Source: Hyalangium ruber | GTDB lineage: Bacteria > Myxococcota > Myxococcia > Myxococcales > Myxococcaceae | Length of the DNA: 64,000 nt | Reading direction: 5' to 3' | NCBI RefSeq assembly: GCF_034259325.1 | Contig: NZ_JAXIVS010000009.1 | Coordinates: 310,001-374,000, forward strand | In this document: piece after piece, positions 1 to 64,000 of the stretch | How positions within the stretch are numbered: position 1 is the first letter of the stretch | Layout: every line of letters starts with the position of its first letter | The notes under the pieces: model-generated | Database searches by the model: none | What the model was told of the DNA's origin: nothing | Seen by the model: only the letters and a program-made list of their open reading frames with translations | Position numbers and translations under genes: made by a program

Positions 1-88
1 CGGCCGAATCGCTCCAGAGGATGACGGTCGCGCAAGTGACAAGGGCAGCCCCCATGGTGGGCCGCCCACTTCGTCTGTGGGGTGACAT
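1..88 (-). CDS. 5' end of an exported protein, runs off the left edge
   Basis: An ATG at 88 opens a frame that stays open to the edge of the window. An AGGAG-type ribosome site lies about 8 nt upstream. The 29 visible residues begin with a basic stretch (HRRSGRP) followed by a hydrophobic run (GAALVTCATVILW), which looks like a signal peptide. It follows the cysteine-rich secreted protein at 205-612 on the same strand and may share its transcript. Nothing of the mature protein is visible, so no function can be assigned. Confidence 0.45.
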   Translation of the reverse strand, partial: MSPHRRSGRPTMGAALVTCATVILWSDSA

Positions 89-204
89 GACTCCGCTCCT
101 GGGTGGACGAGCCAGCCGCCGGAGCACGAAGTCCCCAGCAACGGGCAGAACCCGACCGGCGGGCACACTCCCGTCGGTCGTGCCTTAGCGCACGTGTGCA
201 GGGC

Positions 205-612
205 TCAGATCAGGTAGGAGCAGTTCTGGAGGTACAGAGGCGGTGCGGTGGCGCGGTGAACGCCCCGAGTGCGCACCCACGGTGTAGGCAGCAATTCCGG
301 TGCTGGAGGAACCGTGGGTGCTACTTGCTGCGCTACCACCACCGGGAGGGGCGCCCACGCGCTTCCGGAGGTTGCAGTGGCGGTCGGCTCGGGGGCGAGC
401 TGGGCTTTCAACTCGCCACAGCACGTCCCATGCTCGCTCGAGACACAGGCGTCCGGCAGCCGTTGTACGGCCTGTGAGTGATCGCAGCAGCACGTCAGGT
501 CGAACTGCACACTGCCATGGCACAGGTGGAACAGTCCCTCGACAGCCCCTACCGCTGGGGGCAGTCCCAGAACGACCACCAGTGTCAGTGCGCGCAGCGC
601 CATCACGAGCAT
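205..612 (-). CDS. Small secreted cysteine-rich protein, function unknown
   Basis: About 135 aa. The N-terminus (MALRALTLVVVLGLPPAVGA) is a clear signal peptide. It is followed by a Cys-rich segment (HLCHG, LTCCCDHS, ACVSS, GTCCGE), a Pro/Ala-rich middle, and a conserved-looking end PPLYLQNCSYLI. I chose the ATG at 612; TTG at 615 and ATG at 603 are also possible, and no strong Shine-Dalgarno separates them. Clustered His and Cys suggest metal binding or disulfides outside the cytoplasm. From memory, similar small proteins sit beside metal transport or TonB-type genes in myxobacteria, but that is weak context. It is probably the first gene of a short unit continuing into the partial gene at 88. 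Confidence 0.6.
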   Translation of the reverse strand: MLVMALRALTLVVVLGLPPAVGAVEGLFHLCHGSVQFDLTCCCDHSQAVQRLPDACVSSEHGTCCGELKAQLAPEPTATATSGSAWAPLPVVVAQQVAPTVPPAPELLPTPWVRTRGVHRATAPPLYLQNCSYLI

Positions 613-615
613 CAA

Positions 616-997
616 CGAACGAGATAGCCCGGCAGTTACACGTCGCGCAACACCGATGAGGAGAGCCAGTTCCTCCTACACCATGTAGGCAAGCGCTGAG
701 TGACCGCGGACGGACGGACTCACCCTAGGGCCTGGGCAGTCCGTCCGCCCTGATCCCGCAGTCGGATCTCGAAGAGTCAACCTGCCCTTGTGGACGGTCG
801 CCCAGCGGGCAGGCGCGCAAGGGCAGTGACATGACGCTGCGATCCGTTGCCGTGCAGTGAAGGGGCTTTCACATTTGGTTCACACGGCGCGGTCGTGATG
901 GCTGGTGCGCTCCGATCTGGAGCGGCGGTCTCCCGCCTATGCGAGCTGCATGGGCGGGGGCGCTTACTGCGCTCGTGCCAATTTCCGGGAGAACCCA
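616..997. other. Intergenic region ahead of the ubiquitin-like operon
   Basis: This 382-bp gap separates the leftward secreted-protein gene from the rightward Ubl operon, so it should hold divergent promoters. It contains a short hairpin (CCTAC/GTAGG, 675-688) and the larger inverted repeat listed separately at 711-747. I see no convincing -35/-10 pair and no open frame with coding character. Confidence 0.5.
711..747. repeat. Inverted repeat upstream of the Ubl operon
   Basis: Two perfect 10-bp arms, CGGACGGACT (711-720) and AGTCCGTCCG (738-747), are separated by 17 nt. No T-run follows on either strand, so it does not look like an intrinsic terminator. It lies about 250 bp before the Ubl start and could be an operator for a dimeric regulator or a transcript hairpin. 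Confidence 0.45.
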
Positions 998-1261
998 ATG
1001 TCCAAGGAAGGCAAGTTCATCGAGCTCATCTTCGTCGTGAACGGTGAGGACACGCCGGTCAAGTTCAACATCAAGGAGCCCCTCCACGCAGCGCGCAACA
1101 AAGCCTTGGCCGAGAGTGGGAACACGGGGCGTCCTCCTCACGAGTGGGAGGTCCGCACTGAGGCAGGCGTGCTGCTCGAGGCGAGCGCGAAGCTGGAAAG
1201 CCTGGGGCTCCAGTCAGGTACGCGGCTGTTTCTCTCGTTGGGAGTGGGTGGAGGAGGGTGA
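998..1261 (+). CDS. Ubiquitin-like modifier, DUF2604-like
   Basis: 87 aa. The ATG at 998 follows a GGGAGA ribosome site. The sequence reads as a beta-grasp fold: a beta strand (FIELIFVVNGED), a second strand (VKFNIKEPL), a helix (HAARNKALAE), and a late strand (GTRLFLSLG). The protein ends GVGGGG immediately before the stop. A bare C-terminal Gly-Gly is the form used for adenylation by an E1, so no processing protease is needed for maturation. The next two genes are E2-like and E1-like and a JAMM peptidase lies opposite. That context, together with resemblance to the DUF2604 Ubl family of bacterial conjugation operons (family memory), supports a protein modifier rather than a sulfur carrier. 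Confidence 0.8.
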   Translation: MSKEGKFIELIFVVNGEDTPVKFNIKEPLHAARNKALAESGNTGRPPHEWEVRTEAGVLLEASAKLESLGLQSGTRLFLSLGVGGGG

Positions 1262-1262
1262 C

Positions 1263-1910
1263 ATGCGAGTGGAGCCAGCGGTTAGCCGCGCGAAGTTCGA
1301 CGCGGAGATCCGACACCTCGACGAGCAGGTGGCTCCGCTGCGGAGGTGGGGCTGTTGGGTGCAGCGCGCGCGCTACCCGGAAGTGGACGTCGTCTTCGTG
1401 CCGCGCACGCCCTTACGGATCTCGTTCTCCGTTCCGGTGTCTGGAGGGCTGATCGGCCAGGCGAAGCACGCGGTCGCACACGCACGGGAGGCTGAGCTCT
1501 CGGTCTTGGCGGCCCGGGCCTTTGGCGTTCGAGTGCTGATGGACGACTACGATCAGCGTGCTCCTTCTGTCACCTTCCGCGATCCGTGGACGTGGGAGTT
1601 GCTCTCGTTCGACGAGATGCTCCGGGCAATCCTGGTGGATGAGAAGGGCAACACGCGCCCTGTCCTGGTGGAAGCCCATCCGGTGACGAAGCAGCCCTTT
1701 CTGTGTCTGAGAGGGACGCGCGAGTACCACGAGCACCCTCAGCATTCAGGAGACGACTGGGTGCTGTTGCGCGGCGGCTTCGGGCTCTTCTCCTTGCTTT
1801 CAACCGTTTGGAGGACGTGCGTGGAGAACGCACGTCCCCACCTGCTGCTGAATCCACCGGCCCAGGTGCAGGTTCAATGGGAGCCGGTGGCTTCCAGGCG
1901 GATGAGGTAG
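1263..1910 (+). CDS. E2-like conjugating protein of the CEHH type
   Basis: 215 aa. The start lies one base after the Ubl stop, and its ribosome site GGAGGAGG lies inside the codons for the Ubl glycine tail, so the two are translationally linked. The C-terminal third holds a motif with C148, E154, H156, H158 and H161 (PFLCLRGTREYHEHP), matching the Cys-Glu-His-His pattern of the family I recall as Metal_CEHH in DUF2604 operons. C148 is the obvious candidate to receive the Ubl thioester. The N-terminal 140 residues alternate strands and helices compatible with a divergent E2 fold. The role as E2 is inferred from operon order (Ubl, E2, E1) and the motif; it has no detectable similarity to eukaryotic E2 enzymes by eye. 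Confidence 0.65.
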   Translation: MRVEPAVSRAKFDAEIRHLDEQVAPLRRWGCWVQRARYPEVDVVFVPRTPLRISFSVPVSGGLIGQAKHAVAHAREAELSVLAARAFGVRVLMDDYDQRAPSVTFRDPWTWELLSFDEMLRAILVDEKGNTRPVLVEAHPVTKQPFLCLRGTREYHEHPQHSGDDWVLLRGGFGLFSLLSTVWRTCVENARPHLLLNPPAQVQVQWEPVASRRMR

Positions 1911-1916
1911 GAACTC

Positions 1917-3452
1917 ATGGCACTGGCGCGTTTCTTCGAGCGCGTTTTTAGGGCTGCTGGCCGGGCGCTCGTCGTCTCGCGCGAGACGCTGGAGACAGCC
2001 CTGGGCAGCCAGGTAGTGGCCGTCCAGTGTGGCGCGGCATGTGCTGCGGAGGGGAACGCTCGATGGATCGCCGAGCTCCTCGTCAATCTCCTCGTCAGGC
2101 TCTACCCCCGCCTGGCCATCGCGTCGGAGCTGCCGGACGTCCGCGAGCATCTGATCGGCATCGCCAAGTCCATCAACCCGGCGGTAGATGTCGAGGACGC
2201 GACCGGCGCCACCGTCACGGTGGTGGTGGGCAGCGAGGAGTCCTCCCACCCGAACACGATCTATGCCCGCGCGGATGGGTGGGTGGCGCGCGTTCTGTTC
2301 CAGCCTTCGAGGAGCCCGCTGGGGCCGGCCAACCCGTATGCGGCAGCGGCTGCGGCCGCGCTCGCAGCTGCGGAAGTCTTCCGTCGCGTCTTTCGCGACC
2401 GCCTGCCGACGCAGCAGGAGCCCCGGGAAGTCAGCCTCTCTCTGCTGGATTTCAGCGAGGAGGCGGGGGCCGAAGAGCCATTGGGGCCAGCAGACGTCGG
2501 GCAGGTGGTGATGGCTGGCCTCGGAGCTGTGGGCAACGGCGCGCTGTGGGCGATGGGGCGCCATGCGTCGCTCACCGGTGAGGTGTGGCTCGTGGACCAC
2601 GAGACCGTCGAGCTCTCCAATCTCCAGCGGTACGTGCTGGCTGCAGACTCGGACGAGCGTGCCGCGAAGGTGGACCTAGCGGACGCCGCGCTCCGCCACA
2701 CAGGTCTGCGGCGATACCTATGCAGGGAGACGCTGGAGAGCTTCGCCGAGCGCTTCCGCGAGGGCTTCACCTTACCTACGGTGTGCGTGTCCGTGGACAA
2801 CGTGCCCAGCCGACGTGCGGTGCAGGCGCTGCTGCCGCGGCTGGTGCTCAATGGGTGGACAGGCGACATGAGCCTGGGAGCCTCCTGGCACGAGTTCGAC
2901 CGGGAGGCTGCGTGCCTGTCCTGCCTCTATCATCCCAACGGCCCCAGGCCGAGCCAGACGGACATGGTGGCCGAGGCTCTCGGACTTGACCCGGAGCGAG
3001 CAGGAAAGCTGTGGATCAATGCGGAGGCTCCAGAGCCAGAGGAACTGGTGCAGATGGAAAAGCACCTGGGCCTCAAGCCTGGGGACCTCAGTGGGTGGCG
3101 TGGAAAGCCGCTGGGTGACATCTACACCGGAGTCATCTGTGGCTCGGTACGGCTGGATGTGCAGGGACTTGGACGCGTCGAAGTTGTTCCGCTCGCGCAT
3201 CAGTCCGTGCTCGCAGGCGCCCTCATGGCGGCTGAACTGGTGAAGCGGTCAACGCCCTCACTGGGGGCCCGAAGTCAGCATCAGGTGCTGACGGTGTGGG
3301 AGGACGTGCTGCGTCGGCCACCCCCAGCGGGCCGGTGGTTGCGCGACCGGTCGCGTGAGCCTGGCTGCATCTGCGGCGACAAGGTGTACCAGGAGGTCTA
3401 CCAGAGGAAGTGGCGCACGGTGGCAACTCCAGGGGACATGGCGCCCCGGTGA
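1917..3452 (+). CDS. E1-like Ubl-activating enzyme (ThiF family)
   Basis: 511 aa, six bases after the E2-like gene. Residues 1-190 form an extra N-terminal domain. The ThiF/E1 adenylation domain starts near 195 with GLGAVGNG (201-208), then D227 (LVDHETVE), the NLQR signature (N235, R238), K251 and D294 (SVDN). Two cysteine pairs (C333/C336 and C484/C486) can bind the structural zinc seen in this family; one of the cysteines could instead be the catalytic residue. The expected reaction is ATP-dependent adenylation of the Gly-Gly end of the Ubl, then transfer to the E2-like protein. The stop lies only 12 bp from the stop of the convergent JAMM gene. Confidence 0.85.
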   Translation: MALARFFERVFRAAGRALVVSRETLETALGSQVVAVQCGAACAAEGNARWIAELLVNLLVRLYPRLAIASELPDVREHLIGIAKSINPAVDVEDATGATVTVVVGSEESSHPNTIYARADGWVARVLFQPSRSPLGPANPYAAAAAAALAAAEVFRRVFRDRLPTQQEPREVSLSLLDFSEEAGAEEPLGPADVGQVVMAGLGAVGNGALWAMGRHASLTGEVWLVDHETVELSNLQRYVLAADSDERAAKVDLADAALRHTGLRRYLCRETLESFAERFREGFTLPTVCVSVDNVPSRRAVQALLPRLVLNGWTGDMSLGASWHEFDREAACLSCLYHPNGPRPSQTDMVAEALGLDPERAGKLWINAEAPEPEELVQMEKHLGLKPGDLSGWRGKPLGDIYTGVICGSVRLDVQGLGRVEVVPLAHQSVLAGALMAAELVKRSTPSLGARSQHQVLTVWEDVLRRPPPAGRWLRDRSREPGCICGDKVYQEVYQRKWRTVATPGDMAPR

Positions 3453-3464
3453 GGGGCAGCTCCT

Positions 3465-3965
3465 TCAGCCCACCAACTGGAAGATCTGGCGCGTCACAGC
3501 TGGGGAGACCTCCTGCCAGCGCGCGTTGCGCAGTCGGTAGACCGCCCAGCCGGTCGGAGTGTGCTCGGTTCGCGCGAAGTAGGGGACGACGAGTGAGAAC
3601 CCGCCCTCGATAGCGACGATGGCGTACTTGTCGTCCATTGCTGAGTGGTACGCCTCAGTAGGGTGGCTGTGGATTTGGGCAATGAGTCGCAGGCGCTTAT
3701 CGCTCAGGAACCGGTTGAGGTTGAACAGCGTCTCCGAGCTGAGGAAGTAGCCGATGCCATCTTCGGAGCGGATGGACTCCTGGGGGGGAACGAGGCAACT
3801 CTGGATGGTGGCCACCGTGCCCTCGATCTGGCCCACCCAGAGCACCAGCCCCTCATTCCCTTCGCGTCCGAAGTCCTGGAGGACACGAACGGTCTCTGCC
3901 AACGCCCTGTGAGGAAGATGGACGACTTCCACACCGTCAAGGGGGGATCTTTTGGCGGTCTGCAT
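3465..3965 (-). CDS. JAB/JAMM metalloprotease, predicted Ubl deconjugase
   Basis: 166 aa from the ATG at 3965; a longer reading from 4073 adds a low-complexity tail that I doubt. It has the complete JAMM zinc signature: E38, H99-x-H101-P (QIHSHP), S108 and D111. Such enzymes cleave isopeptide or C-terminal bonds of ubiquitin-like proteins. It is on the strand opposite the Ubl-E2-E1 genes and converges with them tail to tail, so unlike the usual co-directional layout it must be transcribed from its own promoter to the right. With the other three genes it completes a four-component conjugation/deconjugation set of the type recently tied to antiphage defence (BIL/Bub operons, from memory). Confidence 0.85.
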   Translation of the reverse strand: MQTAKRSPLDGVEVVHLPHRALAETVRVLQDFGREGNEGLVLWVGQIEGTVATIQSCLVPPQESIRSEDGIGYFLSSETLFNLNRFLSDKRLRLIAQIHSHPTEAYHSAMDDKYAIVAIEGGFSLVVPYFARTEHTPTGWAVYRLRNARWQEVSPAVTRQIFQLVG

Positions 3966-4135
3966 TCCTGGATCGTACCACGCTGAGTGCTGTACCCAGC
4001 CTGGTCGGCTGGGGAGCGTGGGTCTCAACGCATCCAACGAGGAGGGAATGGGCAAGAAGGTCCTAGAGGCCATGAAGCTCGGAAAGCCGCTGACGCTAAG
4101 GGCTACTGCTCATGATGCAGATGGCACGTCAGGGA

Positions 4136-4384
4136 TCAGGTTGTGAGCGACATCGGCCTTAGCAGGAATGTGGCGGGCTCAGTGCCCACCCCTTTGACCG
4201 TCGCCAGGTGTTGTAGCTCCGCCTGGGTCAGCACCACTGCGTCGTAGCCGCCCTTCTCCATCGTTGCCAGGAACCATGTCCAGTTGGCCGCTGTGGACGG
4301 CGCCGTCTCCGAGGTGTGTGCGTCCTCGATCAGCTTAGCTGCCTCTGCTCCCAGCCGATCATTAGCCAGTGCGTCCGCCTCCAA
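4136..4384 (-). CDS. Doubtful 82-aa reading frame, possible gene remnant
   Basis: The frame opens with TTG at 4384 and lacks a clear ribosome site. Its composition is protein-like (KLIEDAHTSE, TWFLATMEKGGYDAVV, LTQAELQHL), better than most shadow frames in this GC-rich DNA, so it could be the tail of a decayed gene. I recognise no family. Confidence 0.25.
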   Translation of the reverse strand: MEADALANDRLGAEAAKLIEDAHTSETAPSTAANWTWFLATMEKGGYDAVVLTQAELQHLATVKGVGTEPATFLLRPMSLTT

Positions 4385-4397
4385 GGCGGGATGGTCG

Positions 4398-4415
4398 GGT
4401 ACCCTTATGGGTACC
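4398..4415. repeat. Short perfect inverted repeat ahead of the AAA operon
   Basis: GGTACCC (4398-4404) and GGGTACC (4409-4415) flank a 4-nt TTAT loop, about 290 bp before the AAA+ start. No T-run follows. It could be an operator or a chance palindrome. Confidence 0.3.
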
Positions 4416-4703
4416 TGCAGACGGCAACAGACGCGGAGCTGTTCGCGGGGGGGGAGAGCCGCGTCACAACGGCTTGGACCGGAACGGTGTGCTTGAGGGT
4501 TGGAGATGCGCAGCCGTCCTGCTGATCGCGGGCAGTCCGCGCGCGAGCCACAAGCAGATCGGTCCAGAGCTGATGCTGTTTTCTCAGGAAGGCGTTACCG
4601 TTCCACTTCGGCAGGTGGACCGAGCTGCGAGCCATGCCGTGGAGTGTCGGTAGGTCGTCGCCAGCCACAACCAGGCAAGGCAAGGAGAGACGTGGGGAAG
4701 CAC

Positions 4704-6569
4704 ATGGTGGCTGAGAACTCCTTCGAGAAACCACGATGGTTGCGCGATCTGCTGCGTTTTCTGCCGCTCAAGAGCCAGTTCGTGCTCTCGGGCAATGTGC
4801 GTGACCTACAGCTCTTCGAAGCTGGGCCCGGCGTGGTGACCCCACGGCCCATGCTCCAGGTGCTGGCAGCGGAGCTGCGCGTCGCGGGATACGCACACGT
4901 GGTCTCCTATGACCCGGTTGCGGGATTCAGGGTGATAGGGCTCCCCGGCGAAGCCCCCTCACTGGGGGCGGACCTGTTGAAGCAACTCGGCCTGGAGGCG
5001 GCGAACGGGACGGCTCCCGCTGGCCTTGAGCTCTTCGCGGAGACCCTTCAGCGGGCCGTTGGTCGCTCGGGAGACCCAATTGCGGTAGTGGCCGACTTTG
5101 CCTCACGCATGGTTGTGCGCACCGCGGCTCTTTCTGGACCGGAGCATCAGGCGTTCACGCGGGCACTGGTACTATCCCACCAGGCACGGTCACGTCCGCA
5201 TGGCACGCCTCCGCGCCCCTTTTTCAACACGGTGCTCTGGGTCGTCGACAAAGAGGGAGACCTGCCTGACTGGCTGCTTGTCGACAACCCGCGGATTCGA
5301 CACGTGCCCATCGCCAAGCCCGATCATCGAGCCCGGCGGCCTCTTGCCGCTTCCCTGCTGCGAAGTCTTGAGGGTTATCGCGAGGCGGATCCTCACGCGG
5401 CGGGAAGGGCGCTGGATGACTTTGTCGACCAGACCGAAGGTCTGCTGCTGGTGGACCTCACCTCCATCGTTGAGCTTGGCCGGACGGAAGGGCTGGGCTT
5501 CGCCGAGATTGCGGACGCTGTCAGGCGCTACAAGGTTGGCGTCACCGAGGATCCCTGGCGGAAAATTGACCGCGCGAAAGTGCGGGGAGCAACGGACTTT
5601 GTTCGCAGCCGTGTGAAGGGGCAGGACCACGCGGTTGTCCACATGCTCGATATCGTCAAGCGGGCCGTCACGGGCGTCGGTTCTCCCCGCCGGGGGAGCC
5701 GACCGCGTGGCGTTGCCTTCCTCGCGGGGCCCACAGGGGTTGGTAAAACCGAGCTCGCGAAAACCATCACCAGCCTGCTCTTCGGAGACGAGGGTGCGTA
5801 CATTCGTTTCGACATGTCCGAGTTCAGCGCGGAGCACTCCGACCAACGCCTCATTGGTGCGCCGCCGGGCTATGTCGGGTACGACGTCGGGGGGGAACTC
5901 ACCAATGCCATCCGGGAGCGGCCGTTCAGCGTGGTGCTCTTCGATGAAATCGAGAAGGCGCACCCACGCATCCTCGACAAGTTCCTCCAAGTCCTCGATG
6001 ACGGCGTCCTGACCTCAGGTCGCGGAGACCGAGTCTACTTCTCGGAAGCCTTCATCGTCTTCACCTCGAACCTCGGCATTTACCGGCTCGAAGCTGATGG
6101 AAGTCGGGTGCCCAATGTCACACCTGAGGATGGCTTCTCAGAGGTTCAGGCTCGGGTTCGCTCAGAGATCGAACGTCACTTCAAGGTCGTGCTCAATCGG
6201 CCCGAGATCCTCAACCGCATCGGTGACAACGTGCTCGTCTTCGACTTCGTGCGTCCCGCGGTGGCGGATCAGATTTTCGCGGGGATGGTGGAGGCGGCGC
6301 TCTCAGATGTCGAGTCCGCGCAGGGCATTGCCGTCACACTCGACGCCACCTCACGCGACCGACTGCGCGCTCTCTGTCTTGCCGACCTGTCAAACGGGGG
6401 CCGTGGCATCCGCAACAAGGTTGAGACGCACCTGCTCAACCCGCTCGCCCGCGCCCTCTTCGATGCGGATGCTACGCCGGGTCGATGTTTCGAAATACGA
6501 GGCGTGGAGACCGGCAGTACAACCACGCTCCACCTTGCTGATGTCGGTATCCCTGGAGCGGTGGCATGA
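4704..6569 (+). CDS. ClpB-D2-like AAA+ ATPase with degenerate N-terminal half
   Basis: 621 aa from ATG 4704; a GTG at 4692 is an alternative start. Residues 1-320 look like a worn AAA-type domain without a P-loop. The C-terminal half is a Clp/Hsp100 second AAA module: Walker A GPTGVGKT (342-349), Walker B with D414-E415 (LFDEIEKAH), and the GYVGYDVGG segment that in ClpB forms the substrate-gripping pore loop. There is no Clp N-domain, no coiled-coil M-domain and no ClpP-binding loop that I can see. It is therefore likely an unfoldase or remodelling ATPase acting on partners encoded next door. It overlaps the radical-SAM gene by ATGA, giving tight translational coupling. Confidence 0.85.
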   Translation: MVAENSFEKPRWLRDLLRFLPLKSQFVLSGNVRDLQLFEAGPGVVTPRPMLQVLAAELRVAGYAHVVSYDPVAGFRVIGLPGEAPSLGADLLKQLGLEAANGTAPAGLELFAETLQRAVGRSGDPIAVVADFASRMVVRTAALSGPEHQAFTRALVLSHQARSRPHGTPPRPFFNTVLWVVDKEGDLPDWLLVDNPRIRHVPIAKPDHRARRPLAASLLRSLEGYREADPHAAGRALDDFVDQTEGLLLVDLTSIVELGRTEGLGFAEIADAVRRYKVGVTEDPWRKIDRAKVRGATDFVRSRVKGQDHAVVHMLDIVKRAVTGVGSPRRGSRPRGVAFLAGPTGVGKTELAKTITSLLFGDEGAYIRFDMSEFSAEHSDQRLIGAPPGYVGYDVGGELTNAIRERPFSVVLFDEIEKAHPRILDKFLQVLDDGVLTSGRGDRVYFSEAFIVFTSNLGIYRLEADGSRVPNVTPEDGFSEVQARVRSEIERHFKVVLNRPEILNRIGDNVLVFDFVRPAVADQIFAGMVEAALSDVESAQGIAVTLDATSRDRLRALCLADLSNGGRGIRNKVETHLLNPLARALFDADATPGRCFEIRGVETGSTTTLHLADVGIPGAVA

Positions 6570-7222
6570 AGCTCGCCCTCTCTCGGTTGCACTATCCTGT
6601 TCACGCACTTGGGCCTGGTGCTCGTATTGGCATCTGGCTGCAGGGCTGCTCGATTCAATGCCCGGGATGTATTTCCGCCGACACCTGGGCGAAGGAGCGG
6701 GGGTGGACGACTGTGGAGATAGTGATGGCAACGGTCGCGCCCTGGCTTGCCCAAGCCGATGGCGTCACCATCAGTGGTGGGGAGCCCTTTGATCAGCCAG
6801 AGGCGCTGCGTACTCTCCTCGTGCGCCTCCGGGCTTCCACCCCCGGCGATATCCTCGTGTATTCGGGTTACCCTTGGGAGGCGCTTGCCGGGCATCTCGA
6901 TGCATGCGCGGGACTCATAGACGCCCTCATCTCCGACCCCTTTGAAGCTCGCGCACCGCAGACCCTGGCGCTGCGCGGCAGCGACAACCAGCGGCTGCAC
7001 TGCCTCACGCCGCTGGGCGAGGCGAGGTTCCGCGCCTACGAGCGTCCACTCGAGGCCGCCGACCGGCAGCTCGACGTTCTATTCGACGAGGACGGCACGG
7101 TCTGGATGGCTGGCATCCCGCACCGAGGTGACATGCAGCGGCTTTCCACACTCCTCTCGGTTGGCGGGCACACGGCTTCGACAACGGAAGCCAGGCCCCT
7201 CAGCAAGAGGCAGCATTCATGA
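6566..7222 (+). CDS. Radical-SAM protein of the NrdG/activase type
   Basis: 218 aa. C28-x3-C32-x2-C35 (GCSIQCPGC) binds the 4Fe-4S cluster, and ISGGEPFDQP is the SAM-binding GGEP motif. The length and opening (WLQGCSIQCPGC) fit the single-cluster activases such as NrdG and PflA. No anaerobic ribonucleotide reductase or other glycyl-radical enzyme is encoded nearby, so the usual job of installing a glycyl radical has no visible target. It could act on a partner within the operon, or make a small modified product. It overlaps both neighbours by 4 nt (ATGA at 6566 and at 7219), showing it is an integral member of this unit. Confidence 0.85.
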   Translation: MKLALSRLHYPVHALGPGARIGIWLQGCSIQCPGCISADTWAKERGWTTVEIVMATVAPWLAQADGVTISGGEPFDQPEALRTLLVRLRASTPGDILVYSGYPWEALAGHLDACAGLIDALISDPFEARAPQTLALRGSDNQRLHCLTPLGEARFRAYERPLEAADRQLDVLFDEDGTVWMAGIPHRGDMQRLSTLLSVGGHTASTTEARPLSKRQHS

Positions 7223-10200
7223 CGCAGCTTCCTGAGCAACTCATCCGCGTGTGCCCACAGTGTGGGACCGAGCGTCCAGCCATGGAAACGCATTGTGAGA
7301 ACCTCCTGGCTCATGGGCGTTGCCAATGGCCACTCTCCGAGGAGGAACTGCGCGTCCAAGGACAGGTGGTCACACGCGCGCCGGAGACTCCCGTCGGGAC
7401 GAGGCCATGGCTCCAGTGCACCAACGGGCATGCTATCGATGCCGGCGACCAGCTATGCCTTCAATGTGGCGCAAGCATCGCGGACACGGCATCCCCCACG
7501 ATCCCGCCTACACCGCCCGCGCCGAAGCTTGTGGGTGGGTGGCAACTGCTTGAGAGAGCCCCCTCCGCTGATGGCCCATGGGAACGGTTCCTTGTAGAGG
7601 ATGCTTCAAGAGGTCATCGCGCGCTGCTTACCCTCTACGCAGCAGGGGCGGAGCCAGACCCGGCGGTGCGTGAGGTGCTGCGGAGAATGCCGCGGGACCA
7701 CATTCCTGAACTCCTGGCCATCGGTCGGCACGAGGGACACGCCTACGAAGTGTTCGAGCACATCGACGGGGGAACGCTTGCTGACGCGGGGTTCTTCGCG
7801 GCGGGCAATCCAGCGGACCTGCGGCGGATGGTCGACGAACTCGGTCGGGCGCTAGCAGGCTTTGCCGAGGTGGGGCTGCGCCACCGCGACGTTCGTCCCA
7901 CGACGATTCTTCTGCGCACACGCGAGCCGCTCGATCTCGTAGTGACGGACTTCGGTTCCGCTCGGCTGTCGGACTTCGACCTGGAATCGGTCGCGCCCTT
8001 GGGGCTGACCCGTTACTCAGCCCCCGAAGTCATTGTGGGCGCCGTGAGTGCCGCCAGCGACTGGTGGAGTCTAGGGATGATTCTGCTCGAGCATGCGACC
8101 GGTGGCGCGTGTTTCACGGGCGTCGATGACCGGGCATTCCAAATTCATGTTGTGACTCGGGGCGTTGACGTCCCTGCGGAACTGGATCCGTCCCTCCGGG
8201 TTCTTTTGCGCGGGCTTCTTGCACGCGACCCGCTGAAGCGCTGGTCCTGGCCCCAGGTGCAGGCGTGGCTTGCGGGCGAACCGGTCGAGGCGTCCGAGGA
8301 CGGGGTTGCCTCACCTGCGGAGACAACGGGGCCAACTTTCACGCTTAAGAGGCGGGCCTTCAGCCGGCCAGAGCTCTTTGCTCTGGCGGCCGCAGAGGCG
8401 CAGAACTGGGAGGAGGCCCGGAGCCTCACCCTGCGCGGCGCCGTTAGCACATGGCTGGAAGAGCGAGGGGTTGACCCGAAAGTGCGGGCGCAGGTCCGCC
8501 GGCTTGCCTCTGATGAGTCCCTCCCAGAGGACTTCCGCCACGCACTTGTCCTCATGGCGATGAATCCCGCCCTGCCCCTTACGTGGGCTGGGGACATCGT
8601 TACCCCCGCATGGCTCCTTGCTCATCCGGAGGAAGGGTACGCCATCGTCACCGGAGGGGTCACACGCCACCTGGAGCAGATGGGGCGTGAGCCATGGCTC
8701 GTCCGGATGCGAACGCGCGCGGAGGCAGTGCGCGAGCGCGCCGGGCTACTTCAGATCGAACTAGATGAGGAGCGCCTACGCGTTGCTCTTCTGGCCTCCT
8801 CCAGGGCGAACTTGGAGGCTGAGCGCACAGCCCTCCGGCGCATCTACCCCGATACCGACCACGCCGGGCTGTCGTCCATCGTCGAGCGGACGCGGCTCAC
8901 TGACGAGGATCTTATCCTCCTGGTCAGCGCGACCTTCCACCAGTTCACCCCCCTCGCTCAGCTCCTCGACCGGGCTGCGGAACTCGCGCTGCGCACCGGA
9001 GTCACACTCGACCGAGCGCAGGCAGAGACGTGGTTCGTGCGCTCCCGGCGCGAGGTATTCGCGGAGGCTGATGCGAGGGTCGCTAATTTCGCGCGCTGCG
9101 GCATCGTGCGGGTGGACGAGTGGGCTGACGCTTTCCGGGTCGAGCGGCGCATGCTCCTTGAGCGTGCTGTTGTCCTGCTCGCCGTGCCGCGAGAGAGGTG
9201 GAAGGAGCCGCCAAAGCAGCAGTACGTCGCGAACCTGCTCGAACTCTTCGAGAAGCGCGTTGCCGGCTCGGTCCAACGAGGACCACTCGTCCGGTTCCTT
9301 ATCGGCAAGACCACCCCGCGCGTCGACCTGACTGAGCTTGGGACGGCGCATCGTCCAGCTGAAGCGCTTCTCGATCACGTGCTTGGGCGCACCGAGGCGC
9401 CCGTAGCTCTTGACCCAGCAGTTCTTACTGACGGCCCTGTTGAGAGCCGCATGCGGAAGTTGGTCAACCACGCGCTGACGTTCCGCCGCGATACAGGCAT
9501 TGATGGGCGCTACCTCGGTTTCCCCTTCCTCGTCTTGCGCCACGGTCGTCAGAGTTCAGCGAGCGCGGCGCCCCGCATCGCCCCCGTTCTGCTGTGGCCC
9601 GTCGCGCTTGAGCTCCAGAGCGGCAGTCGCCTCGGGACCCTTGTCTTCGACCGCGAGCGAGAGGAGGTCCGCCTAAACCCAGCACTTGAGGGGCTCCTTG
9701 AGGCTGCGGAGTTCGCGAAGTGGAAGGCAGCGCGGGATGAGCTCCTTGCGCGCCCTTCCATTCGCCTGGGTGATGTGATGGACCTCTTCGGTACGCTCGC
9801 AACCCCACGTGCCAGAAGGCTCGCCCGGCTACCTAGCAAGGACGTCAAGCTGCCTGCTGGAACACGGGAACTCGCCTGTGCCGCCGCGATCTTCAACGCC
9901 GAGTTCACCGGCCAATCGCTTAGCGAAGACCTTCGTCAGATGCGTCGTATGCCTCCTGCAGGAACGGGATTGGAGGCGGCCCTGCGTGTCTCGGCGGAGC
10001 CGCCGTCTGGCGCGCCGCTCGGCATGGTGCCGGAGCGCGACCGGTTCCTCACAGTCGAGAGCGACCCGTCGCAGGAGGCGGCCGTGCTCCGGTCCCGCAT
10101 GGCTCCGGGCCTCCTTGTCGAGGGGCCTCCTGGTACGGGCAAGAGCCAGACCATCGTCAACATCGTGGCGGATGCTATTGGCCGGGGCGAGTCGGTCCTT

Positions 10201-13200
10201 GTCGTTTGCCAGAAGCAGGCGGCACTACGGGTTGTCGAGAAGCGACTTGCCGCGGAGAGGCTCGGGGACCGCCTCTTCGTGGTCGTCGATGTCAACCGGG
10301 ACAGGGAGTCCATCGTTCGTGCCCTACGCGAGCAGGTGGAGGCAGTCCGGAATGCCGATCCTTCGCGGGCTGCGACTCTGCGGCAGAAGCGCGCAGGGTT
10401 GGCTGGGCGTATTGAAGCCCTGGAGGCGGAGATTGATCGGCACCACCAAGCTTTACACACGGTAGATGGTGTAACTGGCCTGAGCTACCGGGCTCTCCTG
10501 GGAGAACTTGTCGGCCTAGAGACGGGCGGCGTCCCAGTCGATGTTCCTGGGCTGAGACTGCGCCTTGCCGATCTCGATCACGAAAGAGTCTCCCGGCTCG
10601 AGGAGGTATGCGGCCCCCTCGCATCGCCTTGGCTCGAATCCCGCTTTGAGGGCAGTCCCCTCAGCGTCCTCAGCAATTTTCCCGTCGACAAGGGAGTGAA
10701 TGAGGCGTTTCTTCGGGGATTTACGCTCTTCGTTAAGGCAGAGACAGAGCGTCGCGATCTCCTAGCGCGGCCGAGCACATTCGACGTTGACGATCCTGCG
10801 CCCCTCCGCGCCTGGCTTGATGAGCATGGGCGGCTGTTCGAGGTGATGTCCCCCGAGACGCGAGCCCAGCTTGCGGCCTGGCTCGATCTCTTTATAGCGG
10901 GACGCGACGGCGCAGTCTTGGGGACGCAGATCCTCGAGACGCTGGAGAGGGCCGGGGAAACCCTGAGCCGGCTCGACGAGCGCGCCCATGACAGTGCGCT
11001 GTTCAGCATCTTGGCAGCTCTCCCGCCTGGGGAACTCAGGGCGTGGCTCGATACCGCAACACGCGCGACGGCCGAAGTATCTTTCTGGGGTCGGCTCAAT
11101 CCAGGGCGCTGGCAGCAGCGTCGGCGCTTGCGCACCTTCCTCGCTGGTCATGGGGAGGAGCCGACAGAAACTCGAATGGTCGCGCTGCGGCAGGCGCTCG
11201 GCCTCGAAGTGCAACTGCGGACGGTCCGCCGTGAAGTTGCCGAGGTCAGGGAGGCACTGCAGCTCGATGTCCATGAAGCTCCTGCGTCACTTCGGATGCT
11301 CCGCCGCGAGGTCGACGATCTCTTGGCCAGGCTGCGCCCGGTGAAGGACGCTGTCGCTGCGGTTCGGGTGTGCCCTCGCCCAGTAGAGGCCGAGGACATG
11401 GCTCGCTCGGGGACGCCTGAGGGCTACCGCCGCCTCCGAGGGGCCTTCGACAGTGCCTTCGAGCGGCATGCTGCCCGCACGCGGAGCCGCACCGTTCTCG
11501 CGCCGCTTGCCAAGTGGTTCCAGGAGAGTTGGATCGCAGGCTGCGCGCGGAGCATCACACAGGGGAGGGCCACGACCGAGATGCTCTTGAAAATCGTCAA
11601 GGCACTGGGAACGCTGGAGCCGTTTCAACGTTTCCGTGTCCGGGCGAAGGGGCTTGACCCAGAGGCGCTGGCGGTGTTCGCGGCTCTGCGCGACCGTGAG
11701 GATGCGCTGAGGGCGCTGCCCTCGGCCATGCTGGAGGAGCACGTGCGCCGGGTCATCCGGCGAGAGGCGCTTCTTGGCTGGAAGGCACGAATGGAGCAAA
11801 CAAGGCCCGAACTGCTGCTCGAACGGCAGGAACTCGAGCGCAGGGTGCAGAGCCTCGCTGACAGCGACCGGGCGATGCGCGAGCTCAACCGGCAGTTGCT
11901 TGCAGTCGATCTTGATCGCACGCGCCTGAGCACTCCGGTGGCCTGGGATAGCATCACTCGGCTGCGCGGTCCGCGGATGAAGCGACTGCGTGAGATTCTC
12001 GAGCAGGGGGCAGATCTTGGGCTCATGCATCTGCGCCCCATCTGGCTCATGAACCCGGATGTGGCCAGCCGATTGCTACCGCTGAAGGCCCGGCTCTTCG
12101 ATCTCGTCATCTATGACGAGGCTTCACAGATGCCCGTGGAATACGCCGTGCCGACGTTGTTTCGCGCAGGCCGGGTCGTCATAAGTGGCGACGAGAAACA
12201 GATGCCGCCGACGAGCTTCTTCGCCAGCCGCATCGACGGCGATGAGGATGAGGAGTTCGACGGGGAGGAACTCGACGAGGCGGCTACCGAAGCTGAGAGG
12301 TCCGCTTACGAGGAGACTTGGAACCGGCGCGAGGTGAGGGACTGCCCGGACCTGCTGCAACTTGGCCGAGGCGTCCTGCCGACCACCACGCTCCAGATTC
12401 ACTACAGGTCGAGGTACCGGGAACTCATCGGTTATTCGAACGCCGCCTTCTATGGCAACCGCCTCAGCGTGCCTGCTCGTCACCCGGAGGCGGAAGTCCG
12501 ACGCGTGCGCCCCATCGAAGTGCTGCGGGTCGAAGGCGTCTACGCGGACCAGACGAATGCGGCGGAGGCCCAGCGCGTCGTCGATCTACTCGCCGAGGTG
12601 TGGTCGGCAGCGCCCGAGAGTCGCCCTAGCATTGGCGTCGTCACCTTCAACCGCAAGCAGGCGGACCTTGTTGAAGAGGTTCTTGAACAACGCGCAGAGA
12701 AAGACCCCGGATTCCAGCGCGCCTACCAGCTGGAGCGTGATCGCGTCCAGGATGGCGAGGACATGGGTTTCTTCGTCAAGAACGTGGAGAACGTGCAGGG
12801 TGATGAACGCGATGTCATCGTGTTCAGCACTACGTTCGGGCGCGACAGGAACAAGGCGTTCCGGCGCTCTTTCGGTGTGCTCGGCCAAGCGGGTGGGGAG
12901 CGGCGCCTCAACGTTGCGGTGACGCGTGCCCGTCAGAAGGTAATCCTCGTCACCTCCATTCCGGTCAGCGAAGTCTCTGACATGCTGGCGAGCGGACGCG
13001 CGCCGGACAAGCCGCGCGACTACCTACAGGCTTATCTCGATTATGCCCATAGGATCAGCGCGGGCGAACTCAAGCTGGCGCGTGGCGCAACGGCACGGCT
13101 CTCAGCCAACGCGGGCGCACGACGGGATAGGGAAGTCGACCCCGATGGGTTCACTGCCGCGGTGGCTGGCTACATCCGGGAACTTGGCTATGAAGCAGTC

Positions 13201-13473
13201 CCGAAAGACGATGGGGATGCCTTCGGGCTCGACTTCGCTATCGTAGACCCCCGAACGCGGCTCTTCGGGGTTGCCATCGAATGTGATGCGCCGCGCCACG
13301 AGCTGCTGAGTCGGGCCCGGGCGCGAGAAATCTGGCGACCGGGGGTTCTCTCCCGGTCCATCCCTAAGGTGCATCGGGTGTCTTCCCGCGCGTGGTACCA
13401 CCAAGCGGGGGAGGAGCGGCGGCGGCTTCGGGAGGCCATCCACGCGGCACTACGTGGGGAGGGACATTCATGA
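7219..13473 (+). CDS. Zinc-ribbon, kinase-like, SF1-helicase and nuclease fusion
   Basis: 2084 aa. Domains in order: two zinc ribbons (CPQC, CLQC; about 10-90); a protein-kinase-like domain (about 110-355) with HRD at 222-224, DFG at 244-246 and an APE-like motif, but without a recognisable VAIK lysine and with T in place of the catalytic-loop Asn (HRDVRPTTIL); a helical linker; a DUF4011-like segment (about 740-900); an SF1 helicase with Walker A GPPGTGKS (969-976), motif II DEAS (D1633), motif III GDEKQMPPTSF and the C-terminal VAVTRARQ motif; and a restriction-endonuclease-like domain (FGLDFAIVDP, VAIECD with E2021) of the MTES_1575/Vsr type. It resembles the kinase-helicase of Mokosh defence (from memory), with extra zinc ribbons and a nuclease. 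It likely senses and degrades foreign nucleic acid. Confidence 0.85.
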   Translation: MTQLPEQLIRVCPQCGTERPAMETHCENLLAHGRCQWPLSEEELRVQGQVVTRAPETPVGTRPWLQCTNGHAIDAGDQLCLQCGASIADTASPTIPPTPPAPKLVGGWQLLERAPSADGPWERFLVEDASRGHRALLTLYAAGAEPDPAVREVLRRMPRDHIPELLAIGRHEGHAYEVFEHIDGGTLADAGFFAAGNPADLRRMVDELGRALAGFAEVGLRHRDVRPTTILLRTREPLDLVVTDFGSARLSDFDLESVAPLGLTRYSAPEVIVGAVSAASDWWSLGMILLEHATGGACFTGVDDRAFQIHVVTRGVDVPAELDPSLRVLLRGLLARDPLKRWSWPQVQAWLAGEPVEASEDGVASPAETTGPTFTLKRRAFSRPELFALAAAEAQNWEEARSLTLRGAVSTWLEERGVDPKVRAQVRRLASDESLPEDFRHALVLMAMNPALPLTWAGDIVTPAWLLAHPEEGYAIVTGGVTRHLEQMGREPWLVRMRTRAEAVRERAGLLQIELDEERLRVALLASSRANLEAERTALRRIYPDTDHAGLSSIVERTRLTDEDLILLVSATFHQFTPLAQLLDRAAELALRTGVTLDRAQAETWFVRSRREVFAEADARVANFARCGIVRVDEWADAFRVERRMLLERAVVLLAVPRERWKEPPKQQYVANLLELFEKRVAGSVQRGPLVRFLIGKTTPRVDLTELGTAHRPAEALLDHVLGRTEAPVALDPAVLTDGPVESRMRKLVNHALTFRRDTGIDGRYLGFPFLVLRHGRQSSASAAPRIAPVLLWPVALELQSGSRLGTLVFDREREEVRLNPALEGLLEAAEFAKWKAARDELLARPSIRLGDVMDLFGTLATPRARRLARLPSKDVKLPAGTRELACAAAIFNAEFTGQSLSEDLRQMRRMPPAGTGLEAALRVSAEPPSGAPLGMVPERDRFLTVESDPSQEAAVLRSRMAPGLLVEGPPGTGKSQTIVNIVADAIGRGESVLVVCQKQAALRVVEKRLAAERLGDRLFVVVDVNRDRESIVRALREQVEAVRNADPSRAATLRQKRAGLAGRIEALEAEIDRHHQALHTVDGVTGLSYRALLGELVGLETGGVPVDVPGLRLRLADLDHERVSRLEEVCGPLASPWLESRFEGSPLSVLSNFPVDKGVNEAFLRGFTLFVKAETERRDLLARPSTFDVDDPAPLRAWLDEHGRLFEVMSPETRAQLAAWLDLFIAGRDGAVLGTQILETLERAGETLSRLDERAHDSALFSILAALPPGELRAWLDTATRATAEVSFWGRLNPGRWQQRRRLRTFLAGHGEEPTETRMVALRQALGLEVQLRTVRREVAEVREALQLDVHEAPASLRMLRREVDDLLARLRPVKDAVAAVRVCPRPVEAEDMARSGTPEGYRRLRGAFDSAFERHAARTRSRTVLAPLAKWFQESWIAGCARSITQGRATTEMLLKIVKALGTLEPFQRFRVRAKGLDPEALAVFAALRDREDALRALPSAMLEEHVRRVIRREALLGWKARMEQTRPELLLERQELERRVQSLADSDRAMRELNRQLLAVDLDRTRLSTPVAWDSITRLRGPRMKRLREILEQGADLGLMHLRPIWLMNPDVASRLLPLKARLFDLVIYDEASQMPVEYAVPTLFRAGRVVISGDEKQMPPTSFFASRIDGDEDEEFDGEELDEAATEAERSAYEETWNRREVRDCPDLLQLGRGVLPTTTLQIHYRSRYRELIGYSNAAFYGNRLSVPARHPEAEVRRVRPIEVLRVEGVYADQTNAAEAQRVVDLLAEVWSAAPESRPSIGVVTFNRKQADLVEEVLEQRAEKDPGFQRAYQLERDRVQDGEDMGFFVKNVENVQGDERDVIVFSTTFGRDRNKAFRRSFGVLGQAGGERRLNVAVTRARQKVILVTSIPVSEVSDMLASGRAPDKPRDYLQAYLDYAHRISAGELKLARGATARLSANAGARRDREVDPDGFTAAVAGYIRELGYEAVPKDDGDAFGLDFAIVDPRTRLFGVAIECDAPRHELLSRARAREIWRPGVLSRSIPKVHRVSSRAWYHQAGEERRRLREAIHAALRGEGHS

Positions 13474-14849
13474 GCGGGCCAAAGGTTGTCCGGGTCGTCA
13501 CGCGCGAGGAACTGGAGGCTGTGGCGAGACAACAGCTGCAGCTCCTAGTGGATGCGCTCGAGGAGTTGAGGCGCTGCGCGAGACGCCATGGAGCACTCGA
13601 CGAGGCGTTCGAAGCGGGGCTTGAGCAGCGACGAGTGCGCATGGTGCGGCTGTTCGATGAGGCCAAGTGGGCTGCGCTCCAAGGACAGGTGCCCCTCGAA
13701 ATCGCGTTCTTGGTGTCAGAGCGCGACCGCATCCGGGCACAGGCCGTGGCGTCCGTTGAGGCTGAGCGCTCGAAGCGCCAGCGCACGGAGGGGGCTGCCC
13801 GCACTCTCTTGGCGGCGTTCGAGGCCGCCGGGCGAGAGCCGCCAAAGCGCCTTAGGGAGATAGCAGACGGAGTTCAGAGTGCCGACGAGGCGGCACTTGG
13901 GGAGATGCAGGGTGTCCTGACTGATGCATTTCGGCAACTTGCCCCAGCCCCGCGCGCCGGGACTTCGGCAGTTCAGCGGGAGCTTGCTGCGCGTCTCGGT
14001 GCAGGGGAGACCGGTCAGCGATTTGCCGAGTGGCTGGAGGCCCGACCTCGCGCGGCGCCCAGCGATCCCAGCGTCCGACTTAATGCGCTGCTTGCCGAGG
14101 TCGAGGCCCTAGAGGAGCCTGAGGTGGCGCGTCCCTTCCTTGAGCGGGCCGCCGCCATTTCGCGGGAGGTGCAAGAGGGCCGTCGAGCACTCTTGACCGA
14201 CGCCCTCATGCTTGACGTCGGCGCATACCGACGTGCACGGCAGGCACGCGAGGTCGCAGTCGCGAGCCTACGAGAAGTGCGGTGTAGCCTGGCAGCCCTC
14301 GGTACCCCTACGACGCTCGCGCTTGAGGCGCGTATATCCGTAGCGCTGGAAGGAGGTCAGATCAAGGACACCGAGGGACTTCTCCAGGAGGCACGCGTGA
14401 CACTGGAGGTCGAGCGGCGGGAGATGGCCGCAGCAGCCCGGCGCCGGGCGGTCCTCGGAGGACTGGCCGCGCTGGGCTATGAGGTACGCGAGGCGATGGT
14501 GGTGGCTTGGCCGAAGGAGGGGCGGATAATCGTGCGCAAGCCCGGGGCGACCGACTATGGGGTCGAACTTGGAGCACCTGCCGACGCGGCGCGAGTGCAG
14601 ATGCGCCTCGTGGGCTCCGACCGTCCAATGACACCCCGAGGCGCTGGACGGGACCGCGATATGGAGACGATGTGGTGCGCCGAGTTTCAGCAGCTCCGCA
14701 AGTTGGTTGCTGTAAACGGCACAGAAGTTGCCGTCGAGCGGGCGCTTGAGGCTGGCGCTCAGCCGGTGAAGACCGTCTCTCTAGAGTCGTCGCTGCAGTC
14801 AGAGGACGTTGCCCCCACAGGGGCGTCGGTGCGTAGGCCCGCACGGTGA
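13470..14849 (+). CDS. Coiled-coil protein of the AAA/radical-SAM/helicase operon
   Basis: 459 aa, overlapping the helicase stop by ATGA with a strong GGGGAGGG ribosome site. Most of the chain is Arg/Glu/Ala-rich helix with heptad-like spacing, interrupted near 150-175 by a Pro-rich linker. The end (about 345-400) turns into strands (YEVREAMVVAW, GRIIVRKPG, DYGVEL), suggesting a small globular cap. The N-terminus (MSGPKVVRVVTREELE) looks conserved, but I do not recognise a named family. No catalytic motif is visible. As last gene of the operon it may be a structural or adaptor subunit, perhaps the substrate gripped by the AAA+ ATPase. Confidence 0.75.
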   Translation: MSGPKVVRVVTREELEAVARQQLQLLVDALEELRRCARRHGALDEAFEAGLEQRRVRMVRLFDEAKWAALQGQVPLEIAFLVSERDRIRAQAVASVEAERSKRQRTEGAARTLLAAFEAAGREPPKRLREIADGVQSADEAALGEMQGVLTDAFRQLAPAPRAGTSAVQRELAARLGAGETGQRFAEWLEARPRAAPSDPSVRLNALLAEVEALEEPEVARPFLERAAAISREVQEGRRALLTDALMLDVGAYRRARQAREVAVASLREVRCSLAALGTPTTLALEARISVALEGGQIKDTEGLLQEARVTLEVERREMAAAARRRAVLGGLAALGYEVREAMVVAWPKEGRIIVRKPGATDYGVELGAPADAARVQMRLVGSDRPMTPRGAGRDRDMETMWCAEFQQLRKLVAVNGTEVAVERALEAGAQPVKTVSLESSLQSEDVAPTGASVRRPAR

Positions 14850-15108
14850 GCGTGACCATCCTCTTGGCGACATTGAGGAGATCATCTCGATGAACGCATG
14901 GGTGCTTCCGTGCAAGCGGATAGGCTGGAGGAACGGCTGGAATACCGCGTCACCCGTCCTCTTGCCGGACCAAGTCTGAGCCTCATCTCGCCAAGCACAA
15001 CCACTCGTGAGCGAGCCCCATCTCCGATTCTGAAGTCAGTCGCACATCGATTCCAGAGGTGTCGAGGATGTTCTGTGGCTCAAGCGATTACGCTGCTAGG
15101 CTTGCGCC

Positions 15109-15336
15109 ATGCGCCTATCGTCCCTCAAGAAAAATGGAGTCGCTTGGTATCCGCAGCACGTCGCCCTCCCGGATCTCTGCAACAGCGATGGAACAGCTGT
15201 GAAGGTCGACCTATATGTGGATGTTGCTGCCCATCGCGCCTACCAAGTCGATGTCCGGAATGGCCGCTATCGTGAGGCGGACACCTCGCGCGGGCTGGGC
15301 ACTTTCGGAGAGTGGAGGGATCTAGAAGCGGAGTGA
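15109..15336 (+). CDS. Small hypothetical protein
   Basis: 75 aa, starting MRLSSLKKNGVAWYPQHVAL and ending GTFGEWRDLEAE. A weak AGG lies 8 nt before the ATG. Its composition is balanced and soluble, unlike the Arg/Pro-rich shadow frames around it. I do not recognise the family. It lies alone between the helicase operon and the DUF3892 gene. Confidence 0.4.
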   Translation: MRLSSLKKNGVAWYPQHVALPDLCNSDGTAVKVDLYVDVAAHRAYQVDVRNGRYREADTSRGLGTFGEWRDLEAE

Positions 15337-15537
15337 GTTTGGCGATGCCTTCCAGGACCTCCCGTTGTCTCGCTGGGCTTGGCTCGAGCCCTCGGGGCTC
15401 CTCTGAGGTTCAGGTCAATTTTCCAGGGCTCTGGGGGGCTTCCCAGCGCCCCGCCGGGACGCTTCCCGAGGACTTCTTTCAGGGCTCTGTTGAGCGAAGG
15501 CTAACAGTAGCATTTGCCGTCTATCTAGTGAGGGACC

Positions 15538-15831
15538 ATGGCCAAGTGGGCTGATTTCATCATCTCTGCGGTTCGTTATGATTCAAGCGGTACTCACATT
15601 AAGGCTCTGAAGGTCCATGTCGACGACGGCAGGGCGCACATGCCTCGCGGAAGCATTTGGACCTTCGAGGATGTGGCGCGAGAAATCCTAAATGGCCATA
15701 CGTTCATCACCACTGTCCGGGATCCAAACGAAGAAGGAGAGTATGCACCGGGCGCCTTCGTGCACCTCACTCTCCGAACGCACCAGGATAAGTCGAGGAA
15801 GGACAACTTGACGAACCTGCCTCAGTTCTAG
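15538..15831 (+). CDS. DUF3892-like small protein
   Basis: 97 aa with a GTGAGGGA ribosome site. It opens with ADFIISAVRYDSSGTHI and ends DNLTNLPQF, which matches the DUF3892 pattern as I remember it (an opening strand set followed by a closing 'DNL..LP.F'). Members are small beta-rich proteins of unknown function found next to many kinds of accessory genes. It stands alone, facing the leftward ABC-3C operon. Confidence 0.7.
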   Translation: MAKWADFIISAVRYDSSGTHIKALKVHVDDGRAHMPRGSIWTFEDVAREILNGHTFITTVRDPNEEGEYAPGAFVHLTLRTHQDKSRKDNLTNLPQF

Positions 15832-15967
15832 TGGCGAGCAGAAGCCTGGCCTCAAGATAGCCTCCGGACAAAGAGGAACGGACGGTGGAGGCTTGTTAAG
15901 GGCTCGCGAAGATATGCGCTCGATGCCGAGAGGGCTCCTCTATAAGTGCGGCACGACGTCAAACTGC

Positions 15968-17881
15968 CTAGCGCCGTGGGAGATCGATTTGCCGTGCTCC
16001 GCGCAGCCCTGCGAAGGCGCGCCCTGCGGCAATGAGCTGCATCCCCTTGAACTCGTCGCGCTCAAGGAGATCCACGAAGGGCCGTAGCAGGTAGTTCTCC
16101 TGTGCCGAGATGCCGATCTCGCTCAGGTTGGCGGGGAAGTCGATGAGCAGGAGCCCCGGGTAGGCGAAGGGCTCTGTCCTGCACAACTTGAGGAGCGCGT
16201 ACTGGTACGCCAGGAAGAAGTAGGCCCGCAGGTGGGCGCCGAGCATGCGTTGCCAAGGCTGACGATCCACGAGCAGGCGCAGGCGCTCCTCAGTCACCGT
16301 GACTGACACCTGGCGAGGCCCCCAGCGTGCGCGGTCCGGGCCATTCAGCGCGTTGAGGTAGTCCGTCATCGCCGCGGCCAGGCGGTCGCCCAGCTCGGTA
16401 AACTCGGGTTCAGCCTTCTTCTCTTGAACCGCGGACTTGAGCCTGGCGATGTCCTGCCGGAGCGCGTCCACGCGCCGTGCGAGTTCCTCGCGCCTATCAA
16501 GCGTCGTACCGATGCGCTGGAGTTGGCGGATGCGCTCCTGGAGGCGCCCTGTTTCTTGGTCTGCCACAGCTAGCTCCGGCGGCAAGATCCACGCGGCCGC
16601 GGTGCGCACCGGTCGCAGGAGCCCTTCGAGGCGCGTGATTTCCTCCGCCACATCCTGGCCTAGCAGGCGTGCCTCGGCATCCTCGGCTTTGAGCCGCTCG
16701 AGGAGTCCTTCCAACTCCGATGCCTCCTCCTTCAACTGCTGTCGCTCGAAGTCGAGCCGGGCGGTTGTGGACTTGCCAGGCTCGGTGGGTTGAGTGAGAG
16801 GCTGGTGGCAGAGGTAACACTCGTGAGGAGGAGCAGCTTGCTGCGAGACCGCTCGGTCGCACACAGGGCAGTGAGTGACGCGGAGCGGGCCCAAGATATC
16901 TCCTGCTGACCGCGCTCGATCCAGCTTCGCCAACTCGCTGCGTGCGCTGTTGAGCCGAAGGGTGAGGGACGCGATTCGCTCTGTTCCGCGCTCGACCTGC
17001 TCCTTCAACCGTGTGCGGCGCGCTCGCGCGGCTTCAAGTGCCGTCCCGTACTTGGCGAAAGTCTCTGCCTGGGATGAACTCGCTTCCGCGGCGCCAGCTT
17101 CCGCGTCACGGCGTAGACTCTCCAGGGCCGCGGTTCGTTGTGCTTGTCCGGCTGCCACCTGTTCCTCTAGCTGTCGGATGGCAGCCGCCAGCGAGTCGCG
17201 GGTGAAGCCGGCGCTGGCCTCCTCCACGGTGACCATCTCGCGGGCGATTTCTTGAACGGTCTGCTCGAAGGTGGCCTTCTGAGCCTCGAGCCTTGTTTGT
17301 TGCTTCTGGGCCTCGACGAGCCGTGCGTAGTCCGAGGAGAACACAGCAGGGGCAGCGCCCAAGAACAGTACGACGGCTGCGTGCTGTTCTGCCTCTATCT
17401 GCTTGACGATGAACTCATGCCACGAGTCTTCTCGCCGGTAGAGGTGTCGAAGCAGCATGCGCCAGCTCAGGTCTGGCCACGTGTTCTCCGAGTACGGATC
17501 CCCCTTGGGGATCCGTACTAACGGGAGGCCCAGGTGCTGCAGGAAAAAGGCCGAGAACTCGGAAGCGGGCACCGACTCATCGTTGATGAGGAGCTTGGTG
17601 CGGCCACCTTTTTCCGTCCAGCGGCGCTCAAGGATGAGCGGTTCTCCGTCGATGAGCAGCTCGACGCGAGCTCGGTCATAGTGAGCGACGACCTCCTCCC
17701 CGAGAGCGTCTTCCACCGTGCCTGTATCCCCCAAGAGGTAGTCGAGCGTTTGCAGCCATTTGGTCTTGCCGGCATTGGGCTCGCCGACGATGACGTTCAC
17801 GCCGGAGGCGAACTCCAGCTCCTCGCAGACATCACCGCTGAAGCGCTGAAGTCGCTGCACGTTGAGAATCTTCGCCGTCAT
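15968..17881 (-). CDS. SMC/Rad50-like ABC ATPase of an ABC-3C system
   Basis: 637 aa. Walker A GEPNAGKT (K39) lies near the start. Long coiled-coil arms fill the middle (about 190-340 and 370-520), with two CxxC pairs between them (CPVC and CYLC, about 339-358) like a Rad50 zinc hook. Walker B LLLIDFP is near 580; the usual Glu after the Asp is replaced by Phe, so ATP hydrolysis may be slow or altered. The start ATG overlaps the stop of the middle-component gene (ATGA at 17878). In ABC three-component systems this ATPase is thought to sense foreign nucleic acid and release the effector, here the DUF4297 nuclease upstream. Confidence 0.8.
   Translation of the reverse strand: MTAKILNVQRLQRFSGDVCEELEFASGVNVIVGEPNAGKTKWLQTLDYLLGDTGTVEDALGEEVVAHYDRARVELLIDGEPLILERRWTEKGGRTKLLINDESVPASEFSAFFLQHLGLPLVRIPKGDPYSENTWPDLSWRMLLRHLYRREDSWHEFIVKQIEAEQHAAVVLFLGAAPAVFSSDYARLVEAQKQQTRLEAQKATFEQTVQEIAREMVTVEEASAGFTRDSLAAAIRQLEEQVAAGQAQRTAALESLRRDAEAGAAEASSSQAETFAKYGTALEAARARRTRLKEQVERGTERIASLTLRLNSARSELAKLDRARSAGDILGPLRVTHCPVCDRAVSQQAAPPHECYLCHQPLTQPTEPGKSTTARLDFERQQLKEEASELEGLLERLKAEDAEARLLGQDVAEEITRLEGLLRPVRTAAAWILPPELAVADQETGRLQERIRQLQRIGTTLDRREELARRVDALRQDIARLKSAVQEKKAEPEFTELGDRLAAAMTDYLNALNGPDRARWGPRQVSVTVTEERLRLLVDRQPWQRMLGAHLRAYFFLAYQYALLKLCRTEPFAYPGLLLIDFPANLSEIGISAQENYLLRPFVDLLERDEFKGMQLIAAGRAFAGLRGARQIDLPRR
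17491..17519. repeat. Perfect 13-bp inverted repeat inside the ABC-3C ATPase gene
   Basis: Arms AGTACGGATCCCC (17491-17503) and GGGGATCCGTACT (17507-17519) flank a 3-nt loop. The element lies wholly within the coding sequence and translates as VRIPKGDPY with neighbours. Perfect arms this long inside a gene are unusual. Confidence 0.7.
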
Positions 17882-18447
17882 TCCTCGATGACCTCTCCCA
17901 GCTTGCGAGCGGCCACTTCCTGGTCGAACAGCCGGTAGATGAGTTCCTTGAGTGCTGTCCCACTCTCGCCACCAAGCACTGTGCGCACGCGCTTCATCTG
18001 CTCCATGAGCTCCTGGAACGGTCCCTGGGCTCCCAATTGCTCTGCTGCTCCAGCCCCCTTTTCGGTGAGCTGAAAACGAAAGGGCTTGGTTCCGTCCCGG
18101 GTGACACGTACCAGCCCTTTGCCTTCCAGATAGGCAAGCACGTGGTAGTAGCGGTGGTCCCACGGTCCGTAGTGGTGGCGTACCATGTTCGATTCGACTG
18201 CGGGCAGGACCGTCGGTACTGGGGCCCCGCGTTCGGCGCAGGCCCGAGCGAAGAAAGCAGGGTAGCGCACGAAGAAGTCCAGCTTGGCCAGCTTCGTCAG
18301 GCCATCGATGCCTCCCTTGGCCTTGCCCTTGGTACCACCGCACACCTTGAGCAGGAGGAGCAGGCGCGCCGCATGGAACTCGACGAGCTCGTCGGGCACC
18401 AGAGGGAGCCCGGCCGGGTAGTCGCGCAGGTTGCGGATGGATCTCAT
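17878..18447 (-). CDS. ABC-3C middle component with winged-helix end
   Basis: 189 aa from ATG 18447, which shares one base with the stop of the nuclease gene (TGATG). The first 75 residues (HAARLLLLLKVCGG, GGIDGLTKLAKLDFFVRYP) form a helical domain with the 'KLDFF' core typical of middle components. Residues about 90-140 (YYHVLAYLEGKGLVRVTRDG, FQLTEKGAGAAEQL) read as a winged helix. In ABC-3C systems this subunit bridges the ATPase and the effector. Gene order, spacing and sequence all fit. Confidence 0.75.
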   Translation of the reverse strand: MRSIRNLRDYPAGLPLVPDELVEFHAARLLLLLKVCGGTKGKAKGGIDGLTKLAKLDFFVRYPAFFARACAERGAPVPTVLPAVESNMVRHHYGPWDHRYYHVLAYLEGKGLVRVTRDGTKPFRFQLTEKGAGAAEQLGAQGPFQELMEQMKRVRTVLGGESGTALKELIYRLFDQEVAARKLGEVIEE

Positions 18448-19604
18448 CACGCCTCCCACTCGAAGGTGTGTAGACCACGCTTCACCAACTCGTACATCGT
18501 CCCTCGAAAGTAGGTGAGTGGTGGGCGTGTGCCTGCTGGCAGGGAGGCATGGAGCTCCTCCAGTGCCTTGAGGCAGCGGAGGTACCTGGCCTTGGGAGAT
18601 TCGTTAGGGCCAGGCTCGTATTCCAGCCGAAGCCGGTGAAGGAGAGCCTCGATCTCGTTGAAGGCGTCCTGAGCGCCCTGGATCGATAGGTACTCCTGGC
18701 GGCGGATGGCAGCCTGATGGTCTGCGTGCTCTTGAAGGACGTGCTCGATCTCCACTTCCGCCATCCCCATCTGAGTGAGCGCCCGCCGGAGGGGATTGCC
18801 GCCAGCTGCGGTATATGGCTGCTTGAGAGCGGCGATCTTCGCCTTGAGCTCTGACAGGAGATGCTGCGAGCGCAGCTTCTTCGCGTCGAAGGGCGGCGGC
18901 ACGCGAGCGGACGCCGCACGGTCCACCGCACGCAGGAGGAAGTCGTACACCTCGCGCACGTGATCGGGCGCCGACATGTCGAAGAAGTCATGCAGGTAGC
19001 CCGTCAGGCGCACCGTCGCGGAGTTACGGACGGCGTCTTCGGGGCCACGGACCTCCCACAGCACCGACTCGAGCCAGAAGAGCAGGCCGCCAGGACCGTC
19101 GACATGAAGATCTTGAAGAACTTCGGTGATCCTCTTGAGGATCTCTCGTACCTCTGGATGGTCGCGATGCCGCTGCGGAGCACCCCGAGCGTGTGTCAGC
19201 ACCCGGAGCTGTGTATGGATGTCCGCCGCGGTGATGAGCCGGAAGCGGTGGGGCTCCTGACACCGAGCCTGCGCCATCGAGCGCTCGAGGATGCTCGACC
19301 CGGGCACCTCCGCCTTGTCCTTCTTGCTGCGGCGACAGAGGACCGCAGTGGACCACAAGGCATCGCGGCGCTCGGCCTTAACCTGAACGAACTCGACCTC
19401 TTGGACGCCCTTCTCGTTCCAGATGATGGTCAGGTCGTCATGCACCTCGCACCAGACAGACTCGATGAGCCGGTCGGCCAGCATCTCGATGCAGAAGCTG
19501 ACGGCGACGTGGTCCTGGTAGGCGAAGCCACTCCGCGCTGTCGTTCCGCCGGACTCGAGCGGCGTGAGCTCGTGGATGGAGGGCGGCTTGGGCGCAGGAG
19601 GCAA
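18447..19604 (-). CDS. DUF4297-type nuclease effector (Cap4-like) of the ABC-3C operon
   Basis: 385 aa. It starts at TTG 19604 behind AGAGGA. The opening GGTTARSGFAYQDHVAVSF is the signature start of DUF4297/Cap4 nuclease domains. The PD-(D/E)xK core follows as CEVHDDLTII and EVEFVQVKAE, with the acidic D residues and the final K. The C-terminal half is mostly helical. Effectors of this type cut double-stranded DNA. It is the first gene of a three-gene operon with one-base and four-base overlaps, so it is made together with its regulators. Confidence 0.8.
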   Translation of the reverse strand: MPPAPKPPSIHELTPLESGGTTARSGFAYQDHVAVSFCIEMLADRLIESVWCEVHDDLTIIWNEKGVQEVEFVQVKAERRDALWSTAVLCRRSKKDKAEVPGSSILERSMAQARCQEPHRFRLITAADIHTQLRVLTHARGAPQRHRDHPEVREILKRITEVLQDLHVDGPGGLLFWLESVLWEVRGPEDAVRNSATVRLTGYLHDFFDMSAPDHVREVYDFLLRAVDRAASARVPPPFDAKKLRSQHLLSELKAKIAALKQPYTAAGGNPLRRALTQMGMAEVEIEHVLQEHADHQAAIRRQEYLSIQGAQDAFNEIEALLHRLRLEYEPGPNESPKARYLRCLKALEELHASLPAGTRPPLTYFRGTMYELVKRGLHTFEWEA

Positions 19605-19791
19605 GGCGTCCTCTCAGCAGGACAACTTCGGCAGCAGGCTCTGGAATCTCTTGGTTTTCAGGTACCAAATCAAGAAACCAGTGTGGGTGCCAGAACTACA
19701 GGCTGCTTCAGGAGGATAGCGCGGGCTAGGAGCAGGAACTGGCCGGGGAGCTCCCTGGGACATCAAGGAGCTGATCCTCCAGAGGAGTCCG

Positions 19792-20688
19792 TCAGCGGGC
19801 GAGGCGGGCCACGGCCTCAGAGACCAGTCGCTGGGTGGCCTCGCGCATCGCCGCCTCGTACCGGGACCTGAGCCACCGGTAGAGGTAATCGGGGACTGGT
19901 GTCTGCTCTCGCCGGAGCAAGAGGAGACGGTCCTGCACAAGTCGGAGCTTCGCGTCGGGTATGGCTCCACCGTTGGTGACTCCCTCCTCCCAGGTTGAGG
20001 AGAGCTCTTCGATGAAGCGTTCTTGTTCTGCTCCTGCGCGGCGATGGGCCTTGAAGGTCTTGATGGTGTGCTGGAGAGCAGGCATCAGAGGGACGGCGAA
20101 GCCAACGAGGAAGCTGGAGAGGCTCTGATTCGTCGCTAGAGCCAGCGCCACTGCCGCGACCACCAGGACCAGGGCGATGGAGGCAAGGAGGAACTGGTAG
20201 AGATGCCGGGCACGGTGGTCCCAGGCCACGCAGCTTCTCTGGCTGGCTAGAACTGCGAGGGCTCTCGGAAGAGGGCCCGCGTCGGCGTACCAGCCCTTGA
20301 GGATTGGGTCCCCTTTCGCGGGTTTTCCAGCATCCACTATTGCTTCCGGTATCGGCCGTACACCAAGAGCCGGGTTCCAGGGCAGTCCGAAGACGCGCGT
20401 ATCGAAGTCCTCCTGGATGAGCGCTGCCTTCTGCCGGTTCTGTTCCTCCAGTCCATCGAGCAACACCAACTCGACGAGCGTCCAGAGCAGGGCGAAGAGC
20501 CCCAATGCTGCCGATGCTTTCGGCCAGTAGATCGCCACGGGGAGTGAGCCGATTGCCAAGAGGGTGACAACGAGCACACTCGCTCCGCGCACCGCCTTGG
20601 CGCGCGAGTAGAGGGCTCGTTGGGCAGCAAGTCGCTCAAGGTTCTCCTCGAGGTCTTGTCGCAGGCTGATGTCGTTGGGGACGCTCAC
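19792..20688 (-). CDS. CBASS four-transmembrane effector (S-4TM type)
   Basis: 298 aa from the GTG at 20688, which follows AGGAGGAG by 5 nt; the longer ATG frame from 20811 would overlap the cyclase by 113 bp and is unlikely. Two pairs of membrane helices are seen: VLVVTLLAIGSLPVAIYW and LGLFALLWTLVELVLL near 35-80, then LYQFLLASIALVLVVAAVAL and LSSFLVGFAVPLMPAL near 165-215, with a soluble region between and a charged C-terminal tail. This is the layout of the SMODS-associated 4TM effector. On binding the cyclic nucleotide made by the neighbouring enzyme it should breach the inner membrane and kill or arrest the infected cell. Confidence 0.85.
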   Translation of the reverse strand: MSVPNDISLRQDLEENLERLAAQRALYSRAKAVRGASVLVVTLLAIGSLPVAIYWPKASAALGLFALLWTLVELVLLDGLEEQNRQKAALIQEDFDTRVFGLPWNPALGVRPIPEAIVDAGKPAKGDPILKGWYADAGPLPRALAVLASQRSCVAWDHRARHLYQFLLASIALVLVVAAVALALATNQSLSSFLVGFAVPLMPALQHTIKTFKAHRRAGAEQERFIEELSSTWEEGVTNGGAIPDAKLRLVQDRLLLLRREQTPVPDYLYRWLRSRYEAAMREATQRLVSEAVARLAR

Positions 20689-20698
20689 CGTACTCCTC

Positions 20699-21595
20699 CT
20701 ACCGGCGGGCAGGGAACCCGTCGTTGAAGACGATGCGCCACTGCCGGAAAGCCTCGTCGATTCGACCGTTGTCCTCGGCCCAGAGCGCGGCATCCGCGTG
20801 CTCGGCCGCATGCGAGGCGTGGTTCACCAGGCTGCGCGCTTGCGCAGCCGTGTAGACGATGGGGATTCGACCGGAGATGCCCAACGGGTCATTCAGCGCA
20901 CGCCCTTCGCGGTCCCGCAGGAGCCTGAAGGCATCGCGCAGGCAGGCTCCATAGCCCTTGATGCCTTCGCAGGTGCCTGTGGATGCTAGGAGCAGCTCGA
21001 GGTGAAAGGAGAGGAAGGGGATATTGGGGCTGCGCGCGTACTTCCAAGCCTTCAGGAGGCGAATGGTCCCTTTGAGCTTGTTGCGGGAGGCCAAGCCCTT
21101 CAGCACAAGGTACTTGCTGTGTCGCTGCGGCGAGGTGTCAAGCCACCCCTCCGCTCCATCAGGGATGGCGAACACGGGATAGCCATCTTGTCCAGTCGTG
21201 CCGTGCCAGAAGCCAGGCACCACATCCACTGCACCCTCGCCTCCCTGAAATTTGACCACGACGGAGGGACCGTCGCTGCGAATCTCGGTGGTCTTGAACC
21301 GGGCAGCGAGCGCCTTCCGAACGTTCGTGAGCACGGTGCTTGAGCGCACCACAGACCCACCATACGTCACGTCGTCCTTGCTGATCACCGCGAGGTAGTC
21401 CACGTCCGAGTGGTAGCGGATGGCGGTTTCCCGGGTGTGGCTGCCGATGACTTCGAGCCTGTTGAGCTTCTTGAAGGCGACGACGAGTGCCTGCTTGATG
21501 CTGCGCCCGTGCGATCTGCGGGCGATCACTTCCCCTGGATTCGGCTCGATCCGGGCAAGCAACTCGGCAAAACCTTCAGAAACCGTCCTGGGCAT
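20699..21595 (-). CDS. CD-NTase (SMODS), CBASS signal synthase
   Basis: 298 aa. I chose ATG 21595 because it follows an AGGAGGGGG site. The active site is plain: GSHTRETAIRYHSDVDYLAV gives G51-S52 and the metal-binding D64 and D66, with the third Asp at D124 (GAVDVVPGF). The enzyme makes a cyclic di- or trinucleotide when phage infection is sensed. The stop sits 10 nt before the effector start, forming a minimal two-gene (type I) CBASS with no Cap2/Cap3 or HORMA/TRIP13 accessory. Which nucleotide is made cannot be read from the sequence. Confidence 0.9.
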   Translation of the reverse strand: MPRTVSEGFAELLARIEPNPGEVIARRSHGRSIKQALVVAFKKLNRLEVIGSHTRETAIRYHSDVDYLAVISKDDVTYGGSVVRSSTVLTNVRKALAARFKTTEIRSDGPSVVVKFQGGEGAVDVVPGFWHGTTGQDGYPVFAIPDGAEGWLDTSPQRHSKYLVLKGLASRNKLKGTIRLLKAWKYARSPNIPFLSFHLELLLASTGTCEGIKGYGACLRDAFRLLRDREGRALNDPLGISGRIPIVYTAAQARSLVNHASHAAEHADAALWAEDNGRIDEAFRQWRIVFNDGFPARR

Positions 21596-21797
21596 CCAGT
21601 CCCCCTCCTGGGCAGTATGCCGGCGACCTATACCAGGAACCGCCGCCGAAGTAGGGGGGCATGCTCCAGGTGCTCCAGTCCAGCTGGGCTTTGGTGGGTG
21701 CAGCCCACCGCGAAGACGATGGGGCCTGGTGAGAAGGAGGCTGTTCATCGAGTAGACTGCGGCAGAGCCCATGTGGGCTGTCGTCCGGGGGGAACTC

Positions 21798-22892
21798 GTG
21801 TCTGAACGCCGCCACTATGTGCCCGTGCTGAAGCTCCTCCAGGGAGAGCGCGGGGCCCTACAGGAACTCGCTCCAGAGCACCGGAAGCGCGTGACGCCGC
21901 TCTTGGAGATTCACCCACCTCGGTGGAAGAGGGTCGTCGAGGACAAGGAGAAGACGACACGGCCGCAGACTCTGGAGGAGGTGCTGAACAAGGTCGGACC
22001 GAATCTGGCCAAGGCCCTCGCCCAGGGACGAGCTTTCATCGACGGGTTGTACCTTCCGCCGGCAATGAAGATGGCGTCGGGCGAGCACCCGCTCGCATAC
22101 GTCATGGAGGAGGCACGAAGGGCAGAGGCGCAACTCGTTCCCGTCACAAGCCCCGAGCGGGCAGAAGGGTATCAGGTGGCAGTGAAGGCTGCGGTGGCTG
22201 CCGACAAACTCGGGGTGTGCATCCGGCTTCGCAGGGCGGAACTTTTCGATAATGACTTGAAGGGGAAGCTACAGCGAGTGCTCGAGGGTGTCGGAGCAGT
22301 GCCTGAAACAGCAGACCTCGTCTTGGATGTTGGCCAGGTTCAGGCCGATGACGTCAACATGCTCTCCAAGAGCATCATCGGTGTCCTGGCTACGCTTCCT
22401 CACGTGAAGAAGTGGCGCACGATCACTCTCGCTTCAGGCGCCTTCCCACAGAAGATCAGCCACATTGACGGCATGGAGAAGGTGCCACGCGCGGACTGGC
22501 TCCTGTGGAAATCCATCGTCAGCAAGGCGGAGGCGTTGGTGCGGCTGCCCGTCTACGGGGACTACTCGGTTCAGTACACAGAGCCGGCCACCCCTGAGGC
22601 GACCATTCACATGGGCAGTGCCAACATCCGTTACACCGCGGATGATCACTGGCTGGTGCTCAGAGGGCTCGGCCTCAAGCAGCACGGGTACGAGCAGTAC
22701 CACGAGCTCGCCAATCACATCAGGAGTCAGGAGTGCTACGCCGGGCGGGGGTTCTGCTGGGGGGACGAGTACATCTTCAACTGTGCCGGGGGCGCCGAGA
22801 CGCCTGGCAGCCAATCCACGTGGCGCAAGGTTGCTACGAGCCACCATGTCGCCCACGTCCTGCGGCAGCTCACCACCCGACGCGGGACTTGA
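21798..22892 (+). CDS. Beta-family protein (T4 beta-protein-like)
   Basis: 364 aa. I start at GTG 21798 (MSERRHYVPVLK...), which has a GGGGGGA site 5 nt upstream; an ATG at 21771 is possible. The opening YVPVLKLLQGERGALQEL and the following TPLLEIHPP are typical of the Beta_protein family (PF14350, from memory), named after the phage T4 beta gene. Members are common in defence islands, often beside sce7726 proteins, with function unproven. Its end overlaps the convergent sce7726 gene by 23 bp. Confidence 0.75.
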   Translation: MSERRHYVPVLKLLQGERGALQELAPEHRKRVTPLLEIHPPRWKRVVEDKEKTTRPQTLEEVLNKVGPNLAKALAQGRAFIDGLYLPPAMKMASGEHPLAYVMEEARRAEAQLVPVTSPERAEGYQVAVKAAVAADKLGVCIRLRRAELFDNDLKGKLQRVLEGVGAVPETADLVLDVGQVQADDVNMLSKSIIGVLATLPHVKKWRTITLASGAFPQKISHIDGMEKVPRADWLLWKSIVSKAEALVRLPVYGDYSVQYTEPATPEATIHMGSANIRYTADDHWLVLRGLGLKQHGYEQYHELANHIRSQECYAGRGFCWGDEYIFNCAGGAETPGSQSTWRKVATSHHVAHVLRQLTTRRGT

Positions 22893-23430
22893 GCCGGCGG
22901 CGCACCTCCGCCCGAAGAGAATCGGGTGGAAGTACCCCGACGAGCCGCTCGTACAGCACCTTGCGCGGTTTGCTGCGTAGCCCCGTTGCGACTCCGAGTG
23001 CCTCCAGCACCTCCAGGACCTCGTCGCGCCAGAGGAGCTTGGCCACCGCGAGAGGCTGCTGCTGTGGATTGGCACGCGCCTTCCGGTGCCGCTTGAGCAG
23101 GACGGAACCATCTGGCTGGGCTACGGCCTTCTCGACGCCCCACCATGGGGGGATGATGGTGAGTGCATCTTGAAGGTGGCTTGCGCCGACGACGAGAGTG
23201 GCCTTGTCGAGGACAGAGCTGTACGCCTGAACCTGGTGGGGAAGTCGGTCGAGGGTGTCACTCTCGCTCTTGAGCTCGTACCCGTGCAGTTCGCCGTTGA
23301 TGACCACCACGTCGACGAAAACCTGGCCGTGCTCCAGTCCCATCTCTTGACGGATGTGCGTGTCCGGATCGCCATCGTGAACAGCCTGGAGGCTCTCAGT
23401 CAGGGCTTGGCGCACGTCGCGGTCACGCAT
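22870..23430 (-). CDS. sce7726-family protein, predicted nuclease fold
   Basis: 186 aa from ATG 23430, chosen because family members begin MRDRDVR. The core D40-VVVINGELHGYE52-L-K54 is a PD-(D/E)xK nuclease signature. The remainder is helical and basic. The family (name taken from Sorangium) is usually encoded next to Beta-family proteins, as here, which points to one two-gene system, probably against foreign DNA. The two genes converge instead of forming an operon. Confidence 0.75.
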   Translation of the reverse strand: MRDRDVRQALTESLQAVHDGDPDTHIRQEMGLEHGQVFVDVVVINGELHGYELKSESDTLDRLPHQVQAYSSVLDKATLVVGASHLQDALTIIPPWWGVEKAVAQPDGSVLLKRHRKARANPQQQPLAVAKLLWRDEVLEVLEALGVATGLRSKPRKVLYERLVGVLPPDSLRAEVRRRLKSRVGW

Positions 23431-24017
23431 GGCCAACATCCTGGGTCGTCTCGCCGGGAGTCCTTTCGTACATTGCGGCACTGGATGCTACACGCATGGG
23501 CCCAATCTGGACAGAACGGAGCATGCCCGCTTTCCGGCCGGGTACGTGCCCAACCACTTCTTCAGCAGGTGCAGCACCGGCTGCTTGGCTGATGTCGACC
23601 TCGAATCAGGGGCCGCCAGCTCGTGACGCTCTCAGCCCGAGCCACGTAGGGTAGTCCCTTCATCACACTGGAAGTCCCCTCAAGACCGACGTCAGTACCG
23701 GCGCACGCAGGAAGGGGGGCTGGACGCTGGCGACCTCCTCGTGGCGAGACCGGTCGACCGAAAGCTCCAAGAACTGGCGGCTTCCATGTGACCCGTATGT
23801 GCCCCTCCAGCGCGGATTGAGGCGGAACCAGAGGGGACAGCACGGGACGGGGCGGGATGACGAGCCAGAGTGATTTGAGGGGGATGGCGGGTAACTGCGC
23901 GTCCTGCCAAAGGGTTTTCCATCACCCCTCACCGGGTTCGATCCCCGGCTCGTGCATGACCAACACCCGGCGGCCCCTCGGGCTGCCCAGCGGCTCTAGA
24001 CGGGGGAGCGAGGGCCC
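23431..24017. other. Gene-free region at the right end of the accessory island
   Basis: 587 bp with no frame of coding quality. It holds the tRNA-like structure at 23840-23956. No integrase gene is visible. I searched by eye for a second copy of the tRNA-Arg 3' end (TTCGAATCCTGTATCGCGC) and found none in the window. Confidence 0.5.
23840..23956 (+). other. tRNA-like structure or tRNA remnant
   Basis: A canonical T-arm (CCGGG-TTCGATC-CCCGG, 23932-23948) is followed directly by CTCGTGC (23949-23955), which can pair over 7 bp, one of them a wobble, with GCACGGG at 23840-23846, and then by A. Between them are 85 nt with no clear D-arm or anticodon arm, only a long stem of GGGG-ATGG type against CCAT-CACCCC. 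It is too long for a normal tRNA. It could be a decayed tRNA, an attachment-site relic or chance. Confidence 0.3.
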
Positions 24018-24070
24018 AAAAGAAAGGCCCGGAACCGAAGGGGGTTTCCCCAGCGATTCCGGGCCTTTGC
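24018..24070 (-). terminator. Intrinsic terminator of tRNA-Arg
   Basis: On the minus strand a perfect 9-bp stem (GGCCCGGAA/TTCCGGGCC, 24057-24065 with 24026-24034) encloses a loop with an inner GGGG/CCCC pairing, and is followed by TTTCTTTT (24025-24018). It lies just 3' of the tRNA and shows that the tRNA transcription unit is intact. Confidence 0.75.
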
Positions 24071-24075
24071 ACGTG

Positions 24076-24149
<74 letters not shown>

Positions 24150-24170
24150 ATCATGCCTACAGCGGGGGGA

Positions 24171-24199
24171 CAAGTAGCCGACTTCCCCTGCCGACGCAA
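24171..24199 (-). promoter_or_regulatory. Probable promoter of tRNA-Arg
   Basis: On the minus strand TTGCGT (24199-24194) and TACTTG (24176-24171) are separated by exactly 17 bp, placing initiation roughly 15 nt before the mature tRNA end. Both hexamers are moderate matches to the housekeeping sigma consensus. Confidence 0.45.
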
Positions 24200-24232
24200 G
24201 CACGCAATCCCACGACCCACGACCAGGCGACT

Positions 24233-24607
24233 TCAGGCCTCCAGGGACTGCAAGAGGAGCGACAGTTGGTCGCGGCTCGCTCCCTTGGGCAGGTAGTAGT
24301 GAGGCCCCGACATCAATGCGCTGCCCACATCCTGGGCCGCCGCTGAGGTGAGGAACACGATGCGCGGCGAGCCGTTGCGCGGCATCCGCTCGGCGACCTC
24401 CAGCCCGCTCATTCCCGGCATGTTCAGATCCAGAAGCATCACGCCGTACCGACCCCGCTCGAGCCAGTCCAGGGCCTCCTGGCCATCGGCCGCCTCAATG
24501 GCTTCGTAGCCGAGATCTTCCAGGCAGAGCCTCAGGAACTCTCGCCAGTCCGCATCGTCATCTACGACCAGGACTTTGCGTACACCATCCGTTATCGGTC
24601 GACTCAA
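24233..24607 (-). CDS. Single-domain response regulator (receiver only)
   Basis: About 124 aa if started at TTG 24607, which has a strong GGGGAGGA site 5 nt upstream; an ATG at 24646 would add 13 residues. The receiver has the acidic pocket VLVVDDDADW, the phospho-acceptor Asp in LLDLNMPGMSG, the Thr/Ser switch residue in FLTSA, and the conserved Lys in YLPKGAS. There is no output domain and no kinase gene nearby. It follows the glycosyltransferase on the same strand with a gap of 150 bp. Orphan receivers of this kind are very common in myxobacteria. Confidence 0.75.
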   Translation of the reverse strand: MSRPITDGVRKVLVVDDDADWREFLRLCLEDLGYEAIEAADGQEALDWLERGRYGVMLLDLNMPGMSGLEVAERMPRNGSPRIVFLTSAAAQDVGSALMSGPHYYLPKGASRDQLSLLLQSLEA

Positions 24608-24757
24608 AGATCCTCCCCTGACTTCGTGACAACTCCGAGGGCTCATCCCACCATCCTTCCCGGAAGTGGCGTCCGCTGGCCTGGAGAGCGAGAGGGCTGG
24701 CACCCCACGGTTGGCAGGCGAGGCAAGGGGCAGGCCTCTTGGCTGCTGGGAGGCGGG

Positions 24758-25969
24758 CTATCCCGCGAGCAGCTCTTCGCGCGGGCCAGTCTTGCTGGGC
24801 GTGAGTTCGGCGGGAGCGGGTGTCTCCACCGGCGCCAAGCGCGTGCCAGGGAGCACCTTCAGCCGGTTCCCTCGCCAGTCCACCGTCCGGCTGAACAGGC
24901 CGTTGCACCATGCGGCGAAGAGCAGGGCGTCCTTGAGGAGCACCGCGGGCACCGCCTGCCAGGAGACAGGCTCCAGGCGCAGCACGCGGAACACCGCTAC
25001 GTCCATCAAGGCCTTCGCCGCTGTCACTCCCGCCACCGCGGCGAAGGCCGGTGCCGTGGGGTCCAGCAACGCGCCCAGCAGGGCCAGCGGCGCCGGGTTG
25101 AGCAGCCCCTGCGCCAGGTACGTGGGCGTGCCCACCGAGGTGTGGTGGATGACGCCCCAGCGCACGTAGCGCTTGAAGAAGTCTCCCACGCGCTTCCTCA
25201 GCGACACGTTGAACACCGGTGTCCGGGCCACCACCACGCGCTTGCCCAGCTTGCGCGTCATCCACTGGCCGATCACGAAGTCCTCGGCGAGCACGTCCTT
25301 CACGGAGAAGAAGCCTCCCAGCGCCTCCACGTCCTCTCTCCGCAGCGCCATGGACTTGCCCACGACGATGTCCTGGCCCGCCAGACGCTTGGCGGCGATC
25401 ACCCCCGCTGCCGCGCTCGAGGCCAGGTGGAGGTTGTCCAGCAGCGAGCCCAGCGTTCGCTCGCCGATGCCCCCGATCGGGTGCGTCACGCAGCCCACCG
25501 TCGGGTCCGCGAAGCCCTCGGCGATCTCGTCCAGGTAGCCCGGCGCCACGCGCACGTTCGAGTCGCTGATGACCCACACGTCATGGCGCGCAGCGTCCGC
25601 CAAGGTGATGAGCTGGTTCACCTTGGGGTTGAGGCCCGGCTCGCCCTCCTGCAGTACCAGCCGCATCACCTGGGGCCAGCGCGTCACCGCCGCTCGCGCC
25701 ACCGCGTAGGCCGGATCCGTCATCTCCTTCACGCCCAGAAGCACCTCGTAGTTCGGGTAGCCCAACGAGGCGAACTGCTCCAGGTTGGCCTCCAAGTCGT
25801 CATCCACGCCACACAGCGGCTTGAGGATGGAGATGCCCGGCCGTACCCCCATCGCGGGGTGGGGGAGGGGCTGCTCCCGGCGGTGGCGCAGCACCTGGAC
25901 GAGCTGCACGGCCAGGGCGACGAGTCCGACACAGGCGGCGGCGAGCAGGGCGAAGGAGGCAACACTCAT
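24758..25969 (-). CDS. Family-2 glycosyltransferase, ceramide glucosyltransferase/HpnI-like
   Basis: 403 aa from ATG 25969. It has an N-terminal membrane anchor (SFALLAAACVGLVALAVQLV), then the ISILKPLCGVDDDL opening of the ceramide-glucosyltransferase/HpnI group, SDSNVRV (the DxD-like donor site), VGKSMALRRED, AEDFVIGQW and the R-RW motif (RYVRWGVIHHT), followed by C-terminal membrane segments near 290-360. It should transfer a sugar to a lipid such as ceramide or diacylglycerol at the inner membrane. It lies directly downstream of phoU on the same strand, and a Pho-box-like site lies 95-122 bp before its start, which suggests phosphate-controlled glycolipid synthesis. Confidence 0.8.
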   Translation of the reverse strand: MSVASFALLAAACVGLVALAVQLVQVLRHRREQPLPHPAMGVRPGISILKPLCGVDDDLEANLEQFASLGYPNYEVLLGVKEMTDPAYAVARAAVTRWPQVMRLVLQEGEPGLNPKVNQLITLADAARHDVWVISDSNVRVAPGYLDEIAEGFADPTVGCVTHPIGGIGERTLGSLLDNLHLASSAAAGVIAAKRLAGQDIVVGKSMALRREDVEALGGFFSVKDVLAEDFVIGQWMTRKLGKRVVVARTPVFNVSLRKRVGDFFKRYVRWGVIHHTSVGTPTYLAQGLLNPAPLALLGALLDPTAPAFAAVAGVTAAKALMDVAVFRVLRLEPVSWQAVPAVLLKDALLFAAWCNGLFSRTVDWRGNRLKVLPGTRLAPVETPAPAELTPSKTGPREELLAG

Positions 25970-26063
25970 GCGTGGGCTCCGGAGCGGCGCGCGTGCATCG
26001 CGCGACGTGTCCAGCACGCTAGAGAGGCCCGGCGTCAGCCCCGCGACCGCCCGGAGGCAGCCG

Positions 26064-26091
26064 CGGGAAAACGGGGTGACAGCGGCGTGAA
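26064..26091 (-). promoter_or_regulatory. Candidate Pho box upstream of the glycosyltransferase
   Basis: Read on the plus strand, CGGGAA (26064), GGTGAC (26075) and CGTGAA (26086) lie at exact 11-bp steps, in the same orientation and pattern as the sites before the porin, the second regulator and phoB. PhoB dimers bind such 11-bp direct repeats. A 6-bp hairpin (26082-26098) overlaps the site and might also end the pst-phoU transcript, though no good T-run follows. Confidence 0.45.
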
Positions 26092-26106
26092 CCGCCGCAG
26101 CCGTTC

Positions 26107-26796
26107 CTACTCTTGAGGAAGATTCCGGCTGAGCGGGTGGCGGATGTCCTTACCCCGCACCATGTAGACCACCATCTCCGCCACGTTCATCGCATGGTCA
26201 CCAATGCGCTCCAGGTGCTTGGCGATGAACATCAGCGCCGTGGCGCGCCGGATGTTCTTCGAGTCCTCCATCATGTACGCGAGGAGCTCGTTGAAGATCT
26301 TCAGGAAGAGGGCATCCAGGAGATCGTCCCCCTTGAGCACTTCCTCGGCCTTGGCCACGTCGTTGGACACGAACGAGTCCAAGGCCTTCTTCACCTGCTG
26401 CTGAGCCAGCTCCGCCAGCTTGGGTGTGTCCACGTAGGGTGCGAGTGGCGTCACCTGGTTCAGGTCGATCGCCCGCTCGGCGATGTTCACCGCCAGATCG
26501 CCGATGCGCTCCAGGTCGGTGACGATCTTCAGCGCCGTGGTGATGAGCCTCAGGTCGCTGGCGGCGGGCTGCCGCAGCGCCAGGATGCGTCGGCAGAGAT
26601 CATCGACCTCCACCTCCAAGCGGTTCACGTCCTTGTCGGACTTGATGACGCTCTCCGCGAGCGAGGAGTCCCGCTCCGTGAGCGCGCGCGTACTGCCCGC
26701 GATGAGGGCCTCCACCTTCGCCCCCATCGCCAGCAGCTTCTCGCGCAAGTCGCGCAGGTCCTGCTCGAACGCCTTGTCTGTGTGGGTCGCCGGCAT
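26107..26796 (-). CDS. phoU: Phosphate-system regulator PhoU
   Basis: 229 aa, the usual length. Two PhoU repeats each carry the metal-binding helix motif LERIGDLAVN (first) and LERIGDHAMN (second). PhoU links the Pst transporter to the PhoR kinase and keeps the regulon off when phosphate is plentiful. It is the last gene of pstSCAB-phoU, 15 nt after pstB. Confidence 0.95.
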   Translation of the reverse strand: MPATHTDKAFEQDLRDLREKLLAMGAKVEALIAGSTRALTERDSSLAESVIKSDKDVNRLEVEVDDLCRRILALRQPAASDLRLITTALKIVTDLERIGDLAVNIAERAIDLNQVTPLAPYVDTPKLAELAQQQVKKALDSFVSNDVAKAEEVLKGDDLLDALFLKIFNELLAYMMEDSKNIRRATALMFIAKHLERIGDHAMNVAEMVVYMVRGKDIRHPLSRNLPQE

Positions 26797-26811
26797 CCGT
26801 ATCCCTCGCTC

Positions 26812-27588
26812 CTACCCGAACTTCCCGGTGACGTAGTCCTCGGTGCGCTTCTCGTGCGGGTTCGTGAAGATCTGCTCCGTGGGCCCGCATTCCACCAGCT
26901 CACCCATGTAGAAGAAAGCCGTGCGGTCGCTCACCCGCGCCGCCTGCTGCATGTTGTGCGTGACGATGGCGATCGTGTACGTCGCCTTCAGCTCGTGGAT
27001 GAGCTCCTCGATCTTCGCCGTGGCGATCGGGTCCAGGGCGCTCGCGGGTTCGTCCATCAGCAGCACCTCGGGCTCCACCGCCATCGCTCGCGCGATGCAC
27101 AGGCGCTGCTGCTGTCCTCCCGATAGCCCCAGGGCACTGTCGTTCAACCGATCCTGCACCTCGTCCCAGAGCGCGGCGCCCTTCAGGGACTTCTCCACCC
27201 GGGCGGCCATCTCCGCTTTGTCCTTCAGCCCTCCCACGCGCAGGCCATAGGCCACGTTCTCGAAGATCGTCTTCGGGAAGGGGTTGGACTTCTGGAACAC
27301 CATGCCCACCCGTCGGCGCAGGTCCACCACGTCCACGTTCCGGTCGTGGATGCTCGTCCCATCCAGCAGGATGGTGCCGGTGTGGTTGGAACTGGGGATG
27401 AGATCGTTCATCCGGTTGAGCGAGCGCAGGAAGGTGGACTTGCCACACCCCGAGGGACCGATCAGCGCGGTCACCTGACGCTCGGGAATGGCCAGGCTCA
27501 CCTTGTTGATCGCCACCTTGGTGCCGTAGCGGAGGGTGAGTTCCCGCGACTCCATCTTGATGCGCGGGCTGGGCGGCTGAAAGGTCAT
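26812..27588 (-). CDS. pstB: Phosphate ABC transporter ATP-binding protein PstB
   Basis: 258 aa. Walker [10 protein letters not shown], signature [14 protein letters not shown] and Walker [14 protein letters not shown] are all intact. The full sequence fits PstB ([36 protein letters not shown]). It powers high-affinity phosphate import through PstC and PstA, and lies 10 nt after pstA. Confidence 0.96.
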
Positions 27589-27598
27589 GGACGGCGTC

Positions 27599-28510
27599 TC
27601 AGTGGGCGCTCGCGGCGCGCCGGCGGGTACGGGTCCGGATGACGACCGCGACGAGGTTGAGGGCGAAGGTGAGCAGCAGCAGCACCAGCACCGTGGCGTA
27701 CAGCAGCGGGCGCGTGGCCTCCACGTCGGGCGACTGCGTGGCCAGAACGTAGGTGTGGTAGCCGAGGTGCATGAACTGCGAGTTCAACGACGAGGGCAGA
27801 TCCGGCAGGAAGTAGGCCGCGCCCGTGAAGAGGATGGGTGCCACCTCGCCCGCGCCGCGGGAGATGGCCAGCACGGCGCCCGTCAGGATGCCGGGCAGGG
27901 CGCCCGGGAGCACCACCCGCATCAGCGTCTGCGACTGGGTGGCGCCCAGCGCCAGGCTGGCCGTGCGGTGATCCATGGGGACCGCGCGCAGCGCCTCCTC
28001 GGTGGAGACGATGACCACCGGCAGCGTCAGCACCGCCAGCGTGAGCGAGGCCCAGAGGATGCCGGGCTGAGCCCAGTGCAGCTCCTCGTAGCCGAGTGCC
28101 CGGTCCAGGCCGCCGCCGACGAAGTGGATGAAGAAGCCCAGGCCAAAGAGGCCAAAGACGATGGAAGGCACGCCCGCCAGGTTGACGACCGCCACGCGCA
28201 CCCAGCTCGCCAGTCGCGAGTGAGGCGGGGCGTACTCGTGCAGGTAGACGGCCGTGAGCACGCCCACCGGCATCACCGCGAGGGTCATCAGCAGCGTCAG
28301 CGCCGCCGTACCGTAGAGGGCGGGGAAGATGCCGCCGGCCATCATGCCGTCGGAGGGCGGCTGAGAGAGGAACTCCCAGCTCACATGGCCGATGCCGCCG
28401 CGCACCACATCCAGCAGGATGACGGCGAGCATCGCCACGATGAGCAGCGCGGCCAGTCCCGTGAGAGAGGTGAGCGCGGCGCCCAGCGTGCGGCGCGTGG
28501 CGTGCTTCAC
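27599..28510 (-). CDS. pstA: Phosphate ABC transporter permease PstA
   Basis: 303 aa with about six membrane helices, starting with [20 protein letters not shown]. The permease loop ([22 protein letters not shown]) is the EAA-type contact site for PstB. The start overlaps the pstC stop by 4 nt, so the two permease subunits are translationally coupled. Confidence 0.93.
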
Positions 28511-29520
28511 GAGGCACCTCCGGTCAGCCGCTTGAGCACCTTCTTCGTCCAGACGGACGCCACCATGTTCAGGATGAAGGTGAAGACGAACAGCTCCACG
28601 CCGATGAAGAACAGCAGCGAGTAGTGCGGGCTGCCCACCACCACCTCGCCCATCTCCGCCGCGATGGTCGCCGACAGCGAGCGCACCGAGTCGCCCAGGC
28701 TGGCGGAGACGATGGCCGCGTTACCCGAGGCCATCAGGACGATCATCGTCTCGCCGATGGCTCGGCCGAAGCCCAGCACGCACGCGGCGAGGATGCCCGG
28801 GGCCGCCGCCGGCAGCACCACCTTCCAGGCCGTCTCCCACGGGGTGGCGCCCAGTGCCAGCGAGGCCTCTCGATAGCTACGAGGCACCGCGGTGAGCGCG
28901 TCCTCGGACACGGTGAAGATGACCGGGACGATCGCCAGCGCCAGCCCCAGGCCCGCCACCACCGCGTTGAGCCGGTAGGTCAGACCGAACGTGTCTTGAA
29001 GGAAGGTGGCCAGCACCATCAGCGCGAAGAAGCCGAGCACCACCGACGGGATGCCCGCCAGCAGCTCGATGACGGGCTTGAGCAGCTCCCGGAGCCTGCG
29101 CGGAGCGAACTCCGCCGCGAACAGCGCGCCCGCCACGCCCACCGGCACCGCCACCAGCATGGAGACCACCGTCGTCTTCAACGTGCCGATGAAGAGCGGG
29201 ATCATGCTCACCTTCGGCACATTGGACACCGGCTGCCAGATGAAGGCCGGTGGCTTGCCCGCTCGCGTGGGCTGGGTTGTGAACATCTTCGCGAGGCTCG
29301 CCTCCTCGCGGGCGTGGGCGTCCAGGAAGAGCTCCAGCGCCTCCTTCGCGATGAAGACGATGATCAACACCAGCGCGGCGATGCCGGTGAAGGCCATCAG
29401 GGTGACGATGCCCGCGATGACCTTCTCCCGCAGTTGCCGACGTCGGGCCGCGGCGGACAGCTGCGGCGCCACGACCACCGTTTGCGCGAGACCCTGCTCC
29501 ATGACGGCCTCTCTATCCAT
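28507..29520 (-). CDS. pstC: Phosphate ABC transporter permease PstC
   Basis: 337 aa, a little longer than E. coli PstC. After a short cytoplasmic N-terminus comes the first helix (GIVTLMAFTGIAALVLIIVF), then a periplasmic stretch (about 70-110), then five more helices. The EAA-type loop is [25 protein letters not shown] 29502 is an alternative start. It lies 38 nt after pstS. Confidence 0.93.
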   Translation of the reverse strand: MDREAVMEQGLAQTVVVAPQLSAAARRRQLREKVIAGIVTLMAFTGIAALVLIIVFIAKEALELFLDAHAREEASLAKMFTTQPTRAGKPPAFIWQPVSNVPKVSMIPLFIGTLKTTVVSMLVAVPVGVAGALFAAEFAPRRLRELLKPVIELLAGIPSVVLGFFALMVLATFLQDTFGLTYRLNAVVAGLGLALAIVPVIFTVSEDALTAVPRSYREASLALGATPWETAWKVVLPAAAPGILAACVLGFGRAIGETMIVLMASGNAAIVSASLGDSVRSLSATIAAEMGEVVVGSPHYSLLFFIGVELFVFTFILNMVASVWTKKVLKRLTGGAS

Positions 29521-29558
29521 CTTGTCCCAGCGCCTCGCGTGACATTCGTGTGACGGCG

Positions 29559-30380
29559 CTACTTCACCGGGAAGTAGCCAACCTTGTTCACGATCTGCTG
29601 TCCCTCGGGCGACAGCGCGAAGTCGATGAACGCCTTGACCTCTCCGGTGGGCTTGCCGCGCAGGTAGAAATACAGGTCGCGCGAGAGCGGGTACTTGCCG
29701 CTCTTGATGTTCTCGGCGCTGGGGGTCACCTCCTCCGAGCCCGCCTTGATCTTCAGCTCCTTGATGCCCTTGGCGTAGGCAGCGCCGCCGTAGCCGATGC
29801 CGTTCTTCTCCTTGGACACCGCGTTCACCACCGCCGCCGTGCCCGGCAGCGTCTGGGCGTTGGGGGTGTAGTCCTCACCGCCGAGCAGGTTGTCCTTCAC
29901 GAACACATAGGTGCCCGAGGAGTTCTCACGCGAGTAGACGACGATGGGGGCATCCGGCCCGCCCACTTCCTTCCAGTTGGTGATGTCGCCCAGGTAGATG
30001 CCCTTGAGCTGCTCCAGGGTCAGAGACGAGAGCGGGTTCTTCTCGTGGACGTAGAAGGTGACGCCGTCCTTCGCGACGGAGATCTCCGCGCCCGTGGTGT
30101 TGAAGCGGCCGCGCAGCTTCTCGGTCTCCGCATCCTTGATGGGGCGGCTGGACATGGCGATGTCCGTGGTGCCGTTGATGAGCGCGGCCAGGCCCGTGCC
30201 CGAGCCGCCGCCCGTGACCTGGATCTTCGTGCTGGCGTTCTTCTTCATGTACTCCTCGGCCCAGCGCTGGCCGAGGATGACCATGGTGTCCGAACCCTTG
30301 ATGGTGACGTTGCCCGCCTGGGCCGCCAGCGGGAGCGCCAGCAGGAAGACGGCGAGGAACGACGCGAGAAGCTTGTTCAT
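29559..30380 (-). CDS. pstS: Periplasmic phosphate-binding protein PstS
   Basis: 273 aa with a signal peptide cut after ALPLAAQAG. The mature N-terminus VTIKGSDTMVILGQRWAEEY and the GGGSGTGLAALINGTTDIAMSS segment are the phosphate-binding loops of the short PstS-like family (PBP-like). It delivers phosphate to PstCA. The porin gene lies 33 bp upstream on the same strand; the gap is too short for a large regulatory region, so both probably use the Pho box before the porin. Confidence 0.93.
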   Translation of the reverse strand: MNKLLASFLAVFLLALPLAAQAGNVTIKGSDTMVILGQRWAEEYMKKNASTKIQVTGGGSGTGLAALINGTTDIAMSSRPIKDAETEKLRGRFNTTGAEISVAKDGVTFYVHEKNPLSSLTLEQLKGIYLGDITNWKEVGGPDAPIVVYSRENSSGTYVFVKDNLLGGEDYTPNAQTLPGTAAVVNAVSKEKNGIGYGGAAYAKGIKELKIKAGSEEVTPSAENIKSGKYPLSRDLYFYLRGKPTGEVKAFIDFALSPEGQQIVNKVGYFPVK

Positions 30381-30413
30381 GGTGGATGGCTCTCCTGAGA
30401 GATGCGGTAAGGG

Positions 30414-31706
30414 CTAGTAGCGGGCCTGCAACTGCAGGGTGAACAGGTTGTCGGACGGGTCCTTGGCGGTGCCGCCGTTGACGGTCTCGGTCATCGACAG
30501 CTCGTAGGCGGCAGTGAGCTCGATGGTCTCGCCGAAGTTGTGGATGGCCGCGATGCCGAGCGTGCCGATGGCGTTGTTGGTGCCCAGCCGGCTGCCGCTC
30601 TCGATGGCGTCGAGGCCGTTCTGGCCATCGAAGTACTCGTAGCGCAGGGCCAGGATGTCATGGATGCCGATGTTCTGGACGAGGAGCGCGTAATAGCCGT
30701 GCCCCGCGATGCCTAGCTGCTCGACGTTGTTGCGCTGATAGGCCGTGCCACCGATGAACTCGCCCTTGAGGGCGGTGCCACCCAGCGGCAGCAGGTCCAG
30801 GTAGACCTGAAGATCCGCGCCGACGCGGTCGCGATCGTAGGCGGTGCGGAAGGCATCTGGGTTGGGGCCGGTGGTGCGTTTGCCGAGCGTCGTGCCCTTC
30901 CAGCCAGAGACGCCGCCGGAGATCCACTTCAAGTCGAAGCCCAGGCGGCCGACGAAGTCCTTCTCCTTGTCGTTGTCCACGCCGAAGAAATTCGAGTTAC
31001 TGATGCCGTTGCCGTCGAAGAAGCCCGCGGCTACCCGCATCACCCCGAACTTGCCGTTGAACCTCAGGCCCCGATCCCGCTCGCCGGGCAGGTAGGCCCC
31101 CACGACGCGGGTGCGCTCGGGGAACTCACGATCGCTGGAGGACTGCGGCGCCTCGTAGCCGAACGGCAGCTTCATCTGGCCGAGGGTGACCGAAAGGTTC
31201 TGCTTGGTACCGGGGATGTAGAGCGTCGCCTCGGCGTCGCGGAGCGCCACGGCCGTGGGGATGATGTCCACCTGCAGCATCAGCAGGCCCATGTCGCCGT
31301 TGTAGGTGGTCTTGATGCGGCCGCGGCGGACGGTGAAGCGGCTGAAGCCGTCGTTGAGATGCACGCCCGGGTTGGCCTCGTCCTCGTCCGGCTGCTGGTA
31401 CTGGTAGCGGCTCTGGACGTAGCCGGAGATCTTCAGCTTCTTGAGCAAAGACAGGTCGCTCTTCGTCTCGATGTTCTGCTCCTCGAGCGCGGCGACCTTT
31501 CCCTCGTCCGTGGTGAGCCGCTCTTCGATGGAAGGCGTGGCGGCGGTCTCGGTCGGAGCGGCCTCGGTCGGCGCCGGGGGGGCCTCAGAGGGCTGGGCTG
31601 GGGAAGTCTCCGCCGGAGGAGTCGCGGCGGGTTGCGGCTCCGCTGCCTGGGCCCGTGCGGCGCCGGAGGCCAGAGTCAGCAGGGCAACGAGAAGATTCTT
31701 GGTCAC
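30414..31706 (-). CDS. Phosphate-selective outer-membrane porin (OprP/OprO type)
   Basis: 430 aa. A signal peptide (MTKNLLVALLTLASGAARAQA) is followed by a long Pro/Ala/Glu-rich linker (about 20-60), a short coiled coil (GKVAALEEQN) and a beta barrel beginning KISGYVQSRYQYQ and ending LQLQARY with the aromatic C-terminal residue needed for BAM insertion. The RRGRIK segment and repeated Lys/Arg-rich strands fit the OprP family, which binds anions. It stands first in porin-pstSCAB-phoU, so outer-membrane uptake and inner-membrane import are made together. The 40-residue acidic/Pro linker before the coiled coil is unusual for the family. Confidence 0.85.
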   Translation of the reverse strand: MTKNLLVALLTLASGAARAQAAEPQPAATPPAETSPAQPSEAPPAPTEAAPTETAATPSIEERLTTDEGKVAALEEQNIETKSDLSLLKKLKISGYVQSRYQYQQPDEDEANPGVHLNDGFSRFTVRRGRIKTTYNGDMGLLMLQVDIIPTAVALRDAEATLYIPGTKQNLSVTLGQMKLPFGYEAPQSSSDREFPERTRVVGAYLPGERDRGLRFNGKFGVMRVAAGFFDGNGISNSNFFGVDNDKEKDFVGRLGFDLKWISGGVSGWKGTTLGKRTTGPNPDAFRTAYDRDRVGADLQVYLDLLPLGGTALKGEFIGGTAYQRNNVEQLGIAGHGYYALLVQNIGIHDILALRYEYFDGQNGLDAIESGSRLGTNNAIGTLGIAAIHNFGETIELTAAYELSMTETVNGGTAKDPSDNLFTLQLQARY

Positions 31707-31765
31707 GTTTTTGAAGCTCCAGTGTGGAACTGGCGTGGCGATCTACGGGGCCTCTGTGGCCGCTT

Positions 31766-31793
31766 CATTACCCGGCTGTAACAAGTAGGTGAC
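31766..31793 (-). promoter_or_regulatory. Candidate Pho box upstream of the porin-pst operon
   Basis: On the minus strand GTCACC, GTTACA and GTAATG recur at exact 11-bp steps (plus-strand hexamers at 31766, 31777 and 31788), 60-87 bp before the porin start. Direct repeats with this period are how PhoB recognises DNA. The site lies in the short gap after the second regulator gene. Confidence 0.55.
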
Positions 31794-31798
31794 GGGCT

Positions 31799-32488
31799 TC
31801 AAGACGCGTTGGGATCGACAATGCGATAGCCAACGCCACGAACCGTCTCGAGGTAGGCGCGCGCCAGCCCGAGCTTGTCGCGCAGCCGCATCACGTGCGT
31901 GTCGATGGTGCGCGTCTCCAAGCTGCTGGACAGTCCCCACACCTCCTCCAGGAGCTGCTCGCGGGTCGACACTCGCCCCACCCGCGTCATCAGGTACTCC
32001 AACAAGCGGAACTCGAGCGCGGTGAGGGTCACCTCCTTGTTGTCCACGTAGAAGCGGTGCGCGCCCACGTCGAGCTTGAGGGGACCGAGCACGTGCGCCG
32101 CGGAGTCTTCCCGAGACGGGCCGCTGCGGCGCAGGATGGCCTTGAGGCGCAGCACCAGCTCGCGGACGCTGAAGGGCTTGGTGACGTAGTCATCCGCGCC
32201 CACCTCGAAGCCGCGCACCCGGTCTGCCTCCTCACCCTTGGCGGTGAGCATGACGATGAGAACATCCCGGGTGAGCGCGCTCGAGCGCAGCTGCTTGCAC
32301 ACCTCCGTGCCGGGCATGTCGGGCAACATCAGATCGAGCAGCACGAGCTCGGGGCGCTGCTCGCGCGCGGCCGTGAGTGCTGCCACGCCCGTGACGGCCA
32401 CGCGGGTGGAGAAGCCGGCTGCCTGGAGATTGAAGTCGATGAGTTCGGCGAGATCGCGCTCGTCATCAACGATGAGGACGTGGGACAT
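31799..32488 (-). CDS. Second PhoB-type response regulator
   Basis: 229 aa: receiver (LIVDDERDLAE, phospho-Asp in LLDLMLPDMPG, Lys in YVTKPFS) followed by an OmpR-type winged helix (LTALEFRLLEYLMTRVGRV, TRTIDTHVMRLRDKLG, ETVRGVGYRIV). It is a paralogue of the PhoB at 35007-35687, with the same domain order and similar motifs. It is separated from the metallophosphoesterase by 129 bp containing a strong Pho-box candidate, so it may be under PhoB control and act as a second tier. Confidence 0.9.
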   Translation of the reverse strand: MSHVLIVDDERDLAELIDFNLQAAGFSTRVAVTGVAALTAAREQRPELVLLDLMLPDMPGTEVCKQLRSSALTRDVLIVMLTAKGEEADRVRGFEVGADDYVTKPFSVRELVLRLKAILRRSGPSREDSAAHVLGPLKLDVGAHRFYVDNKEVTLTALEFRLLEYLMTRVGRVSTREQLLEEVWGLSSSLETRTIDTHVMRLRDKLGLARAYLETVRGVGYRIVDPNAS

Positions 32489-32524
32489 GGCGGCGCGTAA
32501 TCTCCTCGCGTCCGTTTGCAGCGG

Positions 32525-32552
32525 CGTGACGCAGCGGAAACAACTGCGTGAC
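32525..32552 (-). promoter_or_regulatory. Candidate Pho box upstream of the second regulator
   Basis: On the minus strand GTCACG, GTTTCC and GTCACG stand at exact 11-bp steps (plus-strand hexamers at 32525, 32536 and 32547), 37-64 bp before the regulator start. A further CGTGACG lies at 32601. This is the most regular of the four sites in this locus. Confidence 0.55.
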
Positions 32553-32617
32553 GTTCGTTGCGCTCGGATTTCGCGAGGTTGGGCGCGCGTGTTGCACGCC
32601 CGTGACGCGCGCGGGCG

Positions 32618-33625
32618 TCAGCCGTCCAGATCGCTCACGGCACCGAGCGGCGCCGAGGCCATGGCGGGCTCGTCGGGCAGCTCCGGCTCCGGAACGTGAC
32701 GGAGCTCGCCGGCCTCCACCGCTTCCTGGCGCAGAGCGGCTGCCTCCGCCTCATCGGCGCGCGGAACGGGTGGCTCGGCGTCCACCACGGGCAGCTCGTC
32801 CGACACGGGAGCGGGACGCGGAGGCGCTCCCGGGGGCGGGCGCAGCACCGGGCCCGGAGGCGGCAGGCCCGAGTGGCGGCGCGCGGCCTCCAGCAGCGCG
32901 TGGTGGTGGCGGTAGCGCGCCTCCACCAGCTTGTGGATGAGGATGGGACCCCCGGGCACCTTGCGCGCGGTGAGCGCCTGGGTGGCCTTGCGCACCGGGT
33001 AGCGCACCCGGCGGATCTGCACGCGCCAGCCCTTGGGGGTGTAGGTGAAGATGCCGTAGGCCGGGCGCAGGTCCCCGTCGCGGGGAATGCCGGCGCTGGC
33101 CACGTCGGCGATCAGCATGCGGCCCACGCGGCGGCGGTAGGGGAAGTGCAGGTGCCCGAAGGCGCAGGCCGCCGCGTCCAGGTGCATGAAGAAGCGGCGC
33201 ACCGACATCTCGTCCAGCGTCGGGTCCAGCGACTCCTCGAGGTTCTTCGGGTTCGCGTGGCAGACGAACAGGTCCTGCCCCTTGCGCGGCGAGTAGCGCA
33301 CCGAGAAGGGCAGGGCGCCCAGCGTCTTGAGGTGGGCCTCGCCGAGCTGATCCCGCGTCCAGCGCAGCAGCTCCGTCTTCCAGTGGTCGCGCTCACGGTA
33401 CGCCCCACCCAGGTAGTTACCCGCGAGGTAACAGTCCGTGTTGCCCATCAACAGCGCGTCACAGCGATCGGCCAGCAGCTCCACCGTTTCGCGCGGATGG
33501 GCTCCGCGCAGCGCCAGGTCCCCGGCGGCGACGATGTAATCGGGCGCCATCCTCTCGATGTCCTCGAGGACCGCCTCGCAGGCAGGAAGATTGCCGTGGA
33601 TGTCCGCGAGGATAGCGACCCGCAT
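32618..33625 (-). CDS. Metallophosphoesterase in the pho locus
   Basis: 335 aa. The calcineurin-like motifs are in order: ADIHGNLPA, GDLALRG, GNTD, VCHANP and FGHLHFPY. The fold and length to about residue 225 resemble YfcE/ApaH-like phosphodiesterases. The last 80-90 residues are a Pro/Ala/Glu-rich tail (PPPGPVLRPPPGAPPRPAP) with no predicted fold, unusual for this family. It follows phoR by 12 nt, so it is probably in the phoB-phoR operon. The substrate is unknown; a role in phosphate recycling or in signal turnover fits the location. Confidence 0.8.
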   Translation of the reverse strand: MRVAILADIHGNLPACEAVLEDIERMAPDYIVAAGDLALRGAHPRETVELLADRCDALLMGNTDCYLAGNYLGGAYRERDHWKTELLRWTRDQLGEAHLKTLGALPFSVRYSPRKGQDLFVCHANPKNLEESLDPTLDEMSVRRFFMHLDAAACAFGHLHFPYRRRVGRMLIADVASAGIPRDGDLRPAYGIFTYTPKGWRVQIRRVRYPVRKATQALTARKVPGGPILIHKLVEARYRHHHALLEAARRHSGLPPPGPVLRPPPGAPPRPAPVSDELPVVDAEPPVPRADEAEAAALRQEAVEAGELRHVPEPELPDEPAMASAPLGAVSDLDG

Positions 33626-33637
33626 GGTCCTTCCATC

Positions 33638-34993
33638 CTACCTGGATGAGGCTTCCGGGGGAGCCACTGGTAGAAAAATCGCGAACACGCTGCCTACATT
33701 GGGCTGGCTCTCCACCTTCACCTCGCCCCCCATGGCCCCCAAGAGGTGCTTGACGATGGACAGCCCCAGCCCCGTACCCCCCATGTCCCGGCTGCGACCT
33801 TTGTCCACCCGGTAGAAACGCTCGAAAATACGGGACAAGTGCTTGGGTTCGATGCCCACGCCGGTGTCCTTGACCCGTACCACGCAGCGCCCGTCCTCCA
33901 GCACGCCAAACACGTCCACTCGCCCTCCAGCCGGGGTGTACTTCACCGCGTTGTCCAGCAGGTTGAGGAGCACCTGCTCGATCGCCCGCTCATCTCCGCG
34001 CGCCGTGAGCCCAGTGGGGACGTGGAGCTCCAGGTGGATGTCCTTGCCCCCCGCCTTGGGCTTGACCGTCTCGGCCGCCCGCGAGGCCGCCACCGCCAGC
34101 GGCACGGGGGCGAACTTGAGCTGCACCTCGCGCGACTCCAGCCGGGACAGCTCCAGCAGGTCCTCGACGAGCTCGGAGAGGCGCTCGGACTGACGGTGGA
34201 TGATCTCCACCATCTTGGGGGCCACCTGCGGCTCCTGCAGGGCGCCGCTCTGGAGCGTCTCCGCATAGCCGCGGATGGCGGTGATGGGCGTGCGCAGCTC
34301 GTGGGAGACGTTGGCCACGAAGTCCTTTCGCACCTTCTCCAGCCGCCGCAGCTCGGTGACGTCGTGGAAGACGGCGGCGCTGCCCGGCAGGTCCCTTCCC
34401 AGCGGCGTCACCCGGATCGCGAGCGTGCGGGGGAAGAGTCCCTCCAGGGTCAGCTCCAGGCGGGACGAGGCCCCCTCGCGGCAGGCGCGCATCACCGCTT
34501 CATGGAGGGACTCATTGCGGATGAGGGCGAGCGGGCGCTGGCCGGCGATTCCACCGCTGCCGGGCCGCAGCATCTCGCGCAAGGCATCATTGTGGCGCAC
34601 CACCGTCCCCTCGGCGTCGGTGACCCAGATGCCCTCGATCATTCCGTCCAGCACGGCGGTGAGGGTGCGCGCCTCCTGGGTGAGCTGGGCGTTCTGCGCG
34701 GAGAGCCGGGCGTGGAGCGAGTCGATGGCTCCTTCCAGGGTGATCACCTCGTCCAGCGCGTCGGGCTCGGCGGAAGGCGCGGCCAGGCCGTTGGCTCGGC
34801 CTCGCGTCTTCAGCGCCAGGGAGTGGAGCTGGCGCTGGACGCTCTCCCGGCTGACCGCGAGCGCGATCGCCGAGCCGGCCAGGGTGACGGCCGCTGCCGC
34901 GAGCGCGTTGCCCAGCTCTCCCAGCATGGCCAGGAGCACCAGGACCACGGCCGCGGGCAGCAGGAGCGGCAGGAGGAGGATGCGCAGGGGCAT
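33638..34993 (-). CDS. phoR: PhoR-type sensor histidine kinase
   Basis: 451 aa. Two N-terminal membrane helices (ILLLPLLLPAAVVLVLLAML and LAAAAVTLAGSAIALAV) have almost no periplasmic loop, as in PhoR. A PAS domain follows (VLDGMIEGIWVTDAEG), then HisKA with the phospho-acceptor His in FVANVSHELRTPITAIRGY, and an ATPase domain (N-box LLDNAVKYTPAGG, DTGVGIEPKHL, GTGLGLSIV). It lacks a sensor loop and would read phosphate status through PstSCAB-PhoU. It lies 13 nt after the phoB stop. Confidence 0.92.
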   Translation of the reverse strand: MPLRILLLPLLLPAAVVLVLLAMLGELGNALAAAAVTLAGSAIALAVSRESVQRQLHSLALKTRGRANGLAAPSAEPDALDEVITLEGAIDSLHARLSAQNAQLTQEARTLTAVLDGMIEGIWVTDAEGTVVRHNDALREMLRPGSGGIAGQRPLALIRNESLHEAVMRACREGASSRLELTLEGLFPRTLAIRVTPLGRDLPGSAAVFHDVTELRRLEKVRKDFVANVSHELRTPITAIRGYAETLQSGALQEPQVAPKMVEIIHRQSERLSELVEDLLELSRLESREVQLKFAPVPLAVAASRAAETVKPKAGGKDIHLELHVPTGLTARGDERAIEQVLLNLLDNAVKYTPAGGRVDVFGVLEDGRCVVRVKDTGVGIEPKHLSRIFERFYRVDKGRSRDMGGTGLGLSIVKHLLGAMGGEVKVESQPNVGSVFAIFLPVAPPEASSR

Positions 34994-35006
34994 GGCGCCA
35001 GAGGCC

Positions 35007-35687
35007 TTACGGGGAGTTGAGCTTGTAGCCCACGCCGCGCACCGTCTCGATGATGTCGCCCGCCGGACCCAGCTTCTCCCTCAGGCGTTTGATGTGCGTG
35101 TCCACCGTGCGCGTGTGGATCTCCGCCTGGATGCCCCACACATCCGACAGGAGGACCTCGCGCGTCTGCACCCGGCCGCCACGCTCCATCAGCGTGTGCA
35201 GCAGGCGGAACTCCAGCGCGGTGAGAAGCACCTCCTCGCCCTTGACGCGCACCTGGTGGCGCGAGGTGTCGAGTTGGATGTCCCCGGCGGCGAGCTGGGT
35301 GGCGGTTCCCTCGTCCGCGTCCGAGCGCCGCAGCACCGCCTTGACGCGCAGCATCAGCTCGCGGACCGAGAAGGGCTTCACCACATAGTCATCCGCGCCC
35401 ATCTCCAGGCCCTGGATGCGATCGGACTCCTGGCCCTTGGCGCTGACGATGACCACCGGCGCCTTGCGCAGCTCGGTGTCGTTCTTCAGCATCCGCAGCA
35501 CCTCGCTGCCGGCCACGTCCGGCAACATCAGGTCCAGCAGCACGAGGTCCGGAGGCCGGGCACGGGCCTTGGCCAGCCCTCCCGCGCCGGTGTTCGCCGT
35601 CTCCGTCTCGAACCCCGCGGCGCGAAGGTTGTACTCGACGAGCCCGGCGAGGTCCTGCTCGTCCTCGATGATCAGGATGCGCGCCAT
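35007..35687 (-). CDS. phoB: Phosphate response regulator PhoB
   Basis: 226 aa from ATG 35687 behind GGAGGAC; the same frame runs much further upstream but only as a shadow. Receiver (LIIEDEQDLAG, LLDLMLPDVAG, YVVKPFS) and OmpR-type winged helix (LTALEFRLLHTLMERGGRV, TRTVDTHIKRLREKLG, ETVRGVGYKLN). It is first in phoB-phoR-phosphoesterase. A Pho-box-like pair lies 67-84 bp upstream, consistent with autoregulation. Confidence 0.92.
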   Translation of the reverse strand: MARILIIEDEQDLAGLVEYNLRAAGFETETANTGAGGLAKARARPPDLVLLDLMLPDVAGSEVLRMLKNDTELRKAPVVIVSAKGQESDRIQGLEMGADDYVVKPFSVRELMLRVKAVLRRSDADEGTATQLAAGDIQLDTSRHQVRVKGEEVLLTALEFRLLHTLMERGGRVQTREVLLSDVWGIQAEIHTRTVDTHIKRLREKLGPAGDIIETVRGVGYKLNSP

Positions 35688-35753
35688 TGCGTCCTCCGCC
35701 TCTTGAAGCCGGGTGACGGCCTCCTCTGGCGGAGCACCAGTAGCAGATTCAAT

Positions 35754-35771
35754 TGTGACAGCGAGGTGAAA
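35754..35771 (-). promoter_or_regulatory. Candidate Pho box upstream of phoB
   Basis: Plus-strand TGTGACA (35754) and GGTGAAA (35765) lie 11 bp apart, giving TTTCACC-N4-TGTCACA on the minus strand, close to the E. coli half-site CTGTCAT. Only two clear repeats are seen here. Confidence 0.5.
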
Positions 35772-35827
35772 CCCACACCCCACCCGGGCTCGCTCGGAGG
35801 CTCGGGGGCCGGGCCCTGGCCGGAGCC

Positions 35828-36331
35828 TCAGGAATCGAAGGTGGGATCGCAGTCCACGGAGTTCAGCGTCATGGGCGCGGGAAGGACCGTCTCGTTGCGG
35901 CTCGCGTTCACCTCGGGCAGGTAGTGGCAGACGCTGCCGAGGAAGCGCGGCGGGGTATCGCCTGAGATCGCCTCGATGATGAGCGCATAGTCCCGGCCCA
36001 CCGGCACCTCGATGGAGACGTCCTGGGTGCTGACGCCGCTGCCGGTCAGGTTGACGGGGAAGCGCAGCGCGCGCCCCTCGTCCTTGTCGGACTTGAGCAC
36101 CAGGGCCTCCGCCTGCTTCACCTGCTGCCGCAGGCACGTCCTCTGGAGCGCCGTGCAGTCGCGCTGCTTGCCGTCTGGGAGCACCACGAGCTGGAAGACG
36201 GAGATCTGCCCGGCCACGGCCTGGTCCATGAGCAGCTCCACGCCGAAGTTGCCTGCGTTGGAGGGAGGCTCGCCGCATCCGGCGGAGACCAGGAGGGCCA
36301 GCAAGGCAAGGGGGAGCGGGCGCGGGCTCAT
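35828..36331 (-). CDS. Predicted lipoprotein, function unknown
   Basis: 167 aa. The signal peptide ends in a lipobox (LLVSAGC), so the mature protein should be lipid-anchored. The body is beta-rich with a run of conserved-looking Cys (DCTALQRTCLRQ, SVCHYLP, NSVDCDP). The start overlaps the TPR gene stop by ATGA, making a two-gene unit. No family recognised. Confidence 0.7.
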   Translation of the reverse strand: MSPRPLPLALLALLVSAGCGEPPSNAGNFGVELLMDQAVAGQISVFQLVVLPDGKQRDCTALQRTCLRQQVKQAEALVLKSDKDEGRALRFPVNLTGSGVSTQDVSIEVPVGRDYALIIEAISGDTPPRFLGSVCHYLPEVNASRNETVLPAPMTLNSVDCDPTFDS

Positions 36332-37248
36332 GGGGTGGACGGGTTGACACGGATGGTGATGGGCACGCGTCCTCGCTCCTCGGAGGAGCTCAGAGCCACA
36401 GCGGTGGCGGTGCCTCCGACGACCACCGCCCCCACGGCCACCCAGAGCCAGGGGCTCTTGTACCAGGCCCGGCCGTTGCCCGCCGTCGCGGACTGGCCCG
36501 CCGCCTTGTGGGAGGCCACCTGGAAGACGAGCGGGTGGAAGGAGTCTCCCCGACCCGCGAGGCGCCGCTGCGCCGCGTCTGCCACCTCGAAGTAGTACTC
36601 CACCTCATAAGGAGTGGCCTCGGCGGGGAGCTCATAGGCGGGCAGGGTGGCCTGGTAGTTCTCCTTGCTGCCGCGCTGGCGAGCGAAGTCCACCGAGCTG
36701 AAGGCCTCGTCACCGGCTCGCCGGTAGAAGAGCTTCGCCTTGGCGCCCAGGGCCATGTCCTCGATGCGCGCCTCCACCACCACGGGCTCGCCGCCCTCGG
36801 GATCCGGGATGGGGTCCACCTGGAGCGTCACCGGGCGCACGCGCCGGCTTTTGATGTCCTCCTTGATGCGCGCATATAAGGAGCGCAGCTTCGGGGGCGC
36901 GTTCCGGGGCAGCTCGAAGTCGGGCCGCGCCTGGAGCAGCCGCTCGTAGGCCTCGCGGGCCTGCGCCTCGTCCCCCAGGTACAGGGAGGCCAGCCCCAGC
37001 AGGCGGTAGAGCTCCACCAGCTGATCGTCCGTGACGTCCGGCGCGTTCAAGCCGGCCTGGAGGGTCTTCACCGCCTCCTCGAAGTCACCCTGTTCAATCT
37101 GCTCCTGGGCGCGGGAGATCTCCGCGTGGGTGGGCCCGAGCTGGAAGCGCAGGGGCTCTGGGAAGACGGGTCGAGCCCAGGCCGGGCTGGCCGCCAGGAG
37201 CCCGCCCGCCAGGATGCTGACTACCCCTCGCAACCACCAACCGTGCAT
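36328..37248 (-). CDS. Exported TPR-repeat protein with C-terminal membrane segment
   Basis: 306 aa: signal peptide (GVVSILAGGLLAASPAWA), two or three TPR-like helices (about 45-120; ISRAQEQIEQGDFEEAVKTL, LGDEAQAREAYERLL), a beta-rich domain (about 140-245), and a C-terminal membrane helix (WLWVAVGAVVVGGTATAVAL). This layout is frequent in myxobacteria, usually with a small lipoprotein encoded next to it, as here. It is probably an envelope assembly or scaffold protein; the exact role is unknown. Transcribed divergently from the yceD-rpmF-plsX string. Confidence 0.75.
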   Translation of the reverse strand: MHGWWLRGVVSILAGGLLAASPAWARPVFPEPLRFQLGPTHAEISRAQEQIEQGDFEEAVKTLQAGLNAPDVTDDQLVELYRLLGLASLYLGDEAQAREAYERLLQARPDFELPRNAPPKLRSLYARIKEDIKSRRVRPVTLQVDPIPDPEGGEPVVVEARIEDMALGAKAKLFYRRAGDEAFSSVDFARQRGSKENYQATLPAYELPAEATPYEVEYYFEVADAAQRRLAGRGDSFHPLVFQVASHKAAGQSATAGNGRAWYKSPWLWVAVGAVVVGGTATAVALSSSEERGRVPITIRVNPSTP

Positions 37249-37352
37249 TACGCGGACGGTACCAGAGCGTTATTGAAAGGATCCACGGCTTGGAGCCTCC
37301 GGGCCGGTCACGGCCAGGTGACATCTGCCGTGGTTTCATGAACGACGGCGCG

Positions 37353-37381
37353 TTGACTTTTGGGGATCCCCCCTCTATGTT
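37353..37381 (+). promoter_or_regulatory. Housekeeping promoter of yceD-rpmF-plsX-fab
   Basis: TTGACT (37353-37358) and TATGTT (37376-37381) are exactly 17 bp apart, matching the sigma-70 pattern. Transcription would start near 37388, about 23 nt before the DUF177 start. Confidence 0.6.
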
Positions 37382-37410
37382 GCGCGCCCTTTTGCCGGGA
37401 CGCTTTGTAG

Positions 37411-37995
37411 ATGCTCGTAAAGATTGAACAAATTCAGGACAAGGGGCTGCAGCTCGACGAGCCCATCGGCCTGGAGGTGCTCCAGGAGGTCATGGGCGGC
37501 GCCGGCCAGGATACCGGTTTCCGTCCGACCCGGCCTTCGACGCTCCGCGCTTCCTTCAAGAAGGTAAGCGGTGGGGTGCTGCTGAACGGGCAGTTCACCG
37601 CCCATGTGGCCGCCCCCTGCAAGCGCTGCCTGCAGGACGTGCAGCAGGACCTGCCGGTGGCCTTCACCCTCAACCTGGTGCCCGAGTCGCTGGCCCGGGG
37701 CGAGGATGTGGATGGCGCGGACGAAGCAGGAGACGACCGCAACCAGGGCGAGAGCGCTGGCTCCTTCGGGTTGGAGGATGCGGACGAGGTGATTTTCGAC
37801 GGCAAGACGATCGATCTGGATCCGATCGTGCGTGAGCAGGTATTGCTCGCCCTGCCGATGAGCGCGGTCTGTCGTGAGGACTGCAAGGGGCTCTGTGCGC
37901 AGTGCGGCCAGAACCTCAACGAGAAGCAGTGTGGCTGCGAGCAGAAGGTCATCGACCCTCGGCTCGCGCCGCTGATGAACATCAAGCTGAACTAG
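37411..37995 (+). CDS. DUF177/YceD family protein
   Basis: 194 aa. C-terminal motifs CREDCKGLCAQCGQN and the CKRCLQDV pair are typical of DUF177 (YceD), a protein that is nearly always encoded before rpmF and in bacteria and plastids is linked to 23S rRNA/ribosome assembly. It precedes the L32 gene by 9 nt here. Confidence 0.9.
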   Translation: MLVKIEQIQDKGLQLDEPIGLEVLQEVMGGAGQDTGFRPTRPSTLRASFKKVSGGVLLNGQFTAHVAAPCKRCLQDVQQDLPVAFTLNLVPESLARGEDVDGADEAGDDRNQGESAGSFGLEDADEVIFDGKTIDLDPIVREQVLLALPMSAVCREDCKGLCAQCGQNLNEKQCGCEQKVIDPRLAPLMNIKLN

Positions 37996-38004
37996 AGGTG
38001 AGTC

Positions 38005-38187
38005 GTGGGAGTTCCCAAGAAGCGGACGTCGAAGATGCGCCGTGACCGCCGTCGCGCGGCCAACAACAACCTGCGGTCGGCCGTGCAGGTCATCAAGTGC
38101 CCCAAGTGCAAGGAGCCGGTGCTGCCGCACCGCGCCTGCGCCGCCTGCGGTACGTATGGTGGGCGTGAGGTTGTCGCTACCGAATAG
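38005..38187 (+). CDS. rpmF: 50S ribosomal protein L32
   Basis: 60 aa from GTG 38005. The basic N-terminus MGVPKKRTSKMRRDRRRA and the zinc-ribbon pair CPKC...CAAC match L32. It sits between DUF177 and plsX, the standard bacterial order. Confidence 0.95.
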   Translation: MGVPKKRTSKMRRDRRRAANNNLRSAVQVIKCPKCKEPVLPHRACAACGTYGGREVVATE

Positions 38188-38203
38188 CTGAGGCGCCCGA
38201 CCG

Positions 38204-39262
38204 GTGCGGCTCGTCCTCGATGCGATGGGTGGCGATCACGCCCCCGCCGCCGCTGTCGAGGGAGGCGTGCTCTTCGCGCGCGAGCACCCAGAGCACGAAG
38301 TCGTGCTCGTGGGCGACTCGTTGCGCGTGCGCACGCACCTGCCGCGCACTGGCGCGCCCGGTAACCTCCACCTCCACCACGCCTCCCAGGTGGTGGAGAT
38401 GGACGACAGCCCTTCCGCCTTCCGGCGCAAGAAGGACTCTTCCCTCCAGGTGGGCTTCGAGCTCGTCCGGGCTGGGGAGGCGTCTGCCCTCGTGTCGGCG
38501 GGAAACTCTGGCGCCGTCATGGCGGGAGCCCTGCTCGTGCTCGGCCGCCTGCCGGGCGTCGACCGTCCCGCCATCGCCACGCTCTTTCCGGCCCTTCGAG
38601 GGGGCGGGCGCTGCCTGCTCCTGGATGCCGGCGCCAACGTGGACTGCAAGCCCGTGCATCTGGCGCAGTTCGCCGTGCTCGGCGAGGCCTACGTGCGCGC
38701 CCGCCTGGGAATCTCCCGCCCCCGCATCGCCGTGCTGTCCAATGGAGAGGAGCCCTCCAAGGGTACCGTGCTCACCCGCGAGGCTTCCGCGCTGCTGCGC
38801 CGGTCAGACCTGGCCTTCTCGGGCTACGTCGAGGGCAAGGACATCTTCTCCGGCGAGGTGGATGTCGTCGTCACCGACGGCTTCACCGGCAACATCGTCC
38901 TGAAGGCCTCCGAGGGCGCGGCCATGGGTGTGGCGGGTCTGCTGCGATCGGCCATCGAGAAGCGCGGGGGGCTGCCCGAGAAGCTCGGAGCGTTGCTGCT
39001 CCAGCCCACGCTCGCGGGACTGAAGCGCGTGGTGGACTATGCCGAGTATGGCGGCGCGCCCCTGCTCGGCATTCAAGGCGTGGGCATCGTCGCCCATGGG
39101 CGCAGCAGTCCGCGCGCCATCCAGTCCGCTTTGGGGGCCGCGCTGCAGATGGCTCAAGCAGGACTGCAGACCGAGTTGACGCGCTGCATTGAGCGGGCGC
39201 GCGCCTGGCTGCCTGCACGGCAGAGAGGAAAAAGAGCGACACAGGGCACTTTGTCCGATTAG
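38204..39262 (+). CDS. plsX: Phosphate acyltransferase PlsX
   Basis: 352 aa from GTG 38204. LDAMGGDHAP at the N-terminus and LFPALRGGGRCLLLDAGAN, SNGEEPSKGT and VDVVVTDGFTGNIVLK are signature PlsX segments. It converts acyl-ACP to acyl-phosphate for phospholipid synthesis. It is followed by fabH, the start of the fatty-acid gene string. Confidence 0.95.
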   Translation: MRLVLDAMGGDHAPAAAVEGGVLFAREHPEHEVVLVGDSLRVRTHLPRTGAPGNLHLHHASQVVEMDDSPSAFRRKKDSSLQVGFELVRAGEASALVSAGNSGAVMAGALLVLGRLPGVDRPAIATLFPALRGGGRCLLLDAGANVDCKPVHLAQFAVLGEAYVRARLGISRPRIAVLSNGEEPSKGTVLTREASALLRRSDLAFSGYVEGKDIFSGEVDVVVTDGFTGNIVLKASEGAAMGVAGLLRSAIEKRGGLPEKLGALLLQPTLAGLKRVVDYAEYGGAPLLGIQGVGIVAHGRSSPRAIQSALGAALQMAQAGLQTELTRCIERARAWLPARQRGKRATQGTLSD

Positions 39263-39312
39263 AGAGCGCGCCCGGAGCGTTGGGGTTCAGACGGACACTT
39301 TGGGAGTTCTTT

Positions 39313-40296
39313 GTGACCCTTGCTCAGATCATTGGAACCGGTTCCTACGCTCCCTCTCAGGTCATCACCAACAAGGACCTCGAGAAGGTCGTCGACACCT
39401 CCGACGAGTGGATTACCGAGCGGACCGGCATCAAGGAGCGGCGGCAGGCCGCGCCGGGTGAGGCGACGAGTGACATGGCGGTCGCCGCCGCCCGCGAGGC
39501 CCTGGCCCTGTCCGGCACGCGCCCCGAAGAGGTAGATCTGATCGTCGTGGGCACCATCACGGCGGACATGCCCATGCCCTCCTGCGCTGCCTTCGTGCAG
39601 GCGAAACTGGGCGCGAAGAACGCCTTCGCCTTCGATGTGGCGGCCGCCTGCGCGGGCGCGCTCTATGCCATGTCCGTGGCCGAGCAGTTCATCCGCACCG
39701 GGCGGGTGAAGCGGGCGCTCGTCATCGGCGCGGACCTGTTCACCCGCATCGTCAACTGGAAGGACCGCAACACGTGCGTGCTCTTCGGAGACGGAGCGGG
39801 CGCGATGGTGCTGGCGCCCTCCGAGGATCCTCAGCGGGGCATCCTCTCCACCCACCTGCGCACCGACGGCGCGCTGGCGGAGATCCTCGCCGTGCCGGCC
39901 GGCGGCTCGAAGGAGCCGGTGACCGAGGAGACGCTGCGCACCCAGCGCCACAAGCTGACCATGAACGGGCGCGAGGTCTTCAAGTGCGCGGTGCGCGCGC
40001 TGTCCGACACCACGCAGGAGGCCCTGGCCTCCTGTGGCCTGGTGCCAGCCCAGGTGGACCACGTCATCGCACACCAGGCGAACATGCGAATCCTGGAGGC
40101 GGTGATGCAGCGGCTGGAGGTGCCCGTCGAGAAGTGCTGGATCAACCTCGACAAATACGGCAACACGTCGGCCGCGTCGCTGCCCATGTCGCTGGATGAG
40201 GCCTGCCGCGCCGGGCGCATCAAGCGTGGAGACCTCGTCGCGATGCTGGCCATCGGGGCCGGCATGACGTGGGGGAGCGCAGTGGTACGGTGGTAG
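39313..40296 (+). CDS. fabH: Beta-ketoacyl-ACP synthase III
   Basis: 327 aa. I chose GTG 39313 (MTLAQIIGTGSYAP) with GGGAG 6 nt upstream; the frame opens earlier at 39280 without support. The Cys-His-Asn triad is visible: the active Cys in DVAAACAGALYAM, His in VIAHQANMRI and Asn in LDKYGNTSAAS. It starts fatty-acid chains from acetyl-CoA (or branched primers, as in myxobacteria) and malonyl-ACP. Confidence 0.94.
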   Translation: MTLAQIIGTGSYAPSQVITNKDLEKVVDTSDEWITERTGIKERRQAAPGEATSDMAVAAAREALALSGTRPEEVDLIVVGTITADMPMPSCAAFVQAKLGAKNAFAFDVAAACAGALYAMSVAEQFIRTGRVKRALVIGADLFTRIVNWKDRNTCVLFGDGAGAMVLAPSEDPQRGILSTHLRTDGALAEILAVPAGGSKEPVTEETLRTQRHKLTMNGREVFKCAVRALSDTTQEALASCGLVPAQVDHVIAHQANMRILEAVMQRLEVPVEKCWINLDKYGNTSAASLPMSLDEACRAGRIKRGDLVAMLAIGAGMTWGSAVVRW

Positions 40297-40328
40297 TCGT
40301 GGGGTCGTCAGGGAGGGAGTCGTCACAC

Positions 40329-41267
40329 ATGTCGAAGATCGCGTTCGTCTTCCCCGGGCAGGGCAGCCAGAAGGTCGGCATGGGGAAGGATCTGCTGGAG
40401 AAGTTCCCCGAGGCCCGCGCCGTGTTCGAGTCGGCGGATGCGGCCCTGGGAGACAAGCTGTCCACCCTCTGCTTCGAGGGCCCCGAGGACCAGCTCAAGC
40501 TCACCGCCAACACCCAGCCGGCCATCCTCACCGTCTCCCTGGCGGTGTACGCCGTGTTCGCCAACCGCGGGCCGGCTCCGGCCTTCGTCGCGGGGCACTC
40601 GCTGGGCGAGTACTCGGCGCTGGTGGCCGCTGGCTCGCTGTCGCTGGAGGACGCGGTCCGGGCAGTGCGCGCGCGCGGCACCTTCATGCAGGAGGCGGTG
40701 CCCGCCGGGGTGGGCGCCATGGCGGCGGTGCTGGGCCTGGAGCCCGAGAAGGTGAAGGCCGCCTGTGACGCGGCGGCCCAGGGCGAGGTGCTCTCGCCTG
40801 CCAACTACAACTCGCCCGAGCAGACGGTCATCGCCGGGCACGCCGCCGCGGTGGCTCGCGCCGAGGCGAAGCTCAAGGAGGCGGGCGCCAAGCGCGTCAT
40901 GCCCCTGCCGGTGTCCGCTCCGTTCCACTGCTCGCTGATGGATCCGGTGAAGCCGCGGCTGGCCGAGGTGCTCGGCAAGGTGCAGGTGTCCGCGCCCCGC
41001 GTCCCGGTGGTCACCAACGTGGAGGCGAAGCCCAACAGCGACGCGTCGCGCGTGGTGCCGCTGCTGCTGGAGCAGGTGAGCGCGCCGGTGCGCTGGATCG
41101 AGTGCGTGGAGGCGCTCAAGGCCGAGGGCGTCACCCGCGTGGTGGAGCTGGGGCCGGGCAAGGTGCTGGCGGGCCTCGTCAAGCGCATCAGCAAGGACAT
41201 CGAGACGTTCAACGTCGAGGATTCCGCGAGCCTCGAGAAGACGCTTGCGGCGCTGGGGGCAGCATGA
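40329..41267 (+). CDS. fabD: Malonyl-CoA:ACP transacylase
   Basis: 312 aa from ATG 40329. It has the start motif FVFPGQGSQKVGMG, the nucleophile Ser in AGHSLGEYSAL, the catalytic His in VSAPFHCSLM and the Q/E pocket. It loads malonyl groups onto ACP for elongation. The start of fabG overlaps its stop by ATGA. Confidence 0.95.
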   Translation: MSKIAFVFPGQGSQKVGMGKDLLEKFPEARAVFESADAALGDKLSTLCFEGPEDQLKLTANTQPAILTVSLAVYAVFANRGPAPAFVAGHSLGEYSALVAAGSLSLEDAVRAVRARGTFMQEAVPAGVGAMAAVLGLEPEKVKAACDAAAQGEVLSPANYNSPEQTVIAGHAAAVARAEAKLKEAGAKRVMPLPVSAPFHCSLMDPVKPRLAEVLGKVQVSAPRVPVVTNVEAKPNSDASRVVPLLLEQVSAPVRWIECVEALKAEGVTRVVELGPGKVLAGLVKRISKDIETFNVEDSASLEKTLAALGAA

Positions 41268-42013
41268 ACGGGTTCAAGGACAAGGTGGTGCTGGTCACGG
41301 GTGGTTCGCGCGGCATCGGCCGGGCGTGCGCGGTGGCGTTCGCCAAGGCGGGCGCGGCCACGGTGGTCATCAGCTACGCGGGCAACGAGGCGGCGGCTCA
41401 GGAGACGCTGGGGCTCATCCAGGCGGCCGGCGCCAAGGGCGAGTCGCTCAAGTTCGACGTGTCGGACACCGCCGCGTGCGCCAGCACCGTGGAGCATGTC
41501 GTCAAGACGCACGGCCGGCTGGACGTGCTCGTCAACAACGCGGGCGTGGCGGTGGACGGCCTCGTCATGCGCGTGAAGGACGAGGACTGGGACAAGCAGA
41601 TGGACACCAACCTGAAGGGCGCCTTTGCCCTCATCCGCGCCGCCAGCCGCCCGATGATGAAGCAGCGGGGCGGGGCCATCATCAACCTCACCTCGATCGT
41701 CGGGGAGTCGGGCAACGGGGGCCAGGCGGCCTACTCCGCCTCCAAGGCGGGCCTCATCGGCTTGACCAAGTCGGTGGCCAAGGAGCTGGCCAGCCGCAAC
41801 ATCCGCGTCAACGCCGTGTCCCCCGGTTTCATCGGCACGGACATGACGGCGCAGATCCCCGAGGACATGCGCAAGAAGATGGTCGAGAGCATTCCCCTGG
41901 CGCGGCTCGGCAATCCGGAAGAAGTCGCCAACGCCGTGGTTTTCCTGGCCAGCGATGCGGCTACCTACATCACCGGAGAAGTTCTGAAGGTGAATGGCGG
42001 CATGTACATGTAG
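41264..42013 (+). CDS. fabG: 3-oxoacyl-ACP reductase
   Basis: 249 aa. Short-chain dehydrogenase with the NADP-binding TGGSRGIGRACA, NNAGVAVDGL, and the catalytic Ser-Tyr-Lys set (NLTSIVGESGNGGQAAYSASK). It performs the first reduction step of each elongation cycle. Confidence 0.95.
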   Translation: MNGFKDKVVLVTGGSRGIGRACAVAFAKAGAATVVISYAGNEAAAQETLGLIQAAGAKGESLKFDVSDTAACASTVEHVVKTHGRLDVLVNNAGVAVDGLVMRVKDEDWDKQMDTNLKGAFALIRAASRPMMKQRGGAIINLTSIVGESGNGGQAAYSASKAGLIGLTKSVAKELASRNIRVNAVSPGFIGTDMTAQIPEDMRKKMVESIPLARLGNPEEVANAVVFLASDAATYITGEVLKVNGGMYM

Positions 42014-42118
42014 CCCACGGTTGGATTGCTGGCGGGCGTGGGATATACCGCGCCCGCTTTTTACTGTGCTCGGGAAGTATGCCGAGCCCCTACATGGTTC
42101 CTGGAGGGTTTGAAACCT

Positions 42119-42361
42119 ATGTCGACGCAAGCCATCGAATCCAAGGTCAAGTCCATCATCGCCGACCAGCTTGGCGTGAGCGATGAGGAGATCCGGCCCG
42201 AGGCCTCCTTCATCGAGGACCTTGGCGCCGACAGCCTCGATATCGTGGAGCTCGTGATGGCGATGGAGGAGGAGTTCGAGGTCGAGATCCCCGACGAGGA
42301 GGCCGAGAACATCAAGACCGTCGGCGACGCCATCAACTACATCAACACCCACAAGAAGTAG
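42119..42361 (+). CDS. acpP: Acyl carrier protein
   Basis: 80 aa, acidic and helical. The phosphopantetheine attachment Ser is S39 in [13 protein letters not shown], the standard DSL motif. A GGAGGG site lies about 10 nt before the ATG. It is encoded between fabG and fabF as in most bacteria. Confidence 0.97.
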
Positions 42362-42456
42362 GCAGCAGGCGCGGCCGCTGGGTCGGAGGGACGCTGGCTT
42401 CCAGCGTTCCATGGCCGCGCTTTTCGTCGTAGCCGCGCACCGCGTTGGAGAAGATC

Positions 42457-43713
42457 GTGTCGAACCGTCGAGTCGTCATCACGGGTACCGGGTTGATTAC
42501 GGCCCTGGGCACCGGGACCGAGAAGAACTGGCAGGCGATGCTCGCCGGCAAGTCGGGAATCGCGCCCATCACGCGCTTCGAGGTCGCGAAGCTCGACACG
42601 CGCTTCGCGGGCGAGGTGAAGGACTTCGAGGCCGAGCAGTTCGTCGACAAGCGCGAAGTGCGCCGGATGGACCTGTTCTCGCAGTACGCGGTGGCCGCCG
42701 CGGAGATGGCCATGCGCGAGAGCGGGTTGCCCATCGGCGCCGACAAGCCGCACGGCTACGCGAATGAGCGCGTGGGGGTCATCGTCGGCTCGGGCATCGG
42801 TGGCATCGCCTCGCTCGAGGAGCAGCACAAGAAGGGGCTGGAGAAGGGCTTCGATCGCCTCTCGCCCTTCTTCATCATCCAGATGATCATCAACATGGCG
42901 GCCGGCCTGGTCTCCATCCGCTACGGCGCCAAGGGACCGAACTGGTCTCCGGTGTCGGCCTGCGCCACCAGCGCCCACGCCATTGGCGAGGCCTGGAAGT
43001 CCATCCGCCTGGGTGAGACGGACGCGGTCATCGCCGGTGGCGCCGAGGCTCCCATCACCCCGTTGGGCATGGGTGGCTTCTCGGTGATGAAGGCGCTGTC
43101 CAGCCGCAATGACAACCCCTCCGGCGCCAGCCGCCCGTTCGACAAGGAGCGGGATGGCTTCGTCATGGGCGAGGGCGCGGGCATCGTCATCCTCGAGGAG
43201 CTGGAGCACGCCAAGAAGCGCGGCGCCAACATCCTGGCCGAGCTGGTGGGCTATGGGGCCAACTCGGACGCCAACCACGTGACGGCGCCGGCCCCCGAGG
43301 GCGAGGGTGCCGCCCGGTGCATGCGTCTGGCGCTCGCCTCCGCGGGGATGAACCCCGAGGAGGTGGGCTACATCAACGCGCACGGCACCTCCACGCCGTA
43401 CAACGACGCCAACGAGACGAAGGCCATCAAGACGGTCTTCGGCGCGCACGCCCGCAAGGTGTCCATCTCCTCCACCAAGTCGATGACCGGGCACATGCTC
43501 GGCGCGGCCGGTGGCGCCGAGGCGGTCGTCAGCGTGCTGGCGCTGCTGCGCGGCGTGCTGCCGCCGACCATCAACTACACCACGCCCGATCCGGAGTGCG
43601 ATCTGGACTACGTGCCCAACCAGGCGCGTGAGGTTCGCATCGACGCGGCGATGAGCAACTCGTTCGGCTTCGGCGGCACCAACGCGGTGCTGCTGTTCCG
43701 TCGCTTCAAGTAG
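42457..43713 (+). CDS. fabF: Beta-ketoacyl-ACP synthase II
   Basis: 418 aa from GTG 42457, preceded by GGAGAAG. Active-site Cys in [17 protein letters not shown], and two His in [12 protein letters not shown] and [14 protein letters not shown], complete the Cys-His-His triad. It catalyses chain elongation and is last in the fatty-acid string. An in-frame TTG at 42445 is also possible. Confidence 0.95.
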
Positions 43714-43727
43714 CCCGTACCCCCGGT

Positions 43728-43748
43728 CCCTCTCCGCTCGGGAGAGGG
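43728..43748. repeat. CCCTCTCC/GGAGAGGG intergenic palindrome
   Basis: Arms CCCTCTCC (43728-43735) and GGAGAGGG (43741-43748) flank a 5-nt loop and are followed by CGGGGTGAGGGT. This matches a small palindromic repeat widely scattered between genes of GC-rich bacteria (memory). It lies in the gap between fabF and rpiB and might also act as a weak transcript end. Confidence 0.55.
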
Positions 43749-43785
43749 CGGGGTGAGGGTGTCTCGTCCCACGGAGGGAGCCCGC

Positions 43786-44229
43786 GTGAAGATCATCCTC
43801 GCGTCCGACCATGCGGGCCTCGAGCTGCGCCAGGAGCTCGTCTCCGCGCTGCGCGAGCGCGGCGTGGACTTTGATGACGTGGGGCCCACCTCGCGCGACT
43901 CCGTGGACTACCCGGACTTCGCGACGAAGGTGGCCCGCGCCGTGGCCAAGGGCGAGTACACCCTGGGGGTGCTCGTGTGCGGCACGGGCATCGGCATGAG
44001 CATCGTGGCCAACAAGCACCGGGGCGTGCGTGCGGCGCTCTGCACCACCGAGTTCGAGGCCCGGATGGCGCGTGCGCACAACGACGCCAATGTGCTGTGT
44101 GTCGGCCAGCGGGTGGTGGGGGCCGGGGTGGGCCGGAGCATCCTCGAGGCCTTCCTGGCCACGCCGTTCGAGGGCGGCCGACACGAGAAACGCGTGCAGA
44201 AGATCCGCGAGGCCGAATTAGAGGGCTGA
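43786..44229 (+). CDS. rpiB: Ribose-5-phosphate isomerase B
   Basis: 147 aa from GTG 43786 behind GGAGGGAG. The motif IILASDHAGLELRQEL, the VLVCGTGIGMSIVANK active-site segment (catalytic Cys) and RAHNDANVLCVGQRV are diagnostic of RpiB. It interconverts ribose-5-phosphate and ribulose-5-phosphate; ribulose-5-phosphate is a substrate for the riboflavin genes downstream. Confidence 0.93.
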   Translation: MKIILASDHAGLELRQELVSALRERGVDFDDVGPTSRDSVDYPDFATKVARAVAKGEYTLGVLVCGTGIGMSIVANKHRGVRAALCTTEFEARMARAHNDANVLCVGQRVVGAGVGRSILEAFLATPFEGGRHEKRVQKIREAELEG

Positions 44230-44316
44230 GGCGCGCTTGTGCCGGCGCCGGCCGGCGTTCCAGTCTTCCAGTCAGAGCCTCCCGGTGGGGGCCCGCAGCC
44301 AGCTTCCGAGGGACTC

Positions 44317-45573
44317 ATGGAGAACATCCGCACGCTCGCCGAGGTCGATCCCGAGATCGCCCAGGTCGTCCGCCAGGAGACGCAGCGCCAGGAGGAGGGC
44401 ATCGAGCTCATCGCCTCGGAGAACTTCGTCAGCCCGGCGGTGATGGAGGCCATGGGCTCCACGCTGACGAACAAGTACGCGGAGGGCTACCCCGGCAAGC
44501 GCTACTACGGCGGCTGCGAGGTGGTGGACGTGGCCGAGACGCTGGCCATCAACCGCGTGAAGGAGCTGTTCGGCGCCGAGGCCGCCAACGTGCAGGCCCA
44601 CTCCGGCAGCCAGGCCAACATGGCCGCCTACATGGCGCTGATGAAGCCCGGTGACACGCTGCTGTCGCTGGACCTCAACTCGGGCGGCCACCTCACCCAC
44701 GGCGCCGCCTTCAACTTCTCCGGCAAGCTCTACAAGGTGGTCCACTACGGGCTCACCCGCGACACGGAGACGATCGACTTCGCCCAGGTGTCCGCCCTGG
44801 CCAAGGAGCACAAGCCCAAGGTCATCGTCGTGGGCGCAAGCGCCTACCCGCGCACGCTCGACTTCGCGAAGTTCCGCGAGATCGCCGACAGCGTGGGTGC
44901 GGCGATGATGGTGGACATGGCGCACATCGCCGGCCTGGTGGCCGCGGGGGTACACCCCTCGCCGGTGCCGCTGGCGGAGTTCGTCACCTCCACCACCCAC
45001 AAGACGCTGCGCGGGCCGCGCGGTGGCCTGGTGCTGTGCAAGGAGCCGTTTTTCAAGACGCTCAACAGCCAGATCTTTCCCGGCATCCAGGGCGGTCCGC
45101 TGATGCACGTCATCGCGGCCAAGGCGGTGGCCTTCAAGGAAGCGCTCAGCCCCGAGTTCAAGACGTACCAGCGGCAGATCGTCGCCAACGCCAAGGCGCT
45201 GGCCGAGGCGCTGCAGCGGGCCGGCCTGCGGCTGTGCTCGGGCGGCACCGACAACCACCTGATGCTGGTGGACCTGCGGCCCAAGAAGCTCACCGGCAAG
45301 GTGGCCGAGGAGGTGCTGGGCAAGGCGGGCTTCACGGTGAACAAGAACATGATCCCGTTCGACCCGGAGAAGCCGATGGTCACCTCCGGCGTCCGGGTGG
45401 GCACCCCCGCGATTACCTCGCGCGGCATGAAGGAGGCGGAGATGGCCATCGTCGGCCAGCTCCTCGGCGAGGCCCTGGACCATGCTTCGGATGACGCGCA
45501 GCTGGCGCGCATTCATGGCAAGGTGAAGGAGCTGACGAAGTCCTTCCCGCTGTACGCCTCGCGACTGAAGTAA
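44317..45573 (+). CDS. glyA: Serine hydroxymethyltransferase
   Basis: 418 aa from ATG 44317. [20 protein letters not shown] and the PLP-lysine motif [15 protein letters not shown] are intact. It makes glycine and one-carbon units from serine. The 87 bp before the start form no recognisable riboswitch. Confidence 0.96.
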
Positions 45574-45596
45574 ACCTTTCCCGCTTCGCCCTCCGG

Positions 45597-46100
45597 ATGC
45601 GCTGCCCCTTCTGCCAGGACACCGAGAACAAGGTCATCGACTCGCGTGAGTCGCATGAGGGCTCGGTCATCCGCCGGCGCCGCGAGTGTCTGCAGTGCAA
45701 GCGTCGCTTCACCACGTACGAGCGAGTGGAGGAGCTCTACCCGCTCATCGTGAAGAAGGACGGGCGGCGCGAGGCCTTCGATCGGGAGAAGATCGTCAAC
45801 GGCCTGAAGAAGGCCTGTGAGAAGCGGCCGGTGTCGGCCGATCAGCTCGAGCAGACGGTGGGCGCCATCGAGCGGCTGCTGCAGGGCATGGGCGAGAAGG
45901 AAGTGCCCTCCAACGTCATCGGCGAAGAGGTGATGCGGCGGCTGCAGGCGCTGGACGAAGTGGCCTACGTGCGCTTCGCCTCGGTGTACCGGAGCTTCCG
46001 CGACATCGCCGAGTTCATGAACGAGCTGAAGGAACTGGCGGACCAGTCCAAGGAGGGCCGTCCCAAGCCGCTGCCCGGCAAGGGCGGCCAGCCGTCATGA
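45597..46100 (+). CDS. nrdR: Transcriptional repressor NrdR
   Basis: 167 aa. Zinc ribbon C3PFC and ECLQC, linked to an ATP-cone ([15 protein letters not shown]). NrdR represses ribonucleotide reductase genes in response to dATP/ATP. Its frequent position between glyA and the rib genes is kept here. Its stop overlaps the ribD start by ATGA. Confidence 0.95.
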
Positions 46101-47263
46101 GGCTGTTGACGCGAGCGCGGCTGAAGGCGCGCGGAGCGCCTCGGGCGAAGCGGGCGGCGGACTTCGACCGGGCGGTGGCCGAGTTCTTCATGCGCATCGC
46201 CCTGGAGGAGGCCTCCAAGGGCCTGGGGCGCACCAGCCCCAACCCGGCGGTAGGCGCGGTGTTGGTGAAGGGCGGGCGCATCATCGCGCGCGGCTATCAT
46301 CAGAAGGCGGGCACGGCGCACGCGGAGGTGGTGGCGCTGGAGGCCGCGGGCCCTCGGGCGCGCGGCGCGGACCTCTACACGACGCTGGAGCCGTGTGACC
46401 ACTACGGGCGTACGCCCCCGTGCAGCCAGGCCATCATCGAGGCGGGGGTGCGTCGGGTCATATCCGCATCCGCGGATCCCAACCCCAAGGTGAACGGCAA
46501 GGGCATCACCCGGCTGCGGCGGGCGGGGGTGGAGGTGCTCACCGGTGTCCTCCAGGCGGAGGCCGACAGGCTCAACCGGCCCTTCTTCAAGGTCATCCGC
46601 ACGCGCCTGCCGTACGTGACGCTCAAGGCGGCGGTGACGCTGGACGGCAAGCTGGCGACGGCCACCGGAGACTCTCGCTGGGTGACGGGCGAGGTGGCGC
46701 GCGCGTGGGTACACCGGCTGCGCGACCGGGTGGATGTGCTCCTGGTGGGCTCCAACACCGTGCGCAAGGACAACCCGAAGCTCACCACGCGCCTGCCCGG
46801 CGGCGGAGGCAAGGACCCGGTGCGCGTGGTGGTGGACTCGCGCCTGAGCCTCAAGGCCACCCACACCGTGTTCACCCAGCGTTCGGCGGCGCGCACCGTG
46901 CTGGCCACGCTGGAGGACCCCTCGGGCCGCAAGGCCCGCCGCTTCACCGCGCTGGGCGTGGAGGTGTGGCAGGTGCGCGAGAAGCGCGGGCGGGTGGACT
47001 TGAAGGCCCTGCTGACCCGCCTCGCCCAGGAAGGCCTCAACCACGTGCTGGTGGAGGGCGGGGCGGAGATGTACGGCTCCTTCCTGCGTGACAGGCTGGC
47101 GGACGAGCTGGCGCTCTTCCTGGCTCCCAAGCTCATCGGCAGCCAGGGGCTCTCCTGGGCGGGTGACCTGGGGGTGAAGGTGATGGCCGAAGCGCTCACC
47201 CTCAAGAATGCCACCTTCGAGCAGCTGGGGGAGGACCTGCTCCTCCAGGCACAGCTCGGATGA
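46097..47263 (+). CDS. ribD: Bifunctional riboflavin deaminase/reductase RibD
   Basis: 388 aa. The deaminase half has the zinc site [11 protein letters not shown] and [12 protein letters not shown]; the reductase half has [20 protein letters not shown]. The first 30 residues are a basic extension relative to the family. It performs the second and third steps of riboflavin synthesis. Confidence 0.94.
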
Positions 47264-47283
47264 ATCCGTTATAAGCCCCGCCG

Positions 47284-47934
47284 ATGTTCACCGGACTCAT
47301 TCAGGATATGGGCGCAGTGGAGCGTGTCGTCCCCGGTGGGATGACGGACCTCTGGATTCGCACGACCCTGGGCGCGGGCAGCTTCGCCCTCGGGGAGTCC
47401 ATCGCCGTGGACGGCGCGTGCCTCACGGTGGTGGAGCGGGGCGGGGACACCTTCAAGGTCCAGGCGGCCCCGGAGACGCTGCGGCGCACGACGATGGGCG
47501 AGCTGCGCCCCGGCTCCCGGGTGAACCTGGAGCGGGCGCTGGCGCTGGGAGACCGCCTGGGCGGTCACCTGGTCGCTGGCCACGTGGACGCGGTGAGCGA
47601 GGTGCTGGAGACGCGCCCCGAGGGTGGCTCCTGGGTGATGGCCTTCCGGCTGCCCTCCGAGCTGGCGCCCTACTTCATCGAGAAGGGCTCGGTGGCGGTG
47701 GATGGCATCAGCCTCACCGTTAACTCCGTGCTCCCGGACCGCTTCACCGTCCAGCTCATCCCCGAGACGCAGGCGCGCACGACGCTGCGCGCCAAGGGTG
47801 TGGGCTCGCGGGTGAACCTGGAAGCGGACATGATCGGTAAGTACGTGGCGCGGCTGTTCTCGCTGCGCCAGGGCCCGGAGAGCGGGCTGACCGAAGCGGC
47901 GCTGCGGGCGGCCGGGTTCGGGGTGAAAGGTTAA
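47284..47934 (+). CDS. ribE: Riboflavin synthase alpha chain
   Basis: 216 aa made of two repeated lumazine-binding halves, starting [10 protein letters not shown] with the catalytic N-terminal Phe, and with the duplicated [12 protein letters not shown] / [12 protein letters not shown] motifs. It makes riboflavin from two lumazines. It lies 20 nt after ribD. Confidence 0.95.
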
Positions 47935-47944
47935 GGAGCACGGC

Positions 47945-49135
<1,191 letters not shown>

Positions 49136-49170
49136 AGACGCGGGGTAGGCCCCTGGTGTAGGAAGCACCC

Positions 49171-49668
49171 ATGCCTCGCTACATCGAAGGTGATTTCCTG
49201 CCCCCGAAGGGCCGCTTTGCCATCTGCGTGGCCCGCTTCAACGCGTTCATCACCGAGGAGCTCGTCAAGGGCGCGGTGGACTCGCTGGTGCGCCACGGGG
49301 TGGCCGACTCGGACATCGACGTCTACCGCTGCCCGGGCACCTATGAGCTGCCGGGCCTCACCCGCCGGGTGACCGAGTCCCAGGGCTACGTGGGCGTCGT
49401 CACCCTGGGCGCCGTCATCCGCGGCGGCACCCCCCACTTCGACTACGTGGCGGGCGAGTGCTCCAAGGGCATCGGCTCGGTGGCCTTCAGCGCCGCGGCC
49501 CTGGCCAAGCCGGTGTCCGTCACGTTCGGTGTGCTCACCTGCGATACGGTGGAGCAGGCCATCGACCGGGCCGGGGTGAAGGCCGGCAACAAGGGCGCGG
49601 ACGCGGCCATGGCCTGTCTGGAGATGGTCAACCTCTACGCGAAGATGGTGGAAGGGAAGAGGGGATAG
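49171..49668 (+). CDS. ribH: 6,7-dimethyl-8-ribityllumazine synthase
   Basis: 165 aa. FAICVARFNAFITEELVKGA, GTYELP, GAVIRGGTPHFDYVA and FGVLTCDTVEQAIDRAG are the family signatures. It condenses the RibD product with DHBP; the catalytic His is in PHFDY. nusB starts 2 nt after its stop. Confidence 0.95.
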   Translation: MPRYIEGDFLPPKGRFAICVARFNAFITEELVKGAVDSLVRHGVADSDIDVYRCPGTYELPGLTRRVTESQGYVGVVTLGAVIRGGTPHFDYVAGECSKGIGSVAFSAAALAKPVSVTFGVLTCDTVEQAIDRAGVKAGNKGADAAMACLEMVNLYAKMVEGKRG

Positions 49669-49670
49669 CG

Positions 49671-50096
49671 ATGGGAGCGCGGAGAACCGGGCGGGAGCGC
49701 GCGCTGCAGGCGCTCTACCAGTTGGAGATGACCGCGGGCACGACGCCCTATGAGGCGCTCACCTCCGCGTGGGCGGCCTCCGCCGAGGAGGGCAAGCCCG
49801 ACCCGGACGCCGTCAAGTTCGCCCAGGAGCTCGTCGAGGGTGTCCACGCCCACCAGGCGGAGATCGACCAGCTCATCGAGAAGCACAGCCACAACTGGCG
49901 GCTGGACCGCATGTCGCGCATCGACCGGAACGTGCTGCGCCTGGGCGTCTTCGAGCTGAAGTACCGCCCGGACATCCCCAAGAAGGTTTCCATCAACGAG
50001 GCCGTGGAGCTGGGCAAGAACTTCGGCACGGAGGAGTCCAGCGCCTTCGTCAACGGCTTGCTCGACCGCGTCGCGGGGGCCCTCGGAAAGCCGTGA
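49671..50096 (+). CDS. nusB: Transcription antitermination factor NusB
   Basis: 141 aa. The opening RRTGRERALQALYQLEMT and the helix MSRIDRNVLRLGVFELKYRPDIP are typical. NusB with S10 acts in rRNA antitermination. ribH-nusB is a widely conserved pair. The stop overlaps the next gene (GTGA). Confidence 0.94.
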   Translation: MGARRTGRERALQALYQLEMTAGTTPYEALTSAWAASAEEGKPDPDAVKFAQELVEGVHAHQAEIDQLIEKHSHNWRLDRMSRIDRNVLRLGVFELKYRPDIPKKVSINEAVELGKNFGTEESSAFVNGLLDRVAGALGKP

Positions 50097-50581
50097 ACGT
50101 CACCGCCCACGAGATTGGTTTCGAGGGGCTGGATACCCTCGCCGGGGTGGACGCCCTGTGCCTCTTCGTGGCCGAGGATGACCGGCCCCTGCCCGGCACC
50201 GCCGGCTATGTGGACTGGCGGCTGTGTGGGGACCTCTCCCGCGTGCTCAAGGCGGAGTTCTTCACTGGCGTGAAGGATGACTGGCTCTTGCTGCCCACGG
50301 ACGGGCGGCTGCCCTTCCCTCGCATCTTCGCGGTGGGGATGGGCCCCCGGAAGTCGCTGACCCCGGAGGCACTGGGCAAGGCGCTCGCCAGCGCCGCCCG
50401 GGTGCTGGCCAAGGCCAAGGTGGAGTCGGTGGCCCTGGAGATTCCAGGCGGGGGCGAGGTGGACGAGGCGGCCCAGGCGGCGGCCCTCCAGCAGCACTTC
50501 CTGCCGGGGTTCAAGGGCAAGCGCGTCTCGCTCCTCGCGGACAAGGGCCTGGCCAGGCTGTTGCCCGGACGCAAATCGTGA
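50093..50581 (+). CDS. Stand-alone M17-peptidase N-terminal-like domain
   Basis: 162 aa from GTG 50093. The sequence (DALCLFVAEDDRPLPGTAGYVDW, GKALASAARVLAKAKVESVAL) looks like the N-terminal domain of leucyl aminopeptidases (Peptidase_M17_N) but there is no metal-binding catalytic domain; the gene stops where that would begin. It overlaps nusB by GTGA, so it is co-translated with it. Its role as a free domain is unknown. Confidence 0.7.
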   Translation: MNVTAHEIGFEGLDTLAGVDALCLFVAEDDRPLPGTAGYVDWRLCGDLSRVLKAEFFTGVKDDWLLLPTDGRLPFPRIFAVGMGPRKSLTPEALGKALASAARVLAKAKVESVALEIPGGGEVDEAAQAAALQQHFLPGFKGKRVSLLADKGLARLLPGRKS

Positions 50582-50651
50582 GCCGCCGCGCGCCGGGGAT
50601 TCGCGGGGCGGGTGGGCGTTCTGCTAGCATGCCTGCTCCCGAGGCGAGCGC

Positions 50652-51026
50652 ATGGGATTCAAGGTCCTGATCGTGGAGGATTCCAAGGCGTCGCGCGAGT
50701 TCATCGCCGCGACGGTGGAGGCTGTCCCCGGCCTCGAGGCCATCACCAGCGCCAGCGGCTTCGAGGCGCTGCGACTGCTGCCGCGCCACCGGTTCGATCT
50801 CATCATCACCGACATCAACATGCCCGACATCAACGGGCTGGAGTTGATCAGCTTCGTCAAGAAGAACCCCAACTACCGCGACACGCCGCTGTTCATCATC
50901 ACCACCGAGGGCCGTGACCAGGATCGGGATCGCGGCATGAAGCTCGGGGCGGCGGAGTACCTGGTCAAGCCCTTCGAGCCCCAGAGCCTGGAAGGGCTGC
51001 TGAGGCGCTACCTGAAGCTGGCGTGA
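50652..51026 (+). CDS. CheY-like receiver, first gene of the chemosensory cluster
   Basis: 124 aa. It has the acidic pocket VEDSK, the phospho-Asp in IITDINMPDING, the Thr in FIITTEG and the Lys in YLVKPFE. There is no output domain. It precedes cheA by 19 nt and is probably phosphorylated by that kinase. Confidence 0.85.
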   Translation: MGFKVLIVEDSKASREFIAATVEAVPGLEAITSASGFEALRLLPRHRFDLIITDINMPDINGLELISFVKKNPNYRDTPLFIITTEGRDQDRDRGMKLGAAEYLVKPFEPQSLEGLLRRYLKLA

Positions 51027-51045
51027 GCCGAGGGCCGCCGCCACC

Positions 51046-53301
51046 GTGAACCAGGGAGGCAAAGCGCTGGCGGAGTTCGTCGCGGAGGCGACGGAGATCC
51101 TCGACACGCTGGGCAAGGACCTGCTCACGCTGGACGAGCGCCGGGGCCAGGAGGCCGACCCCGACCTCATCAACGGCATCTTCCGGGCGGCGCACTCGCT
51201 CAAGGGGTTGTCGGGGCTGTTCGGCCAGGACCGGATTGCTCGGCTGGCGCACGGCACGGAGGACCTGCTGGACCGGCTCCGGCTGGGCAAGCTGATGCTG
51301 GACGACACCGTGCTGGACTCGCTCATCGAGTCGCTGGATGTCTTCCAGGCCCTGCTGGTGGAGACCTCGCGCGGGGAGTCCTCGTCGGCGCAGGGCGCCC
51401 GGGCGGAGGCGCTCACCGAGCGGCTGACGCAGATGGGGGCTCCCAAAGCCCAGGGGGAAGAGGATCCCCTCGAACGGCTGGAGCTGGATGCTCAGGTCCG
51501 CGCCGTCTTCACCGAGTACGAGGAGCACCGGCTGCGGGAGAACGTCCGCAAGGACGTGGCGCTGTGGCGGGTGCGCGCCGACTTCGACCTGTCCGACTTC
51601 GACAAGGGGCTGGCCGAGCTGAACAACCGCCTCAAGCCCCTGGGAGAGATCATCAGCACGCTGCCCTCGGCGCAGCCCAGCAGCGCCAGCGGCATCGCGT
51701 TCGATCTCATCTTCGGCGCCAAGGTGACGAGCCAGGAGCTGAGCGCCGCGCTGGAGGGGACGCCCGCGCAGCTCTCCCAGCTCCCGGTGCGTGCCCCCGC
51801 CCGGGCTCCGGCGCCCGCTGCGCCTCCCGCGGCCGCCTCCGTGCGCATGACCACCGCGGCGGCGCCCCCGGCCGAGCCCGCGCCCCGTGCTGCTCCCGCG
51901 CGCCGCTCGGGGACCAAGAAGAGCAAGGCCCCCAAGGCCGCGCCGCCTCCTCCCGAGCCGGAGGTCGAGATCGCGCCGCCTGCCCCTTCTCCGCCCCCGG
52001 TGAGCACCCGGAAGGGGGGCGAGGTGGAGGCCGAGGCGGAGGCCGAGACGGGCTCGAAGGGCCCTCGGGTGGACTTCGACACGTCGCTGCGCTCGCTCAC
52101 GCAGACGGTGCGCGTGGACATCCGCAAGCTCGACGGGCTGATGAACACGGTGGGCGAGCTGCTGCTCATCAAGGCCAACCTCCAGCGCATCTCCGAGGCT
52201 TCCCGGCAGGAGGGCGCGCTGGTGGTCTCCAAGCTGTGGAACCAGGAGCTGGCGCGGGAGACCCGACAGCTGGAGCGCAAGCTGGATGCGCTGCAGAACG
52301 GGCTGCTCGAGGCGCGCATGGTCCCGGTGGGCCAGGTGTTCGACAAGCTGGCGCGGCTGGTGCGCCGCATCGCCCGAGAGGCCGGCAAGGAGCTGGAGTT
52401 CCTCATCAGCGGCGGCGAGGTGGAGCTGGACAAGCTCATCGTCGAGGAGCTGAGCGATCCGCTGATGCACATCATCCGCAACGCCATCGACCACGGCGTG
52501 GAGACGCCCGAGGCCCGGCTGTTGGTGGGCAAGCCCCGGCGCGCCACGGTGTCGCTGCGGGCCGAGCAGAAGGGCAACCACGTCCTCATCGAGGTGAGCG
52601 ACGACGGGGCCGGCATCGACGAGCACCGCGTCCGCGAGGTGGCGCTGCAGCGGGGCCTCATCACCCAGGCGCAGGCCCAGGAGATGAACCGGCGCGAGCT
52701 GCTCAACCTCATCTTCCTGCCGGGCTTCTCCACCGCCCGGACCGTCTCCGAGCTGTCCGGCCGGGGCGTGGGCCTGGACGTGGTGAAGAACAACATCAGC
52801 AACCTCTCGGGCATCATCGACGTGTGGAGCGAGCGCGGCAAAGGCACCGCCTTCCAGCTCACGCTGCCCCTGACGCTGGCCATCATCCGCGCGCTGGTGG
52901 TGGGAGTCAGTGGGCGCACCTACGCGGTGCCCCTCAACAGCGTGCTGGAGATCCTCTCCGTGGTGCCCCAGGACATCCGCACCGTGGAGCGCCGCGAGGT
53001 GCTGGACCTGCGCGGGCAGACGCTGCCCTTCACCCGGCTGGCACGCATGTTCGGCCTGCCCGAGAAGAACACCGGTCGACACTTCGTGGTGGTGGTGGGC
53101 CTGGCCCAGGAGCGCATGGGCATCGCCGTGGACGAGCTGTTCGGCCAGCAGGACATCGTCACCAAGCCCCTGGGTGGCCGGCTTCACTCGGTTCGAGGCA
53201 TTTCCGGGGCTACGGACCTGGGAAACCGGAGAACCGTGTTGGTTCTGGATGTCGCGGCTTTGCTGGAAGAGGGAATGGGGCCGGAGCGTCGTTGGGCCTG
53301 A
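51046..53301 (+). CDS. cheA: Chemosensory histidine kinase CheA
   Basis: 751 aa from GTG 51046. HPt domain with H50 (RAAHSLKGLSG), a second helical region (about 140-240), a long Pro/Ala-rich linker (about 245-335), dimerisation helices, the ATPase with N-box HIIRNAIDHGVE (from 475), G1 DDGAGID and G2 GRGVGLDVVKN, and a C-terminal CheW-like regulatory domain (about 610-745). There is no fused receiver, in line with the free receiver genes on either side. It would phosphorylate the two receivers and CheB. Confidence 0.93.
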   Translation: MNQGGKALAEFVAEATEILDTLGKDLLTLDERRGQEADPDLINGIFRAAHSLKGLSGLFGQDRIARLAHGTEDLLDRLRLGKLMLDDTVLDSLIESLDVFQALLVETSRGESSSAQGARAEALTERLTQMGAPKAQGEEDPLERLELDAQVRAVFTEYEEHRLRENVRKDVALWRVRADFDLSDFDKGLAELNNRLKPLGEIISTLPSAQPSSASGIAFDLIFGAKVTSQELSAALEGTPAQLSQLPVRAPARAPAPAAPPAAASVRMTTAAAPPAEPAPRAAPARRSGTKKSKAPKAAPPPPEPEVEIAPPAPSPPPVSTRKGGEVEAEAEAETGSKGPRVDFDTSLRSLTQTVRVDIRKLDGLMNTVGELLLIKANLQRISEASRQEGALVVSKLWNQELARETRQLERKLDALQNGLLEARMVPVGQVFDKLARLVRRIAREAGKELEFLISGGEVELDKLIVEELSDPLMHIIRNAIDHGVETPEARLLVGKPRRATVSLRAEQKGNHVLIEVSDDGAGIDEHRVREVALQRGLITQAQAQEMNRRELLNLIFLPGFSTARTVSELSGRGVGLDVVKNNISNLSGIIDVWSERGKGTAFQLTLPLTLAIIRALVVGVSGRTYAVPLNSVLEILSVVPQDIRTVERREVLDLRGQTLPFTRLARMFGLPEKNTGRHFVVVVGLAQERMGIAVDELFGQQDIVTKPLGGRLHSVRGISGATDLGNRRTVLVLDVAALLEEGMGPERRWA

Positions 53302-53337
53302 CGCGAGGTGGGCCCGGGCTGCTATCTTCCATCGAGC

Positions 53338-53898
53338 GTGTCCCGCTTCTCCGAACTGCTCGATGACTTCTTCTACCGACCGGACGAGGACGTCGGTGGC
53401 CTGCTGGAGTTTGCCGCCGGCAGCGACGAGATGCTGCCCGTCACCCCGGAGGAGACGCCCGAGGAGTACCTGGCCTTCGTGCTGGAAGGGGAGTGCTACG
53501 CCGTGCCCATCCGCTCCGTCCGGGAGATAGGCAAGGTACCGCCGCTGACGGAGATTCCGCGCGCCGAGCCGCACCTGCTGGGCGTGATGAACCTGCGCGG
53601 CGATGTCATCCCCGTTTATGACATCAAGATGCGGCTGAGGCTGGCGGACAAGGCTCCTCAGGTGGCGGGCCCGGATGCGGCGGCGCCCCCGCGCGCGGCG
53701 CGCATCATCGTGGCCCATACGGAGGAGGGGCCCGCGGGCGTGTGGGTGGACGCGGTGCGGGATGTGGTGCGCCTGAAGCCCTCCATGCTGGAGCAGGCCC
53801 CGCCGGGCGTGGGCGGCGAGCGCGACTGTGTGGTGGGGCTGGGACGACGCAACGCGCAGCTCTACATCCTCCTCGACCTGCAGCAGGCGCTCGCATGA
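53338..53898 (+). CDS. CheW-like coupling protein 1
   Basis: 186 aa from GTG 53338 (MSRFSELLDDFF...); GTG 53308 is an alternative. After a 50-residue acidic lead comes the CheW fold: YLAFVLEGECYAVPIRSVREI, EIPRAEPHLLGVMNLRGDVIPVYD. It would link CheA to a receptor array. The next cheW starts in its stop codon (ATGA). Confidence 0.85.
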   Translation: MSRFSELLDDFFYRPDEDVGGLLEFAAGSDEMLPVTPEETPEEYLAFVLEGECYAVPIRSVREIGKVPPLTEIPRAEPHLLGVMNLRGDVIPVYDIKMRLRLADKAPQVAGPDAAAPPRAARIIVAHTEEGPAGVWVDAVRDVVRLKPSMLEQAPPGVGGERDCVVGLGRRNAQLYILLDLQQALA

Positions 53899-54416
53899 GG
53901 GAGCCCATGAAGATGCTCCCGCGCCGGTCCCTGCCCGAGCGCGCGACGACGCAGGATCCGCTCGTGAAGCTCTGCTCCTTCCTCGTGGGCAAGGAGGAGT
54001 ACGTGCTGGACATCATGCGCGTGGAGGAGATCCTCCCGCCTCAGCGGATCATCCCCGTGCCGCGCGCGCCCTCCTTCGTGGAGGGCATGCTGCACCTGCG
54101 CGGGGCGATGCTGCCGGTGGTGGACATGCGGCAGCGGTTGACCGCCACGGAGGCGCCGCCCTCGCCGCGCTCCCGGTTGCTGGTGTGCTTGCTGGGCCGG
54201 CGGCGGTTGGCGCTGCGGGTGGATCGGGTGACGGAGGTGATGCGGGTGCGCCGCAGTGAGATCAAACCCGCTCCCGCGTTGCTGTCTCCGGGGCGGACGC
54301 CGTTCGTGGTGGGTGTGTGTGGGACGCAGGAGCGGCCGAGGCTGCTCCTGGACATCAAGGCCCTGCTGCGCGCCGAGGTAGAGCGCGAGACGCAGCGGCC
54401 AGGAGGGGCGGCGTGA
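53895..54416 (+). CDS. CheW-like coupling protein 2
   Basis: 173 aa. The CheW core is KLCSFLVGKEEYVLDIMRVEEI, IPVPRAPSFVEGMLHLRGAMLPVVD. Two CheW proteins in one cluster may sort different receptors to the same kinase or stabilise the array. Its stop overlaps the HEAT-protein start by GTGA. Confidence 0.88.
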   Translation: MREPMKMLPRRSLPERATTQDPLVKLCSFLVGKEEYVLDIMRVEEILPPQRIIPVPRAPSFVEGMLHLRGAMLPVVDMRQRLTATEAPPSPRSRLLVCLLGRRRLALRVDRVTEVMRVRRSEIKPAPALLSPGRTPFVVGVCGTQERPRLLLDIKALLRAEVERETQRPGGAA

Positions 54417-56389
54417 CGACCGACGTCCCCACGCTTCAAGAAGAGGAGCGCTACCGGGCCGTGCTGGGGTTGGACCCAGCCGGGGCGGGGACGCTCGAGT
54501 CGCTCATCTCCGCGCTCCATGACGAGAGCTGGCGGGTGCGCCGCGCGGCGGCGGAGGCGGCCAGGCGGTTGCCGGCGCCGGGCGAGGTGGCGCTCCGGCT
54601 GGTCTCCGTCCTGGGCGAGCGCGGGGAGACGGGTGCGCGCAACGCGGCCGCCGAGGCGCTGGTGGGCCTGGGCGACGTGGCGCTGGGGCCGCTCATCCGG
54701 TTGCTGGGGCATTCGGATCCGGACCAGCGCAAGTTCGCCGCGGACATCCTCGGGCAGTTGGGCCGGCGCGGGGCCGAGAACGCGCTGATCCAGGCCCTGG
54801 CGGATCCCGACCTCAACGTCCGCGTCTCCGCGGTGGAGGCGGTGGGGCGCGTGGGCTCCGAGGTGGGGGCTCGCGCGCTGGAGCGACTGCTGAAGGAGGA
54901 GGAGCCGCTGCTGCGGTTGGCCGTGCTGGAGGCGCTCACGCAGCTCCAGTGGCCGCCGCCGTTGCCGGTCGTGGTGCCACTGCTGGCGGAGGGGCGGCTG
55001 CGGCGCAGCGCCTACCGGGTGCTGGGGCTCATCCCCCAGGTGGCCGCCACGGAGCTCATCAGCCGGGGGCTCGGTTCGGAGCTGCGCTCGGTGCGTGAGG
55101 CCGCGCTCGGGGCGCTTGGCACCCAGGCCAGCGTGGCCGACACCCCACTGCGCGCGGAGATCGACGCCCAGGCGCGCACCTCGCTCAAGCGGCTGCCCAA
55201 CGCGATGGAGTTCGTCTCCCAGGCCTTCGAGGCCGAGGACTATTACGTGCGGGCTGGCGCGCTGGTGGCCGCGGGCGCGCTGCGGGAGCCCACCCTGGCC
55301 GTGCTCGTGGCGGAGGCGGCGCGGGAGGACCGGCTGCTGCGCGAGGTCATCCGCACCCTGTCGCGGCTGGGGGCCGAGGCGGGTCGGGAGCTGCTCGGGC
55401 GCATGGCGGAGCTGTCCCTGCCGGCGCGAGCGGCGGCGGCCCAGGCGCTGCTGGAGATGGTGGACCCCTCGTATGTCCCCGCGCTGAGCGCGCTGCTCGA
55501 GTGGGCCGAGGACGACCTGCGCGCCGTGGCGGTGAAGGCGCTGGGGCGCACCCAGTCGCCGGACGCGGTGGCTCCGCTCGTGGCGCTGCTGGACGAGCCA
55601 GCGCTCGCGGGCGCGGCGGTGCGGGCGCTCGGGGTGCTGTCCGGGGGCTGCCGTGAGGCCGTGATCAAGGCGCTGGAGGCGGTGATGGAGCAGCGGCCCG
55701 TGCCCGCCGCCGTGGCGGCCTACGCGCATGCCGGTGGAACGGCCGCGCTGCCGACGCTCCGCAGGCTGGCTCGCGATGCGGATCCGCTCCTGCGCGCCGC
55801 CGCCCTGGATGCCGCGGTGGATGTGGATCCAGCGGTGGGTCTGGAGTTGGCGCGCGGGGCGCTCGTGGACGAGGCCGCCCCGGTGCGTGCCTCCGGAGCG
55901 CGGGTGGTGGGGCGGGTGGGAGATGCTTCCGCGGGCTCGTTGCTGCGCCGGGCGCTGCAGGACGAGGACATCGCCGTGCGGCTCGCCGCGGTGGAGGCCC
56001 TGGGAGAGATTGGCGCCGCCGAGCGCGCCACGGACCTGGAGGCCATGGTCCGCCACCCGGACGGGGCGCTGGCGGGTCGGGCCGTTCGTGCGCTGGCGCG
56101 GATGGGCACCATCCGGCCCGAGGTGCTCCGGCAGGCGGCACGTCACTCGGACGCGGAGGTGGTGAAGGCCGCGCTGCAGGCCGGGGCGGTGTCGGCCGAG
56201 GGTGTGGCGCTGGCGGTGGAGATGCTGGGCCATCCGGGCTGGGACGTGCGCGCCACGGCGGCACGCGTTCTGGGGGACGCGGGAGGACGGGAGAGTCTGG
56301 AGGCGGTGCAGGCCGCGCTGGCCTCCGAGCAGGATGCGTTGGCACGGCGTGCGCTCTCGGACGCGGTGGAGCGCCTGTCGAGGCGCTGA
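54413..56389 (+). CDS. HEAT-repeat protein of the chemosensory cluster
   Basis: 658 aa from GTG 54413 with AGGAGGGG. Nearly the whole chain is HEAT repeats (repeated units such as DESWRVRRAAAEAARRLP, DPDLNVRVSAVEAVGRVG, DEDIAVRLAAVEALGEIG), giving a long curved solenoid with no catalytic part. It is set between cheW and cheR in one coupled string, so it most likely scaffolds kinase, coupling and methylation proteins or tethers the array to another cell structure. HEAT proteins within Che clusters are a myxobacterial trait. Confidence 0.88.
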   Translation: MTTDVPTLQEEERYRAVLGLDPAGAGTLESLISALHDESWRVRRAAAEAARRLPAPGEVALRLVSVLGERGETGARNAAAEALVGLGDVALGPLIRLLGHSDPDQRKFAADILGQLGRRGAENALIQALADPDLNVRVSAVEAVGRVGSEVGARALERLLKEEEPLLRLAVLEALTQLQWPPPLPVVVPLLAEGRLRRSAYRVLGLIPQVAATELISRGLGSELRSVREAALGALGTQASVADTPLRAEIDAQARTSLKRLPNAMEFVSQAFEAEDYYVRAGALVAAGALREPTLAVLVAEAAREDRLLREVIRTLSRLGAEAGRELLGRMAELSLPARAAAAQALLEMVDPSYVPALSALLEWAEDDLRAVAVKALGRTQSPDAVAPLVALLDEPALAGAAVRALGVLSGGCREAVIKALEAVMEQRPVPAAVAAYAHAGGTAALPTLRRLARDADPLLRAAALDAAVDVDPAVGLELARGALVDEAAPVRASGARVVGRVGDASAGSLLRRALQDEDIAVRLAAVEALGEIGAAERATDLEAMVRHPDGALAGRAVRALARMGTIRPEVLRQAARHSDAEVVKAALQAGAVSAEGVALAVEMLGHPGWDVRATAARVLGDAGGRESLEAVQAALASEQDALARRALSDAVERLSRR

Positions 56390-56395
56390 GAGGGG

Positions 56396-57286
56396 ATGGG
56401 GGGGCAAGTGGCGCCACGCTTCGACGAGGAGGGACGGCCGGAGATGAGCGCGGAGGAGTTCCGCCTCCTGCGCGACCACGTCTACGCCCACTGCGGCATC
56501 CTCATCCGCGAGGACATGAAGTTCGTGATGGAGCGGCGCCTCTGGCCGCGCCTGGAGGCGCTGGGGCTGCCGAACTTCGCCGCCTACCACCGCTTCCTGC
56601 GCTACGACACGCGCCGCAACGCGGAGCTGGACTCGGCCGTCGAGGCGCTCACCACGCACGAGACGTACTTCTTCCGGGAGCCCGTTCAGCTCAAGGCCTT
56701 CACCGAGGAGGTGCTGCCCCTGCTCCAGCAGCGCAACGCGGGGACGCGGCGGCTGCGCATCTGGTCCGCGGGGTGCTCCACCGGCGAGGAGGCCTACACC
56801 ATCGCCATGCTCCTCAAGGAGAGCCGCCTCTTCGAGGGCTGGGAGGTGGAGATCTACGGCACGGACATCTCCCGCCGGGTGCTCACCACGGCGCGCAAGG
56901 CGGAGTATGGCCCCTCCTCGCTGCGGGCGACGCCGCCGGAGATGCTGTCGCGCTACTTCATCTCCCTGGGCGCCAGCAAGGTGCGGGTGCGGGATGACAT
57001 CCGGGCCTGGGTGTCCTTCGGGCACCTGAACCTGCTGGATGCGGAGTCGTGCCTGCTGGTGCCTCGCGCGGACGTCGTCTTCTGCCGCAACGTGATGATC
57101 TACTTCGACGTCCCCGCCCGGCAGCGGGTCCTCCAGGTGTTCAGCGACAAGCTGGTGCCCGGGGGCTATCTGATGCTGGGGCACTCGGAGAACCTGCTCA
57201 ACCTGGGAGCGGCCTTCGAGCTGGTCCACCTGCGGGGCGATCTCGTGTACCGGAAGCCCGAGCTGTCGTGGAAGGTGGAGCGATGA
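56396..57286 (+). CDS. cheR: CheR methyltransferase
   Basis: 296 aa. It has an N-terminal CheR-N helical domain (EFRLLRDHVYAHCGILI), then the SAM-binding core RIWSAGCSTGEEAYTIAM and the DVVFCRNVMIYFD motif. It methylates Glu residues of chemoreceptors; none is encoded in the cluster, so its target lies elsewhere. There is no TPR tail. Confidence 0.9.
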   Translation: MGGQVAPRFDEEGRPEMSAEEFRLLRDHVYAHCGILIREDMKFVMERRLWPRLEALGLPNFAAYHRFLRYDTRRNAELDSAVEALTTHETYFFREPVQLKAFTEEVLPLLQQRNAGTRRLRIWSAGCSTGEEAYTIAMLLKESRLFEGWEVEIYGTDISRRVLTTARKAEYGPSSLRATPPEMLSRYFISLGASKVRVRDDIRAWVSFGHLNLLDAESCLLVPRADVVFCRNVMIYFDVPARQRVLQVFSDKLVPGGYLMLGHSENLLNLGAAFELVHLRGDLVYRKPELSWKVER

Positions 57287-58326
57287 GCGTACGCCCTCCC
57301 GTCACGGTGCTCGTCATCGATGACTCGGCCCACAACCGCCGGATGTTGATCGAGCTGCTGGAGTCCGAGCCGGACATCCAGGTCCTCGACTGGGCGGGGG
57401 ATGGAGAGGAGGGCCTGCGCAAGGTGGTGGATCTGCGGCCGGACGTGGTGACGGTGGACCTGGAGATGCCTCGGCTGGGCGGGTACACGTTCCTTCGGCT
57501 GCTGCGGAACACGGCTCCCACGCCGGTCATCGTCATCTCCAGCTACTCGCACAAGACGGACGTCTTCAAGGCGCTGGAGCTGGGGGCGTTCGACTTCATC
57601 GCCAAGCCGCAGAAGAGCACGGCGGACACGCGCGAGAGCCTGCGGTTGGAGCTGATGGAGAAGGTGCGGGCGGCGCGGATGGTGCGTCGGGGCAGCACCC
57701 CGCGGCGCGAGGCCCGCAAGCCGCCGGCTCCGCTGGAGACGCAGGAGTTGCCCTTCGTGGTGGCGGTGGCGGCGTCCACGGGCGGGCCGCCCGCGGTGCA
57801 GCGGCTGTTGGAGGCGCTCGCGGCGGAGCCCACGCCCTGCGTGCTCGTCTGCCAGCACATGCCGGCCCAGTTCACCCGGGCCTTCGCCGAGCGGCTGGAT
57901 CGCATCGGCCCGTTCCACGTGACGGAGGCCTGCGAGGGGGACCGCATCGTCCCGGGCCATGTGTACATCGCCCCGGGCGGCCGCCACATGGTGCTGGCCG
58001 AGAAGGAGGGGCGCCTGGAGCTGAAGATCCCGGCGCAGGGGGGGAAGGACCGCTACGCGCCCTCGGCGGACCGGCTCTTCACGAGCGTGGCGAGGACGCT
58101 GGGCTCCAAGGCCCTGGCGGTGGTGCTCACGGGGATGGGCTCGGATGGGGCCGCGGGCGTCCGGGAGGTTCACCACGCGGGCGGGGAGGTCTGGGCGGAG
58201 TCGGAGGAGACGGCGGTGGTGTTCGGCATGCCCCAGGAGGCCATCGCCACCGGGGTGGTACGGCGGGTGCTGCCACTGGGGGAGATGGGCCCGGCGCTGG
58301 TGACGGCGGCCCGGCGTCGGCGCTGA
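57283..58326 (+). CDS. cheB: CheB methylesterase
   Basis: 347 aa. Receiver domain (VLVIDDSAHNRRM, VTVDLEMPRLGGY, FIAKPQ) followed by the esterase with the Ser in VAASTGGPPAVQ, the His in CQHMPAQFTRAF and the Asp in LTGMGSDGAAG. It removes receptor methyl groups when phosphorylated by CheA. It overlaps cheR by ATGA. Confidence 0.93.
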   Translation: MSVRPPVTVLVIDDSAHNRRMLIELLESEPDIQVLDWAGDGEEGLRKVVDLRPDVVTVDLEMPRLGGYTFLRLLRNTAPTPVIVISSYSHKTDVFKALELGAFDFIAKPQKSTADTRESLRLELMEKVRAARMVRRGSTPRREARKPPAPLETQELPFVVAVAASTGGPPAVQRLLEALAAEPTPCVLVCQHMPAQFTRAFAERLDRIGPFHVTEACEGDRIVPGHVYIAPGGRHMVLAEKEGRLELKIPAQGGKDRYAPSADRLFTSVARTLGSKALAVVLTGMGSDGAAGVREVHHAGGEVWAESEETAVVFGMPQEAIATGVVRRVLPLGEMGPALVTAARRRR

Positions 58327-58379
58327 ACAGGAAGCAGAGAGCGGCTTCTTTCTGGAATCACGGTGATATCTTCGGGCCC

Positions 58380-58757
58380 ATGACGCAGATCCGGGCTCTC
58401 GTGGTGGACGACTCCCAGGCGATGCGGCGGAGCATCATGTTCGCGCTTCAGCGCCTCGGCGGAGTGGTCTGCGTCGAGGCGGCGGACGGGGCCGAGGGCC
58501 TCAAGAAGTTCACCCAGAGCAAGTTCGATCTGGTGCTCACCGACATCAACATGCCGCTGATGGACGGGCTCAAGCTCATCAGCCACATCCGGCAGGCCTC
58601 CGAGCAGCGCGAGGTGCCCATCGTGGTCATCACCACGGAGGGGGCGGCGATGGACCGGGAGCGAGCGATGGCGCTGGGGGCGAGCGCGTACCTCGTCAAG
58701 CCGGTGCAGTCCAAGGTGGTGCTGGACACGGTGAAGGACCTGCTCAAGCTGCACTGA
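58380..58757 (+). CDS. CheY-like receiver closing the cluster
   Basis: 125 aa. VVDDSQAMRRS, phospho-Asp in LVLTDINMPLMDG, Thr in VVITTEG and Lys in YLVKPVQ. It is the second free receiver of the cluster; one may carry the output and the other act as a phosphate sink. Confidence 0.87.
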   Translation: MTQIRALVVDDSQAMRRSIMFALQRLGGVVCVEAADGAEGLKKFTQSKFDLVLTDINMPLMDGLKLISHIRQASEQREVPIVVITTEGAAMDRERAMALGASAYLVKPVQSKVVLDTVKDLLKLH

Positions 58758-58769
58758 TTCGGAGCCCTG

Positions 58770-59594
58770 GTGCCGCCCTCCGACATGACTCCTGCCGCTG
58801 ACCCGGGCCCCGAGCCGGGAGGCCCGGTGGCGCCCGTGCTGGAGGTGGTGGCCCTGGAGAAGGCTTATGGCGCCCTGAAGGCGGTGCAGGGGCTGAGCTT
58901 CCAGGTGGCGCCGGGGGAGGTGTTGGGGTTGGTGGGGCCCAACGGAGCGGGGAAGACGTCCACGCTGCGGTGCCTGGCGGGCATCCTCCCGGTGTCCTCG
59001 GGGCGGGTGGTCGTGACGGGGCATGACGTGGCGGTGGCGCCGGTGGAGGCCAAGCGGGCCCTGGCGTTCCTGCCGGACGAGCCGCGCCTCTTCGAGTACC
59101 TTACGGTCTGGGAGCACCTGAACTTCGTCGCCCGGCTCTATGGCGTGGAGGGGTGGGAGGAGAAGGCGCGGGCGCTGCTCTCGGAGATGGAGCTGGTGGG
59201 CAAGGAGCGGGCGCTTCCGGGAGAGCTGTCGCGGGGCATGAAGCAGAAGCTGTCGATTGCGTGCGGCTTCCTGCACGAGCCGCGGCTGATCCTGCTGGAC
59301 GAGCCGCTCACGGGGTTGGACCCCATCGGCATCCGGCGGATGAAGGCCTCCCTGCGGCAGCGAGCAGAGCACGGGGCGGCGCTGGTGCTGTCCTCTCATC
59401 TGCTGCCGCTGGTGGAGGAGCTGTGCCACCGCATCCTGGTCATCGCGGGAGGGCGCGCGGTGGCGCTGGGGACGCTGGCGGAGATCCGCGCGCGGATGAG
59501 CGGCGTGGACGACGGCAGCGCCTCGTTGGAGGAGCTCTTCGTTCGCATCACCAGCGCCGGAGCGGATGAGCGGCCGGGGCCTGCCGGGCCGTGA
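58770..59594 (+). CDS. ABC transporter ATP-binding protein
   Basis: 274 aa. Walker A GPNGAGKTSTL, signature LSRGMKQKLSIA and Walker B LILLDEPLTGLDP are intact. The signature LSRGMKQ is typical of ABC-2-type exporters. It lies 12 nt after the last cheY and overlaps its permease by GTGA, so it may be read with the chemosensory genes. Confidence 0.88.
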   Translation: MPPSDMTPAADPGPEPGGPVAPVLEVVALEKAYGALKAVQGLSFQVAPGEVLGLVGPNGAGKTSTLRCLAGILPVSSGRVVVTGHDVAVAPVEAKRALAFLPDEPRLFEYLTVWEHLNFVARLYGVEGWEEKARALLSEMELVGKERALPGELSRGMKQKLSIACGFLHEPRLILLDEPLTGLDPIGIRRMKASLRQRAEHGAALVLSSHLLPLVEELCHRILVIAGGRAVALGTLAEIRARMSGVDDGSASLEELFVRITSAGADERPGPAGP

Positions 59595-61303
59595 GCTTCC
59601 CTCGCGCGGTGGCGTTCCTCTGGTGGGCCTCGCTGCGCAACCGGGTGCGGCGGCAGATGCAGCGCCTGCGCCAGCCGAAGTACCTCGTCGGATTGTTGGT
59701 GGGTGGCGCCTACCTGTACGCGGTGCTGATTCGGCGGCTGAACTTCCGGGGCTCCATGGAGGTGGTGCCCCCGGAAGGGAGGATGTTCGCCGAGCTGCCA
59801 CTGGCGGCCATGGCGCTGGCGACGCTGGGGGCCGCGTGGGCGTTCGGGCAGGACCGTCCCGCGCTCACGTTCTCGGAGGCGGAGGTTCAGCAGCTCTTCT
59901 CCGCGCCGGTGAGCCGGCGGGGGTTGTTGCACTACAAGCTGGCGCGCGGGTTGTTTGGGGCGTTGACGGGCGCCTTCTTCACCACGCTCTTCGTGGGCCG
60001 GGCGGTAAGCCCGCATCCCCTGCTGTTCTTCGTGGGGGCCACGGTGTCCCTGGCGATCGTGAACCTGCACGTGACCGCCGCCTCGTTCGTGCGCGTGCGG
60101 CTGGCGCGGCTCGGGTGGTTGGGGACGGCGCTCCGGTGGGCGGTCCTGGGAGGGCTGTTCGTGGCCCTGGGCCTGGCCAGCCACTCGGCGCTCGAGGCCC
60201 ACCCGTTGCCTGTGGATACGCGGGGACAGACGGTGGTGCGGGACTGGCTGTACGCGGTGTTGGAGGAGCCCGCGCTTCGGACCGTGCTGTGGCCGGGGAG
60301 GATGCTGGTGGCGCTGCCGATGGCCTCAGGGGTGGGGGAGTTCGTCCGTGCGCTGCCGCTCTCGCTGGGGCTGCTGTTGGCCCACTACCTGTGGGTCTCG
60401 GTGCTGATCGTGCCCTTCGAGGAGGCAGTGGTGGTGCGGGTCGAGGAGCGGGCTCGACTGCGGGGGCCTCGGATGGCGCGGGTCGGCAACTTCGTCCTGC
60501 GGCGGCCGTTCTTCCAGCTCGTGTCGCGGGGACGGCCCGAGGTGGCGCTGCTGTGGAAGAACCTGATCGCCGCGCGGCGGATAGGGGGGCCGGAGATCCT
60601 CCTCGTCCTGGCGTTGCTGGGGCTCGCCTTTCCCGTGGGCACGGCCTTCTTTGCCCCCGAGTCCCTGTCTTCGGTGCGCCAGATCATGGCGAGCGTCTAC
60701 CTGTTCGTCGCGGCCATCCTCACGGTGTTCGGTCCGGTCTCCCTGCGCTCGGATCTGCGCATGGACTTGCCGAAGCTGGACCTGCTGCGGGCGATGCCGT
60801 TGACGGGGTCGCAGGTGGTGGCGGCCGAGCTGCTCGCGCCGGGGCTGTTGCTGGCGATCATGCAGTGGGTGCTGCTCGCCCTGGCGGTGGGGATGGCGCT
60901 CGGGGTGGACTTGCCCTGGGGCTCGGCGCTGTGGGTGGCGGGGGCATTGGGGGTGGCGCCGTTGCTGACGGCCCTGACCTTTGGGGGGCTGTTCGTCCAG
61001 AACGCCGCGGTGGTGCTCTTCCCCACGTGGCTACCGGCGGATGGCGAACGGGCGCGAGGCATTGAAGCGCTGGGCCAACGGGTGTTGACGCTGGCGGGCT
61101 CGTTGCTGGTGCTCGTGGGAGGGCTGGTGCCCGCAGTGCTGGTGGCGTCCCTGGTGGGCTTTGCCCTGGCGGGGTGGCTGGGGGTATGGGCGCTGCCCTT
61201 CGCGGGGCTCACGGCGGCGGCGGGGCTGTTCGCCGAGGTGTTGCTGGGGGTGGCGGCCCTCGGCAGGGCCTTCGACCGGATGGACGTGTCGAGTGAGCCG
61301 TAG
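59591..61303 (+). CDS. ABC exporter permease with about 12 membrane helices
   Basis: 570 aa from GTG 59591. A basic cytoplasmic start (LRNRVRRQMQRLRQP) is followed by about twelve hydrophobic segments, e.g. KYLVGLLVGGAYLYAVLI, VAPLLTALTFGGLFV and LVLVGGLVPAVLVASLVGFA. It is the membrane partner of the preceding ATPase; the layout fits the putative ABC exporters of the ABC-2 group. Substrate unknown. Confidence 0.82.
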   Translation: MSFPRAVAFLWWASLRNRVRRQMQRLRQPKYLVGLLVGGAYLYAVLIRRLNFRGSMEVVPPEGRMFAELPLAAMALATLGAAWAFGQDRPALTFSEAEVQQLFSAPVSRRGLLHYKLARGLFGALTGAFFTTLFVGRAVSPHPLLFFVGATVSLAIVNLHVTAASFVRVRLARLGWLGTALRWAVLGGLFVALGLASHSALEAHPLPVDTRGQTVVRDWLYAVLEEPALRTVLWPGRMLVALPMASGVGEFVRALPLSLGLLLAHYLWVSVLIVPFEEAVVVRVEERARLRGPRMARVGNFVLRRPFFQLVSRGRPEVALLWKNLIAARRIGGPEILLVLALLGLAFPVGTAFFAPESLSSVRQIMASVYLFVAAILTVFGPVSLRSDLRMDLPKLDLLRAMPLTGSQVVAAELLAPGLLLAIMQWVLLALAVGMALGVDLPWGSALWVAGALGVAPLLTALTFGGLFVQNAAVVLFPTWLPADGERARGIEALGQRVLTLAGSLLVLVGGLVPAVLVASLVGFALAGWLGVWALPFAGLTAAAGLFAEVLLGVAALGRAFDRMDVSSEP

Positions 61304-61304
61304 C

Positions 61305-61814
61305 TCACTCGGAGAGCTTCGCGTACTTGCTCGCTTCCGAGAGTTGCTCCGACTGGGGAAATACCTTGCGGGCCAACTCCGCCGTGCGTGCCGCCTCCTC
61401 GGTCTTCTCCAACTCACCCAGGGTTTCGATGAGCCCTGCCCAGGCTTCTTCGAGGCCTTCCAAGGCTTTCGAGACCGCCTCTCGATAAAGGGGCTCGGCG
61501 GCTTGGGGCGAATCCCGCACGACGCTCATGAAGCGAGCCATTCCGATAAGAGCCCCGGTCTCTCGTCCAGAGGCTTCGAGGGCGTGGCGCAGAACCTGTT
61601 CGACCTCATCGAAGAAGGTCGCTGGGTCCTGGACGCCCTCTTTGCCCCAGAGCATGGCCCTGCTCGAAACCAATAACCCTGGGACGAAGGCTGGGCAGCA
61701 GGCCTTCAGCTCCGCGAGGAGCTGCAACTGGCGGGGGCTCCCCCATTCCAGGCTTCTTGCTTCAGAGAGCATCTGCTGAAGCTCATGGGGTTTTGGGTGC
61801 ATGAGGTCGCTCAC
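61305..61814 (-). CDS. Small helical-repeat protein, function unknown
   Basis: 169 aa from GTG 61814, which overlaps the lipoprotein stop. All-helical with TPR-like periodicity (SPQAAEPLYREAVSKALEGLEEAW, EKTEEAARTAELARKVF). No family recognised. Its stop lies only one base from the stop of the rightward permease. Confidence 0.65.
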   Translation of the reverse strand: MSDLMHPKPHELQQMLSEARSLEWGSPRQLQLLAELKACCPAFVPGLLVSSRAMLWGKEGVQDPATFFDEVEQVLRHALEASGRETGALIGMARFMSVVRDSPQAAEPLYREAVSKALEGLEEAWAGLIETLGELEKTEEAARTAELARKVFPQSEQLSEASKYAKLSE

Positions 61815-62266
61815 AGTTTCTGGAGGAGTCGAGAGTTGTCTTTCGCTACATCCTTCAAGAGCTTCAGCGCGGTCTGAAGCTCCTTCTTGGTGGCGATGCT
61901 GAAGTCCCCTGCGTCGTACATCTTTTGGAGGTCGTGGCGGGTAAAGTCCTTGAGGCGGGAGGGGAAGCTGGGGACGCGCTGGAGTCGAGCGGGAATCTCG
62001 CCCAGCTTCATCGAGAGATCCGCGATCTGTCGTCGGAAGGCGGTAGCGGTCGCCTGTTCGACGAGGCCCGAAGCGGCGGAATCCGCGACGAGCGCTTCAG
62101 CCTCCGCGAATTGACCTTCGGAGATCAGGTGGGTGATCCGGGCCTCAGCACTGTTGCGCCCGAAGCCTCCGCCGCCGCCGTCATCGACGTGAGCGCAGGC
62201 GAGCAGCAACTGGGCTCCGAGCAGGACCGCAAGGACCCATGGCGGTTGATGTAGGGGTGAGTTCAT
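61811..62266 (-). CDS. Predicted lipoprotein, possibly a myxobacterial paralogous family
   Basis: 151 aa from ATG 62266. The signal peptide ends in a lipobox (LLLACAH). A Gly run (DDGGGGGFG) follows, then helices. The C-terminal FPSRLKDFTRHDLQKMYDAGDF is reminiscent of myxobacterial lipoproteins of the DUF2380/TIGR02269 kind (memory, uncertain). It forms a pair with the helical-repeat gene by GTGA overlap. Confidence 0.65.
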   Translation of the reverse strand: MNSPLHQPPWVLAVLLGAQLLLACAHVDDGGGGGFGRNSAEARITHLISEGQFAEAEALVADSAASGLVEQATATAFRRQIADLSMKLGEIPARLQRVPSFPSRLKDFTRHDLQKMYDAGDFSIATKKELQTALKLLKDVAKDNSRLLQKL

Positions 62267-62453
62267 CCCGATCGGAGGGTAGCTGGAGAACAGGGATTTC
62301 CCGCGCCGTCCCGGCTGTTTATCGGAGTCCACCGGCGAGGACCCCGGGCTCGCACAGGTGCAGTCCTGGCGACAGGGCGGGCCCTTGGAGCGGCTCCCGG
62401 GATGCCTCGCTTGTTGCTTAGGAAGCGAGCCTCCCATAAGAGGCGCAGCGATC

Positions 62454-64000
62454 ATGGCGATGAACGAGCGTTACGAGCCGCAGGCGATTGAAGGCAAGTG
62501 GCAGACCCGCTGGGAAGAGGCGGGCGTTTTCCGGGCGGGCACCCGACCGGGAGCCCCCAAGAAATACATCCTCGAGATGCTGCCGTACCCCAGCGGCAAG
62601 ATGCACATGGGGCACGTGCGCAACTACCTCATCGGGGACGTATACGCGCGCTACTTCCGGATGCGCGGCCACGACGTGCTCCACCCCATGGGCTGGGATG
62701 CCTTCGGCCTTCCCGCCGAGAACGCCGCCATCAAGGACGGCGTCCACCCGGCCGTGCGCACCCAGGAGAACATCGACTCCTTCAAGGCGGAGATCCGCTC
62801 GCTGGGTTACAGCTACGATTGGTCCCGCGAGGTCAACACCAGCCGGCCCGAGTACTACCGCTGGAACCAGTGGTTCTTCATCCAGATGCTGGAGCGTGGG
62901 CTGGTCTACCGCCGCTTCAGCAAGGTGAACTGGTGTACCGGCTGCCACACCGTCATCGCCAACGAGCAGGTGAAGGAAGGCGTGTGCGAGCGCTGCGACT
63001 CGCCGGTGGTGGACAAGGACATGCCCGAGTGGGCGTTCCGCATCACCAAGTACTCCCAGGCGCTGCTGGACGGGTTGGACCAGCTCAAGGAGTGGCCCGA
63101 GCGCATCACCAGCATGCAGCGCAACTGGATCGGCCGCTCCGAGGGCGCCGAGGCCGACTTCGCCGTGAAGGGCAGTGACGAGAAGGTCCGCGTCTTCACC
63201 ACCCGCATCGACACCGTATACGGCTGCACCTACGTGGTGCTGGCGCCGGATCACAAGCTGGTGGCGAAGATCACCACGCCCGAGCGCCGCGCCGAGGTGG
63301 AGGCCTTCGCCACGAAGATGGCGGCCATCAACAAGATCGACCGCACGGCCGAGGGTGTCACCAAGGAGGGCGTCTTCACCGGCGCCTACGCCCTCAACCC
63401 GTTCACCGGCCAGCCGGTGCCCATCTGGATCGCCAACTTCGTGCTGTCCGACTACGGCACGGGCGCGGTGATGAGCGTGCCGGCGCACGACGCGCGCGAC
63501 TTCGAGTTCGCGCGCAAGTACAGCCTGCCCATCCAGGTCGTCATCCAGCCGGCCACGGGCGACAAGCTGCCCCCAGGCGACAAGCTGGAGGCCGCCTACA
63601 CGGAGTATGGCGTGCTGGCGGACTCGGGCGAGTTCACCGGGCTCGCCTCCGAAGAGGCCCGCCGCAAGATGGCGGCGAAGCTGGAGTCCGAGGGCCGGGG
63701 CAAGTTCACGGTGACGTACCGCCAGAAGGACTGGGGCTTCAGCCGCCAGCGCTACTGGGGCACGCCCATCCCCATCGTCTACTGCGAGAAGTGCGACCCG
63801 GAGCGCAAGGGCATCCCCGTGCCCGTGGATCAGCTGCCCGTGCGCATGCCGGAGATCGACACCCAGGCGGTGCTCACCGGCAAGGGCGAGCCGCCCCTGG
63901 CGAAGGTCGCCTCGTGGGTGAACACCACCTGCCCGAAGTGCAACGGCCCCGCGCGCCGCGAGGCGGAGACGATGGATACCTTCGTCGACTCCACCTGGTA
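62454..64000 (+). CDS. leuS: Leucyl-tRNA synthetase, N-terminal 515 residues
   Basis: The frame from ATG 62454 stays open to the window edge. The class-I HIGH motif is HMGH in LPYPSGKMHMGHVRNYLIGD. A zinc-binding segment (WCTGCHTVIANEQV, CERCDSP) and the CP1 editing domain (YGTGAVMSVPAHDARDFEFA) are present. The KMSKS loop and anticodon-binding domain lie beyond the window. It charges tRNA-Leu. The upstream 187 bp show no T-box-like structure. Confidence 0.97.
   Translation, partial: MAMNERYEPQAIEGKWQTRWEEAGVFRAGTRPGAPKKYILEMLPYPSGKMHMGHVRNYLIGDVYARYFRMRGHDVLHPMGWDAFGLPAENAAIKDGVHPAVRTQENIDSFKAEIRSLGYSYDWSREVNTSRPEYYRWNQWFFIQMLERGLVYRRFSKVNWCTGCHTVIANEQVKEGVCERCDSPVVDKDMPEWAFRITKYSQALLDGLDQLKEWPERITSMQRNWIGRSEGAEADFAVKGSDEKVRVFTTRIDTVYGCTYVVLAPDHKLVAKITTPERRAEVEAFATKMAAINKIDRTAEGVTKEGVFTGAYALNPFTGQPVPIWIANFVLSDYGTGAVMSVPAHDARDFEFARKYSLPIQVVIQPATGDKLPPGDKLEAAYTEYGVLADSGEFTGLASEEARRKMAAKLESEGRGKFTVTYRQKDWGFSRQRYWGTPIPIVYCEKCDPERKGIPVPVDQLPVRMPEIDTQAVLTGKGEPPLAKVASWVNTTCPKCNGPARREAETMDTFVDSTW

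What the first reader, a model, noticed from the sequence alone, without database searches (positions are those of the whole stretch)
4704..14849. Four-gene, fully overlapped operon: AAA+ unfoldase, radical SAM, kinase-helicase-nuclease, coiled coil
Seen: all three junctions are ATGA overlaps, so the products are made in fixed ratio and probably form one machine. The mix is unusual: a protein unfoldase, a SAM-radical enzyme, a 2084-aa nucleic-acid enzyme with a kinase-like domain, and a coiled-coil partner. I recognise no named defence system with this exact set; the giant protein resembles the kinase-helicase of Mokosh. It sits in a run of known defence systems.
Basis: partly seen in the sequence, partly recalled or inferred. 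Interest (0 to 1): 0.9.

Follow-up and report, generated by a model that had tools for sequence, protein, structure and literature searches.

The report
Unfoldase–radical-SAM–helicase-nuclease four-gene module
Four neighbouring bacterial genes, encoding a protein-unfolding ring, an iron-sulphur radical enzyme, a giant DNA/RNA-unwinding nuclease and a coiled-coil adaptor, travel together almost without exception in many unrelated bacteria (one close relative borders a Pseudomonas defence hotspot), yet I found no named system that contains this set; it is probably a machine against foreign nucleic acid, but that function is untested.

Summary
Four genes at 4704-14849 overlap by 4 nt at every junction. 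The set is not a local accident: a scan of about 85,000 species genomes found 252 relatives of the first protein, and 74 of the 80 fetched loci carry all four genes in the same order. One lies in P. paraeruginosa PA7, at the border of defence hotspot cDHS1.

Corrections: the kinase domain is a pseudokinase (catalytic Lys lost in all copies, DFG Asp in nearly all). The AAA+ protein is an Hsp100 with a dead first and a live second ATPase ring. Helicase, nuclease and radical-SAM sites are conserved. Distant cousins keep the AAA+/radical-SAM pair but swap the effector, so the pair looks like the core and the helicase-nuclease the business end.

Not a member of Mokosh, Hhe or ProA. The window is a defence island, but flanks in 12 other genera showed no clear excess of defence genes over controls, and the gene tree mostly follows taxonomy. 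Best reading: a helicase-nuclease gated by an unfoldase and a radical enzyme, probably against foreign nucleic acid. A stable cellular stress or repair role remains open. I found no paper naming the system in the library searched.

The parts
4704..6569 (+). Hsp100-like AAA+ protein (621 aa): residues 7-285 a degenerate D1 ring domain without Walker A/B, residues 286-615 an intact ClpB-type D2 with pore loop GYVG; no N domain, no recognisable ClpP loop
6566..7222 (+). small radical SAM enzyme (218 aa), CX3CX2C at C28/C32/C35, GGE motif; profile nearest to pyruvate formate-lyase activase / NrdG
7219..13473 (+). giant protein (KHN, 2084 aa): zinc ribbons, pseudokinase, DUF4011, SF1B helicase, PD-(D/E)XK-type nuclease
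7252..7467 (+). two putative zinc ribbons of KHN (C12/C15/C26/C35 and C67/H71/C80/C83)
   Evidence: sequence
7531..8268 (+). pseudokinase domain of KHN: VAIK Lys replaced by Thr (75 of 80 with a residue there; Lys in none), DFG Asp kept in 3 of 80, HRD Asp kept in 77
9430..9693 (+). DUF4011 segment of KHN
10063..12954 (+). SF1B (Upf1/IGHMBP2-like) helicase of KHN; Walker A and B invariant in 81 aligned copies
13150..13440 (+). REase_MTES_1575 nuclease domain of KHN; D2005, E2021-C-D2023, H2027 conserved in 79-81 of 81
13470..14849 (+). coiled-coil adaptor (459 aa): long helices plus a small alpha/beta head apparently built from the conserved N-terminal strand (SGPKVV) and residues about 330-437

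Best explanation
The four genes encode one machine that destroys nucleic acid under tight control. Effector: the giant protein, an SF1B helicase with a C-terminal PD-(D/E)XK nuclease, unwinds and cuts foreign or aberrant DNA (RNA not excluded). Sensor/scaffold: its zinc ribbons and dead kinase domain bind a target or partner instead of phosphorylating. Gate: the Hsp100 ring threads and unfolds a protein through its active D2 pore, either to load or release the nuclease or to pull it off nucleic acid. Adaptor: the coiled-coil protein links ring and nuclease. Licence: the radical SAM enzyme, next to the Hsp100 gene in types A and B, installs a radical-chemistry modification on one of the partners that sets whether the complex can fire. 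The most likely purpose is defence against mobile DNA. Shown by computation: gene set, co-conservation, domain identities, intact and dead active sites, modular swapping of the effector. Inferred: complex formation, gating, the radical SAM substrate, and defence.
For: 74 of 80 loci carry the complete ordered set. Catalytic residues of helicase, nuclease, radical SAM and D2 ATPase are near invariant while the kinase's are lost. The AAA+ model superposes on ClpB/ClpC over D1+D2 (Z 17.6). The AAA+/rSAM pair recurs with other nucleic-acid effectors: helicase + PIN protein + coiled coil in five plasmid loci and a DUF4011-helicase-MTES nuclease next to a kinase with intact motifs in Aristaeella. The fusion of kinase and helicase-nuclease in type A, against separate overlapping genes there, links their functions. 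Several copies lie on plasmids. The window island holds Bil-like, Lamassu and CBASS genes; the PA7 copy lies at the border of hotspot cDHS1 (PMC10250203).
Against: Flanks in 12 genera are not clearly enriched in defence genes. The AAA tree mostly follows family-level taxonomy, and PMC10250203 reports the border genes in every P. aeruginosa isolate, which is more like a stable cellular function. No phage-resistance data are known to me. No copy appeared in phage records. The radical SAM substrate is unknown, and the pair also occurs without a helicase nearby (type D, L161).
Confidence: 0.42

Rival explanations
1. A cellular quality-control or DNA-repair machine, not defence: the helicase-nuclease processes stalled replication or R-loop intermediates under stress, the Hsp100 extracts stuck proteins from them, and the radical SAM cluster reports redox or oxygen state.
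For: The gene tree mostly follows taxonomy at family level; neighbours outside this window are mostly metabolic and transport genes; border genes reported in every P. aeruginosa isolate (PMC10250203).
Against: Patchy distribution: 5 of 195 Myxococcota genomes, one of them weak, 1 of 25 genomes of the PA7 genus, 2 of 369 Gammaproteobacteria with a strong type A match; plasmid copies; decayed copies.
Confidence: 0.3
2. A signalling module whose ancestral job is phospho-control: kinase, FHA, phosphatase, Hsp100 and radical SAM form a regulated chaperone switch; the helicase-nuclease is one of several outputs and type A has kept the kinase fold only as a scaffold.
For: Types C and D carry kinases with VAIK Lys, HRD/HKDxKPxN and DFG, with FHA in C and in one D locus, and a PPM phosphatase in C.
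Against: In type A the kinase is dead and neither FHA nor phosphatase is encoded in the operon; types C and D are seen here in one and two loci only.
Confidence: 0.18
3. The helicase-nuclease alone is a Hhe/ProA-like effector and the other three genes are unrelated hitch-hikers.
For: KHN residues 938-2079 match the ProA model (E 2.1e-148), apparently a single-protein family.
Against: All four co-occur in 74 of 80 loci across many families and three phyla; the AAA+/rSAM pair occurs with different effectors.
Confidence: 0.04

Closest known systems
ProA (NCBIfam NF058533) and PADLOC candidate PDC-S37
   Same: SF1 helicase with C-terminal MTES_1575-type nuclease; residues 938-2079 align
   Different: 496 bits against a cut-off of 1500; the model covers one protein, with no AAA+, rSAM, pseudokinase or coiled-coil partner
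Hhe (NF042953)
   Same: DUF4011 protein with helicase and C-terminal nuclease region
   Different: 301 bits against cut-off 2000; no partner genes in the model
Mokosh (MkoA/MkoC)
   Same: SF1 helicase core (E 2.9e-52) and, in type I as I recall it, a kinase domain
   Different: the kinase region of KHN is not among the Mokosh matches listed; the nuclease here is MTES_1575, not PLD; AAA+, rSAM and coiled coil are extra
ClpB/ClpA/ClpC Hsp100 unfoldases
   Same: D1+D2 layout, D2 motifs and pore loop
   Different: D1 degenerate, N domain absent, all equivalog cut-offs missed
NrdG / pyruvate formate-lyase activase
   Same: small radical SAM core, CX3CX2C
   Different: below the NrdG cut-off; no glycyl-radical enzyme among the four proteins; own conserved C-terminal motifs (LRGSDNQ, GIPxRxD)
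Dodola DolB / PDC-M37B
   Same: ClpB-like AAA core
   Different: matches cover the AAA core region only (E 6.8e-16 and 8.6e-28); no DolA-like partner seen
FtsH ternary conflict systems (PMC7159879)
   Same: AAA+ protein associated with a radical SAM gene in some
   Different: FtsH-type AAA, vWA and MoxR components not found here

Membership tests
Mokosh | helicase of the MkoA/MkoC family | tested here: inconclusive
   helicase core matches MkoA E 2.9e-52, partial profile coverage
Mokosh | PLD-family nuclease (from memory of the original description) | tested here: not met
   no PLD domain in any of the four proteins; nuclease is MTES_1575
ProA | score at or above the NCBIfam cut-off | tested here: not met
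   496.3 bits against 1500
Hhe | score at or above the NCBIfam cut-off | tested here: not met
   300.9 bits against 2000
Dodola | DolA partner (DUF6414, from memory) next to the ClpB-like DolB | tested here: inconclusive
   DolB matches the AAA core at 6.8e-16; no DolA match among the ten proteins scanned
Hsp100 unfoldases | two-ring D1/D2 architecture | tested here: met
   model residues 7-614 align with ClpB 181-858, Z 17.6
Hsp100 unfoldases | catalytic D2: Walker A, Walker B, sensor 1, Arg finger, pore loop | tested here: met
   K348, T349, D414, E415, N456, R499, R505 and pore-loop Y390 invariant in 85 aligned copies
Hsp100 unfoldases | catalytic D1 | tested here: not met
   no Walker A or B seen in residues 7-285
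active Ser/Thr protein kinases | VAIK Lys, HRD Asp, DFG Asp | tested here: not met
   Lys absent in all 80 with a residue there, DFG Asp in 3 of 80, HRD Asp in 77 of 80
radical SAM superfamily | CX3CX2C cluster motif | tested here: met
   invariant in 83 aligned copies and in the distant rows
glycyl-radical activases (NrdG/PFL-AE) | partner glycyl-radical enzyme encoded nearby | tested here: not met
   none among the four proteins; the rest of the genome was not searched for one
FtsH ternary systems | FtsH-type AAA, vWA and MoxR proteins | tested here: not met
   none reported for the four proteins
Bil-type ubiquitin-like systems (upstream neighbour) | constant association with this operon | tested here: not met
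   no match in the 20-kb loci of three Myxococcota relatives and none in any of the 80 loci

The most novel reading that the evidence does not exclude
A new kind of bacterial immune machine in which radical-SAM chemistry and an Hsp100 unfoldase form an exchangeable control core that arms different nucleic-acid-destroying effectors; one version sits at the border of the Pseudomonas defence hotspot cDHS1.
Probability: 0.33. Interest if true: 0.88.

Novelty: categorically new. Interest (0 to 1): 0.7.

Why it matters
None of the models and papers searched links a radical SAM enzyme and a protein unfoldase to a helicase-nuclease. The set is conserved across Pseudomonadota, Myxococcota and an Acidobacteriota MAG, and one copy borders a known Pseudomonas defence hotspot, so a function can be tested in laboratory strains at once. 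If it is immunity, it adds post-translational radical chemistry and protein unfolding to the control of nuclease effectors; if it is repair, it explains a conserved but uncharacterised locus. The AAA+/rSAM pair also gives a search handle for a wider family of modules.

Tried and rejected
Ubl/Bil-like cassette upstream as part of the machine: rejected. Defence-island enrichment: 12 loci, 15 kb downstream and about 10 kb upstream, against 15-kb controls on the same contigs. The near side held Bil, a GajB/DRT-like helicase, a methyltransferase, Wadjet and IetAS; controls held MkoA, PD-Lambda-4, HerA/Dsr2 and RtcR; no clear excess (small sample, simple ORF caller; the upstream set also held Myxococcota flanks). 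Glycyl-radical partner: none among the four proteins; the GYxV motif of the coiled-coil head looks like an ordinary helix-strand turn. Sequence relatives of the coiled coil in the PDB: none credible; fold matches weak, KA1/AMPK-like at Z 5-6.5. Profile comparison of the type A and type B coiled-coil proteins: not significant. Viral contigs and phage records: no relatives. Search for type B in 369 Gammaproteobacteria: no clear type B copy. Literature: no named match; the library lacks most subscription papers and bioRxiv.
Full report
OBSERVATION. The four ORFs exist at the stated coordinates on the + strand: AAA+ 4704-6569, radical SAM 6566-7222, giant protein 7219-13473, coiled coil 13470-14849, each junction a 4-nt ATGA overlap. 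The mechanical ORF for the first gene begins at a TTG at 4500, but the ATG at 4704 is the one that lines up with relatives to within a few residues. Pfam places the proteins as ClpB-type AAA, Fer4_12 radical SAM, and Pkinase + DUF4011 + AAA_11/AAA_12 + REase_MTES_1575; the fourth has no family.

CO-CONSERVATION. A search of 195 Myxococcota genomes with the coiled-coil protein gave 5 matches, 4 of them strong (own genome and three relatives); all three relatives hold the whole set in order at 57-87% identity. Plasmid searches found the same set in Rhizobium and Caballeronia. One scan of genome contigs (one genome for each of about 85,000 species) with an alignment of the first 330 residues of the AAA+ protein, which lie ahead of the active ATPase core, returned 252 relatives; the best 80 were fetched. 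Of these, 74 carry AAA+, rSAM, giant protein and coiled coil in that order. Of the six others, L067, L071 and L078 lie on short contigs that probably cut the set, L100 has a broken giant gene, L070 lacks the giant protein, and L062 (a MAG) lacks the rSAM between AAA+ and giant protein while its genome holds a second AAA+/rSAM locus elsewhere. The 4-nt overlap itself is not conserved.

DOMAINS. AAA+: the AlphaFold model (mean pLDDT 77) superposes over its whole length on ClpB and ClpC, residues 7-614 on ClpB 181-858, Z 17.6 at rmsd 11 over 490 residues; D1 lacks Walker A and B, D2 keeps all motifs in 85 aligned copies including the pore-loop Tyr. By eye there is no IGL/IGF loop as in ClpP partners and no N domain, so it is more like a remodeller than a protease cap (inference). 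Radical SAM: cluster cysteines and GGE motif invariant or nearly so; nearest solved relative is pyruvate formate-lyase activase, E 4.9e-17; the family has its own C-terminal motifs. Giant protein: putative zinc ribbons, then a kinase fold whose VAIK Lys is Thr in 75 of 80 and whose DFG Asp survives in 3 of 80, while HRD Asp stays in 77: a pseudokinase. The window copy itself still has the DFG Asp but not the Lys. Helicase motifs and nuclease residues are conserved in 79-81 of 81. Coiled coil: predicted with pLDDT 91, long helices with an alpha/beta head that appears to be completed by the conserved N-terminal strand SGPKVV; no strong structural match.

MODULARITY. Distant relatives show what is constant. 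Type B (Moellerella, Leisingera, Polaromonas, Photobacterium, Acinetobacter plasmids): SF1 helicase, PIN protein, coiled-coil-like protein, AAA+, rSAM. The Pfam scan that identified the PIN and helicase domains was run on the Moellerella copy. Type C (Aristaeella): DUF4011-helicase-MTES nuclease overlapping a separate kinase, then an unknown protein, FHA, rSAM, AAA+, phosphatase and a second kinase. Type D (L161, L164): AAA+, rSAM and a kinase of about 1000 aa, with FHA in L161 and a protein with the type A coiled-coil head in L164; no helicase seen in the 15.5 kb of L161, and L164 is only 7 kb long. Kinases in C and D keep the VAIK Lys, the catalytic Asp and Asn, and DFG. The simplest reading is that type A arose by fusion of the kinase gene with the helicase-nuclease gene, after which the kinase lost catalysis. 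More distant AAA-rSAM neighbourhoods exist (AAA, short protein or DUF1257, DUF2997, rSAM in Rhodococcus, Paenarthrobacter and Paenibacillus).

CONTEXT. The first 23 kb of the window is a defence island: Ubl/E1/JAB genes with BilD- and BilC-like matches, LmuA/LmuB/LmuC, a CBASS cyclase with a 4TM effector, and a PD-Lambda-2 C-like gene. In P. paraeruginosa PA7 the cassette lies about 20 kb from ihfA, with rplT and infC close by (named by reading the sequences), and Vsr-like and GHKL-like genes lie between. [quoted passage not shown] aeruginosa isolate (PMC10250203). I infer that those border genes are this family; P. aeruginosa in the narrow sense was not examined here. From memory the PAO1 genes are PA2725-PA2728; indels in PA2727 are reported in isolates (PMC4918941, PMC3697988). 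In contrast, flanks in 12 other genera are not clearly richer in PADLOC matches than control stretches of the same contigs and carry mostly metabolic and transport genes. The AAA tree follows families with a few jumps, such as Stenotrophomonas bentonitica inside Pseudomonas (SH-aLRT 96) and an Acidobacteriota MAG beside Steroidobacter (100). Distribution is patchy: 1 of 25 genomes of the PA7 genus, 2 strong type A matches among 369 Gammaproteobacteria. The island argument for defence is therefore real here but not general.

MECHANISM. Shown computationally: the unit, the active and inactive sites, the exchangeable effector. Inferred: the Hsp100 ring acts on the nuclease or its adaptor, the rSAM modifies a partner, and the purpose is removal of foreign nucleic acid. 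A stable cellular repair or stress role is the main rival.

NOVELTY. No NCBIfam or PADLOC model reaches membership, and no paper found in the searched library describes the set. The library is partial, so an unnamed or preprinted description may exist. I rate it categorically new because the constant part, an Hsp100 with a dead D1 plus a small radical SAM enzyme, is not the core of any system I could find; if one prefers to classify by effector alone, it would be a new variant of the helicase-nuclease systems.

Noticed in passing
window 905-4073: Ubiquitin-like cassette: DUF2604 Ubl ending in GGGG, Metal_CEHH protein, Prok-E2_C/ThiF (E1) protein, and a convergent JAB gene; BilD/BilC-like matches. 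Not co-conserved with the four genes.
   Followed up: partly
window 15968-19604 (-): Lamassu-like genes (LmuB, LmuC, LmuA/HamA-like) directly downstream on the other strand
   Followed up: partly
window 19792-22892: CBASS cyclase with a 4TM effector, and a PD-Lambda-2 C-like gene
   Followed up: partly
L014 (Rhizobium leguminosarum pRL1): Type A copy with the giant gene split into two overlapping frames and no intact AAA+ start found: apparently decayed
   Followed up: no
L161, L164, L016: AAA+/rSAM loci with kinases that keep their catalytic motifs, plus FHA and phosphatase in some, instead of the fused pseudokinase: possible ancestral signalling form
   Followed up: partly
L015, L017, L021: AAA ATPase, DUF1257 or short unannotated protein, DUF2997 and radical SAM gene in one gene row on plasmids: another AAA/rSAM pairing of unknown role
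   Followed up: no
L018, L025 (cyanobacterial plasmids): rSAM near clusters of small GTPase-like genes, with an Hsp70 and a TPR protein in L025
   Followed up: no
L002 and L003 (own genome, contig 1): A second helicase-nuclease in the same genome, related to the C-terminal half of the giant protein (39% identity over the nuclease end), without the kinase part
   Followed up: no

Follow-up and report, generated by a model that had tools for sequence, protein, structure and literature searches.

The FtsH ternary conflict systems (vWA-MoxR subsystem 3) contain a radical-SAM gene, which Kaur et al. (2020, PMC7159879) noted and whose product they predicted to modify a peptide effector. A cyanobacterial DUF2997/ycf35/ferredoxin cluster appears in another report (PMC4284462). 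Hhe and ProA, which the helicase discussed below resembles in part, are single-protein anti-phage helicases. Here, we discuss a radical-SAM gene of Hyalangium ruber that lies in a window of 64,000 nucleotides, the whole stretch of DNA analyzed. It is the second of four genes, in the order ClpB-D2-like AAA+ ATPase, radical-SAM protein, zinc-ribbon–pseudokinase–SF1 helicase–MTES nuclease fusion, and a coiled-coil protein (hereafter, coil protein). The literature that we searched yielded no description of this four-gene operon.

The radical-SAM gene (6566..7222, + strand) encodes a protein of 218 aa with the cysteines C28-x3-C32-x2-C35 (6647–6670) and an S-GGEP motif (residues 70–74; GGEP at 6776–6787), and its product matched Pfam Fer4_12 (PF13353; E = 1.3e-24) with 87.5 bits against a cut-off of 22. 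Across 84 aligned rows, the three cysteines and G71-G72-E73 did not vary and P74 differed in a single row, so the motif is not a product of chance; this count, like the 78-row count given below for the coil protein, includes near copies, several from Burkholderia among them, and broken or truncated helicase rows. The full catalytic set (the three Cys, GGE, and GS-D-NQ) was kept in 82 to 84 of the 84 rows. Smaller alignments, A2, A3, and A4, took 56, 45, and 39 of the available sequences. The gene is coupled on both sides: an ATGA at 6566 joins the stop of the AAA+ gene to its start, and an ATGA at 7219 joins its stop to the start of the 2084-aa helicase gene. The initial annotation had described an activase-type enzyme with intact cysteine and GGEP motifs, locked by overlaps between an AAA+ and a helicase gene, and both parts of that description agree with the open reading frames and the alignment.

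The AlphaFold2 (AF2) model of this protein (pLDDT 89) is a short, open, activase-like barrel of 218 aa. Its nearest match in Foldseek was the PFL-activating enzyme (E = 4.9e-6), and VIA-align gave Z scores of 10.7 for the PFL-activating enzyme, 10.5 for QueE, and at most 8.3 for viperin-like enzymes. With NrdG the protein shares the CxxxCxxC, GG[ED], and GSxNQ motifs and the overall fold family. However, it has no NrdD beside it, and its score against the NrdG model TIGR02491 (85.1 bits) was below the curated NCBIfam equivalog cut-off of 126.1. In addition, most AAA+-linked radical-SAM rows carry a C-terminal extension with G-[IWFL]-P (GIP in the window, from about residue 150), whereas NrdD-linked NrdG rows lack it. 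In a tree from which an NrdG2-like frame of one genome (G024) had been dropped and in which FtsH-type rows had been trimmed to 28 residues before the Cys motif, the clade of the window (support 98/96) was apart from that of five NrdD-linked NrdG (98/94). Judging from these sequence features, we regard the protein as activase-derived but not as NrdG. A topology that placed all AAA+-linked radical-SAM proteins in one clade against NrdG and PFL-activase was neither rejected nor supported (p-AU 0.28).

We investigated whether a glycyl-radical enzyme accompanies this activase-like protein. None is encoded in the operon, and the whole genome (10.77 Mb, 43 contigs) gave no match to NRDD (PF13597) or Gly_radical (PF01228), in searches that did detect their targets in 6 (NRDD) and 3 (Gly_radical) of the 14 genomes used as controls. 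The absence of an NrdD or PFL-like partner noted initially for the window therefore extends to the genome, and an NrdD elsewhere in the genome, which the initial annotation had named as its refuting case, was looked for and did not appear. Its remark that an activase is unexpected in this organism needs revision: an NrdG-like match was obtained in 68 of 145 genomes of the order, including 55 of the same family (own genome counted), while NRDD was detected in 7 of the 145 and in none of that family. Such proteins are not unexpected in the family because its FtsH ternary systems contain them too. Among operon hosts, tested for 50 of the 80 loci described below, NRDD was present in 11 and Gly_radical in 7; merging the two lists gave 12 hosts with either and 38 with neither. 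The proposed search for RVxGY-like motifs was also carried out, and no conserved motif emerged: no column of the form R[VTIAL]xG[YFHW] was conserved to 90% in any of the four operon families. The commonest such column occurred in 42 of 84 rows of the helicase fusion and is missing from the fusion of the window; the AAA+ protein of the window does read RVAGY, which is common to just 10 of 84 rows.

The AAA+ ATPase (4704..6569, + strand; about 621 aa) matched PF07724 (6.5e-44) and, with 244 bits, below the cut-off, the ClpB model TIGR03346. Its start is probably the ATG at 4704 and does not lie at 4500, as suggested by the sequence and by homolog lengths. Pfam searches and the alignment outline an N-terminal domain without Walker motif (about 4704–5690, + strand), followed by the ClpB-D2-like AAA_2 domain (PF07724; about 5703–6221, + strand), and 93% or more of the 84 rows preserve the Walker A and B motifs. 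The 2084-aa fusion protein (7219..13473, + strand) combines zinc ribbons marked by conserved Cys (about 7246–7473), a predicted pseudokinase (Pfam Pkinase; about 7519–8268), an SF1 helicase (AAA_11 and AAA_12; about 10036–12978) with DUF4011 ahead of it, and a C-terminal MTES restriction-like nuclease (MTES_1575; about 13150–13440), all on the + strand. The helicase motifs of this protein are conserved. In its kinase domain, the beta3-Lys position was Thr in 77 of 84 rows, the DFG Asp was replaced by Gly in 61, and the HRD Asp was kept in 72; the copy in the window retains HRD and DFG and lacks the beta3 Lys. Given these substitutions, most members probably have an inactive kinase domain.

The fourth gene (13470..14849, + strand) starts inside the end of the helicase fusion gene and encodes a coiled-coil protein of 459 aa that begins with MSGPKVV and has a C-terminal alpha/beta domain (AF2 pLDDT 86). 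Neither a Pfam search with the protein nor a fold search of its model against the PDB was productive, the former giving no convincing family and the latter no match at E ≤ 0.001. Gly336-Tyr337 (14475–14480, + strand) and Cys403 (14676–14678, + strand) were identical in 78 of 78 aligned rows; in A2 (56 of 56), they were the only invariant residues besides Met1. The same Gly-Tyr pair and Cys align again in the type C coil, a relative described below. In the model, a helix spans residues 301–334 and Gly336 lies just beyond it, so its invariance may be structural, as a helix cap; Cys403 lies inside a helix, and, as far as the model shows, its invariance has no such easy structural reading.

We examined the distribution of the operon using an alignment of the window protein and three close relatives (76–83% identical) as the query. 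A scan of species genomes yielded 145 relatives, of which the best 80 (48–70% identical), chosen by radical-SAM similarity, were kept. Among these best 80 of 145, the AAA+ gene was directly upstream of the radical-SAM gene in 80 loci, the fused helicase directly downstream in 79, and the coil gene present in 74, the other six being five contig ends and one broken operon (L102). The helicase exception (L130, Chthoniobacter), which was counted within the 80 despite its type-C-like arrangement, has zinc-ribbon/FHA, PP2C, coil, and separate kinase genes downstream. No flanking gene family was common to more than 6 of the 80 loci, indicating that the four genes are the unit. The same four genes occur in the three close relatives, which lack the ubiquitin-like genes lying upstream in the window. 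Judged by record titles, the hosts span at least six phylum-level groups, among them Pseudomonadota, Chlamydiota, Verrucomicrobiota, and Bacteroidota. Within the phylum of the window (n = 189), the coil domain was found in the four operon genomes, plus one marginal match of 19 bits.

Copies of the operon were found on plasmids of Rhizobium (including an annotated copy in Rhizobium leguminosarum) and Caballeronia, and when the AAA+ N-domain was used as the sole bait, 17 plasmid records matched and all 17 carried a radical-SAM gene. Plasmid coil genes without a radical-SAM gene, in Microvirga and Roseomonas, were considered as a variant and set aside, as they adjoin transposase genes and look like truncated remnants. 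A search of viral contigs gave 39 relatives (best, 42% identity over 142 residues), none of them of the type found in the window (type A); the phage matches listed had about 33–35% identity and were NrdG where annotated. E. coli genomes gave no match with a Proteus copy as query, and type B, described below, was not found among 274 genomes from the class to which a Proteus host belongs, a set that held no positive control. The flanks of 14 of the 80 loci (131 ORFs) contained matches to Wadjet JetC and JetD, IetA, REase_II, HNH, and PDC-S20, and 14 control regions (127 ORFs) contained matches to RtcR-like, BrxH, DpdJ, SngC, and HamB models. Any enrichment of defence genes in operon flanks over control regions is weak.

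Based on these results, we tentatively propose, as a reading that could well be correct, that the radical-SAM protein is a core subunit of a self-contained, NTP-driven system of four genes, which has spread horizontally and is predicted to counter phages or mobile DNA, and that it modifies a protein of its own operon, most likely the C-terminal domain of the coil protein. The enzyme would apply [4Fe-4S]/SAM chemistry to this domain, with its invariant Gly-Tyr pair and Cys; the AAA+ ATPase may remodel or present the coil protein; and the modification would license or restrain the helicase-nuclease, whose zinc-ribbon/pseudokinase region may sense a signal. That the target is an operon protein had been suggested from the outset, and we also consider this most likely, given the lack of a glycyl-radical partner and the tie to the AAA+ and helicase genes; the coil protein would come first and the AAA+ protein second. 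The modeled barrel, small, open, and nearest the PFL-activating enzyme, which acts on a protein, is consistent with a protein target, and the pairing of a radical-SAM gene with an AAA+ gene recurs in FtsH ternary systems as well as in types B, C, and D. Against the coil protein as a general target, this candidate does not appear, by sequence, to be common to all AAA+/radical-SAM systems. A role in defence is predicted from the relatives of the helicase-nuclease, plasmid carriage, and the weak island signals.

Other readings differ from a modified operon protein in what the enzyme acts on, or in whether it acts at all. An ordinary NrdG serving an NrdD would account for the sequence similarity (85 bits), but no NrdD was found in this genome or in 39 of the 50 hosts tested, and the protein falls outside the NrdG clade, scores below the curated cut-off, and has an extra C-terminal part; this is extremely improbable, and for this genome it is refuted unless an NrdD lies in unassembled sequence. 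The modification of nucleotides or nucleic acids, either an antiviral nucleotide as made by viperin, whose product is a 3'-deoxy-3',4'-didehydro nucleotide, or a base in the DNA or RNA handled by the helicase, would suit an operon centered on nucleic acid (helicase, nuclease) and a fold that is likewise close to QueE (Z 10.5) and, with Z of about 7 to 8, similar to viperin-like enzymes. However, the viperin family models in NCBIfam and PADLOC gave no viperin-named match to the radical-SAM protein, its short activase-like barrel best matches the PFL-activating enzyme in the AF2 model, and what stays constant beside it from one system type to another is an AAA+ ATPase and not a nucleotide enzyme. 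We therefore consider this reading unlikely, and the viperin-like nucleotide chemistry raised in the initial annotation, with no model match and a fold Z of at most 8.3 against 10.7, is weakly supported and the less likely course.

The protein might also be a sensor instead of a modifier, with an O2-labile cluster and bound SAM reporting oxygen, oxidants, or SAM level to the AAA+ ATPase. Some phages destroy SAM; the AAA+ gene is always adjacent, no sequence feature names a substrate, and many of the hosts are presumably aerobes, judging by their genera. On the other hand, the retention of the full catalytic set in nearly all rows suggests catalysis, and we regard a sensor as unlikely. True glycyl-radical activation, in which Gly336-Tyr337 of the coil protein bears the radical and relays it to Cys403, would fit an enzyme of the activase type and the three residues that, in A2, alone are invariant besides Met1. 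Nevertheless, the pair has no RVxGY context and its glycine looks like a helix cap, the coil protein consists of a coiled coil and one small domain, whereas glycyl-radical enzymes are 10-strand barrels, and a persistent glycyl radical would be destroyed in aerobes, as many hosts seem to be. We consider this reading quite improbable. A more speculative reading, itself unlikely, is that a glycyl-radical activase lineage was recruited by ATP-driven immune-type machines and leaves a radical mark, or a transient glycyl/thiyl radical, on the coil protein as adaptor (Gly336-Tyr337/Cys403). If that were true, radical chemistry would arm the helicase-nuclease, which would also be sensitive to oxygen, iron, and SAM.

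An activase that lacks its enzyme is a clean puzzle. Since the active site is kept intact, and mostly in hosts that gave no match to a glycyl-radical enzyme, a different substrate is to be expected, and because there are just three partner genes and the unit also occurs on plasmids, the question of the substrate is directly testable. Should an operon protein prove to be modified, radical-SAM protein modification would act as a control step in a system built on a helicase-nuclease, and it would offer a way into the radical-SAM genes of FtsH ternary systems, for which a role is likewise just predicted.

Comparison with known systems places the operon among AAA+-centered, predicted conflict systems. 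Relatives in the same order, at about 31–43% identity, adjoin Pfam fvmX3-analog, X5, X6, and M41 FtsH genes where neighbors were scanned, and those beside fvmX and M41 FtsH are FtsH ternary conflict systems. The two kinds share a related radical-SAM protein, an adjoining AAA+ ATPase, and small uncharacterized proteins, but the AAA+ protein of the ternary systems is FtsH with an M41 peptidase, accompanied by fvmX proteins, whereas that of the window is ClpB-D2-like. In fact, the operon proteins of the window had no Pfam match to FtsH M41 or fvmX, and profile comparison linked the coil protein to none of fvmX3-analog, X5, and X6. In the tree, the FtsH ternary enzymes group with type B and part of type D, not with the clade of the window.

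Type B, on plasmids, consists of SF1 helicase, PIN, coil, AAA+, and radical-SAM genes; type C, also on plasmids, of DUF4011, kinase, coil, zinc-ribbon FHA, radical-SAM, AAA+, and PP2C genes; and type D is a small cluster with a different AAA, DUF2997 with or without DUF1257, and a radical-SAM gene. The tree positions of types C and D are unsure. In two of these radical-SAM system types, B and C, the AAA+ N-domain is homologous to that of the window (32–120 bits; shuffles at most 9). Type B differs in its effectors (PIN domain). Comparison of the type A coil with type B coils and with DUF2997/DUF1257 proteins gave hhalign probabilities of at most 9% and hmmsearch scores below shuffled controls. 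A G-[YF] plus Cys pattern common to type A and to types B and D was seen by eye alone. By blastp (9e-8), the type C coil is homologous to that of L130, which sits deep in the radical-SAM clade.

Type C has a separate kinase with FHA and PP2C, and the separate kinase of L130 reads HRD-I-K and DFG, whereas type A has a kinase that is joined to the helicase and has mostly lost its catalytic residues, and PP2C and FHA are absent. This contrast suggests that the built-in pseudokinase of type A may have replaced a phospho-signal input. With Hhe and ProA, the 2084-aa fusion has the SF1 helicase/MTES part in common, but a pseudokinase and zinc ribbons precede that part in the fusion, and its helicase part scored far below the cut-offs of the NCBIfam anti-phage models (ProA, 2e-148, 496.3 bits against 1500; Hhe, 2e-89, 300.9 bits against 2000). 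The FtsH ternary kind of radical-SAM system is already published, and the operon described here is a further, predicted kind of AAA+-centered conflict system.

A ubiquitin-like conjugation module lies immediately 5' of the four-gene operon of the window (type A: AAA+ ATPase, radical-SAM protein, helicase-nuclease fusion and coil protein), at 998-4073. It comprises a beta-grasp-like protein with the C-terminal end GVGGGG (PF10790), a Metal_CEHH protein, an E1 in which Prok-E2_C and ThiF are fused (BilD model, 1.4e-21), and, on the opposite strand, a JAB-like gene whose match was below the cut-off. In the neighbourhoods examined, no such module adjoined the operon in the three close relatives (radical-SAM protein 76-83% identical) or in the 80 loci, the best of 145 radical-SAM relatives. 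A second case of a ubiquitin-like neighbour, as in the window, was observed on a Rhizobium plasmid, where a coil-gene fragment and a multiubiquitin/ThiF cluster lie a few kb apart (L218, 2822-5203 and 9704-10360).

In the scan of locus flanks, Wadjet-like JetC and JetD were matched. The scan is tallied per family; by our reading of ORF sizes, they lie at L106 (506-6138), 5' of the type A operon of Pseudomonas brassicacearum.

The gene set of a verrucomicrobial contig (L130, 1987-7671), consisting of AAA+, radical SAM, zinc-ribbon FHA, PP2C, coil and a separate kinase, is an intermediate of type A and the FHA- and PP2C-containing type C. A genome of the window's own bacterial family carries a chromosomal type B radical-SAM system (L157, 3-9140), ordered helicase, 890-aa protein, coil, AAA+ and radical SAM. 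On Acinetobacter and Photobacterium plasmids, additional radical-SAM genes lie a short distance from the type B loci (L163, 12299-14655; L164, 1-1913).

On plasmids of Bacillota and Actinomycetota, DUF2997 forms small clusters with AAA and radical-SAM genes (L169, 4676-7543; L168, 3935-7603; L213, 4252-7989); among these three, DUF1257 accompanies DUF2997 in the L169 cluster. In cyanobacteria, DUF2997 and ycf35 are described as adjoining ferredoxin (PMC4284462).
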